Of a stretch of DNA of 64,000 nt, positions 1-64,000 are shown one piece after another (positions within the stretch are counted from its first letter, which is position 1; every line of letters begins with the position of its first letter). Made by a program: the position numbers and the translations under genes. Source of the DNA: Lamellibrachia satsuma (Eukaryota > Annelida > Polychaeta > Sabellida > Siboglinidae); the NCBI GenBank assembly GCA_033239005.1, contig BSQZ01000130.1, forward strand, positions 218,501 to 282,500, written 5' to 3'. The notes under the pieces are model-generated. The model did not search any database and was not told where the DNA came from. It saw nothing but the letters and a program-made list of their open reading frames with translations.

Positions 1-2396
1 GCATAACAAAAAACCGCCGACATGCCATCACATGAAATTGCTACCCTTAGGGCCACTGGCGGTTTTCGGAGCCACTTTTAGTTGTGCATGCGCAACGTGG
101 CCACTAGATAACTTCCGAGAACGGTTTCTTGTAGTTGGGTATGCTAGTGTGTGAAGCAATTTTAGGTATACATATGTTTGCAAAATAAAAGGTAGTCGGG
201 TAGGTAGGCAGAGAGGCAGGTAGACAGATAGGTAGGTAGGTAGGTAGACAGGCGAGTATATATAGGTTGTCAGGTAGGTAGATAGACATACATGCATGTA
301 TGTTTTACTAACATACACAACTATTGCAATACTTATCCTACACATATACGGTGTATAATAGCACTGGTCTGTAAATTTAAACAGTGTGCTCCACCAGTAA
401 AATATATATATATTAAAACACATGCCAGTTCCAGTTGCGCATGCGCAACGTGGCCACTACATGACTTCCTAGTGAGCAGAGTCTCCCAGGATAAAAAGGA
501 AAATGCCAGAATCTTCTAGAAGACATTTCAACCTTTATAATATACTACGAAATATTAATTTGCAAAGTCCTGATTGCACATATCGATCACTGTCGGCGAT
601 GCAGCAAGGAGAATGCATTGCCCTTGAAAGGGAAGTCTAGGATTTCGCAATGTGGGAGATGAAGGCCAAGGGGGGGACACGCTATCCGTGCTACCACGCC
701 TACCATGTAGTGGCAGGTTACATACGAACAAATAAAACAGTTAAGTCAGAGGCAATGGCAATTGCCCAATGCCCCTCCCCCTTAAATACGACACCGGAAC
801 TTAACCACTCTGTGATCCACGACATCGCCTCGTTCTTAGAAACCATTTTTAGACGCATCTGAACAGTTGCTATTTCCGGATATACGGCGCTATATAAATA
901 AAGGTTATTATTATATTATATTACATTATATTATATTGTGTTGTATTGTATTGTATTACATTACATTATAGTTTATTATAATCATGTCATAATTACCCGC
1001 ATACACAAAAATGCAGGTTGTTATTGTTACAACATTAATGTGGATGAGGCATCAAACGTAATTTCTTCATTTCACCTTCAATAATATACTAGGACATATT
1101 TAACTGTTACAAATAATATCATCGTCATTTGTAAAGTCCTGACTGCACACAGCAATCACTGTCGGCGATGCAGTAATGATAATGCACTGCCCTTGACAGG
1201 GGAGTCTAACAGTGGAGTATCTCGCAAAGTGAGAGGCCAAGAGGCGCACGCTTTAGCTTACCAATCTACCATGTAGTGGCGCAATAGCTTACATACGAAA
1301 AACGAAAAACGCAATAGGTTACATACGAGGGCAACTGCCCAATGTCCCGCCCCATTAAATGCGGCACTGGAGCTTAAAGACTCTGTGGTCCACGCCATCG
1401 CCTCGTTCTTAGATACCAGTACTCTTGAGTGCCGAATAAACGTATAGGCGAAATAGCAGTATAGGGTGGCAAATCGATCCAATTTAATAATAGTATAGTG
1501 CCGAATAACAGTATAGGGGGGCAAATTGTTCAAAACAAATAATAGTACAGTGCAAACAAATAACTAGTATATTTGTCTTTTTAGCGCCGAAGCAATTTTT
1601 TTTACTCGACGCGAAGCTAAGGCGTCCCTAGAAAACTACGCGGATCGCCTGTATTTTGTGTTATTTTTTGCCGAATATGTATAAACTTTGTGCTTATTCG
1701 TGTCACCGCAGATATAGTAACCGCATTTTATATCTGTAAAAAACCGGGGAATTGTCCATTTTAAATGGACATTAAAGTTTAATTGAATTGAATACGCAAG
1801 CCCGTTGGAGTTTCAGGGGAAACCGCCACCAGCCGGTTACGACCGGTTTGAGGCGCTGCGCAAGGCGGCCAATTACGGTCGGTTTATGCAATGATCAAGG
1901 CGTTTAAACTAATAATATACCATGTCGTGCTCCCGAGAACTAATGATTGTGATGGATTCATCTAATCATGGAATGCTAACGGTCTAGGATCCTCAGAAGC
2001 ACGGGATCCCGTTAAATTCACGACTGTCGTTAGAAAGGATGAAAGCCGTCAGAGGGAGCCACATACAAATCTAGTTGGGAGCAAGTGATTTTAGCGCGAG
2101 CAGTAAACCGCTCCGTGGATGATTGATTAGCGCTAGCTATAGGGAGTGAGAGGGATTGCTCTCCTAAAAAATTATGCCCTGCATAATTTGCCACGATTAG
2201 TATCGTGTATAGTGCCAAATAAGGTGCATAGAGGGCGGCATTTTTCATCAAATAAATACGCGTATAGGGACGCTTATTCGGCACTCGAGTAATTTTGGAC
2301 GTCTGTTATCGCCCAGTGCGTGTATCCGGTTGCGCATGCGGAACCACTCACTTCCCGAAATGGTATCTTCTAGGGGAAACATATGCGACCTATTGA
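1..2396. repeat. Tandem duplication, copy 1 (2.4 kb repeat unit)
   Basis: This block recurs almost base for base from 2397, so the two are direct tandem copies with a 2396-bp offset. The last 97 bp (2300-2396) have no counterpart at the end of copy 2. The unit contains no convincing gene; its short ORFs are partly simple-sequence translations of a GTAG-rich tract at 192-290. It holds an internal duplication (520-855 against 1075-1420), a LINE-like 3' tail with a TTATTATTATATTATATTAC tract (880-960), and an inverted pair of GAGTGCCGAATAA motifs near 1427 and 2275 that could bound a MITE. Function unknown. Confidence 0.9.
1427..2288. repeat. Possible MITE with GAGTGCCGAATAA inverted ends
   Basis: The motif GAGTGCCGAATAA occurs at about 1427 and in inverted form at about 2275, enclosing roughly 860 bp. 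Partial further copies (GTGCCGAATAACAGTATAGG near 1493 and a diverged one near 2210) sit just inside each end, as subterminal repeats do in non-autonomous DNA transposons. The same structure repeats in the second tandem copy (3851-4712). No transposase or target duplication was recognised, so the family is unknown. Confidence 0.35.
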
Positions 2397-4723
2397 GCAT
2401 AACAAAAAACCGCCGACATGCCATCACATGAAATTGCTACCCTTAGGGCCACTGGCGGTTTTCGGAGCCACTTTTAGTTGTGCATGCGCAACGTGGCCAC
2501 TAGATAACTTCCGAGAACGGTTTCTTGTAGTTGGGTATGCTAGTGTGTGAAGCAATTTTAGGTATACATATGTTTGCAAAATAAAAGGTAGTCGGGTAGG
2601 TAGGCAGAGAGGCAGGTAGACAGATAGGTAGGTAGGTAGGTAGACAGGCGAGTATATATAGGTTGTCAGGTAGGTAGATAGACATACATGCATGTATGTT
2701 TTACTAACATACACAACTATTGCAATACTTATCCTACACATATACGGTGTATAATAGCACTGGTCTGTAAATTTAAACAGTGTGCTCCACCAGTAAAATA
2801 TATATATATTAAAACACATGCCAGTTCCAGTTGCGCATGCGCAACGTGGCCACTACATGACTTCCTAGTGAGCAGAGTCTCCCAGGATAAAAGGAAAATG
2901 CCAGAATCTTCTAGAAGACATTTCAACCTTTATAATATACTACGAAATATTAATTTGCAAAGTCCTGATTGCACATATCGATCACTGTCGGCGATGCAGC
3001 AAGGAGAATGCATTGCCCTTGAAAGGGAAGTCTAGGATTTCGCAATGTGGGAGATGAAGGCCAAGGGGGGGACACGCTATCCGTGCTACCACGCCTACCA
3101 TGTAGTGGCAGGTTACATACGAACAAATAAAACAGTTAAGTCAGAGGCAATGGCAATTGCCCAATGCCCCTCCCCCTTAAATACGACACCGGAACTTAAC
3201 CACTCTGTGATCCACGACATCGCCTCGTTCTTAGAAACCATTTTTAGACGCATCTGAACAGTTGCTATTTCCGGATATACGGCGCTATATAAATAAAGGT
3301 TATTATTATATTATATTACATTATATTATATTGTGTTGTATTGTATTGTATTACATTACATTATAGTTTATTATAATCATGTCATAATTACCCGCATACA
3401 CAAAAATGCAGGTTGTTATTGTTACAACATTAATGTGGATGAGGCATCAAACGTAATTTCTTCATTTCACCTTCAATAATATACTAGGACATATTTAACT
3501 GTTACAAATATACTAGGACATATTTAACTGTTACAAATAATATCATCGTCATTTGTAAAGTCCTGACTGCACATAGCAATCACTGTCGGCGATGCAGTAA
3601 TGATAATGCACTGCCCTTGACAGGGGAGTCTAACAGTGGAGTATCTCGCAAAGTGAGAGGCCAAGAGGCGCACGCTTTAGCTTACCAATCTACCATGTAG
3701 TGGCGCAATAGCTTACATACGAAAAACGAAAAACGCAATAGGTTACATACGAGGGCAACTGCCCAATGTCCCGCCCCATTAAATGCGGCACTGGAGCTTA
3801 AAGACTCTGTGGTCCACGCCATCGCCTCGTTCTTAGATACCAGTACTCTTGAGTGCCGAATAAACGTATAGGCGAAATAGCAGTATAGGGTGGCAAATCG
3901 ATCCAATTTAATAATAGTATAGTGCCGAATAACAGTATAGGGGGGCAAATTGTTCAAAACAAATAATAGTACAGTGCAAACAAATAACTAGTATATTTGT
4001 CTTTTTAGCGCCGAAGCAATTTTTTTTACTCGACGCGAAGCTAAGGCGTCCCTAGAAAACTACGCGGATCGCCTGTATTTTGTGTTATTTTTTGCCGAAT
4101 ATGTATAAACTTTGTGCTTATTCGTGTCACCGCAGATATAGTAACCGCATTTTATATCTGTAAAAAACCGGGGAATTGTCCATTTTAAATGGACATTAAA
4201 GTTTAATTGAATTGAATACGCAAGCCCGTTGGAGTTTCAGGGGAAACCGCCACCAGCCGGTTACGACCGGTTTGAGGCGCTGCGCAAGGCGGCCAATTAC
4301 GGTCGGTTTATGCAATGATCAAGGCGTTTAAACTAATAATATACCATGTCGTGCTCCCGAGAACTAATGATTGTGATGGATTCATCTAATCATGGAATGC
4401 TAACGGTCTAGGATCCTCAGAAGCACGGGATCCCGTTAAATTCACGACTGTCGTTAGAAAGGATGAAAGCCGTCAGAGGGAGCCACATACAAATCTAGTT
4501 GGGAGCAAGTGATTTTAGCGCGAGCAGTAAACCGCTCCGTGGATGATTGATTAGCGCTAGCTATAGGGAGTGAGAGGGATTGCTCTCCTAAAAAATTATG
4601 CCCTGCATAATTTGCCACGATTAGTATCGTGTATAGTGCCAAATAAGGTGCATAGAGGGCGGCATTTTTCATCAAATAAATACGCGTATAGGGACGCTTA
4701 TTCGGCACTCGAGTAATTTTGGA
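2397..4723. repeat. Tandem duplication, copy 2 (2.4 kb repeat unit)
   Basis: Second direct copy of the unit at 1-2299. Differences seen are one base lost in the A-run near 2890, a few substitutions, and a 29-bp tandem duplication near 3480-3537 that shifts the offset from 2395 to 2424. Identity ends at about 4723, where copy 2 runs into unrelated sequence. Near identity of non-coding DNA implies a recent duplication or an assembly artefact; the 29-bp indel argues that the copies are physically distinct alleles or loci. Confidence 0.9.
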
Positions 4724-4759
4724 GACGAAGGAATGAGCGCGTTCCCCTAGCAATCAGCG

Positions 4760-5026
4760 ATGATACGATACCAGGCTGCTGGAAGAGGGCGCCAGCGTCG
4801 ACAACAATGACGCCAACAGCAACAACGCGACGAAGACTCAGTCCACCAAGGACACAACTTCCACTTCATCGGTGATTGTGCATTTAGAAATAACTACTGA
4901 GACTAGTGAAGCAAAACAAATAATACACGTTCAGTTAACAACTGCAGCTTCAAGACTGGTTCCGGTTTTCAATGACAGTTTGGTCCCAGAAGTGTTGCGT
5001 CTCTTACTACTGATATTTCACAAATG
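4760..5026 (+). other. Open stretch without start codon, possible exon or gene fragment
   Basis: An open frame of about 85 codons runs from just after a TGA near 4760 to a TGA at about 5026. It has no early ATG. The translation is rich in Asn, Ser and Thr (pattern NNDANSNNATKTQSTKD) and then hydrophobic toward the end. I do not recognise it. It could be a chance open frame or a decayed exon beginning near the CCAG at 4770-4773. Codon composition alone does not settle it. Confidence 0.2.
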
Positions 5027-6480
5027 AGCAATTTCCAGAAAAGCATTGTTACGACAAAGCGTGATAAGGCAGTGTTTGCATCTCCACTGCAGCTTAGTTG
5101 TGAGAATTGGTGATGAGTTTGAGCGCAGAAACAATACATATACAATCGTAGTGACGACGCAGACAGCAATGAAACGCTTAGCGTCCACTGCAGGGAGTTG
5201 TGTGCTAAACGGACCCAAACAATCTACAACAATGTACGCCCTCAACGCCCGTCGGTGCACAATCGCACACATGTTTTGAGTGCAACAAGAAGTTCGTTAC
5301 ACGAAGTAACACCAACACTTCCACAGTTCGATGAAGTAGTCCCCGTGCGAAGTCTTGTTTAAGGCATATATTGTAAATGCAGCGCCATATGGTTGTATAC
5401 AGCATAAACAACTCTGATGGGAGCCACTACTCGGAACTGAGCACCGCCAGATAATGTAAAACGTCGGCTGCGTCTGACGCAGCTTCATAAAACGAATATG
5501 ATGTAGAGCCGCTCACTTCCACACTGCTCCGACGAGGGGTCAACAACTCAGCAATATCGTCCGGTAAGTCTGCATCGTCGTTGTTTGTCAATGTTTTACC
5601 TAAAAGAAAAGTTTAAATCTTCCCCTTCCACGTAGTGTGCGGAGGAATATTTATGCCAAATGAGCGTTGGTGCTAAACTGCCGATGTTTCGTCGGCGTGA
5701 TGAAGATAAACCAAATACTAACTATATGCCTTAGAACACACAGTTGTCGCATTCCAGAAATCTGCTAACAAACGGAAGCGACACCACGCCCAGGCCGTTA
5801 CATGCGATCCGGTACAGCTGGCCTCGGACCTGGCAACTGCCAGCCCACAACAGCACTAATGGCGCCACATGGTGTGAAAACACTATCGGTTAGAGGGCGC
5901 CACAACATTCGTTGGCGTCGTGTATAAACTTCTGCACGTCCATGTACCTGATAGTGTGGTCATACTCACGCAGTGAGGCGGCATTAGTGCTGTCCACAGG
6001 CGAGACAATAACTAATTAATGCTTATTGAAACCGCGTTTTATATTTATTGTATATGTATTTTATCATGGGCAAACAAAATATACTGCAACAGCTGCTGGT
6101 TGTTTTACATCCACTGGAACATAATCTGTCGTACACACATACAATTATATATTAAAAGAAACAAAAGTCATGGATTGTGGCTTATGCACCCTAACAATTA
6201 CTAAAACATAAGCATTTGTAACTACAATAAAAAATGTCTCGCGACTGGTTTATCTGATGAACACACAACATGTTACTTTCATTGGCCGCGCCATACGTCA
6301 CTGGTACCGTAGTCTGGCAACATTCGCTCGCCAAATTAAACTATATTTGCATACACATAATCCTATACTTGACAATAGAACACGACTATGCATTTTGCGT
6401 CCAAACTAAAAATATTTAGCATAACATCCAATTTGATTGAGATTTGTGTTAGTTATGCGTATTATGGCACAACAAGTACG
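5027..6480. other. No recognisable feature
   Basis: Short overlapping ORFs on both strands (5018-5488) contradict each other and match no family I know. The rest is AT-rich sequence without tandem structure. Confidence 0.4.
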
Positions 6481-6796
6481 ATGATGATGTATTTTATTTA
6501 TAGCACATTACATTACATAACCATGTAAAATTGATGATGATGTATTTTATTTATAGCACATTACATTACATAAACATGTAAAAATGATGATGATGTATTT
6601 TATTTATAGCACATTACATTACATAAACATGTAAAAATGATGATGATGTATTTTATTTATAGCACATTACATTACATAAACATGTAAAAATGATGATGAT
6701 GTATTTTATTTATAGCACATTACATTACATAAACATGTAAAAATGATGATGATGTATTTTATTTATAGCACATTACATTACATAAACATGTAAAAA
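6481..6796. repeat. 53-bp tandem repeat, about six copies
   Basis: The segment TGTATTTTATTTATAGCACA recurs at 6488, 6541, 6594 and onward with exact 53-bp spacing. Later copies are identical; the first differs by a few bases (CCATGTAAAATT against ACATGTAAAAAT). Each copy is rich in TGATGA and ACATTACATTACAT. Homogeneity implies recent expansion. It lies directly downstream (in the LINE's sense) of the degraded LINE at 7020-8260 and could derive from that LINE's 3' tail. Confidence 0.9.
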
Positions 6797-7019
6797 TGCC
6801 ATAAAAAGGAGCACTAAAAGAAATTGCACAAGTGCAATCATCTTATTTCCATAGTGGACCTTGAGAACAAATGCACATAAGCGAGAAGAGTCGAGACAAA
6901 TGATATGAACATGAAAAAGACTGAATCAACTACTATTAAAACTGCAGACATACTAATATACAAATTCACTTTCATTGATTCCCGTCATTATATTCATTAA
7001 AATGGTCTTACATTCATTT

Positions 7020-8260
7020 TTAAACATTTATTTTGTCTGAATTGTTTCCACATTTACTGGAACTTCATTCCACAATTTAATTCCATTACATTTAAAAGAT
7101 TTACAACCTTTACCCTTGACATGAGGCACAGCGTAGGATGCATTACTTCCACGTGTGTCATAAATATGCTTGATTCTATTCATATCATACATGTAAATAG
7201 GAGCTGCATTATTAAAAAACATTACACTAAGAGCAAGATAGTCGACTCTTCCTTTTACATCTAGATAATTCGCTTTCTTAAAATCGCTACAACCTTTATG
7301 GCGCCTACAATAATTTTTGAGGAGATAACTAATTATCTTATTCTAGGCTGTCTGCAATTTATTATTGATTGCTGTGTCTATAAACTCCTGTACCACGCAT
7401 TGCAGGCATAATCACAATGTAGCTGGAATAACGCAGTACACAACATTATTATCTCCTTTATGCCAAAGAAAGCACCTTTCCTATTAAAAACATTAATTTA
7501 GCAGTTACATTCTTGACAACAGGTTTCCCATAGATGAACTAGTTACGTCCTCTAGCCAGCCAGTTAATGATGTTAATTCGAGATTAAGTTTCCTTTCAAT
7601 TTCTGTTGGGCATTTACCACTAACCAGCAAGGTAGAATCATTTACCACTAACCAGCAAGGTAGAATTATCTGCATATAAGAAAAGATCACAGTTTACACT
7701 TTGACCTATGTCACTGAAATAAATGATAAAAAGCAGAGGGCTTAAATGGACCCCTGTGGTACACCACATGTAACGTTACCCAGCTCAGAAAACCTCCCAT
7801 TTACATTAACTAGTTGTTTTCTCCCCGACAATCCATGATACTGCAGGCCTATCAGCACCTATGACTTTCAGTTGTGTTGCCAAGAAAGAGTAATCAACTG
7901 TATCGAAAACTTTTTAGAGGTCGATTAGTCTCATTCCTGCATACAGTCCATCGTTCATGTTGAATCCCAATCTGTCAGCGAGAAACGTCAAAGCGGTGTC
8001 AGTTGAATGATCAGCCCGAAAACCTGATTAGAAAGCATAAATCAGGCTATTCTGCCGTAGATATTCAAACATCTGATTATGGACAATTCTTTCTAGAATT
8101 TTTGACATAACAGGCAAAATTGAGACTGGTCGATAGTTACATTCACAAGTAAACAAAAGCAATTTGTAAGTTGGTTACAAATGAACTGGCAGCCAGTGTA
8201 AACGCTGCAACACGAGTTACTATGTTCGTATTTCCTTGTACGGGCAATGAGGCGAGCAGC
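7020..8260 (-). mobile_element. Degraded CR1/L2-like non-LTR retrotransposon, RT and 3' part
   Basis: Read on the minus strand, disrupted frames give typical reverse-transcriptase blocks: the region around 8040-8100 reads like 'ILERIVHNQMFEYLRQNSL', followed by a DSTD-type segment, a YAD box in which the second D has become N (about 7640-7690), and a C-terminal domain ending with a 'GIKLWNEVPVN' block (7028-7222). These are characteristic of CR1/L2-type LINEs. Stops and frameshifts are frequent and a small direct duplication (7610-7665) repeats part of the active-site region, so it is dead. No 5' endonuclease portion is present here. Confidence 0.8.
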
Positions 8261-8390
8261 ACAGTTCTGTATCTTTTATAAGAAAAGACAACTTACTTTC
8301 TTAAATAATAAATAATTTTTTTTACCTGCTACAACACCAATTGTACACTTTTTGAGACATTGGCCCGTGCATAGCCAAGCGTCAGTGTGA

Positions 8391-8558
<168 letters not shown>

Positions 8559-8599
8559 ACATGAAAAGAAGTTGCCACGTGACAGTTTTCAATAGGCAT

Positions 8600-9545
8600 A
8601 CGCATGCTGCACTAGTGTATATTATTCAAAGTCATATGATACGCATTGAATTATTTATTTGGAGCTATCAAAAATGCGTTGCACACTGATCTGCTACTGT
8701 CAGCAAGTGGTGCAACTACGGGAATTGTTGTAGCTTAAAATGTGATAGCCAGATTTGGGGGCTCATTTAGGCCCTACATTATATCAATTTCAATTCCACA
8801 CCAGCATTCCAAAATCCAGTTCCACTTAAAGAATACCAATTCCAATATACCAATTCCAATTATCGATGCCACATTGAAATACCAGTATGCGAACAGAGCA
8901 ACCATCCATACACATGTCCAATGCCAAAAATTATTATCGATTTTTAGAGCAGATTTATTTAAAATCTGCATTTTGTAGTAGGGCCTACATAATGGCAGAC
9001 AAATATGATTATTTGCAGCGAATAATTTGAGTAAAACATATATACGATGTAATTAAAAAAGTTATTGAAAACTAAAGTAATTAAAATTACTTTTGAAAAA
9101 AAAATTCTATTCGGGAATTGACAAATTAATTCCAATTGTAATTGACCCCAAGTCTGGGGACAGCTGTGATGCCATATTCGTAAAGAGTCTGCACCATTTA
9201 TTAAATTCTACCATGGTTTATCACGCAATTTAATTACCCTGGTCACTTGAGTTGAAATACTTAATACTAGTGGAATATACGCTTGGAGATCAGTCAGCAT
9301 CAACAAGGTCAAAGGAACGTTCTTATATGGCGCTGTACCCAGTCCGTGGGAGTGTTCAAAGTGCCTTACACTTCACACCCTGGCAGACCTGTTCATTCAA
9401 GGGCCACCTCGACTTCAATGGGAAACATTCAGCCACGCTGCGATTACTGAGCGAAGACAATATCCACAAATGTATGAAGCCAGCTACTTATTTACACCTG
9501 AATGAACTGAGACAAAGTGGGTTGAACGAAATTGCTAAAGTTTCT
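8600..9545. other. No gene; AATTCCAATTCC low-complexity tract
   Basis: 8780-8900 is dominated by degenerate CCAATTCCA-type repeats. A 111-codon ORF on the plus strand (9252-9587) has no recognisable domain and runs into a tRNA-like pseudogene, so I do not call it a gene. Confidence 0.4.
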
Positions 9546-9549
9546 AAAC

Positions 9550-9622
9550 GGCATCAAGAGGATTCGAACCTGGGTTCTGTCAATTGAGAATCCAACGTTT
9601 AAACCGCTACGCTACTGCGCCC
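9550..9622 (-). tRNA. tRNA-like pseudogene or SINE head
   Basis: On the minus strand the 73-bp segment starts GGGCGCAGTAGCGTAGCGG, which holds an A-box-like TAGCGTAGCGG, and later has the exact B-box GGTTCGAATCC. Length and box spacing fit a tRNA. The acceptor stem has three mismatches out of seven, so it is a pseudogene or the tRNA-derived head of a SINE rather than a working tRNA. I cannot assign an anticodon with confidence. Confidence 0.6.
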
Positions 9623-10339
9623 AATATGTATTCAAACCATTAATCCCAACAATGTGAATGCATTTCTATGAATATGCCAAGTGCTTGTAAAGTACTGGTA
9701 TGACGTCCCTTTACGTACAAGCTTTTGAAATGCGTTCATCCGTGAAGCTTACGCTACTACTATAATATTATGCGCATATCCAAACAACCACGCGGTGCTG
9801 ATCAAAATGAACTTCCATTGTATTGACTCTTCAACAGCAATAATATTATATTCCACATGTCAGGTATAACTAATGTATGAAGGATACATACGGAGACCCC
9901 CCGGTTATGTTAACGTTCATAACTGCGAAACTACCTAATGCTATGTAGTGGTATTCGCCCGTAGCCAGGGGGTAGGTGAGTCTTTCATGGCTAAGACGAC
10001 TGCGTAGCTAAATTACGTGTTTAATGCTATTAATAGCATTTCAATGCAGGGTTGCTCTTTGCCAATAGCATGATTCTATCGGAGAGCACATGAAAATGAA
10101 CGTATCTAGATATTTATCGAATTTGACTGGAGGATTGAAAGACGAAAATCACCAGATTAAAAACAATACAGTTGCGCAAAAAAGCATTCGGAAAGCGCCT
10201 GTTTGATTTATTTCCAGCAGTGTTACCTGGCGTTGACGCGAGAAAAGGCAACCACTGGGTAATGCCAGTGGCATTGAGTGACACAACTTCATGTCCAAAA
10301 AGTTATGTACGGCTGCCGATTACGAGAAGTTCTCCTACC
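9623..10339. other. No recognisable feature
   Basis: Non-repetitive sequence with only short ORFs, none with a recognisable domain. Confidence 0.4.
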
Positions 10340-10500
10340 TGCGATGGAACTGATGTGGACGTTTGACGTAGATCACGTAACTCGGAACAACCTTAGAAAA
10401 AACGGCTAGCGTTGTAAGCAAGTGTACCTAAATACAAACTACTATTGTCCAAAGTTACGTAATCTACGTCAAACGTCCGCATAAGTTCCTTCGCAATATC
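10340..10500. repeat. Foldback: 45-bp inverted repeat
   Basis: The segment around 10340-10385 containing GGACGTTTGACGTAGATCAC is repeated in inverted form at 10452-10497 (ATCTACGTCAAACGTCC), with about 70 bp between the arms. Both arms share flanking GGAACT and ACGTAAC blocks, so pairing extends over about 45 bp with few mismatches. It may be a miniature foldback transposon; no target duplication was recognised. Confidence 0.7.
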
Positions 10501-11639
10501 CGCCAGAAAATAAATGTATGTACGAAAATGCCTACAAAAGTTCAGCCCGATACATATGAAACTGACGGAGATGTGAAGGAACAGACATATTCACAAACTA
10601 CTATGCGGTGTAGACGTTGACAAGATAAGTCTGTCGTAGCTTCTACCAGGAAAAACTTGTGTAAATAGATAAGTCGACGGGTCTAGGTATTTGGTTTGTG
10701 AAGTAAATGGTTCAGTAACCAGACAAACATCTAGTGCGAGCGACACAAGCCAAACTGTTTCCAGTACATTGTCGTGGAAGTTGATCGGTCCAAAGAACAC
10801 TACAACTTTTGTTTGCAACGTACAGCTAAATTTGAAGCGGTGAGGTTACCTGCGTCCATTCATTCTGTTGTGACTTCCCATTGGACTTAGCTAGGTGAAA
10901 ATAAGTAATGACAAAAAAACATTAGTGAAACTTGCTTGCTTACATACAACACATGATAGAAAAGAACCCTGACCCACCCGAAAGACATATGGTTATGAAC
11001 AACTTCGAACTGTTACACCAGGTGCTACCCCGGGATCAGACTTGACAGCCATGCGCTTTGTCCTGCAGCTGTAGAACTGCCAGGCTACACCGAGTTGGTC
11101 GTTATTTTTAGCACCAGCTATATGAGCTGCACAAAGTTGAACACAACAGTAAAATAACGTGTGTCGCTGAAAAGACACTGGTACTGAAGCGTGACACTGT
11201 CGCCTTCGTGTGGTGTCGATATAGGTCGGTGACTCACGAGCAGATATAGGGGACGAACCCCGGATTGTCTCCACTAAAGTTGATATTATTTCTTGATAAC
11301 TATTATTTCTTTAAAAAAACGATGACCTCTATATTGTTTTCAAAACACAACGAAGTATATTTAGACTCGTGGTCGACTCTCATAAAATGTGCTCCACTTT
11401 CCAAAATACAATTATTTTCAAACGTGCATGCGAAATCCATGTATACTCTGCCCATATCAGATATGTGTCAATTGCATTAACACAACCGTTTGGCATTTTG
11501 CTCCACTCATTTGGAACATATATCAGCACCTTTTAGGTTACTCGTTTAGTACCCTTTAGATACATGTTGCTTAGAACGCCTAGCGGCGGTTCCATTTGTT
11601 TAATGGAGGAGTACGTGGGAAATGTAATGTTAACTACCA
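10501..11639. other. No recognisable feature
   Basis: Short ORFs (for example 10993-11274 minus) show no domain I recognise. The sequence leads into the satellite without a clear boundary element. Confidence 0.4.
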
Positions 11640-13497
11640 TTGCGTAGACATCAGGTAGAATGCTTCTACGGCGTTAAGTGAGTCATATGAAATACACAGG
11701 TATTTCTCACTTGCATTGCCTCTGTATGGTGCTAGATGAGTCATGAACACACATATTTCCCACTTGCTGTGCATATGTATGGTACTTGATGAGTCATGAA
11801 CACACGTATTTCCCACTAGCTATGCATATGTATGGTGCTTGATCAGTCATGAACACAAGTATTTCCCACTTGCTTTGCATATGTATCGTGCTTGATGAGT
11901 CATGAACACACGTATTTCCCACTTGCTCTGCCTATGTATGGTGCTTGATGAATCATGAACACACGTACTGCCCACTTGCTATGCCTATGTATATTGCTAG
12001 ATGAGTCATGAACACACATATTTCCCACTTGCTGTGTCTACATGTGTAGTGCTATATGAGTCATGAACACACGTATTTCCCACTTGCTATGCATATGTAT
12101 GGTGCTAGATGTGTCATGAACACACGTATTTCCCACTTGTTGTGCCTATGTATGGTGCTTGATGAGTCAAGAGCACATGTATTTCCCACTTGTCATGCCA
12201 CTGTGTGGTGCTAGATGAGTCATGAGCACACGTATTTCCCCCTTGCACAGCCTATGTATGGTGATTGATTAGTCATGAACACACGTATTTCCCACTTGCT
12301 CTGCCTAAGTATGGTGCTAGATGGGTCATGAACACAGGTATTTCCCACTTGCTATGCATATTTATGGTGCTTGATGAGTCCTGAACACACGTATTTCCCA
12401 CTGGCTGTGCCTATGTATGGTGCTAGATGAGTCATGAACACACGTATTTCCCACTTGCTGTGCCTATGTATGGTGCTAGATGAGTCATGGACACACGTAT
12501 TTCCTACTTGCAAAGCCTATGTATGGTGATTGATGAGTCAAGAACAGACGTATTTCCCACTTGCCATGCCACTGTGTGGTACTAGATGAGTCATGAACAC
12601 ACGTATTTCCCACTTGCTGTGCCTATGTATGGTGCTAGTTGAGTCATGGACACACGTATTTCCCACTTGCTATGCCTATGTATGGTGCTTGATGAGTCAA
12701 GAACAGACGCATTTCCCACTTGCCATGCCACTGTGTGGTGCTAGATGAGTCATGAACACACGTATTTCCCACTTGCAAAGCCTATGTATGGTGCTTGATG
12801 AGTCATGAACTCACGTATTTCCCACTTGCTATGCCTATGTATGGTGCTAGATGAGTCATGAACACACGTATTTCCCACTTGCTGTGCCTTTGTATGGTGC
12901 TAGATGAGTCATGAACACACGTATTTCCCACTTGCTGTGCCTTTGTATGGTGCTAGATGATTCATGGACACATGTATCTCCCACTTGCTCTGCCTATGTA
13001 TGGTGCTAGATGAGTCATGAACACACGTATTTCCCACTTGCTATGCATATGTATGGTGCCTGATGAGTCATGAACACATGTATTTCCCACTAGCTGTGCC
13101 TATGTATGGTGCTTGATGAGTCAAGAACAGACGCATTTCCCACTTGCCATGCCACTGTGTGGTGCTAGATGAGTCATGAACACACGTATTTCCCACTTGC
13201 TCTGCCTATGTATGGTGCTAGATGAATCATGAACACACGTATTGCCCCCTTGCTATGCCTATGTATATTGCTAGATGATTCATGAGCACACGTATTTCCC
13301 ACTTGCTGCGTCTGTGTAGGGTGCTAGATGAGTCATGAACACACGTATTTCCCACTTGCTGTGTCTATGTGTAGTGCTAGATGAGTCATGAACACACGTA
13401 TTTCCCACTTGCTATGCCTATGTATGGTGCTAGATATGTCATGAACACACGTATTTCCCACTTGCTCTGCCTATGTATGGTGCTAGATGAGTCATAA
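11640..13497. repeat. 53-bp satellite array, about 35 monomers
   Basis: Monomers read GTGCTAGATGAGTCATGAAC followed by ACACGTATTTCCCACTTGC and a variable ending (TGTGCCTATGTATG, ATGCATATGTATG and others). Spacing is 53 bp (for example 12421 to 12474). Divergence between monomers is roughly 5-15%. A distinct variant with CCATGCCACTGTGTGG recurs at about 12186, 12560, 12720 and 13146. Most monomers contain TGAGTCA. No ORF persists through the array. Confidence 0.97.
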
Positions 13498-13989
13498 TGC
13501 TGTGCCCGATTTGTTAAAACGACTGAGTATAATGCCGGCTTCTAGTCATGAATCAAGCGCAAACAAACACATTCCAAAATTACTTTCAATCCAAAGAGCA
13601 GCATGGTGAGCAAATTGGAATGTATCCCTCTTCCAAAGGTCGTTAAGGGTTTCTCTCACATTTGCATGTTTGTTACAAACTCTTGCGCAGCCGATCAAAA
13701 CTTGATGATGACTATATCTATTTTGTAAATTCAAGTAGGTGACTATACATACCGAATTGGAAGAGTTCCGTTTGTTCCCGTTAGTCAGCTCTAGAACACA
13801 CCATTGGCAGGCTAAGAGTCTGAAACGAAACAAATGTGATCAGTAGATTACACAAATCTCTGGTGGGGCGGAATGTGGGACACCGCCGTAGCCAATCAAA
13901 CGTCTGCACACGTACTAAAATGACACATTCTTACATGTTATACAGTTCCTCTTCTGGTCATTTAGGCATTGATGCGTCTTGTGCCAGCT
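13498..13989. other. No recognisable feature
   Basis: A 95-codon minus-strand ORF (13546-13833) has no domain I recognise and no neighbouring signal; I regard it as unsupported. Confidence 0.35.
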
Positions 13990-15360
13990 CTTTCATTTAT
14001 GATTATTGTCAGGTATAATTGTGCGCATGCGCTTTACAATTTCCTGGATAGGTGTGGGGCAGTACAATCTAGTTTGATTGGATGGTTTCGCCATAACTGG
14101 TATATTTTTCCCTGAAAGGATTGGACAGATGGAGTCTCCACCACAGACTATGTGAAGCTTTTCCATATGTCTGTGCATCGGTGTATAAATTAATATTTTC
14201 TTATGTTTAATCTGCATCTTTTTTTTCTATTTTTAGGTTATTTCTTCTTGTGTCAGAATCGTCGTTTCTAAACTCTGGTAAAGGTGATGTGAAGTGACGT
14301 CTCTAGGTGAAACCGATGCATCGCATGTCCCTGTTAATATGTTATATAATTCAATCATGTCTCCTCTGAGTCGACGATAAGCCAGCATTGGTAATGTTAG
14401 TCTCCGTAAACGATCTTTATAATCAAGGTGGACGTTTTCAAGATATGTGATATGCTTCATTAGGGATGTGGTCCACATTTAATTAGCGCATTCCATGTGT
14501 GGACGGACGAGGGACTTAAACATTTTATGAAGCACCGTTCATCTGTGTGGTCGGAGGGTCGCCTTATTGTGCCCAACGTTGAGTTGACTTTGTTAATGTT
14601 GTCCTACATATGTGCCTCAAAGCTTAATGAAGACAGAAAAGTAACTCCAATATGTCTAACATTTTCTGTACTTATTAATATAGTATGATTTCGTCCCAGC
14701 GTGTACCCGTCATTTTTATATGTGATTTCCCGAGTCTCATGTGGCTGGATTTACTTGGGTGGAATTCCAAGAGTGACGAATCTGTCCAGTGTTTAGCAAA
14801 GGTCTTGTTGTAGTCTCATGCGGTCATCCTGAGTGTAGATTGGGTGGAAAAGCTTCTTAATGTCGGCGAACAAGAAGATGTATGAGTTGTCTACGACATT
14901 AGGCAAGTCATCTATGAAAATGAAGATTCAAAGTAGACGACCAGTACCCTTGGGGTATTCCACTTATTACGTCTTGCAAGTCTGAATATGAATGGTTTAC
15001 ACAGACTCGTTGACTTCTGTGAGTCAGCAATGCTGCAACCCAATCCAATATATTTTCTTTTATTCTATAGCTATCTAGTTTATTTCACAATCGTTGATGT
15101 GGCATTGTTGTCAAATGCATTCATACAATCGCAGTATATTACGTCGATACATCCTCGTTGTCTGTTGTCTCGGTCCATATGTCAAGTACTTTAATCAGCT
15201 GGATATCTGTGGATCTACTTTCGATAAAAGCAAGTTGTTGGTTGCTGAGCAGGTTGTCATTATTCATGTGTTGACTGATAGTGTATCTTATTATTGCCTC
15301 CAAAATGTTCCTTACTACGCTGGTCAGACTGACTGGTCTGTAGAGTTGTAAGTACACTTA
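13990..15360 (-). mobile_element. Degraded CR1-like LINE, reverse transcriptase to 3' end
   Basis: On the minus strand 15357-15139 reads as the RT fingers region ('YRPVSLTSVVRNILEAIIR'), then interrupted frames continue through palm and thumb to a C-terminal segment at 14478-14233 with 'RLRRLTLPMLAYRRLRGDM' and a final block around 14040-14200 ('ETPSVQSF'). This order and the 'YRRLRGDMIE' motif are typical of CR1-like LINEs. Several stops and frameshifts separate the blocks, and the endonuclease is missing (5' truncation at about 15360). Confidence 0.85.
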
Positions 15361-15479
15361 AAATAACCTTAAAATAACCTAGTTTTATATTTAAATAAAG
15401 ACGGTAGTATTTAGAAATATTGGAATTCCATAAATATTAATATTATTTATAATAGTATAGTAAGTGTGTGGCTGAAGTC

Positions 15480-15612
15480 TCAACCTCCCATCTCCCATCT
15501 GCTTTGGGGACCAACCTTCCATCTCCCATCTGCTTTGGGGACCAACCTTCCATCTCCCACCTGACGTCCCACTTCCCGTCATTTTGTCCACCTCCCACCT
15601 AATTTTAGGATC
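15480..15612. repeat. Short CT-rich tandem repeat, about 34-bp period
   Basis: CCATCTCCCATCTGCTTTGG GGACCAAC-type units repeat two to three times and then decay into CCCACCT-rich sequence. Local slippage repeat; no coding sense. Confidence 0.7.
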
Positions 15613-16049
15613 AAAATCCCACCTCCTAGTTCCTATCACACACCCCTCGGTAGTATTGTTTGTAGCATTTAGGATGGTCAAAGATTGTTATTTCCAATGC
15701 AAGTCTTGGAGACCATTTATTTGCATATAGCTTAACTCTAAAATAAGTCCTTCTAATTCTTAATTTACATGTGATAGGCCATATTGAGAGACATACATAT
15801 TGAATCTTAGCCTAGACCAAGGTTCCAAAATGTCACCTTCAAGCTAAAAAAGGTAAACTAGTGCCCTGCATAGGCCCGCAATTAGCAGTTTGTACCAATA
15901 CCCAGTCAGGACCAGGCCCGCAAACTAGAATTTCGGCCTTGGCCCGTTAACGTTTGGCCCAAACCCGGCCACTACAAACCACCAATTTAGAAAAGATAAA
16001 CACATTTTCCTATCATAAAAATAAAACCAAATAAGCTGTATTGTTTTGT

Positions 16050-16187
16050 AGTGCGGAGTACACATGTAAATAGTCACCATCCGCACAATAGTCACACCCA
16101 CGATAGTTCACCCTATTAATACATTCCATTGGTCCAGAGTCTCACACGATTGTGTCGCCAGCTAATAGTAAGTACGAAAGCACAATG
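16050..16187 (+). repeat. Dispersed repeat, copy 1
   Basis: The block beginning GTGCGGAGTACACATGTAAA and ending CAGCTAATAGTAAGTACGAAAGC recurs, longer by about 90 bp, at 58640-58870 in the same orientation. Shared parts include the ACAATAGTCAC, TAGTYCACCCTAT and GTCTCACACGATTGTG stretches. Probably a non-autonomous transposon or retroelement tail; family unknown. Confidence 0.8.
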
Positions 16188-16489
16188 TTGGATTTCCGAG
16201 TTTGGTTATTCTGCTTGTAATTCTGAGCTGACATTTTCCAAGCTTGGAGTTCTGCTTGTTTTTGTGCGCGAAATTATTTACTAGGAGAAGCCTGCCGGCT
16301 TTCAAGGGTTAATGTTTTCAACTTTGTCTCTCAAGTCTAAATTGGTTATACTCCAAACAGCCCAAACTTGGGATAACGCAGGAGTTTGTGATGGACTGTG
16401 CGCATGCGCTGTGGGTCGTACATACAACTAAGAGACTATAGTATCTTTAATGTTGCTGAAAGGGTTTTTATCTGATAGTTTTATTTATT

Positions 16490-16710
16490 TTATGTATATG
16501 ATATTAGATGAAATGTTGAATAGGTTGGTAATGTGTATGGATACTGTCTCTGTCCTGCCACATGCACACATAGACAGTCTCCATACACAGTGTTGTGAAA
16601 GGGAGTTCTATAATAGCTTCTTGAAATAATTTTGGTTTTTTTATGCTGGTAATTGTTGGTGGAATCATATTCCATATGCGAATGGCTCGGGGATAAAATG
16701 AAAAGCCCAT
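16490..16710 (-). mobile_element. LINE C-terminal fragment
   Basis: The minus-strand frame gives a 68-codon segment with 'YPRAIRIWNMIPPTI' followed by an F-containing helix. This matches the C-terminal block 'PRTIRDWNxLPxxIVxA' found at the end of many CR1/jockey-type LINE proteins. Only this 3' end is present, a typical 5'-truncated insertion. Confidence 0.65.
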
Positions 16711-17289
16711 TGTATTTATACGGCACCTGGGGTCTAAAGTCCAAGGGTTCGAGAGCGGGTTAGTAGGCCTGGGTGGGTGATCTCAGCTTAAGTTAACCCT
16801 TTCAACCGCACTGCATTTATTAATTTTTGTGTAGCTGACTTAGTTGTTCTCGTAGACTATGTCAATACTTTGTAAATTAATTGACATCACTAATTGTGTC
16901 ATTATTATGTCAGGCTAGGACACTGACTATTTTCGTAATATGAATACTTGACAGTATAGCCAAATCTCTGTAACAAACACACGTTTGCGATTGCGTATCC
17001 CGTCCTTGGATTACATTTTTGTATGTTAACATTTAGTTGCATTATTTTGGTGATTTATCCTGCTATCTTGTTCTACGGACAAAAATGCTTCAGCAGTAAT
17101 TGAACTTTATCACTAGTTATGTTTCTGAAATGTTCAGACTATACCAATTGGTCTGATTTTGAATTATTGTAATCAACTTTGTAAAGTACTATTACATTTC
17201 TAAACGAAGTTTGACATGATAACACAAACATGGCCTCTAGGATAAATACTTCACTAAATCAGAACTACGGGCGTTGTTTAGTAACGTTA

Positions 17290-17640
17290 CCTCAGCGCGG
17301 TGGTCGGGTGGTAGAGCGCCGGGCTTTCGGTCGATGGGACCGGGGTTCGAAACCACCTCCGCCGTTTCGAAACTTGGGCAATTTCGTTCATCCCACTTTG
17401 CCTCTGTCTTTCGGAAGGGACAGTAAAAGCCGTTGGTCCCTTCTATCTGGTGTCTATGCCAGGGGAAGAAAAAATATCGCACCCAGGGAAATGAAAAAAA
17501 AAACCTGTGATGGACTCGTCTAGAGAAGGACACTCTTAAAAACCAGGAGGACCACATTGGAAATAAGTTTAATTACGCTTTAATGTGTTATCCTCGGTAT
17601 CATTGGATACCTAAAAACATCAATCAATCAATCAAATCAA
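17290..17640 (+). mobile_element. tRNA-headed SINE
   Basis: A tRNA-like head carries an A-box-like TGGTCGGGTGG (17301-17311) and the B-box GGTTCGAAACC (17344-17354), with near-complementary GCGGTGG and CCTCCGC ends. The body has AGGGACAGTAAAAGCCGTTG around 17417, similar to conserved SINE central domains in marine invertebrates. It ends in an ATCAATCAATCAATCA tail at 17615-17635, the usual SINE tail. Pol III promoter boxes look intact. Confidence 0.85.
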
Positions 17641-17833
17641 AAGAAGCTTTGAAAGGTTGTGACGATAGGGGGCGCTACTCTGTGGCGACCAGCAGCTGTT
17701 CGACTCTCGCTTTATTTGTTATATTATTGTTCTATGACGCTTGTTTTGTGGTCACCGTATGCACTGTGATTATTCTGTGTTCATGAGTAATCGCTTATAT
17801 GATATTCGTCCACATCGCACGTAATGAAGAGTT

Positions 17834-19155
17834 TTGAAAAAAAATGTCAATACCATGATCATGAACCGTACAGTGCATCTTCTAGACCCCCTACAATTTG
17901 CGTATCGGCCTGGGAGAGGAGTGGAGGACGCAGTCGCTTCTTTGCTAAACTTTGTACCTTGTCATCTTGAGAAAGCCAAAACTCATGACAGAGATCTCAA
18001 CCTTGATCTGAATTATGTTTTTAATACTATGCAGCCTTACCTGCTTTATCAAAACAATTATTTCTGAGTTTGAACTTGAGTCTGACTTGGTCGTATGGAT
18101 GCTTGAATTGTTGGTGGGAAGACCCCAACAGGTTCGTGTGAATGACACCATGTCTAGTGTGAAGGTTGTGTCCACTTGTACACCCCAAGGATGTGTCTTG
18201 TCCCCCCTGTTGTACATCTTGTATACCAATGACTGCAGGAGAACCCATCCCAATAGGTTTCTTATTAAATTATCAGATTACACACCTTTACTCAGGTTGC
18301 TGTTTAATGAAGACTTTCCACGGTCCCGTTGTAGAGGACTTTGTTGATTGATGTGATAAATCGTGTTTGTGCCTGAATGCAACAAAAAGACAAAGATAAC
18401 AAATATAAGGTGGAGGTAGTTGACGAATACAAATACCTCAGTACGATTATTGACAACAGACTGAGGTGGGATCGTCGCTGTAGCGCTACGTATAAAAAGT
18501 GCCAGCAGCGTCTATAATGTCTAACGAAGCTTCGTTCCTTTAACACTGATAATACAATTTTTTCCATGTTTTGTCGTTTTCTTGTATATGTTGGTTTGAC
18601 GTCAGACACAAAGACAAGAATAATCTGCAGCGAATTGTAAAAATCAGCAGCAAAGTGACTGGTACGACACAATCCACTCTCCCTGTTCTATATGAAAAGC
18701 AGGTATTGCGGAAAGCGGCTCGCATTCTGGCTGACAGCATATTTTGCATGAGGAATACGTCCTTCTGCCTTCATCTAGACGGTTTAGAAATGTTACATGC
18801 AAAAAAAATAGAAAACGGCTATCGTTTATTGTTATGTCTGTTCGACATCTAAATAACCCTTCTCTCTAACGTTGCTTCTGAACCAGTCTTCTGTGCTTTA
18901 GCTATATTGCTGATATTTATTTATTATAAGGTTGTATGTGTGTACTGGCGCGAATGCTCGCGTGTGCGTGTTCTTTAGCAGTGTTTATATGTTATTATTT
19001 ATTACATTCCACTGTGATAATATTTTGTTTGTGATGCGACGACCAAAATTAGGTTTATCATTATTACGTTTGTAATTATGTATTTTATTTTATGAACTCT
19101 GCACAAAAAGTTCACTCCATGGGACAATAAAGTATTGTTGTTGTCGTTATTGACA
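17834..19155 (+). mobile_element. Rex1/Babar-like LINE, degraded RT and 3' end
   Basis: Plus-strand frames read 'LLDPLQFAYRPGRGVEDAV', a thumb/palm portion with 'TPQGCVLSPLLYILYTND', then 'VDEYKYLSTIIDNRLRWD' (about 18415-18470) and a C-terminal part with 'VLRKAARILADS'. This set is characteristic of Rex1/Babar-type non-LTR elements. The YADD equivalent is damaged ('LSDYTPLL'), and frames change several times. The 3' UTR ends near 19130 with GGGACAATAAAGTATTGTTG, a usual LINE terminus. 5'-truncated and inactive. It lies about 200 bp after the SINE. Confidence 0.85.
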
Positions 19156-19480
19156 ACTCAAAGAGAGAAGGATAAATTGGAGGTAGCTGACGTAGCACCA
19201 ACCTTATCATGCATCACTTGGTATGAATTACTGGAAACAAGACGACTCAGCCTGGATAACCTTACACTAGCGAGAAGCGCATTAATCGATGGCAAAGAGA
19301 TGTTCAGAGAAAGGATACAACAGACGGAGGAAGAAAATATGCGGACGATGGAGGGGAAAAATGCATAATTCAAGAATATGAGAAGAAACAAAAGCACCAC
19401 GAAGGAGCAAACATGATGCGGTTTGATGATAATGATGAAGATGAATTATTAAGGATGACCGCATTCATGTTGACCAAATG
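19156..19480 (+). other. Coding-like fragment of unknown origin
   Basis: A plus-strand open frame ending at 19368 encodes a charged, helical-looking sequence ('LSLDNLTLARSALIDGKEMF', then an E/Q-rich stretch). A second charged stretch continues in another frame to about 19460. Charged helical composition suggests a decayed exon or transposon ORF; I do not recognise it. Confidence 0.25.
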
Positions 19481-19489
19481 CCGCAAGTC

Positions 19490-20500
19490 GCAATAAATAA
19501 TAATAATAAGTAACTTCTATGGCGCCTATATCCTCAAGAGCTCAGAGGCGCAACAAAACAGAATCATTAAGCATAATCGTGAACAGGGACGCACAAGAGT
19601 CATTATCAGAACGATTTATGGTGGAAATGTAATTTGGAATAAATATGTATTGAGTTTTTTTTCGGAAGATAGCTATAGTTTCAGATGTTTTCAAAGTGTT
19701 TCAAAGTTACGTTTTGTTTTAGGCACAATAATAAGTTGTTGTGAAATTGATCATCTGAGCTGCCTACGGACATTTGAAAGAGGCAAGATGCAGGAGGGTG
19801 GTTGTTGTGTAGATAGAGCACGACATGTAAGAGTGGACAGCTTAAAATTAATTCGATAAGTAACAGAAAATCAGAGTAACTGCTTAAGTAGTGGTAGTGA
19901 TGGTGAAGACCGAGGCGTCCTGAGTACCACACGTGCCAGACAAGTTTTTATGATTAGTAATGATTTGACTGAGAGGCGTAGTATATAAGCTAAACAAAAC
20001 AGGACCAAGATCGGATTCTTGCGGCACTCCGAATGGAAGGTGTTGTGGGCAGGATAGTGTGCCAGATATGTTAATGCTTTGTTGTCTGTCTGGAAAATAT
20101 GATTTGAACCACCGAAGAGCTGTGCCAGAAATACCAAAAATGTATATGAAGGCGTTGTAAAAGGATTACATTATCAATTGTATCGAAAGCAGCTGAGAGA
20201 TCTAGTAAAGTGAGTGCTGTGACTTTGCTATTGTCCATGTTGCCAACTATATACTTGTGTATCTTGAGTGCCGTTTTGGTAGAGTGGAATCGTTTATATG
20301 CAGACTGTAGATCATTTGATAAATGATGTTTATAAATACGTTCACGAAGACGATTAGCAAAATTTTTCTAATACATTTGACAGAAAACTGAGATTACAGA
20401 TAGGACGATAATTCTTTAGGTGATTTTTACACAGAGTTTGTTTTTTAATAAGAGGATTTACAAGAGCTTGTTTGAAATTCCATGGGATGGGGAATGCGTG
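19490..20500 (-). mobile_element. Degraded CR1/L2-like LINE fragment
   Basis: The minus strand carries the RT start 'NYRPICNLSFLSNVLEKF' near 20390-20430 and decayed finger/palm blocks ('DKQQSINISG'-like and 'GVPQGSxLGPxLF'-like regions around 19970-20130). The 3' end near 19490-19560 reads GGCGCCATAGAAGTTACTTA followed by TTATTATTATT, a common L2-type 3' tail. Multiple stops; inactive. Confidence 0.75.
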
Positions 20501-20649
20501 GCACTGAGGAAACTAATCAAACGTATCACACATTTGACAAGAAATCCCTCATCAACGTACACCCCAAAGATGGTATCTATGATGCTGGACCCTTAGGTAT
20601 GTTAGTGGTATGAGCTCGCAAGAAACAGGACGTGGTGACCAATCATATA

Positions 20650-20890
20650 TCTACCGATAACCCGACTAGTCACCGATATCCTCCAGTTGTCGGGACACGT
20701 GAACTAGTAAACAAATGTACTCCTGTCGGCGGGATATGTGACCTAGTTGGAAAAAATGTATACCCGCTAGATGATCCCGAATTGCATCGTAAAAAGGGAA
20801 TCATGCCCAAAACATGCCCAAACTCTCCAATAGAGAAAGTTGGACTAGTTTACAAATACACCCCGGTCGGCGTGAAACGTGAACTAGTTC
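20650..20890. repeat. Degenerate ~39-bp tandem repeat with ACTAGT core
   Basis: Units such as TGAACTAGTAAACAAATGTA CTCCTGTCGGCGGG recur with spacing near 39 bp at about 20660, 20700 and 20739, and again near 20845-20890, with CTAGT and GTCGGC as the most constant parts. A 103-codon ORF across the block is explained by the repeat rather than by a gene. It abuts the left end of the large transposon. Confidence 0.55.
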
Positions 20891-20898
20891 GAGAGAGC

Positions 20899-21224
20899 GT
20901 TGATATACCAACCAATGAAAACGCGAAGATAGTTACGCGTTGAATTAAATAGTAACGCGTTGATATACCAACCAATGAAAACGCGAAGATAGTTACGCGT
21001 TGAATTAAATAGTAACGCGTTGATATATCAACCAATGACAACGCGAAGAAAGTTACGCGTTGAATTAAATAGTAACGCGTTGATATATCAACCAATGACA
21101 ACTCGTTTAGCTACGCATCAGATGGTGAACCAATGCAAGTTAGTCTTAGTTACGCATCATGAACAACAAACGGCGGTAATTTACAGTAATAGGACTATAT
21201 GTACGTACGAAAATAGCTATACGC
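20899..21224 (+). repeat. Left terminal inverted repeat with 60-bp subterminal array
   Basis: About 3.5 units of exactly 60 bp (20955, 21015 and so on) read ACGCGTTGATATACCAACCA ATGAAAACGCGAAGATAG followed by TTACGCGTTGAATTAAATAG. Each unit holds ACGCGT twice, a CCAAT box and the palindrome GTTGATATATCAAC or its one-base variant. From 21109 a unique 115-bp part matches the right arm in inverted form, apart from a 14-bp insertion around 21193-21206. Confidence 0.93.
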
Positions 21225-21255
21225 TGGCCACATCCCGCTCAACGTACATTAAGAA

Positions 21256-24200
21256 ATGCCCCCTCGCCGCATCCAAGGAGCACAAGAGCGCATAGAGAGA
21301 AATTCTAATTCGGCGTTATTCCTGACAAGATTTAAACGTACAGTCGATGACTGCCTCCGCCTTGCCACAACCGACCACCTCCCGGCTTCAACTCGAGCAG
21401 CATGCATAACCCGGTAGGTATCAATGGCTTCATTAATCCTTTTGTCAAGTTTCCGCATACCGTTTCGTTTTGGGGGACCAATTGGCTGTATAACACTGTA
21501 ACGTAGACCGTTTGTTTTAAATGCGATCACTCAAAAATGCAAACGTCAGATGCACAAAATCAGACAATTAATGGTCTCGGTGACTACTTTTACACCACAG
21601 CTACAATGTTGTTTTTTGGTCAAGGTCTTGTCAGTTATGTAGATAAATGAAAATGCTAATAATAAGGCAATATAAATGTCATAATGTAATTACTAATGCA
21701 ATGTAAAATCTATTCATATATATTCCTAAATGTAAGTTGTTCTCTTAAAGATTGGAAGCACTAGAAAGGCATACAAGGAGGGCAAATGGAACATTGTTAC
21801 AAGAGAATGCTGCCCAGCAATTACTGGAGTTGCTGAGGCCAATTAAAGAAGAGTTTAAGAAAGGAAATGGTGAAGACCAAGGTAAGACAGCAAATTAAGT
21901 TAATTTTAATATCGTACACAAACTACTCAATGTGCATTGCATGGTCTCACAGACTTAAATGCTATGCATATTGTTTCGTGAATTGAAACAGCACAAAATT
22001 GCTAAATCATCTAAAGAAACTACTTTGCCATTAGAGCCGGAACGATACACGGGTGTTACCTTGTCCACGTCATAAATAAACGTGTTTTACTGTTGTTGTA
22101 TCATTCTAGTCAGTGCAGTCTGTATCGCGATATGTATCGTATCGTGAACTCTGTACAGCTATACGTATCGTATCGTGAAGCAGTGTATCGTTCCGGAAGT
22201 AATTGCTATGTAAGCTCACTTCCATATCAACCGTATCATCACACTCATTATTTCAAGTGGTTGCATGGTAATCTGCTGTTATGCTTGTATGTTGCAGTGC
22301 GGCGCGGTTACCATTCTGAACGGACGGAGGCACCAAGATCAACGCGAGGTGCCCCAAGATTTGCCATCACTAATCAACAGCTTAGTTTCTTGGTCCAATG
22401 TGGGTTTACTGCACCACGCATGAGTCAGCTGCTTTGCGTCTCTTTAAGGACTGTTAAACGGAGGTTAAGGTAACTAATATTAGTTTGACTATATGCTTAA
22501 TTTGTTTCCGCTATGTATTTCCAAGAATCATCTGTATTTGGGGTAGTTGTTTAAGCCACTATCACTTTAACTTAATGTCATATTCAGAGTCATTTTGTTT
22601 AGTATTTGAAATTACATTATTATCTAGCAGTGAATCTGTTTCAAAATAACTACTGCCAAAACCTACTCCCTACTGCATATGGTATTTCTGACTTATATTT
22701 GTATAAAAAGCTATCCTGTGCCAATTGGATACTGACATAAAGCACATATCAGTTCATGTCACACTAGATAATAATAATATATACGCCTTTGAGAAAAACA
22801 AAATGCATGGGTATATCCTTATTTTATTTTTAAAGAAATAACTGGTCTTAACAAAATTAGTAATTTCACTTTAAAATTCTGCATGACCATTCAATGTTTT
22901 GTTATTGGAAATGCAGTGTGAAACCTTTAAGAACTCACTGATTTTATGCACCGGTCATTGTATTATGTCTAAAGTCATAGGTGGCATTTGAACAATGTGT
23001 CATGCTTCTTACTTAGTCCTTCATTCAACTTATAATTGTGTGGTTCTGTGACTTGTGTACTACATAATTATGATGTCGATATAAAAAAAGTTGTAAATAA
23101 ATTTCAGAACATTTGGCTTGAGCCTCAGGGGAGGATTCACTCGCATGTCTGATAATGAGCTAGACCGAACCGTGAAGAACTGCATTGGTGAGAATCAGCG
23201 AATTGGTCCAAATGCAGTAAAAGCAAGACTATTCTCGCAGGACATCAATGTGCAGAGGTGGCGGGTGCGAGATAGCATGATGCGTGTGGACGAAGGAGGC
23301 ATTGCTCTCAGAGCTGCAATGACCATTCAGCATCGCACATATGCTGTTGCTGGCCCTAACTCTGTCTGGCACATAGACGGCAACCATAAGCTAATCAGGT
23401 AAAAAATCATTTAATGACATGGTTAAAATTAGTAAAATGCTGCTTTGTTATCACATATTTAGCTTTTCGAAAAAATTGCTAGGTAATGCCATGTCATTGC
23501 ATGACATAGTACACCTTGCAAATTCATATGGCAGAAATATAGACAACATAAAAGAACCAAATGGCAATTTTAGTTTATATATAGGAGGAAAACCGTACAA
23601 TGGTGTAATGAAAGTGTTGTATTAGTCAAGACCTTGTCTGATTAATAGCATGGCATTGTATATTACTATCCTTGTAAATGCACAACTACAAACAGTGGCA
23701 ATTTGAGTTGTTATGAACATCATGAACACAATACATTGGTACAATACTGCTACTAAAGAACTACTAAATAACACCATGAACACAATAGATTGGTACAATA
23801 CTGCTACTAACTAACTACTAAATAACACCATGAACACAATAGATTGGTACAATACTGCTACTAACTACTAAATAACATCATGAACACAATACATTGGTAC
23901 ACTACTGCTACTAAATAAAGTAACACAGTAATTCTAAATTGAAAGAGATAAATCTTTATGCAACATTACTTTTGCAGGTGGAAATTCGTGATTCATGGAG
24001 GAATTGATGGATTCAGTCGTTTGCTTGTTTTCCTGCACGCCTCCTCTAACAACAAGAAATGCACAGTACTGAAGCACTTTCTCACGGCCACAAGCACATA
24101 TGGTCTACCCTCAAGGGTGCGTGTTGACCATGGTGGAGAAAACAATGACATCTGTGATTTGATGGAGTTACTGCGAGGAAGAGGAAGAGGATCTGCAATA

Positions 24201-24722
24201 AAAGGAACTAGTGTGCACAATCAGCGCATCGAACGGGTTTGGGTAGACACCTGGAATGGGGCCACCAATTTATACTATGATCTTTTTCACTTCCTTGAAG
24301 ATCAAGGTTCTCTTGACATCAATAATCAGCAGCACTTGTGGGCACTGCGTTATGTATTTCTGCCCAGGATTAATCGCGAGTTGCAGGCCTTTGTTGCACA
24401 GTGGAACAATCATGGCGTGAGAACTGAACACTACCAGACGCCATTACAGCTGTTTGTAGGGCGCAGTCTGGAGCTCGCCAACACAGACCTGACAGCCGTG
24501 CATGACATGTTCAGGGAGTCAGACAATGTGTCTACTTCAGGAGTAGTAGATGAGATCGAGTGGGATGAGTCTGGGACAGTGGACGTAGGTGAAGTGCCAT
24601 GTCCAATCTCTGACCAGGCATTGCAGAGATTGCAACAAACAGTTGATCCGCTATCTGACTCTCCAGAACTTGGCATTGATCTGTACATGCAAGCCTGTCA
24701 CTTTCTAGCAGACAATGTGTAG
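21256..24722 (+). CDS. IS3-like DDE integrase/transposase, five exons, intact
   Basis: Exons: 21256-21413, 21751-21881, 22298-22469, 23108-23398, 23978-24722; all introns are GT-AG, phases agree, total 1497 bp, 498 residues without an internal stop. The start ATG lies 32 bp inside the left inverted repeat. Residues 110-155 form a helix-turn-helix ('FLVQCGFTAPRMSQLLCVS'), followed by a charged linker. The rve/DDE core has D244 ('HIDGNHKL'), D301 ('RVDHGGEN') and E336 ('NQRIERVW'), with 34 residues between the second D and E. The conserved 'WKFVIHGGIDGFSRLLVF' block follows D244. Similar multi-exon integrase-core proteins occur in fish and marine invertebrates. Expected role: binding the inverted ends and cutting and joining DNA in the nucleus. 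The C-terminal 100 residues are acidic and unassigned. Confidence 0.9.
23714..23925. repeat. 50-54-bp tandem repeat in integrase intron 4
   Basis: About four units containing ATGAACACAATAGATTGGTA CAATACTGCTACTAA recur with spacing of 54, 54 and 50 bp. The array lies in the last intron of the integrase gene, ending about 50 bp before the 3' splice site at 23977. Confidence 0.9.
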
Positions 24723-25206
24723 TATGAAATGCATCACTGCTATTTCTAGGTCACTGGGGCAATGTGTCAAATTAACAATTGAGTAGCCGATTCAACATGT
24801 TCCTTAACAATAGTTATTAGTCAATCTGCACCTGGTGGTTAAAGGTGTCTAATTATACACTGCATGCTGGTAGAAGTCATAAATAAAGGTATGGCAATGA
24901 TCAATTTCCAATAGCTTTTGATTACTTTTTGAATAACTTTTTTGTGACTTTTTTAATCCAATTATATAATCTACAAAAAAATCATAACAAACCATTATAG
25001 TTAAAAAGTAACACGGTACCCCCAGTTTTTATTATTTAGATTATTCTACAAACAATTTGCCATATCTATCCGCAAAAATAACACTCTAATAACATTATAT
25101 TAATCAATAGGTTTACTTTCCACTTTAGCTAGAAAGAAACATGTTATGACAGTGAAATCTGATGTGATGTAAACACCAGAAGACGACAGATCTGCACACG
25201 GATTCG
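24723..25206. other. Intergenic space between convergent genes
   Basis: AT-rich sequence separating the two convergent stop codons. An AATAAA (24881-24886, in CATAAATAAAGG) could end the integrase transcript. I see no equally clear signal for the HECT transcript and no other feature. Confidence 0.5.
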
Positions 25207-28200
25207 TCACACCATGTTAGTTTCATACGCAGATCTGTCATTCAATAAGTGAAACCACTCCCGTTTCATTTCTGCCCTTGAGGTATAGGATGTGGGCAGC
25301 TCTACTAGTGGCCCACACATATGGACCCTAGGCAAACGGGACAAACCTGTTGCCTGGAAAAAAGCTACCTTTATATTGTCCTGTGGCATCATCTCAGAGC
25401 CAGTGACATAGAGCAGGAAGTCAGCCAGCTCCTCGGGCTCCATCGCTCGGACTATGGAGCAGAACATATGGAGAGCCCGCAGGTCTTCTGCTCTCATCAT
25501 AGCTTCATTTTCAGCAATGATGCATGCCGCGACTGCTGCTGCAGTTGGTCGCAGTTTAACATACATAACTGTCACCTTCTCCACAGTCAACTGGGAGAAG
25601 AACAAGGCAGCAAATTCTTCTGGAATCCCCTGCCTCATCCTCCTAATGAATTTGGCTGGCCTCTCCACCAGCACCTCGCGCGCAATTGTGAGGAGATCCT
25701 CATTCAGTGTACCGTTGGTTGGTCTTCGCTGTAATGAAAATATTAAATTAAGAAAACTACTCTCACACAGAGAATAATGCACTGAATACTTGTCTTCGAG
25801 AATCAATCTATACAGGTGTACATGTGTATTTGATTACTAGTTGCCACATAATTGAATCATTGCACATTTTTGCTAAATAATCATATTCAAATAATTTCTA
25901 TAAAAATTACTTTTCTTAGACACACACCAGTTAATTATTATTTAGACTATTAATAAAATTCACTTAGAAAACATTTACATAAAAATAATTGTTATCCACA
26001 AATTCACTTGAACAACCATGAGTTGAACATTACATTAAAAAAAATCAAGACACCCAGTGGAGAGATTTAGTTATACGTCTGTTACCATGAGAATGGTCTG
26101 ATGGAAACAAGTTCCATATTTAAATTGGTATTGTTATGTCTTAGCCTATTTATGGCACCTACAAACTTACCTGCATCCCATACAGAGCATAGAAATTCAG
26201 GAGTTCTTCCTGGTCACTGTCACTGAGGTCGCTGAAGCTTCCCAGTGCACGTGTCAGCAGTGCCCTGTCGTCTTGACACAGGTACAACATGAAGTCTGGC
26301 AAGAGTACCTCATCAGACACCTCGTCCTCTCCAAAGGCAATTTGGAGCAGGGTGCAGCGACATAGCCGTGGAGGTACCTGATGCAACAAGGCAACAGTGT
26401 GGCAAAGAAGACGACCAACTTGGATAAACTTCTTCTCATCTGCCCTTGATCGATGTAGGGGCAGATATGGAATTGCATAATCTTCACCGGTGAAGTAGGG
26501 CCGAAAAACTTCTGCCCAAGTCATTGTTAGAAACTCCTTTGTCAACCCTCCAAAGTCCAGGCCATCTTCTCCGATAAACGAAACTTTCAATCACTTTGTC
26601 AGAACGGTTGGGGTGTCGTACACATGTAGAAATGTGGATGGTATGTCATTCCTATGAAGAATGACTTCTTCATCCGTGTACTGAACAAGATCAGCGACTG
26701 ACTGAAAGGCTGAAACAGTAATCAGTGAAATGGGTACATTCCGAGTCAAAGCGAGACACTGCAGCTCGATAGGATTTTTTTGCATAGCTAGTGCATTTTT
26801 TTCTGCCCAAACTGTAGAGTGGGTCTTACCGAGTAAAACATATATTTAACCTTTTTCTGCCGGACCCGCATTTCCATGGTAAAAAAAAATGGCTGCCATT
26901 TTGAACAAATGTTGGCAAATTGAGAATCAATGCCATTTTTTAAAAATATATCATTATAATTTACTTAATATAACTTACAGGCAGTAACTTCACTCCACAG
27001 TTCATCTTCTTGCTGTGGCTGCATCTCTGTCACTGGATCATGTGCTGTCCTAAACTGAACCTGTGTAAACCAAAACTGGACATTTACAAAAGTTCTTACA
27101 AGAAAAACATGCACATTAAAGAAAAGTTTCATAAAGAGCCTTTTATCTAGCTGTATCCAACCAGCAACAAAAGATGTTGTCTTCTGCAGTTTCATGCTTA
27201 AAAAATATCCAATTGTACCTGAAAATTACAATGTGACTGTGCCAATACTGACATAAAAAAATTAGTGATGTTCTGTCATTGTGGTAATTGATACTTACAG
27301 TAGGAGTTCCAGCGTCAACGAAAACTGCATGTGATGTAAAATCTGTTGTCTGCAAAAAATATATACATGTCTAAAATTTCTCGAATACATTGGCAAAATA
27401 TATGTGGGAAAACTTTTCAGGTGTATCGAAGCGAATTACATAACATACATACATTTTGTGGGATACATATAGGACATACAGAATGGCACAAAGTGACAAA
27501 AACAATTAATCTGAATAATTACCTGTAGTGCTTTATATATGCATCATAATTATATTAGCAAAGATACATGTTCTAATATAAGCATCATTCAATGTAATAC
27601 AACTATATATACCATGGTCTTACTTAGAAAGTGGCTTTACAGGTCAGACAATGATTCTAAAACTACAGGGCACTTTTTCATAGTCTGACAAAGAGCATGT
27701 TTTGCAACTGTATTTATAATTCATACAATGTGAATGTTAATTTCATTAATTATTAATTTATTAATGAATTTGGGCATTTGAAATATAAAATGTTTGGGGG
27801 TTGCAATCAAATGCATGCCCTCTGTTGAGTCTGCATTAAATTTGTTAGCTATTGCACAAATAGAACAATTTTAAAGTAAATGTTTGTGTTATGCAATCAA
27901 ATGCACTGAAAATGTAACGACTACATATAAATGTGCATGGCTACTGCATACCATCCAAACTGTGCATTCAAAAGCATTTGCATTTGTTAACAAGTCTGCT
28001 ACAAAATAATATTTAAATGTTATATTACTGATTATCATTTTACTTAAATATATTTGATATATTATCAGATCACGATATGAGTGAAATTTCCAACATAAGT
28101 TTTCGCTATTGACTCTTGGAGTAAAATATATGCTGGTTATATTGCATTAATTATTTCTGATGCTAATAAACTACTAGAGCTAGGATACGATGTAAAATAT

Positions 28201-31200
28201 CTGATCCAAGCATAATTTACAGTAATCAAGAACACATGATTATTCAGCATAAGTGTAATCTTTGTTCAGCACACTTTGATTTTAAAATACTGTCAGTGGG
28301 TGTGCTCTGTAAATGTATGCCTGATGTGGGATTAAGATATAGGTCAGTCTCCTATGACATAACACTTGTGACACAGATGCAGTGAGACCACACTCTCAGT
28401 GCCACAGTGGTCTCATTAAGGGTCTGTTAATGAGGGTTATGTGAGGGTCACCAGTTAGTTTCCACATCTGGATAATCTAGTACCAGGGTGGTAGTAGAAG
28501 CTGTGCTGCTTATAAAACTAGTAGGAAATACATGATAAAGAAGACTTCTGGATGATTTGACTTGTATCCTGTTCATTCCATGAGACAAAAGGTAAGAATG
28601 TTGTCCAGGCATATTTTTTATAGCAATTTGAAATGTGGCCCGGCTACGCAATAAACACAGTGAGTACATTTTATGTGCAGCAGCCTGGCTGTTTGAAAAA
28701 TGGCAGTTTGCATTTACTTTACTGTGCCAGTAGTCCCCTCTTATAAGGTCACCCGTTCTGTAGAGGTATAAGGGCTGTAATGTGTGTTTTGGTGTGCGTT
28801 TGGTGTTTAAATCCGTGACCTTGCATGTTTCAATATATTGCCATGAAATGACAAAAGTGAGCAAGTGACGATGTTTTTTTAAATATTGGACAAAACATAT
28901 TTTGGTTTGCTCTCTTGTGCATATTACGGAACAGTAATTGTACACCATTCTTTGGACTATTTTACTAAGTGTATTTATAAAAATTATTAGTATTTTTTTG
29001 TGACATGGTTATTTGTTGACTTTGTGTCACTTGCTCCATTTCCTGAAAATTGGTTGATTTAACAAGGAATGACCTTACTGAGTATGAGAGCTGCAGACTG
29101 ATTGCATGGCTGTCGCAATAACACATGATGCTATTGGTCACACACTTACTCCCTTTTCTCACAATAAAACACTAATCCATTGTCACTTGCTCCTTTATGC
29201 TATGTCATCTGTAGAAAATCTGCCGTCTAAAAGGTTTTATCATGTTAAGGTGAGACACGGCAGCTCGGTGGGATTTTTTTGAAATTTGCATAGTTAGTGT
29301 AATTTTTTCATGCCAATTTGTAGAGTGGGTCATACTGAGAAAAAATATATTTAACTTTTTTTTGCCAGACCCCCGTTTCCATGGTAACAAACAAAATGGC
29401 CATGTTTTATTGAACAAAGATATCATTATAATTCTTGCAGAATCAAATTAAGTATGCTGTCTATTACACTGCCACCAGAAAATATTATTAAAACAAAAAT
29501 TGTTTTATTTCATTTTTATTTATTTGTAATTTCCAAAAAATATACTTATTTTTTGGCTAAATATACTTGTATAACTTTCAAACTTTTGATTATTTGTATA
29601 ATGTAATCTGGTGGCTGTCTAGAGAAGAATAAGCTGGATACAACATTCCAAAGTTTGTTTTTATTAAAACAAGAACATTATTTTTAGCAGTGTGTATGCA
29701 CAAAGTGACAACTGTGTATACGTGTATATCATAAATACACAAGAAGATATTTAGACACATGCTATACAGGTACACATAAACAAATTTGACAATTTCTCAC
29801 CCATTGCGCTTCATCAGACACATCACCTGCAGTGGAAGTAGACGCCACAGGAGTGACTTCTTCAGCTGATGGCTCTGGTCGCTGTTGAAAATAAATAAAT
29901 GAAAAACTAACAAATACAGTATTTAAATGTACATAGTTTCTACGAATTGCTTCAAAAACAATGTTTATATGATGTAACAAACATTCAGTTATGTTTTGTT
30001 ATACACTGAGCAGAACCAAATAATGTTTAACTTAGTAGAACTTTAATACATACTGTTATAGTGGCAGTGCTCGTATTTCTTCTCCGGTAGCGATGGTGGA
30101 TGATAGAAGGCATCTAAAAATCATTGTAGTCTGCATTCAGAAATACCTAACAAACACAAAAAACACATTGCTATTATGACGTTTTGATTGGGAGAAAATA
30201 TTGCCTACAATGTGTTATAAAATGTATTCTATATATAAATGACCGTATAATTTCCCTTAATTTATATGCACAGGTTATGCATTCATAAGCATGTTTACGG
30301 GAGACCTAGTTATTATTTTTTTACTTTATTTTTTAACTTAGAAAGCTGAATGTCTCGGGGAATGTGAATAATTAAAAAGTAAAACTGGGAGATTTGTTTT
30401 ATTGTGGGTCGTTCCCATGGAAATGGTGGCCATTTTGGTTTTTCAAGGTGTTTCTTGTACCTTGGTATCCATGAAATGCATTGAAAATTGGTTTGTCACT
30501 TGAATACATCTACCTGCACATGGCCATAGGGAGTTTTGTCCAAGAATATACAAACAAATTTGAAGAATACACTCTCCTTTGTCATTGGCTAGTCGACTGT
30601 ACACATAAATTAATTTTGACAATTTCTCACCTGGTGTGCCTCAGCAGATACACCACCTGCAGTGGACGTAGATGCCACAGGAGGGATTTCTTCATCTGAT
30701 GGCTTTGAACAAACCAAGAAAATTTATGTGAAAAAAATTATATTTAAATATATGACAAATATCAAGTAACAACACTTACTGTTTCTGCATACTGCAAGAC
30801 AAAGTTATGTACTTAAACATATGCACAAAGTGACAACAACTGTGCATATCATATATGTACATGAAGACATTTACACATGCTATACAAGTACACAAAAACA
30901 AATTTGACAATTTCTCACCCGTTGCGCTTCATCAGACACATCACCTGCAGTTGAAGTAGACGCCACAGGAGTGACTTCTTCAGCTGATGGCTCTGGTTGC
31001 TGTTGAAAATAAATAAATGAAAAACTAACAAATACAGTATTTAAATGTACGTAGTTTCTACGAATAACTTCAAAAACAATGTTTATATTATGTAACAAAC
31101 ATTCACTTATGTTTTGTTATACACTGAGCAGAACCAAATAATGTTTAACTTGGTAGAACTTTAATACATACTGTTATAGTGGCAGTGCTCGTATTTCTTC

Positions 31201-34200
31201 TCCGGTAGCGATGGTGGATGATAGAAGGCATCTGAAAATCATTGTAGTCTGCATCCAGAAATACCTAACAAACACAAAGAACACATTGCTATTATGATAT
31301 TTTGATTGGGAGAAAATATTGCCTACAATGTGTTATAAAATGTATTCTATATATAAATGACCGTATCATTTTCCTTAATTTTATATGCACAGGTTATGCA
31401 TTCATTAGCATGTTTAGGGGAGACCTGGTTATTATTTTTTTACTCTATTTATTAACTTAGAAGGCTGAATGTCTCGGGGAATGTGAATAATTAAAAAGTA
31501 AAACTGGGAGATTTGTTTTATTGTGGGTCGTTCCCATGGAAATGGTGGCCATTTTGGTTTTTCAAGGTGTTTCTTGTACCTTGGTATCCATGAAATGCAT
31601 TGAAAATTGGTTTGTCACTTGAATACATCTACCTGCACATGGCCATAGGGAGTTTTTTGTAAGAATATACAAAACAATTTGAAGAATACGCTCTCCTTTG
31701 TCACCCTCAGGACTGGGCCAAAGTGATCTGATTAGTGAGGTGACCGTATTAGCAGGACTAATGTCCGATATTTTACTGTTATGGATATCATTTGGGAATA
31801 TCCCACGATGACCATATTTACAAGGTAACCTTATTATTTCTCACCTGGTGTGCCGCAGCAGATACATCACCTGCAGTGGACGTAGATGCCACAGGAGGGA
31901 CTTCTTCATCTGATGGCTTTGAACAACCAATGAAAAAGTTATGTAAAAAAATTATATTTAACTATATGACAAATATCAAGTAACAACACTTACTGATTCT
32001 GAATACTGCAAGACAAAGTTAGGTACTTAAACATATGCACAAAGTGACAACAGCTGTGCATATGTGGATATCATATATGTACATGAAGACATTTACACAC
32101 ATGCTATACAAGTATACATATAAAAACTAATTTTGACAATTTCTCACCTGTTGTGATTCTTCAAACACATCACCTGCTGTGGAAGTAGATGCCACAGGAG
32201 TGACTTCTTCAGCTGATGGCCCTGGTCGCTGTTGAAAATAAATAAATGAAAAATATATGAAAAGCATGGAATGTCAGTGTAATTTATATGAATAACTTTT
32301 TATGTTTAAAACTATGTGATTGAATTTGACACTTTCTCAACCATTGTCTTTCTGACAGATACATAAACTGTGAATGAAACAGCTAGCAACTGATGATTGT
32401 GATTGTTGTTGATATTAAAGAAACATAAATGACAATTATTATTGGTGTTATTTACACCACATACCATTGTTAGTGAACACTATTTACTAACAGACAATTA
32501 TGTTTGTTTGTATGTATACCAGACAATTACAGTACGTTAACTTACTGGCAATAACCTCACATACAGACTAGATCTCTTCATTCCACCCCATTCCTTAATC
32601 CTCTGTGGATTGTCAATATTTGGTGGCAGTGTCACCAACCTGAGCCCTTCAGATGCTGGACAGCACCTGCAATGTTAATTAAATGCAAGAAGGATAGTAA
32701 GATGCTACGTTAGTACTTGAGTACTTCATTGAGTCATTTTAACCTGAACAAAGCTTACATGCAACTAGGCGTGCACCAGTTTAACATATGCTTACTGCCA
32801 CCTACTTAGTAACATGCATGTTTAACTCTTCTGAAGTTGCATGTTATGCTAAATATTGGTTACATACTCACTAGTCTTATCCTCTTCATACTGTAGTTGG
32901 CGCATAAGGCCACGGATACTGATTGCAACATTATTAATTAAATTTGCATGGTAGTCAAATACGTGTATTTCTTATATCTAACGTAGCATCTTCAACTAAA
33001 CAACTGAATTACTTAAATATGATTCATAATGCTATCACATAATGTTTGAAGATACCTGCACAACTCAAATGCCCCTTGAATCTGTGGGAATGCCGCCTTC
33101 AGCTGCTCCACAAAGCTGTCTTGGCTCGCATTCAAAGTAAATTTAATCTTAGTTTGTGCATACGTCGGATCTGTAATACACACATTTTATAATGTAATAT
33201 TGTTGCCAAAAGCAGTTTTTGTTTAATCAGTAATAAGCTTAGCCTTCATTTACTGGCATACTTCATCTGTGACACTGTGTTTAGTGCACAGTTTACACTG
33301 TAAAACATACACTACATTGTGACTAAACTGCAATTTGTGCTTCATGATTAAACACTGTCACTGTCACTGACTCTGAATATAAAAAAACAGTGTTGTTCTT
33401 AGCAAGTAATTACAATTTTAGACAATGGATAAACTTGATTTAATCCTATAAGTTAAGTCATTGCTTAATGCTAACTAACTCCGACAAACTATCCATTCTT
33501 TGTGCACCAAAAAATAACCAGTACAGTACAGCGGAACTAAGATGAAACGACAAATAATGTCTTTATTATCAAACCTGCTTCTCCGACTCGGTGTCGTTTC
33601 CTTCGGAAACGTATGTTTCCTGTTCCTGCCGCAACAACAACAACAGAAACTGTCCACGTTTTCCGGCCACGATTAATTTGACCAGTCCTGGTCCTAGCTG
33701 GTGGAATGTTTCGGAATCGCTGAAATCTAGAAAAAATTGACTTTATAGTACGCAACGCGATAACGTTTATCAGCCATTGCCGGCGTTCACCAACTTCGTG
33801 CATGCAATGTCTGCTGGGTAATTATGACGCTGCATGCCCTAGATAAGGGTGTCCACCGATAACTAGGGAATAGTGGAAAAAGACAACCAAAGCAGTGCGG
33901 CAGTACAATAATTACACTATATGATACTATGAATCAGTATTTATGCCGGTAAACCATACGGGCCGTTGCCACACTCGGGCAGCGACACGATATTTTAGCT
34001 CCACAAGGCACAAATGGCAATATTCCGTTATATGGTAATGACGCACACGCACGCACGCACGCACGCATGCACGTACACATGTGTATGAGTGTGTTGTACA
34101 CCCATACATGGTTTCCATGAACTAACGCTGAAATAATTGGCGTTCGAATGCTTGGTTGTGGAGTATAGGGGGTCAATACAAGTCTAGAATAGAATTAAAC

Positions 34201-34404
34201 TGGTAACTGTAACATCGTGATCGTCGTCAATAAAGAATATGTAGACAGGTCTACTATAACAAGCCTAGCTAGGCCTACTTACGCTTCTACAACATTCCCA
34301 TTACGGACGGTAGCTCCGGCCGGCGTGTTTTCATTCTCACTTTGGAGGTTTCGAACGATGGTATGCGCTCGGTTGACTAAAGTCTGCAATCGCCCAATAT
34401 CCAT
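25207..34404 (-). CDS. HECT-domain E3 ubiquitin ligase, 18 exons, one in-frame TGA
   Basis: Minus-strand exons: 34404-34283, 33726-33575, 33170-33056, 32918-32868, 32666-32546, 32228-32148, 32005-31994, 31916-31845, 31231-31172, 30999-30919, 30791-30780, 30702-30631, 30113-30054, 29881-29801, 27349-27299, 27060-26979, 26709-26171, 25728-25207. All have AG/GT borders and agreeing phases; total 2286 bp (762 codons with stop). Residues about 430-761 are a HECT domain: 'FIGEDGLDFGGLTKEF' is the N-lobe signature, and C726 in 'LPRVHMCGPLVELP', 36 residues from the end, is the expected catalytic cysteine. The N-terminal 190 residues resemble the variable front part of G2E3-like HECT proteins of fish. 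Codon 448 is TGA (26591-26593), just before the HECT signature, so this copy is probably dead unless read through or spliced around. Expected role: ubiquitin transfer from E2 to a substrate; its use to the transposon is unknown. Confidence 0.82.
26591..26593 (-). other. In-frame TGA inside HECT exon 17
   Basis: The frame reads 'TPTVLTK', TGA, 'LKVSFIGEDG'. Both sides are in the same phase and the downstream part is the start of the HECT fold, so the TGA is a point mutation (a CGA Arg codon would be one base away) rather than a true gene end. Confidence 0.85.
26750..26960 (-). repeat. Intronic repeat, copy 1 (paired with 29250-29440)
   Basis: The segment containing TAGAGTGGGTCTTACCGAGT and CATTTCCATGGTAA is repeated at 29250-29440 in the same orientation at roughly 80% identity. 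It overlaps HECT intron 16. Part of the same motif set (CCATGGAAATGGTGGCCATT) also appears at 30416 and 31535 inside the duplicated exon units. Confidence 0.75.
27350..29800 (-). other. Large HECT intron (between exons A1 and 15)
   Basis: 2.45 kb intron with no coding features I can support. ORFs at 28448-28948 and elsewhere lack splice support. It contains the intronic repeat copy at 29250-29440. Confidence 0.55.
29801..32228 (-). repeat. Tandemly duplicated cassette-exon array of the HECT gene
   Basis: In transcript order the exons are A3, micro2, B2, C2, A2, micro1, B1, C1, A1. A exons (81 bp) encode variants of 'PSAEEVTPVASTSTAGDV', B exons (72 bp) 'PSDEEVPPVASTSTAGDV', C exons (60 bp) 'MPSIIHHRYRRRNTSTATIT', and microexons (12 bp) YAET or YSES. 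Every exon begins and ends in phase 0. The genomic unit repeats with a 1118-bp offset (A1 to A2) and 1229 bp (A2 to A3), introns included. The A and B products are acidic, Ser/Thr/Pro-rich and probably disordered; C is basic. Confidence 0.85.
34045..34078. repeat. (CGCA)n microsatellite
   Basis: ACGCACGCACGCACGCACGC tract of about 30 bp in the first HECT intron or leader flank. Confidence 0.9.
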
Positions 34405-34810
34405 CGCTGAGTTATTCACTTTTCACCAATTCAGAATTTCCGTTGGAGGCTGGTAGACCCTTACTGACCAGCGAACAATTTTTCATTTCTTGCATACCAA
34501 ACTGTCAAGGCGTGCCCGGTCTGAGCACAGGATATCAGTTTCAAGTAAAGTGATATTCACTTCAATGCATTCCATTGTTTGAATGACTTGAAACCATATA
34601 AAACAAACAGAGAATACGAATATGAAACATAATAACTTTAATATGAAACATAGCTTGAATTGTGGGGTCTAATGTTTTTTAAGATAACGATTATTCACAT
34701 GAAACGTACAACACCCATATGTTACATTGAATAAAGACAGCAACAAACGATAGCCATTTGTGTATGTTTTCCAACGTTGTATGCTTACATTGGGCAGTAT
34801 GTTGCCACCT

Positions 34811-35294
34811 ATTTTCGTACGTGTTACTGTAAATTACCGCCGTTTGTTGTTCATGATGCGTAACTAAGACTAACTTGCATTGGTTCACCATCTGATGCGT
34901 AGCTAAACGAGTTGTCATTGGTTGATATATCAACGCGTTACTATTTAATTCAACGCGTAACTATCTTCGCGTTGTCATTGGTTGATATATCAACGCGTTA
35001 CTATTTAATTCAACGCGTAACTATCTTCGCGTTTTCATTGGTTGGTATATCAACGCGTTACTATTTAATTCAACGCGTAACTATCTTCGCGTTTTCATTG
35101 GTTGGTATATCAACGCGTAACTATCTTCGCGTTTTCATTGGTTGGTATATCAACGCGTTACTATTTAATTCAACGCGTAACTATCTTCGCGTTTTCATTG
35201 GTTGGTATATCAACGCGTAACTATCTTCGCGTTGTCATTGGTTGATATATCAACGCGTTACTATCTAATTCAACGCGTAACTATCTTCGCGTTT
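34811..35294 (-). repeat. Right terminal inverted repeat with 60/40-bp array
   Basis: Inverted copy of the left arm. The array has about 6.5 units: 60-bp units begin at 34921, 34981, 35041 and 35141, and 40-bp units at 35101 and 35201 lack the internal TTACTATTTAATTCAACGCG segment. Outside 35294 the sequence changes at once into the gag region of a Gypsy-like element. The longer arm shows that the array has expanded unequally. Confidence 0.93.
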
Positions 35295-35317
35295 ATGGCC
35301 CTAACGGCCTGCCATAC

Positions 35318-36310
35318 TTACCTCGCTTGTGACACCTGAGGCGCAACCCCGTTTCCCGACGGCTGAGAATGTATGTTGCGCAGTCGACAAACACGAGCAT
35401 AATGTCCAAGTTTCCCACAATGGAAACACGATATCGTCCGGCGGGCGGCGTCACGAGGCTCGCGTCTGTCGTTCTCACTGCCAGGCGTCGGCATGTAGCG
35501 ACGGGTGGTTGTCGGCGGGGGGCGTGGGTCGTGTCTGGCCTCGATCTTCGCCAGCTTCGTTGCCAGCTTTTGAACCATGGAAGCCAGTGAGTCGACCATC
35601 GCAACCAGGGGGTCCGTTGTCTTGCAGCTGGAGACGTTGGCGGCTCCTATTTCCATCGGCGATTCGTGTCGTCCCAGGCGGCTATACGCGTCATTACGTT
35701 CACAGAACCGTATAGTTGATCTAATCGCTTCGTCAAGCGAAGCAGGCGCTGCCTGTTCGATCAGCTGTCGTGCGAGGCTATCAGATGTTAACCCTCGGGC
35801 AAATGTACGGATCAGAACGGATTCTTGGTCGGGATTTCGTAAGCCGCTTGGGTAGCAAATGTCACTAATGTCTCGGAAGCGTCGGACAAACTGTTGCGTT
35901 GGTTCGTACGCGCTCTGACGCACCTTGTCAAGTTCGTCACGTAATGCTGCGGTTTCGTCGATCTTAAGAAAGTTGCTAGCCAAATGATCACGGAAGTCTG
36001 GCCATGGAATGGCGGCTCGGCCGATTTGATTTGCCGCTATTGTTCTTTCGATGAAACGTTCCAACTCAAATCGGAGCGGACCAGAGACAGTTTTAGCCGC
36101 TATTTCGATGATGCTGGCTGCACCGACTTGATTAAAAGCTAAAGTAACTTCACGGATCCAATTACGTACTGCCGATGTAGAGGAACCATCACAAGTATGT
36201 GTTTGTCTGATTAAATCACGTATTTGTTCATGGGTGGTTTGGATAGCACGACGTTCCGTTTCCTGCTGAACAAGTCCGATCGTATAGTTTTGAAATTGTG
36301 CTGGATCCAT
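35318..36310 (-). CDS. Gag of Gypsy-like element 1
   Basis: An uninterrupted 330-residue minus-strand ORF. Residues about 20-250 are helical, capsid-like ('AVRNWIREVTLAFNQVGAAS', 'RDHLASNFLKID'). Residues 295-308 form a CCHC zinc knuckle (C-F-H-C-x4-H-x4-C), which binds RNA in retroelement Gag proteins. Two related, damaged copies lie at 47146-49055 and 53150-54040, giving the family assignment. The element's 5' LTR lies upstream at 36748-37630. Nothing of protease or pol follows: the sequence meets the transposon's right inverted repeat 23 bp after the stop, so the element is truncated. Confidence 0.88.
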   Translation of the reverse strand: MDPAQFQNYTIGLVQQETERRAIQTTHEQIRDLIRQTHTCDGSSTSAVRNWIREVTLAFNQVGAASIIEIAAKTVSGPLRFELERFIERTIAANQIGRAAIPWPDFRDHLASNFLKIDETAALRDELDKVRQSAYEPTQQFVRRFRDISDICYPSGLRNPDQESVLIRTFARGLTSDSLARQLIEQAAPASLDEAIRSTIRFCERNDAYSRLGRHESPMEIGAANVSSCKTTDPLVAMVDSLASMVQKLATKLAKIEARHDPRPPPTTTRRYMPTPGSENDRREPRDAARRTISCFHCGKLGHYARVCRLRNIHSQPSGNGVAPQVSQAR

Positions 36311-36578
36311 CGTGTGTGTGTGCTTTGATCGTCACGCAGCAAATACACGTTTTACGTAGTAAAAGTCAATCATGGAGTCAGTCATCACTGTCAGTTTCAC
36401 GTTGGCTCAGCGCCAATGTACGTCTGAACGAAGTTATAAGTAAAAAAAAATCGTAGTTGGTGTGCCATACGGTACGTTGAAACGACGTACTTTACATTCT
36501 GTTATTCGGTGGTGGTTCGTCATCGTCGTGACAGTGCACACAACGTCAATGGTTCTTTGGAAAGTCTCTGGACACTAG

Positions 36579-36747
36579 TCAGTGTACGTTTTAACAGCCT
36601 TGAACGTTAAAAAAAAAAATCGCTGGTGCCTCTCGCCAGTGTACGTTTAAAAGCATTGTGCGTTAAAAAAAAACCGGTCGTGCGTCTCGCCAGTGTACGT
36701 TTTAACAGTCTTGTGCGTTAAAAAAAATCGCTGGTGCGTCTCGCCAG
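36579..36747 (-). repeat. 54-bp leader repeats carrying primer-binding-site-like copies
   Basis: Between LTR and gag, CTGGCGAGACGCACCAGCG-type segments (minus strand) recur at 54-bp spacing (36633, 36687, 36741 on the plus strand as TCGCCAG), separated by A/T runs. The copy directly after the LTR is the expected primer-binding site, which should start with TGG. Confidence 0.75.
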
Positions 36748-37630
36748 TGTAAAATTCTCGCTTCTCTTAAGGGCGCGTGCATTCGTTGAGAATACTCACA
36801 GTTGTGTAGTAATTGTCTTTGTCGCTCGCCAGATCGTCTAGCTGCTTACTGATAATACCGCAGACGATCAGATCGGTATAATAAGCCGTGAACGCATCTT
36901 CCAGGTTCGCAAGATTTTATTAACGCAGAAGTGTAGATCGTACAACATAGACTGGTCTCTCTACCACTGTTCTTGTGTCGTCCATTTAACATTTAAAAGT
37001 CTTCAATAAATTTAGTTTTCTAATGGTAAGGTAGGTATGGGCCGGCGTGGCCCATCCTTGCCGATAATTTTGAGTCCAAATTGAACGAGGTGCGTGGTAA
37101 TTTAGATCGCGCGCACCCGTTGCTTTATGAGTCTATTTCTGGCCTATTTATACCAGAGCTTTCAGAAGAACCCCGCCTCAGTGGAGGCGCGGTTAACCAT
37201 TTTAGGAAATCGAGAAAGCCGTTATTGGCCGATGTCCATATACAACCGTCATCCCCGTACATGCTGGAAATGACCGTTGTATGCAAGGTATCGGGTCACC
37301 TTCGGAACCTCCCAGAACTGGGAGACCTTCTTGTGTCCTTGGGGACTGTCAGTTGCCAACTAAACCAGTTTCTTATGGCCTGCATTCTAAATCGGGTAAA
37401 CATTTCTCCCGTTTGACAGTCCAGTTATTATTACAGTCGGGGCGACTCTACCCCTCCCTACTGTGTATACTAAACAATAAGCAAAGCTGCAAACTGGCCA
37501 GAAACTAGCTTGCCTTACATAAGTTGTATCAACTTGGGTTTTCTTTATGCTAACGTCAAATTATTGATTAAATATGTCTGCAATGACCACTATCTCTGTT
37601 CTTACAATTTTAGGCTGACCAAACCTTACA
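36748..37630 (-). mobile_element. 5' LTR of Gypsy-like element 1
   Basis: 883 bp with TGTAAGG...TTTTACA ends on the minus strand, directly upstream of the gag leader. It contains TATAAATA (37152-37145) and AATAAA (36919-36914) in the right order for an LTR. A block with AAGGTAGGTATGGGCCGGCG (37028 onward) has positional counterparts in the LTRs at 49400 and 54083. The outer boundary is inferred from the TG...CA rule. Confidence 0.65.
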
Positions 37631-37699
37631 ATGTGATTTCATCACCGCCTGTTAAAAGGAATATGTTAAGCAGATACGGTTTATAAAGCGTACGTCCAT

Positions 37700-38400
37700 A
37701 TGGACGTATTCAGTCGACTTTGCAATTGCCATTAGTGTGTGAAATACACACAGAGCGCTATAGCTGCGCATTTCTGTCGCTTTATTTCTGTCTCAGTCGG
37801 CGCTAAGTCGCGTCGCTTTCTGAAATACTTCGTCTTCGATAATGACTCACTGGCACTGTCGAATCTGGCCGCTGCTTCGCGAGCAGTTACAGACCGTGTC
37901 TTGGGGCGGAGCGATCTGTCTGTCGGGGGTCGGGTAAGCCTGGGGTTCGGCTGTCGGTCCTCGCGGGGCGGGTCATATCTATGAAGCGCCATCCATGTCA
38001 GTGAAGCGCGCATGTGATTGGTCAGTCACCGCTCCGCGTCGCGCCGTTCGTGTCAGTGAAGCGCGCATGGGATTGGTCAACGGTCGCGACGCGCTTCCCT
38101 CACGGTCCCGAAATAGCTGTCCTGTTTTGCAGTGACGTCAGTCACCCCACTTTTCTGGAGTTGTGCCCATGAGGGGGGGGGGTCACTCAATACATCGCCA
38201 GCTAGTACGTACATCATATCCTCCCGACAAAATCCACGTTTTATTTTCTGTATCCAACGCACGCTAACGCATGCAAGTTACAATGCTATTGAGCTTACTG
38301 CTTTCATATTTCGTATTTTAAATAAGATAAATGTATGTTTTATATAAGTGACGTCAGTCGCCTCTTAACTTGGCTAGCTGCGCAGATATAAATAGAACGT
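37700..38400. promoter_or_regulatory. GC-rich promoter-like block with CCAAT, CRE and TATA motifs
   Basis: Contains two direct copies of GTCAGTGAAGCGCGCATG followed by ATTGGTCA (inverted CCAAT) at about 37997 and 38050, palindromic CRE sites TGACGTCA at 38133-38140 and 38349-38356, and ATATAAATAG near 38386. GC content is raised in 37740-38110. No open gene follows, so it may be an orphan LTR or transposon promoter. Confidence 0.4.
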
Positions 38401-38404
38401 TGCC

Positions 38405-38610
38405 GGTGAACTCAGCCTGTTTGAGGGCGTGATGTTGGCCAGAAACAAGTGTCCGACAGTGAACCCGGCCTGTGCGGCAGTGATCTCGGCCTGTAATTTT
38501 CTGTAAAAACCGACGTTAGATAAAGCTTCTTCTTGTCTAGTCAGAGATCTCGGCCTGTTTGAGGGAATGATGTAGGCCAGAAATAAGTGTTTGTAAAATA
38601 AAACGTTGTA
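38405..38610. repeat. Direct repeat, 131-bp spacing
   Basis: CGGCCTGTTTGAGGGAATGA TGTAGGCCAGAAATAAGTGT (about 38550) matches CAGCCTGTTTGAGGGCGTGA TGTTGGCCAGAAACAAGTGT (about 38416). Local duplication of unknown origin. Confidence 0.75.
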
Positions 38611-38689
38611 TTATATATTGTGATAACTGCTATATACTCCAGTAATCGACTCAATAATGTACAATATTGCATCCCAGCAAACACACTAC

Positions 38690-38945
38690 GTATATACAAC
38701 GTTGTATGAAGGTAATGGTTTGGTAACGTCAGGAATTGCGTTTTATTAACGTTGTGTCAACGTAGTCTATCTACGTTGTGACAATACGTAACAACAACGT
38801 AACAGTATTACGTTCTACTTACGTAGTGTCCACGTACTGCAACTACGTTGTGCCAGTACGTAGCAAAGACGTAACGATATTACGTCGTGTCCACGTACTC
38901 CAACTACGTTGTGCCAGTACGTAGCAACAACGTAGCGATATTACT
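38690..38945. repeat. ACGT-rich 61-bp tandem repeat
   Basis: Two well-matched units start at 38821 and 38882 (ACGTAGTGTCCACGTACTGC and its variant), with a more diverged unit before them. Each unit contains five or six ACGT tetramers at 8-15 bp spacing. No coding sense. Confidence 0.85.
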
Positions 38946-39595
38946 TATAATTATATTATCTTCCTACAATTTTTCTGACATTATTATGCCGTTTCCAGAC
39001 ATGTTTGGCGCGTTGTCACTACCTTTATAATACATTTATACCACGTGAAATAAAAGGATTTCCTGACATTATCAAACTACTAATATTATCGTATATGCAA
39101 CGTCTTTTACTTGGATAATCCATTATAATTTTAGAGTCCATCGTAATGATATATATTACGTAGAAATAACGATCGTTGCATGGGGCGGCTCGATTCAATA
39201 CTGTAAGATATTTTAAATTTTATGCATAGTTATAACAACATTTCTACAAAACTTGTCCATCAAATGAACTTTATTATGAAGCGTTTTAAAATTTACAGTG
39301 TTATGATACAGTAATACTTATTGTTTAAACATTACTTTTTTAAATAAGCTATCATCTGTCTACAAATGTTATAATGAAACACAATTCCTACACTTAACGT
39401 CAGTCCCTCCAAATGACACAAATCAGCTGAAATACCATTAGACATAACAGTTGTAAATAACAATTTTAACTTAATCTGCATTTTACACACAATTAATTTA
39501 CATGACATTACTCTACAACATAATGACGCAGAATTACAGCACTAGTGTTACATTACTGTTACCACTTTATAAATGTTAACATACAGAAAAACTAC
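38946..39595. other. No recognisable feature
   Basis: AT-rich sequence leading up to the RTE-like LINE; no ORF worth reporting. Confidence 0.5.
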
Positions 39596-39613
39596 AATTA
39601 TACTTACTTTTAC

Positions 39614-42148
39614 TTAGTCCTCTTCGTGCCCGGTGGCACATAAGGCATCGACAAGAGAGCGCCACTGCTGTCGGTCTGCAGCCCATTTGGTGATGTTGTT
39701 CCATGTCAGGCCGCATTCTTTCATCTCCTTCACCACTGTACGTCTCCATATTTCTTTTGGGCGACCACGTCTCCTTTTTCCATCTGCTGTCCAGCGTAAG
39801 GCTGTCTTGGGCAGTGCGCCAGGTGACATTCGGCACACGTGTCCAAGCCATCTCCATCGTCTCTTCTTTATCTGTGTGGCCAAGGCTGTTGCATCTGTTT
39901 TGCGGTGCAGCTCTTCATTAGTGATGGTGTTGGGCCAAAATACTCCTAGGATCTTCCGTAGACACTTGTTTTGGAAGGTTTCAAGCTTGTGTGCTAGCTT
40001 GGCTGTCAGTTTCCAGCACTCGGAGCCGTAGAGAAGTACACTGAGAACATTACTATTGTACAGTCTCAGTTTTGTTTCCAATCTCAGTTGCTTGGATTTC
40101 CAGATGGGCTTCAGCATAGCGAAGGTCTGACTTGCCTTTCTGATCCTAGCCGTGGCATCTTTTGCAGAGTCTCCATCTGTTGTGATTTTGCTTCCCAGGT
40201 ATGCAAAGTCCTGAACGTCTTCCAAAGCCTCACTGTTGTTTATGTTGTTTATGGTGATGGGGTTATCTGTCTTGTTGTTGATCCTCATCAGTTTGGTTTT
40301 TGCTGTGTTGAGCTTTAACCCAATCTGTGGTGCTGTTCTTGTGAGTTTGTCCATCTTTTCTTGCATGTCCTTGTGCCTGTTAGACAGCAGTCCAATGTCA
40401 TCTGCATAGTCCAGGTCTTCCAAGATCGAGGTAAGTGTCCATCTGATTCCTCTGTTTCCATTTTTGGTGGTTTCTATCATCAGCCAGTCGATGGCAAGGG
40501 TGAAAAGAAATGGTGAGAGAATGCATCCCTGTTTTACTCCAGATTTTACGCTAAAGCTGTCTGACATGTGAATGTTACAGGCGAGTTGACACTGGACGTC
40601 TGTGTAAAGTATCTTGATCACATTTACCATCTTCTGTGGGATCCCGTAGTGACGTAATATTCTCCACAGGGATTCTCTGTGAAGGCTGTCAAAGGCCTTT
40701 TCAAAGTCAATGAAGGCAATGTAGATCGTACTGTTCCATTCCGTGCTTTGTTCCAAAATCTGCCGTAGCGTGAAAATGTGGTCGATGCATGACTTTCCTC
40801 TTCTGAAACCGGCTTGTTCCTGGCGGAGGATTGTATCTGTAGCTGCTGATATTCTCTTCAGGATTATGCGGCTGAAAATCTTGCATGTCATTGATAACAA
40901 GGTTATGCCCCGCCAGTTGTTACAGTTCCCCAAGTCGCCCTTCTTTGGTAGCTTGATAATTGTGCCTGTCTTCCAATCATCTGGTGTGTTTTCTTCATCC
41001 CATATTCTCTGGAAGATCTGGCAGAGGATTCTGGGTGTTTCTTTTTCATCTGCTTTCAGCATTTCTGCGCAGACGCTGTCGCTTCCTGGTGCTTTTCCAT
41101 TCTTCTGGGCTTTAATGGCTTCTCTGACTTCTGCTTCAGTGATTTGGTCGAGGGTGATTTCAAGGTCATCTGCTGCCTCCGGGATGTCTGCAAGTCTGGG
41201 TGGATCTGCACGATTGAGAACCTGTTGGAAATGCTCCTTCCATCTCTCTATCTTCTCTTTCTCGACTGTGATTATCTTTCCATCTGCATCTTTCAATGGG
41301 AGATTCTGGTTTGTACCTGTATCTCCTTTCTGCTTCTTGGTTACTTGGTAGAGTGACTTCATATCCTTTCTTCTTGCTGCTGCTTCTGCGTCTTCTGCGA
41401 GGTTTTCAATGTAAGTTCGTTTGTCTACTCTGGTACTCCGTTTTGCTTCTTTGTCTTTTTGTGAGTATTCTCTTGAAAGTCTTTCTTTGAGTCTTGGGGA
41501 CTTTGTGGTGAGCAGATTTTTCTTTATTCCTTTCCTTTGGTCTATTTTGTTCCAAGTTGATGTGGAAATCCACAGCTCTTTCTTTGCTCTTCTGTGGCCT
41601 AGCACTGCTTTCCCTGCTAGCTCCATGGCCATGTTGAAACTGTGTATAGTCATCTCTGTTTCCTCCTGCAGAATATCAAAACTGTTCTTCAGAGCAATTG
41701 TGAACTGTTGCTTGGTTTCTGGGTTTTGTAGCTTGGTGGTATCAAATCGCTCTTTCTTCTTCTCTCCTACCTTTGCCTTTCTCAGTTTCAGTGCAAGTTT
41801 TCCTATCAACAGGTCGTGGTCGCTGCCAGCATCAGCTAGTCTCCTTGTGTTGACGTCTTGTAGAGAGCGTCTCCATTTTCCATTAACAAGGATGTGATCT
41901 ATTTGACTCTCAGTTCTGCCGTCTGGGGATCTCCATGTCAGCTTATGTATTGTCTTATGTTGGAAGAGTGTCCCTCCAATCACGAGGCCATTCTCCCCAC
42001 ATATGTCACACAATCTGCTGCCGTTATCAGTCATTGTACCTGTTCCGTGTTTGCCCATGATCCTTTCCCTGTTAGTGTTGTCGCTCCCAACTCGTGCATT
42101 GAAATCTCCAAGAACCACTAGTACGTCGTGTTTGGGGATGTCTTCCAA
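39614..42148 (-). CDS. Endonuclease-reverse transcriptase (ORF2) of RTE-like LINE, main part
   Basis: 844 codons open. It starts in the second half of the AP endonuclease ('VLVVLGDFNARVGSD', 'SDHDLLIGKL'), then a linker, the RT domain from about residue 340 ('FIDFEKAFDSLHRE', 'GVKQGCILSPFLFTLAIDW', 'LDYADDIGLLSN'; YADD active site intact) and a C-terminal domain with 'RRWRWLGHVCRMSPGALPK' and 'GRPKEIWRRTV'. This order and C-terminus are typical of RTE/Proto2-type LINEs of invertebrates. The true N-terminus lies upstream, at 42277-42765, with 'GCWNVRTLYQTGRLAEVL', separated by one frameshift and one stop. The enzyme copies its own RNA into a nicked genomic site. This copy is nearly intact and therefore young. 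Confidence 0.92.
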   Translation of the reverse strand: MEDIPKHDVLVVLGDFNARVGSDNTNRERIMGKHGTGTMTDNGSRLCDICGENGLVIGGTLFQHKTIHKLTWRSPDGRTESQIDHILVNGKWRRSLQDVNTRRLADAGSDHDLLIGKLALKLRKAKVGEKKKERFDTTKLQNPETKQQFTIALKNSFDILQEETEMTIHSFNMAMELAGKAVLGHRRAKKELWISTSTWNKIDQRKGIKKNLLTTKSPRLKERLSREYSQKDKEAKRSTRVDKRTYIENLAEDAEAAARRKDMKSLYQVTKKQKGDTGTNQNLPLKDADGKIITVEKEKIERWKEHFQQVLNRADPPRLADIPEAADDLEITLDQITEAEVREAIKAQKNGKAPGSDSVCAEMLKADEKETPRILCQIFQRIWDEENTPDDWKTGTIIKLPKKGDLGNCNNWRGITLLSMTCKIFSRIILKRISAATDTILRQEQAGFRRGKSCIDHIFTLRQILEQSTEWNSTIYIAFIDFEKAFDSLHRESLWRILRHYGIPQKMVNVIKILYTDVQCQLACNIHMSDSFSVKSGVKQGCILSPFLFTLAIDWLMIETTKNGNRGIRWTLTSILEDLDYADDIGLLSNRHKDMQEKMDKLTRTAPQIGLKLNTAKTKLMRINNKTDNPITINNINNSEALEDVQDFAYLGSKITTDGDSAKDATARIRKASQTFAMLKPIWKSKQLRLETKLRLYNSNVLSVLLYGSECWKLTAKLAHKLETFQNKCLRKILGVFWPNTITNEELHRKTDATALATQIKKRRWRWLGHVCRMSPGALPKTALRWTADGKRRRGRPKEIWRRTVVKEMKECGLTWNNITKWAADRQQWRSLVDALCATGHEED

Positions 42149-42276
42149 AATTTACTGAAGACTGTCATAGAAGTTATCTTTTTCTTCTTTTTCTGCTTCC
42201 TCTGTATGTGCGTAACAGGTTACCACTGAGAGTTTGATAAATCTGGACTTAAATCTAGCATAAAGAAATCGTTCAG

Positions 42277-42765
42277 TTATTGGTTTCCATTCAAGAAGAG
42301 TGTTACCTTTCTCTGGATGATCAGGGCTACTCCCTGTCTATGCTGGTTGTCCTCTCTGCCTGACCACAGTATGGTGTCTCCTGTCGCCAGTTGTCGTTTT
42401 CCAGCTCCAGTCCATCTAGCCTCCATGATACCTAGAAGGCTGATTTTGTATTGGTGCATTTCCTGGAGAACCTCTGCCAGTCTTCCTGTCTGATAGAGTG
42501 TTCTCACATTCCAGCATCCGATGTTGATAAAAGTTTTGGGTGTAAGGAGATCCGCCATCGGGGTGAAGACTTCCTTGCGGGTTTGGTCCCCATCCTTCAT
42601 AAGTCCAGTTGCCTGTACTGCTTCTCTCCTACCGCCCGGTGCAGTTTTCTCCCTTGTTTCAGTTTCCGTAGCTAGGCTGTTTTTACGGGGTGGGGTCGCT
42701 GGCCCCACGCCCAACCCTCCTCTTTTATCCGGGCTTGGGACCGGCAGGAAATTCTCAAAGAGCAT
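42277..42765 (-). pseudogene. N-terminal endonuclease part of the RTE-like LINE
   Basis: 163 codons. The first 75 residues are Pro/Arg/Lys-rich and unassigned. Residues 85-150 are the start of an APE endonuclease ('NIGCWNVRTLYQTG', 'LLGIMEARWTGAGKRQL'; the E is the metal-binding glutamate). The frame is lost near 42280 but coding-like sequence continues in another frame to the TAA at 42152-42154 and then joins the 844-codon ORF. Confidence 0.85.
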
Positions 42766-42824
42766 TTTCCAGGCAGAGTTAATTAATTAATTATACAGCA
42801 TAGTGCTAAAGCAAAATAACTAAC

Positions 42825-43376
42825 CTAGAATATGGAACAACTGTTGTAAGGGAGTCTCATCGTGATGGTTGGATATCCTCCGAAGATGTGGTTCAATCAC
42901 TGGCAAGGCGTCTGCGATGTCCCAGTGGTTCCCTGTGACTGGCACTGCTGTTGCTGCGTTGACAGTGGCTGGCATGGTGGTTGTTTCGTTGACAGTGGCT
43001 GGCATGGCGGTTGCTGCGTTGACGGTTGCTGGCATGGCGGTTGCTGCGTTGACAGTGGCTGGCATGGCGGTTGTTTCATTGACAGTGCCTGGCATGGTGG
43101 TTGCTGTTTTGACAGTGGCTGGCATGGCGGTTGCTGCATTGACAGTGGCTGGCATGGCGGTTGCTGCGTTGACAGTGGCTGGCATGGTGGTTGTTTCGTT
43201 GACAGTGGTTGGCATGGCGGTTGCTGCGTTGACAGTGGCTGGCATGGCGGTTGTTTCATTGACAGTGCCTGGCATGGTGGTTGCTGTTTTGACAGTGGCT
43301 GGCATGGCGGTTGCTGCATTGACAGTGGCTGGCATGGCGGTTGCTGCGTTGACAGTGGCTGGCATGGCGGTTGTTT
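42825..43376 (-). repeat. 30-bp minisatellite, about 14 units, possible coding exon
   Basis: The unit (plus strand) GTTGCTGCGTTGACAGTGGC TGGCATGGCG repeats from about 42950 to 43375. A 180-bp higher-order period is visible (43071 and 43251 begin the same six-unit block). On the minus strand it encodes 'ATAMPATVNA' repeats within a 190-codon ORF, followed by a non-repetitive 'WDIADALPVIEPHLRRISNH' segment and a potential donor CTAG/GTTAGT at 42825; TTCTGCAG at 43377 could be the acceptor. Four other frames are also open across it because the period is a multiple of three, so openness alone proves nothing. Confidence 0.8.
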
Positions 43377-43406
43377 CTGCAGAACGCAAGTGGTCCCAAT
43401 TATATA

Positions 43407-43408
<2 letters not shown>

Positions 43409-43471
<63 letters not shown>
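43409..43471. repeat. (AT)n microsatellite
   Basis: About 60 bp of alternating AT at the boundary between the minisatellite and unassigned sequence upstream of the Gypsy element remnant. Confidence 0.97.
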
Positions 43472-43477
<6 letters not shown>

Positions 43478-43763
43478 TTTACAACATTTTCAGTAAGGTT
43501 TTAAATGCTGTTTATGTAAGTAATTAAAATGTGATGTACTGGCTGGGAAGCTGTTATGCTCAACTGTATGTTATCTCTAAATATGTGAGGAAAGAATGTA
43601 AACCCTTGAAGCCAATAGCCCAAGTTGGTTTGGCCCTACATATTATTACTGCATTATATGTATGTCATTGTTTAACATTATATGTCTTGCACTGAGAATG
43701 TGACCTGGAGAAAAAGTGTTGTTTTATGGAGTTTGATGTTTTTTAACATGATATTGTACTTGT

Positions 43764-44150
43764 CTAAATGTTGTGTTTCTGTTGTGGCTGGCTCACCTGT
43801 GGAATGGTCAAAATTTTTGAACGTTGACCTCTTGCTGGAGTTGATGCGGCTGCTGGGAATATCCAGTTTTTGATGTGCCGTGCTGTACGAGGTTCAGGGC
43901 TCATCGTGGCAAATAGCCCATTGGGTGCCAGCTTTGCAAATGCGAAAACTGTATTCCAGAGGCAAGGGAAAAGCTCTGTCACCCGGTCCTTTACCTCCAT
44001 GTATGGCATGTCTGGAGGAATGCTCAACCTTTTTTGTTTGAAAAAACGGTTGCGTTCTCGCTTACGTCGCTTAAGTCGTTTACGTGTGACCTGACCAGGC
44101 TTCATAGAGGGACCGTCTCGAATTTGTTTAGGGTCAATGTCAAAGTTCAT
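43764..44150 (-). pseudogene. Unassigned 3' ORF remnant of Gypsy-like element 2
   Basis: 128-codon minus-strand ORF directly downstream of the integrase C-terminal remnant (44160-44420). Its first 40 residues are strongly basic ('RKRLKRRKRERNRFFKQKR'), as at the end of some Gypsy Pol proteins. The rest is not recognised and may be host DNA or a third ORF. Confidence 0.35.
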
Positions 44151-44425
44151 CGGTCTGTCGTTACTGTCAGTATGGGCAGCAAGTCGTCTGCGAGTAGTGC
44201 CAGGAACCTGATGACGAATTGGCCGCGGATTGCACGAGTCCCAATTTTGTTCGGGGTTAACGATTCGACATTTTAGTTTAGCACTTTGGTTTTCCCTGTC
44301 TGTTGGTGGTGGAGAGAAATAACTGGCCCCTTACTCGGGTTACTGTCCAGTGTGGGTCCCACCTAGATGTTAGAGTCACTCTCGCTTCCGATTTAATAAT
44401 CACCGAATCTCCAGGTGAAATTTAA
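44151..44425 (-). pseudogene. Integrase C-terminal remnant, element 2
   Basis: Minus-strand fragments correspond to the better-preserved C-terminal block at 51696-52028 of the neighbouring element (shared features: a TRW/TRL-DP start, 'VTRV' and an N-P-E/R-x-K-W/L-type segment). Frames are broken. Confidence 0.5.
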
Positions 44426-46671
44426 CGGGCGTTAGCTATCCTGGCTAAACTTTCTCTGTTGTGTTTACGACTATCTTCAGTCATGGCACGTGCTATTTTC
44501 AAAGCTCGAGCCAATTCATCGAGTCGATTACCAAAAGTTTGGTTATTAGAAATTCGAAGTGCCTTTTGTAGTGGCATACGAATGTGTCGGCCAGTCATTA
44601 AGAAATACGGTGTATAACCGGTGGTTGTGGAGACAGATGCGCGGTACGCAAGTAAGGCGTCGTTCAAAACACTTTCCCAACTGGAAAGTAATATCTCAAT
44701 GTTGCCATTTGATAGTGGATATACTGGGGTTGTTGTGCGGTGCTCAATTCCGATTTGACTGAGATATCGTTCGAATTCAAAAGCTGTAAATTCTTTTGCG
44801 TTATCTGTAATAATCACTTCCGGTACGCCATGACGGCATATGAATCCGTTTGCAAAGGCGTTCCAAACACTTTCATTAGTTTTGTTAGGTAAGGGGAAAG
44901 CTTCGGCCCAACCAGTACAAAAATCAATGATTGTGAGAATGTAGCGGTTCCATGTGGGTGACTCCACTAGCGGTCCGATTAAATCGGCACCTATAATTTG
45001 GATGGGGTATGATGCAATCGGCATGGCTCCCATAGCATGGCTTTGAAAATGTCGGTTATTTGTTAGACAAACTGCGCAATTACGTAATTGTGCCCGGACA
45101 TCTTTACGTAAACCTTTCCACACATAGGCTTCTGTTATTCGACGTACAGTCTTCCAGACGGACAAATGGCCACATTCTTGATGTGCGCGTGAAATAACAG
45201 CTTCTCGATAGTCTGTAGGGAGAACTAAACGAGGATATAAAGGCGTGTGTAGGTAGGTGGATTTCAGACTGTATAAAACACCGTTTAAAATCTCATAGTC
45301 ATCATCGGTTTTGGCTAATTTCCATAATTCAGGAAATTCGCAGCGTTGATCCTGTGCTACTGCTTTCAAATCTAGTCCGTCATGGAGTAGTGGCAGTATG
45401 TCCGTTATGTCATCGTCATTGGTCATCAGTTCCGGGTAAAAAATATCTTCTGTGTCTATCACAGTAACATTGTTATTCGTGGTATGTTTTATACGAGATA
45501 ACATATCAGCGCGAATGTTGTGTCGACCGGATCGATAAGAAATTGTTGCTCCAAATTCAGCTAGAAGAATGCCCCATCTTTGTATTTTCGTGTTATTCAA
45601 CGCTTTCGTGAACAGACTCAACAAAGGTTTATGGTCGGTGTACACATGAAACTGAGACCCAAACGAGTATGCTCGTAATTTCTCAATACAGAATACAACG
45701 GCATATGCTTCCTTCTCGATCGTCGGCCATTTACGTTGTGTGTTAGACAAAGTATGACTAACGTACTTGATTACTTTCTCTAGCCAGTCATCAGATTCCT
45801 GGACTAGTATCCCGCCAATCGCGTAATCACATGCATCGGTATAACGTCGGTACGGTCGATTCATGTCAGGAGCCACCATCACGTGTGATGACGTCAGTAA
45901 CCGTTTCAATTCGTCAAACGCTGCTTGTTTGTCGTCGTCCCACGAAAATCTAACGTGTTGACGTGTCAAAGCAATTAATGGTTCAGCTACTGTCGCATAA
46001 TTTGGTAAGCTGTTCCTGTAGTAATTACACAAGCCAAGCATCGATCTAACTTCTTTGACTGTAGTTGGTGGCTTCAGTTTAGCGATGACGTCAACTTTAT
46101 CCGGATCTGTTGTAATTCCGTCAGCATTAAGAACATAGCCTAACAGTTTTACTTCTGGTAAACCAAATGCACATTTTGTCGGCTTAAGTTTAAATCCGGC
46201 ATCCCTAAGTTTGTCAAAGACGAGTTGCAAGTGTTTTACATGATCTTGTTCAGTTTTGCTATACACCAGAATATCGTCGATGTATACAAATACACACTTG
46301 CCAATCATATCAGCCAAGTTCTTATTCATTTCTCTTTGAAATAAATTTTGAGCTGATTTAAGACCAAACGGGACCTTGCTAAAGGCATAATGACTTAAGT
46401 AACAGCGGAAAGCAGTTTTATGTTTATCTTCCTCGTTCACAGGCATTTGATAATAACCTGCCTTTAAATCTAACGTTAAGTAGATAGTGCTCCCGCCTAT
46501 TAAATCAAAGATTTCTTGAATGTGTGGCAACGGGTAAGCATCTTTCTGGGTTACCTCATTTAGTTTGCGGTAATCAACGCACAGACAAGACTCGCCGTCT
46601 TTCTTTGGTACCAACAAAATAGGGCTAGAATACTCTGAATTATTTGGGTATATAATGTCATCATCTAGCAT
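44422..46671 (-). CDS. Pol (RT, RNase H, integrase) of Gypsy-like element 2
   Basis: 749 codons open. RT: 'VPKKDGESCLCVDYRKLN', 'LDLKAGYYQMPV', 'VFVYIDDILVYSKT' (YIDD). RNase H from about residue 265 ('YTDACDYAIGG', 'TDHKPLLSLF'). Integrase zinc domain about residues 490-535 (H-x4-H and C-AV-C), core with 'GADLIGPL' and 'IITDNAKEF'; the sequence between the last core glutamate and 'LLAYRAS' is shorter than usual, suggesting an internal deletion of some 20 residues. The order RT-RH-IN is that of Ty3/Gypsy elements. The ORF starts abruptly at the RT fingers: the stretch that should link it to the protease is missing compared with the element at 52052-52960. Confidence 0.9.
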   Translation of the reverse strand: MLDDDIIYPNNSEYSSPILLVPKKDGESCLCVDYRKLNEVTQKDAYPLPHIQEIFDLIGGSTIYLTLDLKAGYYQMPVNEEDKHKTAFRCYLSHYAFSKVPFGLKSAQNLFQREMNKNLADMIGKCVFVYIDDILVYSKTEQDHVKHLQLVFDKLRDAGFKLKPTKCAFGLPEVKLLGYVLNADGITTDPDKVDVIAKLKPPTTVKEVRSMLGLCNYYRNSLPNYATVAEPLIALTRQHVRFSWDDDKQAAFDELKRLLTSSHVMVAPDMNRPYRRYTDACDYAIGGILVQESDDWLEKVIKYVSHTLSNTQRKWPTIEKEAYAVVFCIEKLRAYSFGSQFHVYTDHKPLLSLFTKALNNTKIQRWGILLAEFGATISYRSGRHNIRADMLSRIKHTTNNNVTVIDTEDIFYPELMTNDDDITDILPLLHDGLDLKAVAQDQRCEFPELWKLAKTDDDYEILNGVLYSLKSTYLHTPLYPRLVLPTDYREAVISRAHQECGHLSVWKTVRRITEAYVWKGLRKDVRAQLRNCAVCLTNNRHFQSHAMGAMPIASYPIQIIGADLIGPLVESPTWNRYILTIIDFCTGWAEAFPLPNKTNESVWNAFANGFICRHGVPEVIITDNAKEFTAFEFERYLSQIGIEHRTTTPVYPLSNGNIEILLSSWESVLNDALLAYRASVSTTTGYTPYFLMTGRHIRMPLQKALRISNNQTFGNRLDELARALKIARAMTEDSRKHNRESLARIANAR

Positions 46672-46982
46672 TTAGAGAAACAATCAGAATTTTGTTGGAT
46701 TAAATGGTTAATTTCCATACTGCCTGTTTCGGGCGCAATTGGACCAATGCTTGTATAACCATCTTGTAAATGACATCTTAAAGGCCATTTCTGGGAAAAC
46801 CAGGTAAATACATTTCTTGTTAAATCGATCACACCTCTCCCTTTTCGCAAAGAAGGATCACCCAATATCATTTCGTGTGGTAATTCGTCGCACACTACTA
46901 CCTCAACAGGAGAAATAATGCCTGATATAGCAACCTGTGTTTTACCACATACTTTAAGTGACACTCCACCTAAACCTTGCAT
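46665..46982 (-). pseudogene. Protease-to-RT linker region of element 2
   Basis: 105 codons, closely similar to residues 19-122 of the 52052-52960 ORF ('GLGGVSLKVCGKTQ', 'HEMILGDPSLRKGRGVIDL', 'SIGPIAPETG'). Upstream (46983-47140) weaker protease sequence continues in other frames. The ORF ends at 'FSKC' where the other copy continues, marking the left edge of a small deletion. Confidence 0.7.
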
Positions 46983-47145
46983 TGGTCCAGGATGCTCCAG
47001 TAAACATGCACGATGCGTTCTCCTTACAATAAGGTCAAAAATGTATCGTCATAGAAGAGTACAAGAGGCGCCTGTGTCAACAAGGGCAGTCACCTTGATA
47101 CCAGATAGAATAAGGTTGACCGTAGGCTGCCCGCTTACCTGACCT

Positions 47146-47541
47146 TTATGATCTAAGACGAATGCCCGTTTCCCGACAACCTGCGTTGTGAATAACGGCG
47201 ATGACATTCCTTAGCATAGTGTCTTGGCTTGCCGCAGTTGAAACAAAGCAGCTGGCGTCTTGTGCTGGTGTCGTCTCTGGGAACACGGCGGGTGTTCGTG
47301 TTGACAGGTGTGCCGTTACGACGGTCGTTAGTCGCATGAGTGGACGCATCACGGGAGGCAAGGCTGCGCGCTTCGATCTTGGCGATTTTCGTGGCCAGCT
47401 TCTCCACTGTCGACGAAAGGGAATCAACCATTTTGATTAATGGCGGAGTGGAATCGGAGGCCGGCTTCCCCATCATGCCAACTTCCATCGGCTGCTCGTC
47501 CCGTCCGAGGCGTGTGTAAGCGTCCTGTCGCTTACAGAATC
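47146..47541 (-). pseudogene. 3' part of gag, element 2 (with zinc knuckle)
   Basis: Minus-strand 111-codon frame with 'LLCFNCGKPRHYAKEC', a CCHC knuckle, and 'SLSSTVEKLATKIAKIEARS', matching the end of gag 1. The 5' part of the same gag lies at 48521-49055, on the other side of a solo LTR. Confidence 0.85.
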
Positions 47542-47545
47542 GTGT

Positions 47546-48516
47546 TGTAAAGTATAGGCCAGTTTGATGTTAATTAGTTTTTATGCGTTAATGTTTAGTA
47601 AGTCATTTGGAAGTTTATTCGATGTGTTAAGCCTAGATTAACAACACAAAAACAGGTTTCTAAAGGTTTATAATTAAACCACCCAAGTGGATATGGACAC
47701 AATCCATATGGTGTCAAAGATTGATGGTACTGTTTAGACACTTCAGCCTTCCATTTAATCCTGACATTTGTTGCTCTGACCCGAGGGTCAACGTAATTGG
47801 GGAACCGAGAAGGAGCCTTGGGAACTCTGGAATTGGCGCAGCTCCAAGAGTTCAAAAGTTTAACTTGCAAAATTGGGAAAGGAAGATTGGCAGACGTCAT
47901 TGTCCAGTGGTTGAGAGGGTGGGTGGATTTAACAAGTTGGCCAATAGTAAAGCGTATTGGGTATTTAAGCAACCACAGCGCCTCTAGTGACGGCGTCTGA
48001 TTTTGGAAAACTGGGAGTATAAATACCCCGGAGGAGCGTTTACAAGGGGGCGGCAAGACTATTTTAAATTCACACTTAGGTGTGTAGTCATGCTGCATTT
48101 TAGGCATCCAAATTTTCAGTAAGGGTGGTCCTGGCGGGCCATACCTGCTTTAGCATTAAAATTCAAAATTTCCGGCCAGAATTTTCTTGTCAAATCTTCT
48201 AGATTTTAAGAATCTGTATACATTTTGAGTGATGTTTACATTCACTACTTTTCTTTACGGTTTACAGTGATAGATGTCTTCACTGTTTTTTTTATTTGTC
48301 ATCGTGAGTGATTATATTGCTACTATGTACGTAGCCGTCTGATGTACAAGATTAAAATCGTTTCGAACCTGGAGAACAATGCGTTGACTACACTTCTGTA
48401 GTACTCTATGTACTCATTGGTCGAGTGAGTACACATTTAGTTATAAACCTCGACCTGGCGAGCGCAAAAGCGTGCGGCCCCGAAGAAGACAAGAAGAGGG
48501 AGGCATATATCTTACA
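47546..48516 (+). mobile_element. Solo LTR inserted in gag of element 2 (TSD GTGT)
   Basis: 971 bp beginning TGTAAAGTATAGG and ending ATCTTACA, flanked on both sides by GTGT (47542-47545 and 48517-48520). Removing it rejoins the gag sequence as seen in the related copy near 53470. It is the inverse of the LTR at 49400-50416 and of the same family. TATAAATA lies at 48018-48025. TG...CA ends and a short target duplication are the hallmarks of LTR integration; the internal part was lost by LTR-LTR recombination. Confidence 0.9.
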
Positions 48517-48520
48517 GTGT

Positions 48521-49055
48521 GACGTCTACGAATGCTGCTTCTATCGTAGCAGGCGACTGCTCGACGAGTTTTCGTGCTAGTTCTTTGGATTTCAATCCTC
48601 TAGCGAAGGCTTTAATCAGGAGACGTTCCTGGTCGGCGTTGCGGTGTGCCGTAGGATAGGCCACATCAGCGATATCTCAAAATCGTCGAGCCTACTGGGC
48701 AGTTGGTTCGTAAACAGATTGACGAATTTTGTCCAGTTCATCACGTAACACAGCAGATTCATCTGGGTTGAGAAACTGGGTGGACATATGGTTACGCTAA
48801 CCCAAAGAATAGCGGCTCTTCGGCAATTTCGATAATACTGTCCGCACCAACCTGGTTGAAAGCCAACGTAACCTCTCGGATCCAATTTCGTACAGCGGCT
48901 GTCGTAGAACCATCGCACGTTTGTGTCTGACGTATTAAATCTCGAATTTGTTCGCGTTGTGTTCGAATGTGTCGTCTTTCGGCTTCTTGTTGTGCCAGTC
49001 CTAATGTATAGTTTTGAAATTGTGCCGCATCCATTTTGAAATGTTCGTAAACCAA
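48521..49055 (-). pseudogene. 5' part of gag, element 2
   Basis: Starts at 49055-49053 with 'MDAAQFQNYTLGLAQQEAER', matching gag 1 throughout ('AVRNWIREVTLAFNQVGADS'). A deletion near 48790-48830 removes about 55 residues and shifts the frame, and further on the frame continues to the solo LTR insertion. Confidence 0.85.
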
Positions 49056-49399
49056 TTAAAGTAAACAAAAAAAATCACTGTTCGTGTTCGTCCAATGACA
49101 AATGTCAATGAAACAATGTTTCGTTCAGCATAGCGTCAATAGAGTAGTGAAACATCACAATTATAAGTTCGACAGACACATACCTCTCTAACAGATCGTC
49201 GATGGTAATCGTCGTGAACGTACGTTTTAAAATACGCTAGTCAGTGTACGTAAAAAAAATCTCTGCCATGTGCGACTTGCCAACGTACGTTGTAATGTGC
49301 GTTCACGAGTCAGTGTACATCGAAAAAAATCGCTGGCGCTGCTAGCCAATGTACGCCAGTCAGTTTACGCCGACAAAAATCGCTGGCGTCACTCGCCAA
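49056..49399 (-). other. Leader of element 2 with PBS-like repeats
   Basis: After the LTR end the minus strand reads TTGGCGAGTGACGCCAGCGA, a likely primer-binding site, and similar TTGGCTAG and TTGGCAAG segments recur at about 49295-49355 and 49240-49290 separated by A/T runs. Organised like the leader of element 1. Confidence 0.6.
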
Positions 49400-50416
49400 T
49401 GTAAGATACATGCCTCCTTCTTTTTGTCTTTTTCGGGGCCGCACTCAATGGTCAATGAGACATTTCTCACAAATTAAAGATATTTTGATTGTCCGTCGTT
49501 TTTGCGCTCGCCAGGTCGAGATTTATAACTGTATTTGTACTCACTCGACCAATAAGTACATAGAGTACTACAGAAGTGTAGTCAACGCATTGTTCTCCAG
49601 GTTCGAAACGATTTTAATCTTGTACATCAGACGGCTGCGTACACAGTAGCAACATAATCAATCACGATGAAAAATAAAAATAACAGTGAAGACATCTATC
49701 ACTGTAAACCGTAAAGAAAAGTAGTGAATGTAAACATCACTTAACATGTATACAGACTTTTAAAGTCTAGAAGATTTAACAAGAAAATTTTGGCCGGAAA
49801 TTTTGAATTATAATGCTAAAGCAGGTATGGTCCGCCAAGTCCACCTTTACTGAAAATTTGGATGCATAAAATGCAGCATGACTACACACCCCAGTGTGAA
49901 TTTAACATAGTCTTGCCGCCCCCTTGTAAACGCTCCTCCGGGGTATTTATACTCCCAGTTTTCCAAAATCAGACGCCGTCACTAGAGGCGCTGTGGTTGC
50001 TTAAATACCCAATACGCTTTACTATTGGCCAACTTGTTAAATCCACCCACCCTCTCAACCACTGGACAATGACGTCTGCCAATCTTCCTTTCCCAATTTT
50101 GCAAGTTAAACTTTTGAACTCTTGGAGCTGCGCCAAATCCAGGGTTCCCATGGCTCCTTCTCGGTTCCCCAATTACTCGGGTCAGAGTAATTTAGCAAAT
50201 GTCAGGATTAAAGGGAAGGCTGAAGTGTCTAAACAGTATCATCAATCTTGACACCATATGGATTTAGTCCATATCCACTTGGGTGGTTTAACGATAAACT
50301 TTTAGAAACCTGTTTTCTGTTGCTAATCTAGGCTTAATACATCGAATAAACTTCCAAATGACTTACTAACATTAGCGCATAAAAACTAATTAAATCAAAC
50401 TGGCCTATACTTTACA
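49400..50416 (-). mobile_element. 5' LTR of Gypsy-like element 2
   Basis: 1017 bp with TGTAAAG...CTTACA ends (minus strand), directly upstream of the leader and gag of element 2. TATAAATA at 49951-49944. It is an inverted relative of the solo LTR at 47546-48516; alignment by eye shows small indels and scattered substitutions. On its upstream side it interrupts the env remnant of another element. Confidence 0.88.
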
Positions 50417-51180
50417 ACCTGTTAAAATGTGTGTGGCTACGTCGGCGGCAACCTGAAGTTGGACATTATAGTTACTTGAGTTACCCGGAATAGACCCACT
50501 CCAAATGTAATATGTTTTATAAGACACAGTGTCCGTTAGTGGGAGTCTAACACGAACAATCAGCTGGTTTTCCGTTCGAGATGTTGGCGACACTCGAATA
50601 TTCTCGTAATACCAATTTACAGTGGGTGAACTAAACCGGTTAAAATCCTTAATAATTCCTGTCTGCTTCGGTTAAAAATCCTAACTCAAGCGAGGCTCGT
50701 TGTCTATGGAACATATCTTGTCTAAGCCAGTTACTGCATGCAGACTCCATAGCGCTTAACACCTGCTCTACTCTTAGCTATGCGTCAATAATCTGCAAAA
50801 GTTTGTCCTGTTGCTTCATTAACTACTTCAATGAAACGGATCTCAGCCGACACCTTCTCTACATAGTGCTGTAAGCTTAGAATGTGCTTACGATTTTGGA
50901 CTAGTTGGTCATACGTTTGATTGATAACAGAAGAGGTGTACCTGTCGTTTGCACTCCAAAACATCGGCGTCGGTAGCTGTACCGAACAGTGTTTTTGAAA
51001 TGACCCAGAACAAATTAATAATACCTCGTTTTTCTCTAGGTACTGGGGCATGGTAAGCGTACATTGTTCGCTCAATGTCGTAAATTTGCAAGTCCCACGC
51101 ATCCGTCGTTTCGTTGGTTAGTTCATGAACCGCGCGTAATTCATTTCTTGAATCTTTGGAGCTTGAATCGTTGGAGCTTA
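50405..51180 (-). pseudogene. Env-like gene remnant of Gypsy-like element 3
   Basis: Minus-strand pieces (51091-50909, 51102-50785, 50593-50405) in different frames resemble the Env proteins of errantivirus-type Gypsy elements: a basic furin-like site (about 51037-51023) is followed by a hydrophobic, glycine-containing fusion-peptide-like stretch and then heptad-like helical sequence. Frameshifts and stops break it, and the C-terminal part with the membrane anchor is missing because the LTR of element 2 begins at 50416. Such proteins serve membrane fusion in related elements; this copy is non-functional. Confidence 0.6.
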
Positions 51181-51479
51181 GATCGTAACCATGGGATCTT
51201 AGTCGGGGTTGCTAATGGTTATTAAAACAACCCAAGTCGCAACGTGACTGCGAGTCTCGTCGCCTCCCGTCACCAATAGTCCATCAGGCAAGAACCGTGG
51301 TTCGTTGACTCTGTTCTGTCATAATCGGCAGACAATACAACAGTCATTAATGCAGTCAAAGTCATTAACGTGTAATACACGCCACTAGATGAATAGCTTC
51401 CAATCGGCATTTATTTTTGAACGAATTCTGTCGGAGTCAAATTTCATCGCTTTCTGAAGTGGGAAATCACAGGGTCCGT

Positions 51480-52030
51480 CTCGATGTCGCTGTCAGAGTC
51501 AGATAAGTCAGCAGCCAGTTGCGTCCGTCCGGACAGCGTTCTGACCCGCAACGGTCCGTCGACGTTCCGCTGTGTCTGGACGTTCAGTCGGTCGTCTGGG
51601 GGCGTGGCTAACAAGTCATCTGAGGGGGAGTTACGACCCTGGTCTGGGGCTCTCAGGTTCTGCCTAAGCGGCTGTCGTCGTCGTCGGCCATACAGCTATC
51701 GGGGACCGCCTCGTAACTGTGCAGTGTTATCACTGTCATTCCTCTGTCGGAGACCGTCTCGGAATTGTCCAGTGTCGTCACCGTCATTCTGTTGTTGGAC
51801 GTCTGGCCTGTCATTTCGCAAGCGAATCAGTTGTCGTTGATATCTGCTGGGTATGTGTTGTTTACGCTTTGGCCGGGGTTGACAGTCATCCCAATTTTGC
51901 TCTGGGTTAACAATGCGGACCTTCTCTATGTTCAAAACTTTAGTCTTACCCGACCGTGGATGGTGTAAAAATACAAGAGGACCCTTAACACGCGTGACAA
52001 CCCATTCTGGATCCAAGCGGCTTGTCAATG
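51480..52030 (-). pseudogene. Integrase C-terminal segment of element 3
   Basis: Minus-strand frame 52028-51696 has 'VTRVKGPLVFLHHPRSGKTK' and 'EKVRIVNPEQNWDD', the C-terminal integrase/GPY-like module, then a low-complexity Q/N/D/R tail built of DNA repeats (51690-51800). It follows the deleted pol at 52052-52960. Confidence 0.75.
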
Positions 52031-52051
52031 ATACTCGACCTTCTGCTCTAA

Positions 52052-52960
52052 TTACAACATAACTCCAGGGGAAATTTGTTTTTCGTTCGCTTTTCTGGCA
52101 AGTCTCTCATGAGTATATTTACGACTGTCCTCGGTCATCGCTCGTGAATTGCTAGGCCGAATTATTTCATCATGTAACATGTCCTCTATCGTTTCTTCAA
52201 CCACCTCCCTCTTATTCAAATGTAACATGTCCTCTATCATTTCTTCAACCACCCCCCTCTTATTCAAATGTAACATGTCCTCTATCGTTTCTTCAACCAC
52301 CCCCCTCTTATTCAAATGTAACATGTCCTCTATCATTTCTTCAACCACCCCCCTCTTATTCAAATGTAACATGTCCTCTATCATTTCTTCAACCACCTCC
52401 CTCTTATTCAAATGTAACATGTCCTCTATCATTTCTTCAACCACCCCCCTCTTATTCAAATGTAACATGTCCTCTATCATTTCTTCAACCACCCCCCTCT
52501 TATTCAATGGCATACGGTACGCTTTCTGACAATTTGGAGGGCCAACAGTTTTTATGTGTAAAGCGCTAGTCTGACATTCACCATTCCGTTCCCCTTTTGC
52601 TGAGAACACATCACCATTTCTCTGTATCAACTTGTTAATTCGGGCATTACCAGTTTCTGGCGCAATCGGGCCTATACTTGAGTAACCCTGTTTAGCATGC
52701 CGTCTGAGCGGCCATTTCTGATTAAACCACGTTAGTTCATTCTTTGCCAAATCAATTATACCCGTTCCTTGTCTCAAGGAAGTATTTCTTAGAATCATTT
52801 CATGCGATAAATCCTCACAAACCACTACCTCAATAGGAGACGCTACTCCCGCCACAGCTATCTGCGTTTTTCCACACACCTTCAAAGACACACCACCTAG
52901 GCCTTGTAATGGCGCACTGTCTTCTAAATAGTGTACACGATCAGTTCGCTTAACAATCAT
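52052..52960 (-). CDS. Internally deleted Pol of element 3 (protease linker fused to integrase tail)
   Basis: 302 codons stay open. Residues 1-125 match the protease-RT linker of element 2 ('GLGGVSLKVCGKTQ', 'SIGPIAPETG'). Residues about 150-265 are seven 16-residue repeats of 'LNKRGVVEEMIEDMLH'. After 'DEIIRPSNS' (first RT residues) the sequence jumps to 'RAMTEDSRKYTHERLARKAN', the integrase tail. RT, RNase H and the integrase core, about 2.1 kb in element 2, are absent without a frameshift. The product would have no catalytic activity. Confidence 0.85.
   Translation of the reverse strand: MIVKRTDRVHYLEDSAPLQGLGGVSLKVCGKTQIAVAGVASPIEVVVCEDLSHEMILRNTSLRQGTGIIDLAKNELTWFNQKWPLRRHAKQGYSSIGPIAPETGNARINKLIQRNGDVFSAKGERNGECQTSALHIKTVGPPNCQKAYRMPLNKRGVVEEMIEDMLHLNKRGVVEEMIEDMLHLNKREVVEEMIEDMLHLNKRGVVEEMIEDMLHLNKRGVVEETIEDMLHLNKRGVVEEMIEDMLHLNKREVVEETIEDMLHDEIIRPSNSRAMTEDSRKYTHERLARKANEKQISPGVML
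52155..52510 (-). repeat. 48-bp coding minisatellite in pol, seven units
   Basis: AATGTAACATGTCCTCTATC followed by ATTTCTTCAACCACCCCCCT CTTATTC repeats with exact 48-bp spacing. Units differ only at one C/T and one or two purine positions. The period is a multiple of three, so the minus-strand reading frame is kept. The single ancestral unit is the conserved RT-entry helix of Gypsy Pol. Confidence 0.95.
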
Positions 52961-53149
52961 GTCTAAAATGTCACGTCCTTAGAAGCGAGCAACTAGCGCC
53001 CATATCGACCAACCCGGTCACTTTAATACCTGATATCACTAAATTTACTGTCGGGCGCCCGCTTATCTGACCTCTAACTTCTAAGACGTGCCTTCGTTTC
53101 CCGATCGCTGTCTCTGGCGGGTGTCTACAGTGGCGTGCATAATGACCAA

Positions 53150-54040
53150 TTCGTCAGCAGTTGAAACATTCCACCTGTCGGGAGCGTGGTCGGTCATCTC
53201 GCTGCAGACTCCTTCGCGCGTTCTCGTGCATCGGGGCCTGGCGGCGTCTGGCGTCTCTAAGAGCGGTCGGAGTTCGCGATTCTGATTGACTGTTGATCTT
53301 TATCTTGGCCACCTTCGTTGCCAGTTTCGTCACTGCCGCTGACAACGAATTAATCATTGTCGACAACGGCAGCGCGTTTTCAGAGGGGCGTTCTCTCATC
53401 ACGCCAACTTCCGTCGGTTCTTTCTGTTGGCCGAGGCGTGTATATACGTCTTGTCGCTTGCAAAACCGAGTGACGGCGGTTATTGCTTCCTCGATGTTTG
53501 CGGGGTTGGCCTGCTCGACAAGTTTGCGGGCAAACTCGTCAGATGTTAACTCACGAGCAAAGGTTTTGATCAGTATGATCAGTTTTGATCAGTGATCAAC
53601 GTTGCGTTGCCCGGTGGGATAAGCAATGTCCGCGACGTCCCGTAAACGTCTCGCGTACTGGGTTGTTGGTTCATAGGCCGACTGGCGGAGTCGTTCCAAG
53701 TCGTCTCTCAATGCGGCACTTTCATCAATGTTCAGAAATTGGGCAGCTAGATGATCGCGTACATCTGCCCATAGAATGACATTGCGTGCCACTTAATTGG
53801 CGACGATTACACCCTCGACGAATCTTTCGAGTTCAAATCTCAGCGGACCAGCGACCGTTTTAGAAGCAATTTTTATTATATTGGGTGCACCTACTTGGTT
53901 GAAAGCCAGTGTCACTTCTCGAATCCAGTTTCTTACGGCAGCAGTAGTGGCGCCGTCGCATTTTTTCGTTTGACGAATCAAGTCACGATCGTATAGATCT
54001 GGAATTGTTGGTTGTCCATGTTGAAATGTTCGAAAGTCAA
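53150..54040 (-). pseudogene. Gag of Gypsy-like element 3, broken
   Basis: Minus-strand pieces (54018-53793, 53792-53589, 53530-53293, 53402-53154) follow the order of gag 1 ('AAVRNWIREVTLAFNQVGAP', 'RDHLAAQFLNIDESAALRDD'). Lesions: a TAA at about 53792, a short duplication of GATCAGTTTTGATCAGTGATC (53560-53600) with frameshift, a stop inside the zinc knuckle near 53155, and loss of about 20 residues after the start. Non-functional. Confidence 0.82.
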
Positions 54041-54082
54041 TTTACTGTGTTGTTGAATAATTCCTGGCGCAGGCTCGCCAGT

Positions 54083-54627
54083 TGTAAAGTTCGACCCCTG
54101 TCTCGTTGTTTTTTGGGCGAGTGCGCGATAATCGATTGTAACACCAAGTGTCTAGGTATCGTCTCAATTAGAGATTTATTCGACAGCAAGTCACTTCACG
54201 TACATTTCAAAATCACATAAAATCGCCATCCCGGCACACCAGTACACCGCATAAGCACAATCGGTAACATCTTTGGTTGAAATTTTAAAAGTTCGTAATT
54301 TAGAAATCAAATGTAACGCTAGTGCAAGCCGGCTTGGCTTGTCTATGCGAAAATTTTGAAGGTCTGAATGTTGGAAGCATTTTCGTAGCTTCCCTCGTGG
54401 AGCGTACACGTCGTGTCTCGGTGAAATAGTCTGCCGCGCTCCCCGAATGCGCAAATCTATCCCCTTTTAAAGCAATCAATAGCTTTCCCAGAAGTTTCCA
54501 GTACCAAAGTACGCATGCGTGAACATCTCCTGATTCTACCAAAATCATCCAAAACCGTCTCACGCATGCGTGAACAGGCCGACGCCACACAACCTCCCAG
54601 AAGAAAACCCATTTGCATTTTCGCATA
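54083..54627 (-). mobile_element. 5' LTR of Gypsy-like element 3
   Basis: About 545 bp upstream of gag 3, minus strand, ending CTTTACA and then ACTGGCGAGCCTGCGCCAGG (primer-binding-site-like). It contains TTTAAAAGGGG (about 54467-54457) as possible TATA box and AATAAA (54180-54175). Short blocks (CAAGCCGGCTTGGCTTG) correspond in position to blocks in the other two LTRs, but the sequence is otherwise diverged. The outer end is inferred from TG at 54627. Confidence 0.55.
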
Positions 54628-55050
54628 ATTATTATATGTGTACGGTGTGGGTGGCTGTCCTACATCGTGCCAAGCTTTTCCCGGCCTGCTTACGGGTCAG
54701 GAGAGGGTGAGCTCTTGAGGAACCGGTTGACAACTCATTAGTAAACTTCTAGGCAGGGGAAGAGCGTCAACTTTCGAACCATGCCTGTAGCTTGGTTCGG
54801 ACGAAAATACCCATTATTCACAATTGAACTTCTGCTCCCAACGCTAGGCTACATATCTACATAAACATCCTGGATTTTCTGAATAACAAAATTATTATAT
54901 CTATATTAACCGCGTAACGAAGACAATAACTATACACCCTGACGGCGTGAGGGGTGAAGATGCCATACGAATCTTTACGGAGTCAATGCGGATCAATTGT
55001 TATAGTAGTCAGATCGCGGACGTTACTTGCGTCACCACAAGTGCCCAGGC
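54628..55050. other. No recognisable feature
   Basis: Unassigned sequence without ORFs or repeats. Confidence 0.5.
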
Positions 55051-55053
55051 GTT

Positions 55054-55085
55054 CATGGAATAAGAAATGTTGATAGTCGTTCAAG

Positions 55086-55181
<96 letters not shown>

Positions 55182-55235
55182 TATCAACATATCCTACCTA
55201 TTACTTGAACGACTATCAACATTTCCTATTCCATG
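55054..55235. repeat. Hairpin 1: inverted 37-bp arms around (AT)n
   Basis: CATGGAATAAGAAATGTTGA TAGTCGTTCAAGTAATA (55054-55090) pairs with the inverse copy at 55199-55235 with one mismatch; the loop is about 95 bp of AT repeats plus 20 bp. Confidence 0.93.
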
Positions 55236-55246
55236 AATTTCATATA

Positions 55247-55258
55247 TGCTTTCAATAA

Positions 55259-55356
<98 letters not shown>

Positions 55357-55362
55357 AAAGCA
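55247..55362. repeat. Hairpin 2: inverted 14-bp arms around (AT)n
   Basis: TGCTTTCAATAATA (55247) and TATTATTGAAAGCA (about 55349) enclose roughly 85 bp of AT repeats. It starts 12 bp after hairpin 1. Confidence 0.93.
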
Positions 55363-56896
55363 GTAACTATTCACATAATATGATAGGTTGATAGGACGTA
55401 TATGTATTATTTGTAGGGGTAAATTTGGAATACTTAATATGAACATCAGTGTCCCTGAGCTTCCTGTCGGCAGCTGGGCGGTTAGATATAATTTAGGATA
55501 CATTAGATAACCTTAGACACCTGTCGGTGTCAGTGTTTTTGTATAATTGTGCGAATGTATTTGGATAGCCTGATATACCCGTCGGTGTCCGATTTTAATT
55601 TAATTAAGGCTAATGGTAATATTGGAATACAAAAATATTGTGTATATTTCACAACTCGTTATTGTAATGTCTTTGTATATAACATAGGCGGATCCAGAGG
55701 GGGTCCAGGGCGTCCGGACCCCCTACCCTTTTGAGTACCTAAAAACTCATTGTAATTGCGTGTTAACGGGGACAAAGGCATTGCCAAGAAACAACACAAG
55801 CTCAAACTTGTAGCTTATTATGTACGAATTCCTTAGTAGCAGTCCGACGTTTTCAGACACTGATCTAGCGCAGGCGATATATATGGCGTCCAGGGATCCC
55901 CAAAGTTATTCTTAGCATTACTGGTGACGTCGTTCATAGATTCACTGCACACGCACACCGCACGCACGTGTATACACATAGGCCCACCTCATGTTTGACC
56001 ATGTCTCCCCGCGAAAGAAAGAACATGCTATGGGAGTGTTTGGCGCTCATAGACGTGTTGGGCGCACAGACATAGATAGAACACCCGTTAGTAAAACAAG
56101 ACTAATGAGCCCTTATCAGTTGACACATGATACAGTGATGCAGGAATGGGCCAGTGACATTAATGCTGCTGCACAGCAAGAACCCACTGGAGGCCCAGTG
56201 TTTATACTGTACAGCACCCAGTCTTCATCATATGATATATCATACCAGCATCTACTAAATAAGTGTAGTAGATGCACAATGGATTAAAATACATGCTCAC
56301 GAATGCAACTGTTAAATGACTATAATGATATGTACGCTGCAGGTGGTAAGCTTATGCCTAAATTAAGAATGTATATACCACTGGAAGGCAAGTTTGTAAG
56401 ATAAAATTGCATTTATTACAACTTACTAACTAAACTGATCAACTAAACTTACTACTAAAATGATACAAAACCAAGTTTCTCAGTCATTGCACAATTTACA
56501 CTCCTGATCTAACTTGAGTACCACATCAAGGAGTGAGCCTGTACAAATACAAACAGAACAAGTCAGCTATTTGCATATCATGGCATCCAGTGTAAGATAA
56601 GATGATACATAAACAATAAACATCTACCCATTAAACCCCGCGCGCCCGAAAGCGTCCGACCTTGTTTTCCCCACGGCGCCCGCAAGCGTCCGACCTTGTT
56701 TTCCCCACGGCGCCCGCAAGTGTCCGCTTGGGAAAAAGGCTGTGGAGGTGGCGTCATCGAGTGGATTGATATGAAAATAAAACTAGCGGAATTATACATA
56801 TCTTAGCTATGAATCGTGTGTAAAATTAACATAATGGTCGTATTGAAAGTTTCGAAGATAATCGTGTTTGAAGTCGAGCACTGGCGGGCTTTAAAA

Positions 56897-57000
56897 ATGG
56901 CCGTTTCTCGTAGAACAGATGCGTTCACTGCAGATGAAGTTTGCGCGATTTTAGGGATGAATCTTCGGATTAAAGTGCTTCTGAGATGGATGTGGAGGTA
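56897..57000 (+). pseudogene. piggyBac transposase N-terminal exon remnant
   Basis: The ORF begins 'MAVSRRTDAFTADEVCAIL', matching the usual start of piggyBac-type transposases with an 'FTAEEV' helix. A GT donor (GGAG/GTAAGA) lies at 57000. No DDD catalytic residues follow before the C-terminal part, so the core has been deleted. Confidence 0.55.
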
Positions 57001-57605
57001 AGATTTATATGTGTCTCGACCTTTGACTGAGTGAGCGATAAATTGAAGATGGCGTCGGTTGGTTTTCTTCGTCCAAGAGTAGCCTGGTCACTGTTTTATT
57101 CAGCTTGTCGACTGTTTCAACACTGATATTGTGTGTTTTGTGCCATTTACTAGGCTTAGATTACGTGGTTATTTGTGCATGTTGTTATATTAATGAATTA
57201 TAAAGCGAATGAGTAAATAAAACAAACAAATCTGGCCCGACGAGCATGTAAACAGTCAAGCCCTAGCCTGGGGCCTGGGCGGTGCCTGGATGGGTGGTTT
57301 TGTTGCTTTGCCTTTGGACATTGTTGACAATTTTATTATATTGACGGTGTCAGTGGTCTTTGTAATTAATTATATTTATCTATATTTCAGATATTAGTAA
57401 ACTTAAAAAGTCATGTCATTATTGGCTGCTTGTAAAACTAATTTTACATTGTTGTGTTGGATATGACGTGATAAATGCATCACAATTTTTATTCTTATTC
57501 TGTTTTCATTTCTGTAGCTGTTTGTTTGTTTCAGGTGGCAAATAATATAGTAGCGATGACATCCCTGATGAGAACTCCGACATTTCATTGTTATCAAAAT
57601 GAGCG

Positions 57606-57779
57606 TGTCAGTTGTGCCGCGAAAACGGAGTGAAACGGCCATATGGACGTGCAATTGAGACATGCTTTGGATGTCTGACATGCAATGTGCATTTATGCAA
57701 AATTGAATTCTTTGTGCAGTACCATGCATTGGAAGAACATTTCCTTGTGTGGAGCCAGCAGTTGGTGATGTTATTGTAA
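57606..57779 (+). pseudogene. piggyBac transposase C-terminal cysteine-rich domain
   Basis: 57 codons plus TAA encode a domain with C-x2-C, then C-x2-C-x2-C, a further C and a final 'QYHALEEH' tail ('CQLCRENGVKRPYGRAIETC' at the start). It is the zinc-binding domain that closes many piggyBac transposases and binds the transposon ends. Confidence 0.75.
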
Positions 57780-58639
57780 TAAAATATGATTATCATGTCA
57801 AACTTCACTCTCAATATTTGTTCACAAAATTTATTTCCGAAGTTCAGAATCACAACATATAACAAGCTTATATACACCACAGTTACACCAGTGTATAAAT
57901 AATTCAATTTGCTTCAAACTAAACGTAACTTGCAATTATAAGATATCAATACTTTTGAAGCAACGGCGTAAAAACTACAAGCACCCATAATTTTAAAAAT
58001 CTGCCTCAGTTGCCTGGGGAAAAGCAGCACACGCTTAATTCAATGTGCCGGGTCTAATGGGTTAAGTACCGTAGTTCCAATCTCTCTCTCTTGGTATTTC
58101 TCTTGAGCAGTGCCCAATACTTGTTTGTAAACAACAGTGCAATGACAGCAATATATATCCGCTGCGTTTAGCCGAAACTCTAGACTCACCTCGTCCACTG
58201 TAAATTTGACATTCGAAGTTATACTTATGTGACGAATACAAGAAAATACATAGGACTACTTTGTCACGATTTTTATATTTTCAGCAAATTCGTATTAAAA
58301 CGAAACACGACCGAAGGCCGTATTCCTCCCGAAAATCTGTATAGTATGTAGAACATTCGTACGATATCGCATGTCTAAATTTTGGGTTGACTACATTAGG
58401 CCCTAACTCGCTTAAAACCAGATTATGGGTGCCCCGAATTACAACATTTCAAGTGTTGTGTCTAAAAAATGTCAAACACCCACCATTCGGCGCTTCATAC
58501 ATTACCTTGGACCCCATTTTTTCTAAATCCTGGATCCGCCCCTGAATATATGTTGTAATCCTCAATAGTATACAACTATTTATATGACATTTCGCATATA
58601 TATTCCTCGTAACATATCCACTTTTTATGATGTGTAGGA

Positions 58640-58870
58640 ATGCAGTGCGGAGCACACATGTAAGTAGTTCGCATTCACGGTTAATCCACACAATAGTCAC
58701 CATCCGTACCATAGTTACACCAAAATAGTCCACCCTATAAATACGCCCCAACGACACCCAGACTGAATACCGGACCGACGAACGCACCTCTCTAGAATGA
58801 AGCGCCGTCTTGGTCCACCGTCTCACACGATTGTGCCGCCAGCTAAAAACAAGTACGAAAGCACAATAGT
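58640..58870 (+). repeat. Dispersed repeat, copy 2
   Basis: Same-orientation relative of 16050-16187, with about 90 bp extra in the middle (58740-58820). Shared ends GTGCGGAGCACACATG and AAGTACGAAAGCACAAT suggest a defined element with an internal deletion in copy 1. Confidence 0.8.
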
Positions 58871-59490
58871 TTTGATTAAATATGATATTTAAAAAAACAT
58901 TAGTGATATATTGTATTTTATCTTAACTTAACATTGCGCAATGTCTAAGTTCTCGTGAATACGAAATGAATACTCTGCGTTTCTATAATTGTCTACAACC
59001 ACTTGCTCGTGTTGTTGTTGAAGTATATAATGTTATTTACACTGCTGGGTCTGAGACTGCACGTATGGTTACTGTCCGGCGCATAGATAGCCGTATGCAC
59101 ATACGCACGTGCGTCCACATCAATATTTCCCCAAAGTCCAACACGTCCCCCAGAAATCCAACGGGCCATCCCTGATATGTATATAACCTGTAATCAAGAC
59201 CCTCAACAATGTGGGCATCATATAAAGCTTGTTTGCTCGCTGCACCATTGACAATATCCTAAGTAGTCACGTGGCGGCGAGCGAAAATGGATGATGTGGA
59301 CGTCGATGAACCGTTACTAGCTGCCGCATAATCGGGAGACGTGGTGGAGGATCCGCCCTACCTATACCTCGCTGTTGAAACTGGAAATAATAATAATACA
59401 GCATTTTTAAAAGGGCTAATTCCCATTATATGGATCAATGCGCTGTACATGGTATAAAATACTATTCACATGGTATGAAATACTATTTAA
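58871..59490. other. No recognisable feature
   Basis: Only short unsupported ORFs. Confidence 0.5.
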
Positions 59491-59494
59491 ATAT

Positions 59495-59519
59495 AAACAC
59501 GCACACACACGCACACACA

Positions 59520-59551
<32 letters not shown>

Positions 59552-59553
59552 CA
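59495..59553. repeat. (CA)n/(CGCA)n microsatellite
   Basis: ACACGCACACACACGCACAC and related units over about 60 bp. Confidence 0.95.
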
Positions 59554-59629
59554 TATATGTTGAAAGCTAACTCTCGATATTATATAAGTGGTAGATAAAC
59601 CACACTAAATTAATTAAATTACTTTAGAA

Positions 59630-62600
59630 ATAAATAAATAAAATAATATTTAGAAAACTTTAAAATCTGGTGAGCATCCTAATGCAAAGTTAATGTATAT
59701 CACAAATAGTCCATCCATAGTGTCCATCACATATTTTATTCACTTACATATATTTCAAGTGACTAATGAAAAGGCGAGTCTTTAAAGACTTCCTAAACAT
59801 TTATAGCGACTTAGAATTATGAATGTCTGCGGGCAGTGAATTCCAAAGTCGAGGCGCTGCTGTTCCAAATGCAGATTCACCAATGTTCTTCTTAGTGATG
59901 CATTGGTGCAGTGTTGGCGCATAGTCCTTGCGTAGACGCCCATCAGGAGTTCGTATGTGTAAAAGTTCAGCTAAGTAAGTCGGAGCCAAACCATTGACGC
60001 ATCGGTGCGCGAACACTAGCACCTTGAAATACATTGGACTTGCTACCGGCAGCCAGTGTAAGCCCGTTAAGACTGGTGTCATGTGGTCGTGCCTACTGGT
60101 GCGCGTAATTAGTCTAGCGGCATTGTTCTGTACTCGTTGCAGTGAAATATATGTGATGCCAAGAACGAATTACAGTAATCTAGGCGAGAGGTCACAAGTG
60201 CGTCCACAGCACTTTTGGTGGCTTCTGTTGTAAGACAGTGACGTATTGCTGACAGTCTGTATAGATGATAGTTACAAGCAGCACATACAGATGTCACATG
60301 ATGTGTCATCGTCAGATGTTGGTCCATATGAACTCCCAAGTTTCGTACGCGGTCTACTGGTGACATTATGTCAGCTCCAAAGGTCATGGAACAAACTCCA
60401 TATGACTTGAGGTGATGTTTTGATGTAAAAATTATCATCTCATTTTTTTCATCATTCAGCTTCAACAAGCGAAGCGTCATCCACCGTCTGGCTTCCCTAA
60501 TGCAGTCTGTGAGTCGCCTCACTGTTTCCGCCTGATCGCCCGGCACAACTGGATTGTAGGATGCATATAACTGAATATCATCCGCTTATTTGTGGTAGTG
60601 TACTCCATGTCTTCTGAATATGCGCTGCATTGGTGTGGTGTACATATTAAAAATAACTGGCTGAAGGACCGAGTCCTGTTCTGATGTTGTTGAGTCAATC
60701 TGGACGCGATAGGTGCGGTCTTCCATGTACGTCCGGAACCAAGCTACTGCCGTTTCAAGCACACCATATTCATCTTGCAGAAGTGTCAACAAGTGTGCAT
60801 GATCAATAGCGTCTTGTCAACAGCTCCTGCGATGTCATGCTTTACTCTCAACAGGGCTGTCTCGGTATTGTGCAGCGTATTGTATGCAGACTGGTATTCT
60901 TCGTACAGTGCATCCATAGCTTTGTGTTCTGTTAGCCGATAAGAATGCAACTTTTTCTAACACTTTGCCGATGAACGCTATGTTGGAGACTGGTCTGTAG
61001 TTTTTTAGCAGGTCTATATTAATCGTGTCATTTTCGGCAGTGGTTTCACAACTGCAGTTCTCAGCGTGTTACGAAATATTCCTTGTTCGAAGTTGTTATT
61101 AAATATGGCCACCAAATACGGAAAGTGGATATTCAGTGTTCTCTTCAGGAGTTCGGTTGGACAGTTATCCAGACTGCATATCTTTGAGGGGCACAGCTTG
61201 ATGATGTTCCTCAGTTCTTCGTCAGTCGTAGGTAGTAGTCGATTTAGTTGGTATGATGCTGGTTGGCTGTCATCAACGACGACGTAATCAGAAAATTCTT
61301 CCTCACTGATCAGCTTCTCGTGTATATACACTCTGATCCCTTGTGTTTTTTCAGCAAAGTAAGTGGCAAAGTCACTGCATAGTTTCTCAGTGCTTGAGGA
61401 TTGTGGTCGAATCATACTCGGTGGCATTAGCAGGATGTTGACCACACGAAAACATGTCCGCTAGTCAAGTTATGACAACATTGATTCATAGTGAGCCCGC
61501 TTAGCTCGGGTGATCATGGCGCTGACCGCTGTTCGGTGCTGTACATAAATCTGTCGATGGATCTCGAGCTTCGTTTTCCTCCACCTCTTCTCATTTGAAC
61601 GTCTCAATTCTCTGTGTATGTCATCATTATACCAGGGTTCCTTGCGTCGGGACGTTTTCATTCTTGACGTGACGGGGGCATGCACGTCAACGGTTGATAT
61701 GACTTCATGCTTGTACTAGTCAATCATGGCACTCACATCCATATTGGTGTCCACAGAAGCGAGATGTTCCAACATATCAATATCAAATCGGTCATGATTT
61801 AATCCACGGAAATTGCACAGATGCCTCAGTGTATGAGCAGACACTGGGTTTGCAGAAGACAGAAAAAATACAACACTGTAATGATCTGATATGCTGCTGG
61901 GGTACGCCGTCGAAGATGACACGACGGAACTAGATGAATGTGTTATCACCAAGTCAGGCCTGTGTCTCCGGATGTGTGTTGATTCTGTAACATGTTGTTG
62001 TAGATTATTTTCAGCTAAAATTTCATTCAGTAACTTTATACCGGGTGCATAACTCAGTTCACAGTGAAGATTGAAGTCACCGACTATAAGAATGTCTTGC
62101 TGTGTCATGACTATCTCATTCACATATGTCGCGAAATCATCGAGGAACGTTTGTACATTTGTTGTCGGTGGACGATAAATGACGACAAACCGTATAGGTC
62201 TCAATGTTTGTGTTGATTTAACAAATGTGCAAAGGTATCATATCGCTTAGTTGTCGTCTTTCGGAATTTATATTCTGACTTGTATAGTATTCCAACGCAG
62301 CCTCCGCACTTAACTGAACGACATTCTCCTATATAGCTGTAATCTGGTGGGTTTAATTCGTTGACAACAGCAGTTTTATTCGGTTTACACCAGGTTTCCA
62401 TTAAAAACATAACATCTCCACCATGGTCCTTCACCGTCACTGCTTTGTTACGTATTGATCGTGTATTGACTAGTACGCAGGTCACATTATACCTTGTGTC
62501 GGTTTGTCGATATATGTCAACCAGGTTTGTTGGATTAATTTTCCCCTTGTGTAATTGTTCAATGTTCGTCCTTAATTATCTTCCAGTTGTTATTACGCAA

Positions 62601-62780
62601 GAAATGGAGCGAAAATGGTTTATTCCAGCTGCAGTTCCCCGGTGCGTTCTGGAAGTTGTACATATATTTAGTGATCGAACAGAAAGGAGTGTTTTGAGTG
62701 GCGCCGTTAAGTTCCTCTTTATAATGTTGGCCCCTATGGCCCGTAGTTGACAGCGGTTAAAAGTCAGCATGTTTACATCA
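59630..62780 (-). mobile_element. CR1/L2-like LINE, near full length but degraded
   Basis: The minus strand gives, in order: an Arg-rich leader with 'RTHRGTAAGINHFRSI' (62770-62576), APE endonuclease ('VNTRSIRNKAVTV', 'FLMETW', 'DILIVGDFNLHC', 'SSISDHYSVVF'; 62485-61716), a linker with 'KEPWYNDDIHRELRR' (61685-61470), RT fingers (61445-61014), a damaged palm, 'VHYHK' then 'DDIQLYAS' (about 60550-60590), thumb and C-terminal domain ('SRLDYCNSFL', 'LHWLPVASPMYFKVL', 'APRLWNSLPADI'; 60546-59801). Domain order and the C-terminal block place it in the CR1/L2 group. Frameshifts and a stop before the ADD box show it is inactive. The AAATAAATAAATAAAAT run near 59628 is probably the 3' tail. Confidence 0.88.
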
Positions 62781-64000
62781 TAGAGTTAGTGATGCAGCAA
62801 ATTCGAAACAAACCCAAGCGTGGTTACACGCATTGACGAACCCAGCTCGCATTGTCACTGAAGTTGTTGGCAGTGTTGAATACTTCGCTTGGAACGCGCA
62901 TTTACGACATTCTGGTAGACTGGTAGACGCACCTGACGAAAACTGGTTCGGCAGCTTATTCCTGGTAGGCGTGTAGTGACCGATCTGGTTGACCGCTCAC
63001 CCAAACCATGCTCAATCGCTAATAATTAAGAATTTGACGAATTTTAACGAAACGTTCATTCACTAGGACGATCATCAGTCATTCTCATCCAACGCTGTAC
63101 TAAAATATTTACAAATACGCATCCACATCTGTAAAAAAATGCTTAAACGAGACACGGAAACTCTACTGTAACAGCACACAACGAACACGTACTCTTCATG
63201 ACTGACGATAGTAAGCGTGCCATTCTCGAAGCTAACTGGGAGAAGGCTTATTAATTAACTTTTCCTTCTAGTTTGGTGAAAATTAGTTAAACATTTATTA
63301 TAACATTTTAGTTTTGATCCCCAAAAGACACATATAATAAAACAAGCAACTGGTATCACATCGCATCACATCAGATAAGTGTTTTTACTTTGCATTCCAG
63401 GTTGGTTTGTGGTACAAAGAGTAAATTCAACCTACTTGGTTTGAACGAACACAAATGGATGAGGTATTCAATCTACACCGACTCTATATACTGTGTGTAC
63501 TGTGCAATTTTCGCCCTAAAGCGAGGATGAAAAGGACAATACATTTGTATCGTCACCTGTTTCTGACTGGTCCAACATTACCAAGCTGTCAAAACGGTAT
63601 ATTAATGAGGGAACAAATCATTACTTATGTGTTCATATGGCCGAAAACTGTTTAATGGTAGCCCAGGGTCAACAGCTAGATGTGGCTGATCGATTATGTG
63701 TTCAACATTAAAAGTTGGTAGAGAAAATAAGAAGATATAAATTGAAACATCACCATCACCTGACACATTCCCATCCACGCATGGAATAAACATATCCGGA
63801 CATTCAGAATGAGATAATCAGGTTGCGGGGACTGGCAGTAGCAGATCCCATGCAACAACAATCCATTTTACGGATTAATTGCTGATAAGCCACCACGGAG
63901 CAGATCGCTATAATTATGTATTCGGTATATATAACGACATCTGGACGTTTTTCGGCATTGTCGGTTGTCGAATCGCTCGATTCTGTCGGTATGCTTTCAA
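62781..64000. other. No recognisable feature
   Basis: Two short ORFs (63455-63655 plus, 63602-63793 minus) have no domain I recognise and no splice support. No repeats seen. Confidence 0.45.

Follow-up and report, generated by a model that had tools for sequence, protein, structure and literature searches.

Gene content and limits of the element

The window, i.e. the whole stretch of 64,000 nucleotides of Lamellibrachia satsuma DNA that was analysed, contains an integrase gene and a HECT-type ubiquitin ligase gene which are convergent and enclosed by inverted arms. The left arm (20897..21189, + strand) is made of 60-bp tandem units and a unique inner part, and is complementary to 34824-35116 over 293 nt (99.66-100%, one mismatch by blastn). 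The right arm is complete (34824..35316, - strand, 493 bp) and ends ...GGCCTGCCATA. In both arms the outer portion corresponds to 60/40-bp tandem units and the inner portion is unique; a 48-nt unit was found 8 times in the window (at most 3 mismatches) versus 0 in 100 shuffles. The sequence-only reading had announced inverted arms at both ends, which we recovered, and element limits at 20899 and 35294, which have to be corrected. The right terminus of the window copy is 35316 (...CCATA), 22 bp outside 35294, and the left end is lost at 20897. When arm pieces of other copies were compared with 300 nt of flank (n = 8), six stopped at 35316 or 35317, the remaining two stopping at 35307 (C114) and 35280 (C10 fragment).

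The left arm of the window copy is devoid of its outermost end, since the left ends of other copies reach further out and the sequence left of 20897, compared with the arms, gave no match. No target duplication was found for this copy: the presumed right target-site hexamer CTTACC (35317..35322), deduced from the terminus, has lost its left partner and does not start anywhere in 20701-21000. An open frame with Gypsy-type gag domains (35318..36331, - strand; PF03732 E=6.5e-7, PF00098 E=1.8e-4) abuts the right end and, judging from its position, presumably corresponds to the insertion target, outside the element.

The integrase/transposase gene (21256..24722, + strand) is composed of five exons (21256-21413, 21751-21881, 22298-22469, 23108-23398 and 23978-24722) that form a stop-free frame of 498 aa matching PF24764 (rva_4) with E=8.2e-86. 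This agrees with the IS3-like integrase in five phase-consistent exons proposed earlier, considering that both the integrase and the HECT exon models are predictions, hand-built from the sequence with the earlier exon counts known. The Pfam search of the 498-aa protein gave rva_4 and rve only (PF00665, E=1.8e-5, under that profile's cut-off), thus reporting neither a zinc-binding (HHCC) domain nor a fused OTU or Ulp1 domain. The likely catalytic residues D244, D301 and E336 (DD34E) were assigned by motif. The window copy could still encode the integrase. Relatives of this protein were searched for in viral contigs, with the 53-aa first exon and with four integrase cores, and none was found.

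The HECT gene (25207..34404, - strand) was modelled as 18 exons running from 34404 down to 25207, with in-phase GT..AG borders and 762 codons including the final stop. Start codons had been located just inside the arms; this is accurate for the integrase (67 nt inside the 293-nt arm), the HECT start codon lying deeper (about 420 nt). The match to PF00632 (E=3.4e-9 for the last exon, E=1.7e-8 for the whole model) reaches 37.2 bits for the last exon versus a curated cut-off of 23.9 and spans the C-lobe end only (profile positions 213-291 of 306). The last exon (C-lobe; 25210..25728, - strand) carries an HMCG motif which aligned with HTCF of AREL1 in PDB structures and thus contains a presumed catalytic cysteine. 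The protein shares with HECT E3 ligases such as AREL1 and UBE3A a C-lobe with the H-x-C region and a PF00632 match over the cut-off, but its matches to the solved AREL1 and UBE3A structures in the PDB are weak (E 0.019-0.18) and no Pfam domain besides HECT was found in the modelled protein. A single-sequence prediction of the C-lobe exon (mean pLDDT 42.8) was set aside.

The 18 phase-consistent exons claimed earlier for this gene were reproduced, except that the frame is interrupted by an in-frame TGA (26591..26593, - strand). This codon is a sense codon in the 4 of 4 other copies read there (C44, C57, C20a and C114). A complete two-lobe HECT frame was not obtained, because the window copy carries the TGA and C44 and C20a have stops elsewhere in their HECT exons; the window copy could not encode a full HECT protein. 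Internal duplications, consisting of repeated Ser/Thr/Pro-rich exons, occupy 29695..32253 (- strand). In C20a, nothing matches the segment at roughly 29559-30592 of the window HECT gene.

Complete sister copy and relationship to IS3EU

A sister copy, C20a (C20:9821410-9834713; 13,304 bp), has TATGG..CCATA ends, both genes inside its arms, and a perfect 6-bp duplication (GTACTT) flanking it on both sides. The proposal that the arms of other copies enclose the two genes is thus borne out by a complete element; as for a constant target duplication at many loci, a clean one was observed at C20a only. The left ends of C57 and C114 are variants of the TATGG terminus. Among six left ends (15 pairs), mean identity is 89% in the 60 nt inside the boundary and 26% in the 60 nt outside.

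The arms were also considered as unrelated satellite blocks resembling TIRs. They are indeed largely composed of 60/40-bp tandem units, but their unique inner part, the outer boundary common to other copies with unrelated outside flanks, and the 6-bp duplication of C20a led us to reject this reading, which we regard as scarcely credible.

Published IS3EU elements have TA..TA termini and a 6-bp duplication, and their fungal members (PMC12730594) have TAYGG..CCRTA ends, TIRs of more than 30 bp, and accessory enzyme genes, one of them opposed to the transposase. The elements described here share these properties: both ends of C20a and the right end of the window copy carry the terminus, the duplication occurs in one clean case (GTACTT), and the integrase has an IS3/IS481-like DDE core as in IS3EU, with no zinc domain match here. 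The IS3EU identity proposed earlier agrees with the published termini and duplication length. They differ in their accessory genes. The fungal elements carry TET/JBP and alpha-kinase genes (methylcytosine dioxygenase plus kinase), whereas a many-intron HECT-type gene is found here in an element of 13-14 kb; the main text of the IS3EU description does not contain the words HECT or ubiquitin, whereas the present element pairs its integrase with a HECT gene.

Genome-wide association of integrase and HECT genes

Genome-wide, 22 of the 36 HECT clusters lie at most 8 kb from an rva_4 integrase cluster (22 of the 46 integrase clusters). All 22 pairs are convergent and 20 are within 1.6 kb, the two others, on C1 (4.2 kb) and C213 (7.4 kb), resting on weak matches. 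The HECT gene is consequently not single-copy, in agreement with the sequence-only reading. The other 14 HECT clusters have no nearby integrase; these solo relatives comprise a group of four on C3, a group of three on C4, a pair on C10, relatives on C96, C13 and C16, and weaker ones. They could suggest that the element landed next to a HECT gene belonging to the host, or captured one only recently, and the C3 protein is indeed nearer to the HECT of family B (~52% identity) than to that of family A (36-40%). This explanation appears highly improbable given that about 0.037 pairs are expected under random placement versus 22 observed, and that, in C20a as well as in family B, matching inverted ends flank both genes; chance insertion beside a host HECT gene was rejected.

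At least three diverged families of this genome have the HECT gene next to the integrase. Their integrase cores are 56% (A-C), 52% (A-B) and 46% (B-C) identical, and HECT C-lobes are 34-48% identical; a comparison of four integrase cores yielded no order of HECT gain. The H-x-C motif is retained in five of the six divergent loci read, L036 having W and lacking the cysteine. In family B (C15), both genes are enclosed by separate inverted repeats of 313 bp (97% identity) with TATGACAG ends, but no clean target duplication was obtained for it. For a family C copy, a comparison of 4 kb upstream with 8 kb downstream gave, among the matches listed, simple-repeat matches only and no TIRs.

Because the pair recurs across integrase cores that are only 46-56% identical, the HECT gene seems to have long been an accessory of certain IS3EU lineages, though not of every one. 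The earlier idea of a fixed accessory gene is thus supported by the 22 convergent pairs and has to be restricted, since 24 of the 46 integrase clusters lack a HECT match; for instance, none was found in the 8.5 kb downstream of the integrase cluster C4:4696221.

Selection, decay and possible role of the HECT gene

Pooled pN/pS values, calculated from non-independent copy pairs, are 0.36 for HECT exon 17, 0.31 for HECT exon 18, 0.39 for integrase exon 5 and 0.82 for integrase exon 4. The test for an excess of silent changes gave P=0.055 and P=0.0074 for HECT exons 17 and 18, respectively; in the integrase exons no excess is left after dropping the divergent C45 row (P=0.9 and 0.4), and integrase exon 4 gave no sign of selection within family A. 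Among the family A copies read, many are broken, and none of the copies read has both genes wholly intact.

This decay bears on whether the HECT gene could be a passenger that an ancestral element picked up and that gives no help to transposition. Such a status would be compatible with the integrase clusters without HECT match and with the broken HECT frames of many copies, namely the window copy and 6 of 10 others with stops in the exon 18 reference frame (C44, C20a, C32, C20b, C68 and C9, some being partly covered). Against it stand the convergent arrangement at 22 of 22 sites, the presence of the gene across diverged integrase cores, the retained motif and the silent-change excess in exon 18; moreover, a useless 9-kb gene would be expected to vanish fast. 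We therefore consider a passenger unlikely.

We suggest instead, with good though not full confidence, that the window contains a left-truncated cut-and-paste transposon of the IS3EU kind whose convergent HECT gene is a standing accessory factor. In such an element, the integrase would bind the repeated arm units, cut, and carry out insertion with a stagger of 6 bp. The HECT protein, made in trans, would attach ubiquitin to a protein limiting transposition. Its substrate may be a host silencing or repair factor (our first guess) or, as a second guess, the integrase itself, whose removal after strand transfer would clear the DNA.

Associations between mobile elements and ubiquitin have been described. 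In Ginger1 DNA transposons an integrase-type transposase is likewise tied to the ubiquitin/SUMO system, a link that its authors suggest may serve transposition or repair (PMC2836005); however, the proteins concerned are ubiquitin- or SUMO-removing proteases (OTU, Ulp1) fused to the transposase, whereas the gene described here is separate, convergent and of the ubiquitin-adding kind. Burro, a group of giant Gypsy-like retrotransposons of planarians, is also said to have extra domains linked to ubiquitination (PMC6431247), but these belong to a retrotransposon polyprotein and not to a DNA transposon with TIRs. None of the papers searched contained both IS3EU and HECT and, among the matches listed, there was no published case of a cut-and-paste transposon in which a ubiquitin-ligase gene recurs. 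The integrase and HECT genes constitute a defined pair for asking how transposons use the host ubiquitin system.

More tentatively, these elements might represent an old IS3EU branch in which the ligase is a working part of transposition, removing the integrase or a silencing or repair factor of the host, and in which ligases have been exchanged between host and element, as may be indicated by the solo HECT relatives with open frames on C3, C4 and C10; we hold this extended version to be possible, though somewhat doubtful. It would imply a link between the HECT gene of the element and the solo HECT genes elsewhere in this genome, of which the C3 frames are stop-free over 363-382 aa.

Coding capacity of the window copy

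The forward gene reads, as had been proposed from sequence alone, as five exons with an intact frame, and its 498-aa protein matches PF24764 (the rva_4 integrase core) with E=8.2e-86 and PF00665 (rve) with E=1.8e-5, the latter under the cut-off of that family. Judging from the motif, D244, D301 and E336 are likely the catalytic residues, with a DD34E spacing. The convergent reverse gene was modelled by hand, with the 18 exons of the sequence-only reading already known; the model again has 18 exons, with GT..AG borders and all in phase, and its last exon matches PF00632 (HECT, E=3.4e-9) and contains an H-M-C-G motif that aligns, in weak matches, with the H-T-C region in HECT ligases of solved structure. 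An in-frame TGA lies at 26591-26593 in the HECT frame. Since the codon at this position is a sense codon in the four other copies read there (C44, C57, C20a and C114, named by contig), the window copy is damaged. Duplicated exon units were also observed at 29695-32253 within this gene, about 1 kb of this stretch having no match in the C20a copy.

Termini and target duplication

The inverted arms previously noted are present at 20897-21189 and 34824-35116 (293 nt, 100% complementary in the repeat listing, one mismatch by blastn). Their outer parts are formed by 60/40-bp tandem units, and a 48-nt arm unit occurs eight times in the window (three mismatches at most) versus none in 100 shuffles. 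The right end of the window copy with 300 nt of flank was aligned to the fetched ends of other copies. The match to the window ends at 35316 or 35317 for six of the eight arm pieces (left ends of C44, C57, C20a, C9 and C10, and right end of C20a), and at 35307 and 35280 for the C114 left end and a C10 fragment, respectively. Among six left ends (15 pairs), mean identity is 89% in the 60 nt inside the terminus versus 26% in the 60 nt outside; four of them start with TATGGCAG, variants being found in C57 and C114. Because the terminal 29-mer has its sole site in the window at 35288-35316 (minus strand), the element limits earlier drawn at 20899..35294 are replaced by a right end at 35316 and a lost left end.

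Both ends are preserved in the C20a copy (C20:9821410-9834713, 13,304 bp), which has GTACTT on each side. Both genes, with the duplicated target hexamers on either side, form one unit. Published IS3EU elements have TA..TA termini and usually 6-bp duplications (PMC10045372), and fungal IS3EU elements with TET/JBP genes have TAYGG..CCRTA ends (PMC12730594). No arm was found in the stretch fetched at the expected right end of C44, C57, C114, C32, C68 and C9; these ends may be deleted, displaced by other insertions or located beyond the stretch read. Separately, contig C20 carries two integrase-HECT pairs that are oppositely oriented and separated by about 10 kb (G000:C20:8096162-8106952), possibly nested or inverted copies.

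Co-occurrence of the two genes and divergent families

Searches of the 735-Mb assembly (279 contigs), which includes the window (G000:C130:218501-282500), gave at least 77 matches to PF24764 from 142 candidates and at least 40 to the HECT C-lobe exon from 47 candidates, all scored. After merging, these correspond to 46 integrase and 36 HECT clusters, the underlying match counts being lower bounds. For 22 HECT clusters an integrase cluster is no more than 8 kb away, whereas 0.037 such pairs are expected under random placement of the HECT clusters; every one of the 22 pairs is convergent, and 20 are spaced by 1.6 kb or less. Weak matches underlie the pairs with the largest spacing, C1 (4.2 kb) and C213 (7.4 kb). 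The remaining 14 HECT clusters have no integrase.

Family B (C15), diverged from family A of the window, has the same two convergent genes inside inverted repeats of its own (313 bp, 97%), with ends TATGACAG. The sequence-only reading had proposed, as a check, that both genes should recur between arms with a constant duplication: the 22 pairs and the hexamers around C20a agree with this, but the family B duplication is not clean and 24 of the 46 integrase clusters are without HECT match. Family C (C23, C50, C70 and C104) shares the gene pair, no TIR being found in the stretch read at C23. Between families, integrase cores share 56% (A-C), 52% (A-B) and 46% (B-C) identity, two rows being pieced together from exons; identity of the HECT C-lobes is 34-48%, measured over 65 residues only in two comparisons out of three. 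Of the six divergent loci read, five retain the cysteine motif. Family D (C4:4696221 and C94), with an integrase core identity of 43% with family A and 48-49% with families B and C, gave no HECT match, nor did one turn up within 8.5 kb downstream of the C4:4696221 integrase.

Selection and solo HECT relatives

Many family A copies are decaying. Pooled changing/silent ratios within this family, for which copy pairs are not independent, are 0.36 and 0.31 for HECT exons 17 (5 rows) and 18 (11 rows), and 0.82 and 0.39 for integrase exons 4 (11 rows) and 5 (12 rows). A second test, based on counts of distinct changes, gave an excess of silent changes in HECT exon 18 (P=0.0074), a borderline result in exon 17 (P=0.055), an excess in integrase exon 5 (P=2.9e-5) that is clear only with the divergent C45 row included, and no excess in integrase exon 4 among family A copies. 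The case for function is chiefly one of long-term co-retention.

Stop-free HECT frames with no rva_4 match nearby form a group of four (G000:C3:2320835-3240171), a group of three (G000:C4:14779576-14974937) and a pair (G000:C10:2146782-2180837), and single ones also exist. The C3 HECT protein is about 52% identical to that of family B and 36-40% to that of family A. Such solo genes may represent either a host gene captured by elements or an element gene kept by hosts.

Possible mechanism and related elements

From what is known of the family, the DDE enzyme, bound to the repeated arm units, would produce a 6-bp staggered integration. The ligase might target either the integrase itself or a host factor of silencing or repair. 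A DNA-bound transposase may, as is known from phage Mu, need active removal. The ubiquitin/SUMO proteases of Ginger1 may, as its authors propose (PMC2836005), help to activate repair; a ligase would act on that system from the opposite side. PMC6431247 mentions a retrotransposon of planarians whose domains are linked to ubiquitination. No paper with both IS3EU and HECT was found in a literature search whose scope excluded Repbase reports and most subscription papers, nor did wider searches give an IS3EU-type element with HECT in the titles or abstract starts among the matches listed; an element of this kind may have been reported before.

Other features of the window

A long tandem array with a 53-bp period (about 33 steps) occupies 11616-13500, and shorter ones lie at 42845-43444 (30 bp) and 52124-52555 (48 bp). 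Two ORFs lie on the minus strand at 39614-42151 and 44422-46671, one with domains of a reverse transcriptase and an endonuclease, the other a pol ORF of Gypsy type. Finally, a 680-nt inverted repeat (47793-48472 and 49497-50176, 95% complementary, 1024 nt apart) is possibly a foldback or non-autonomous element.
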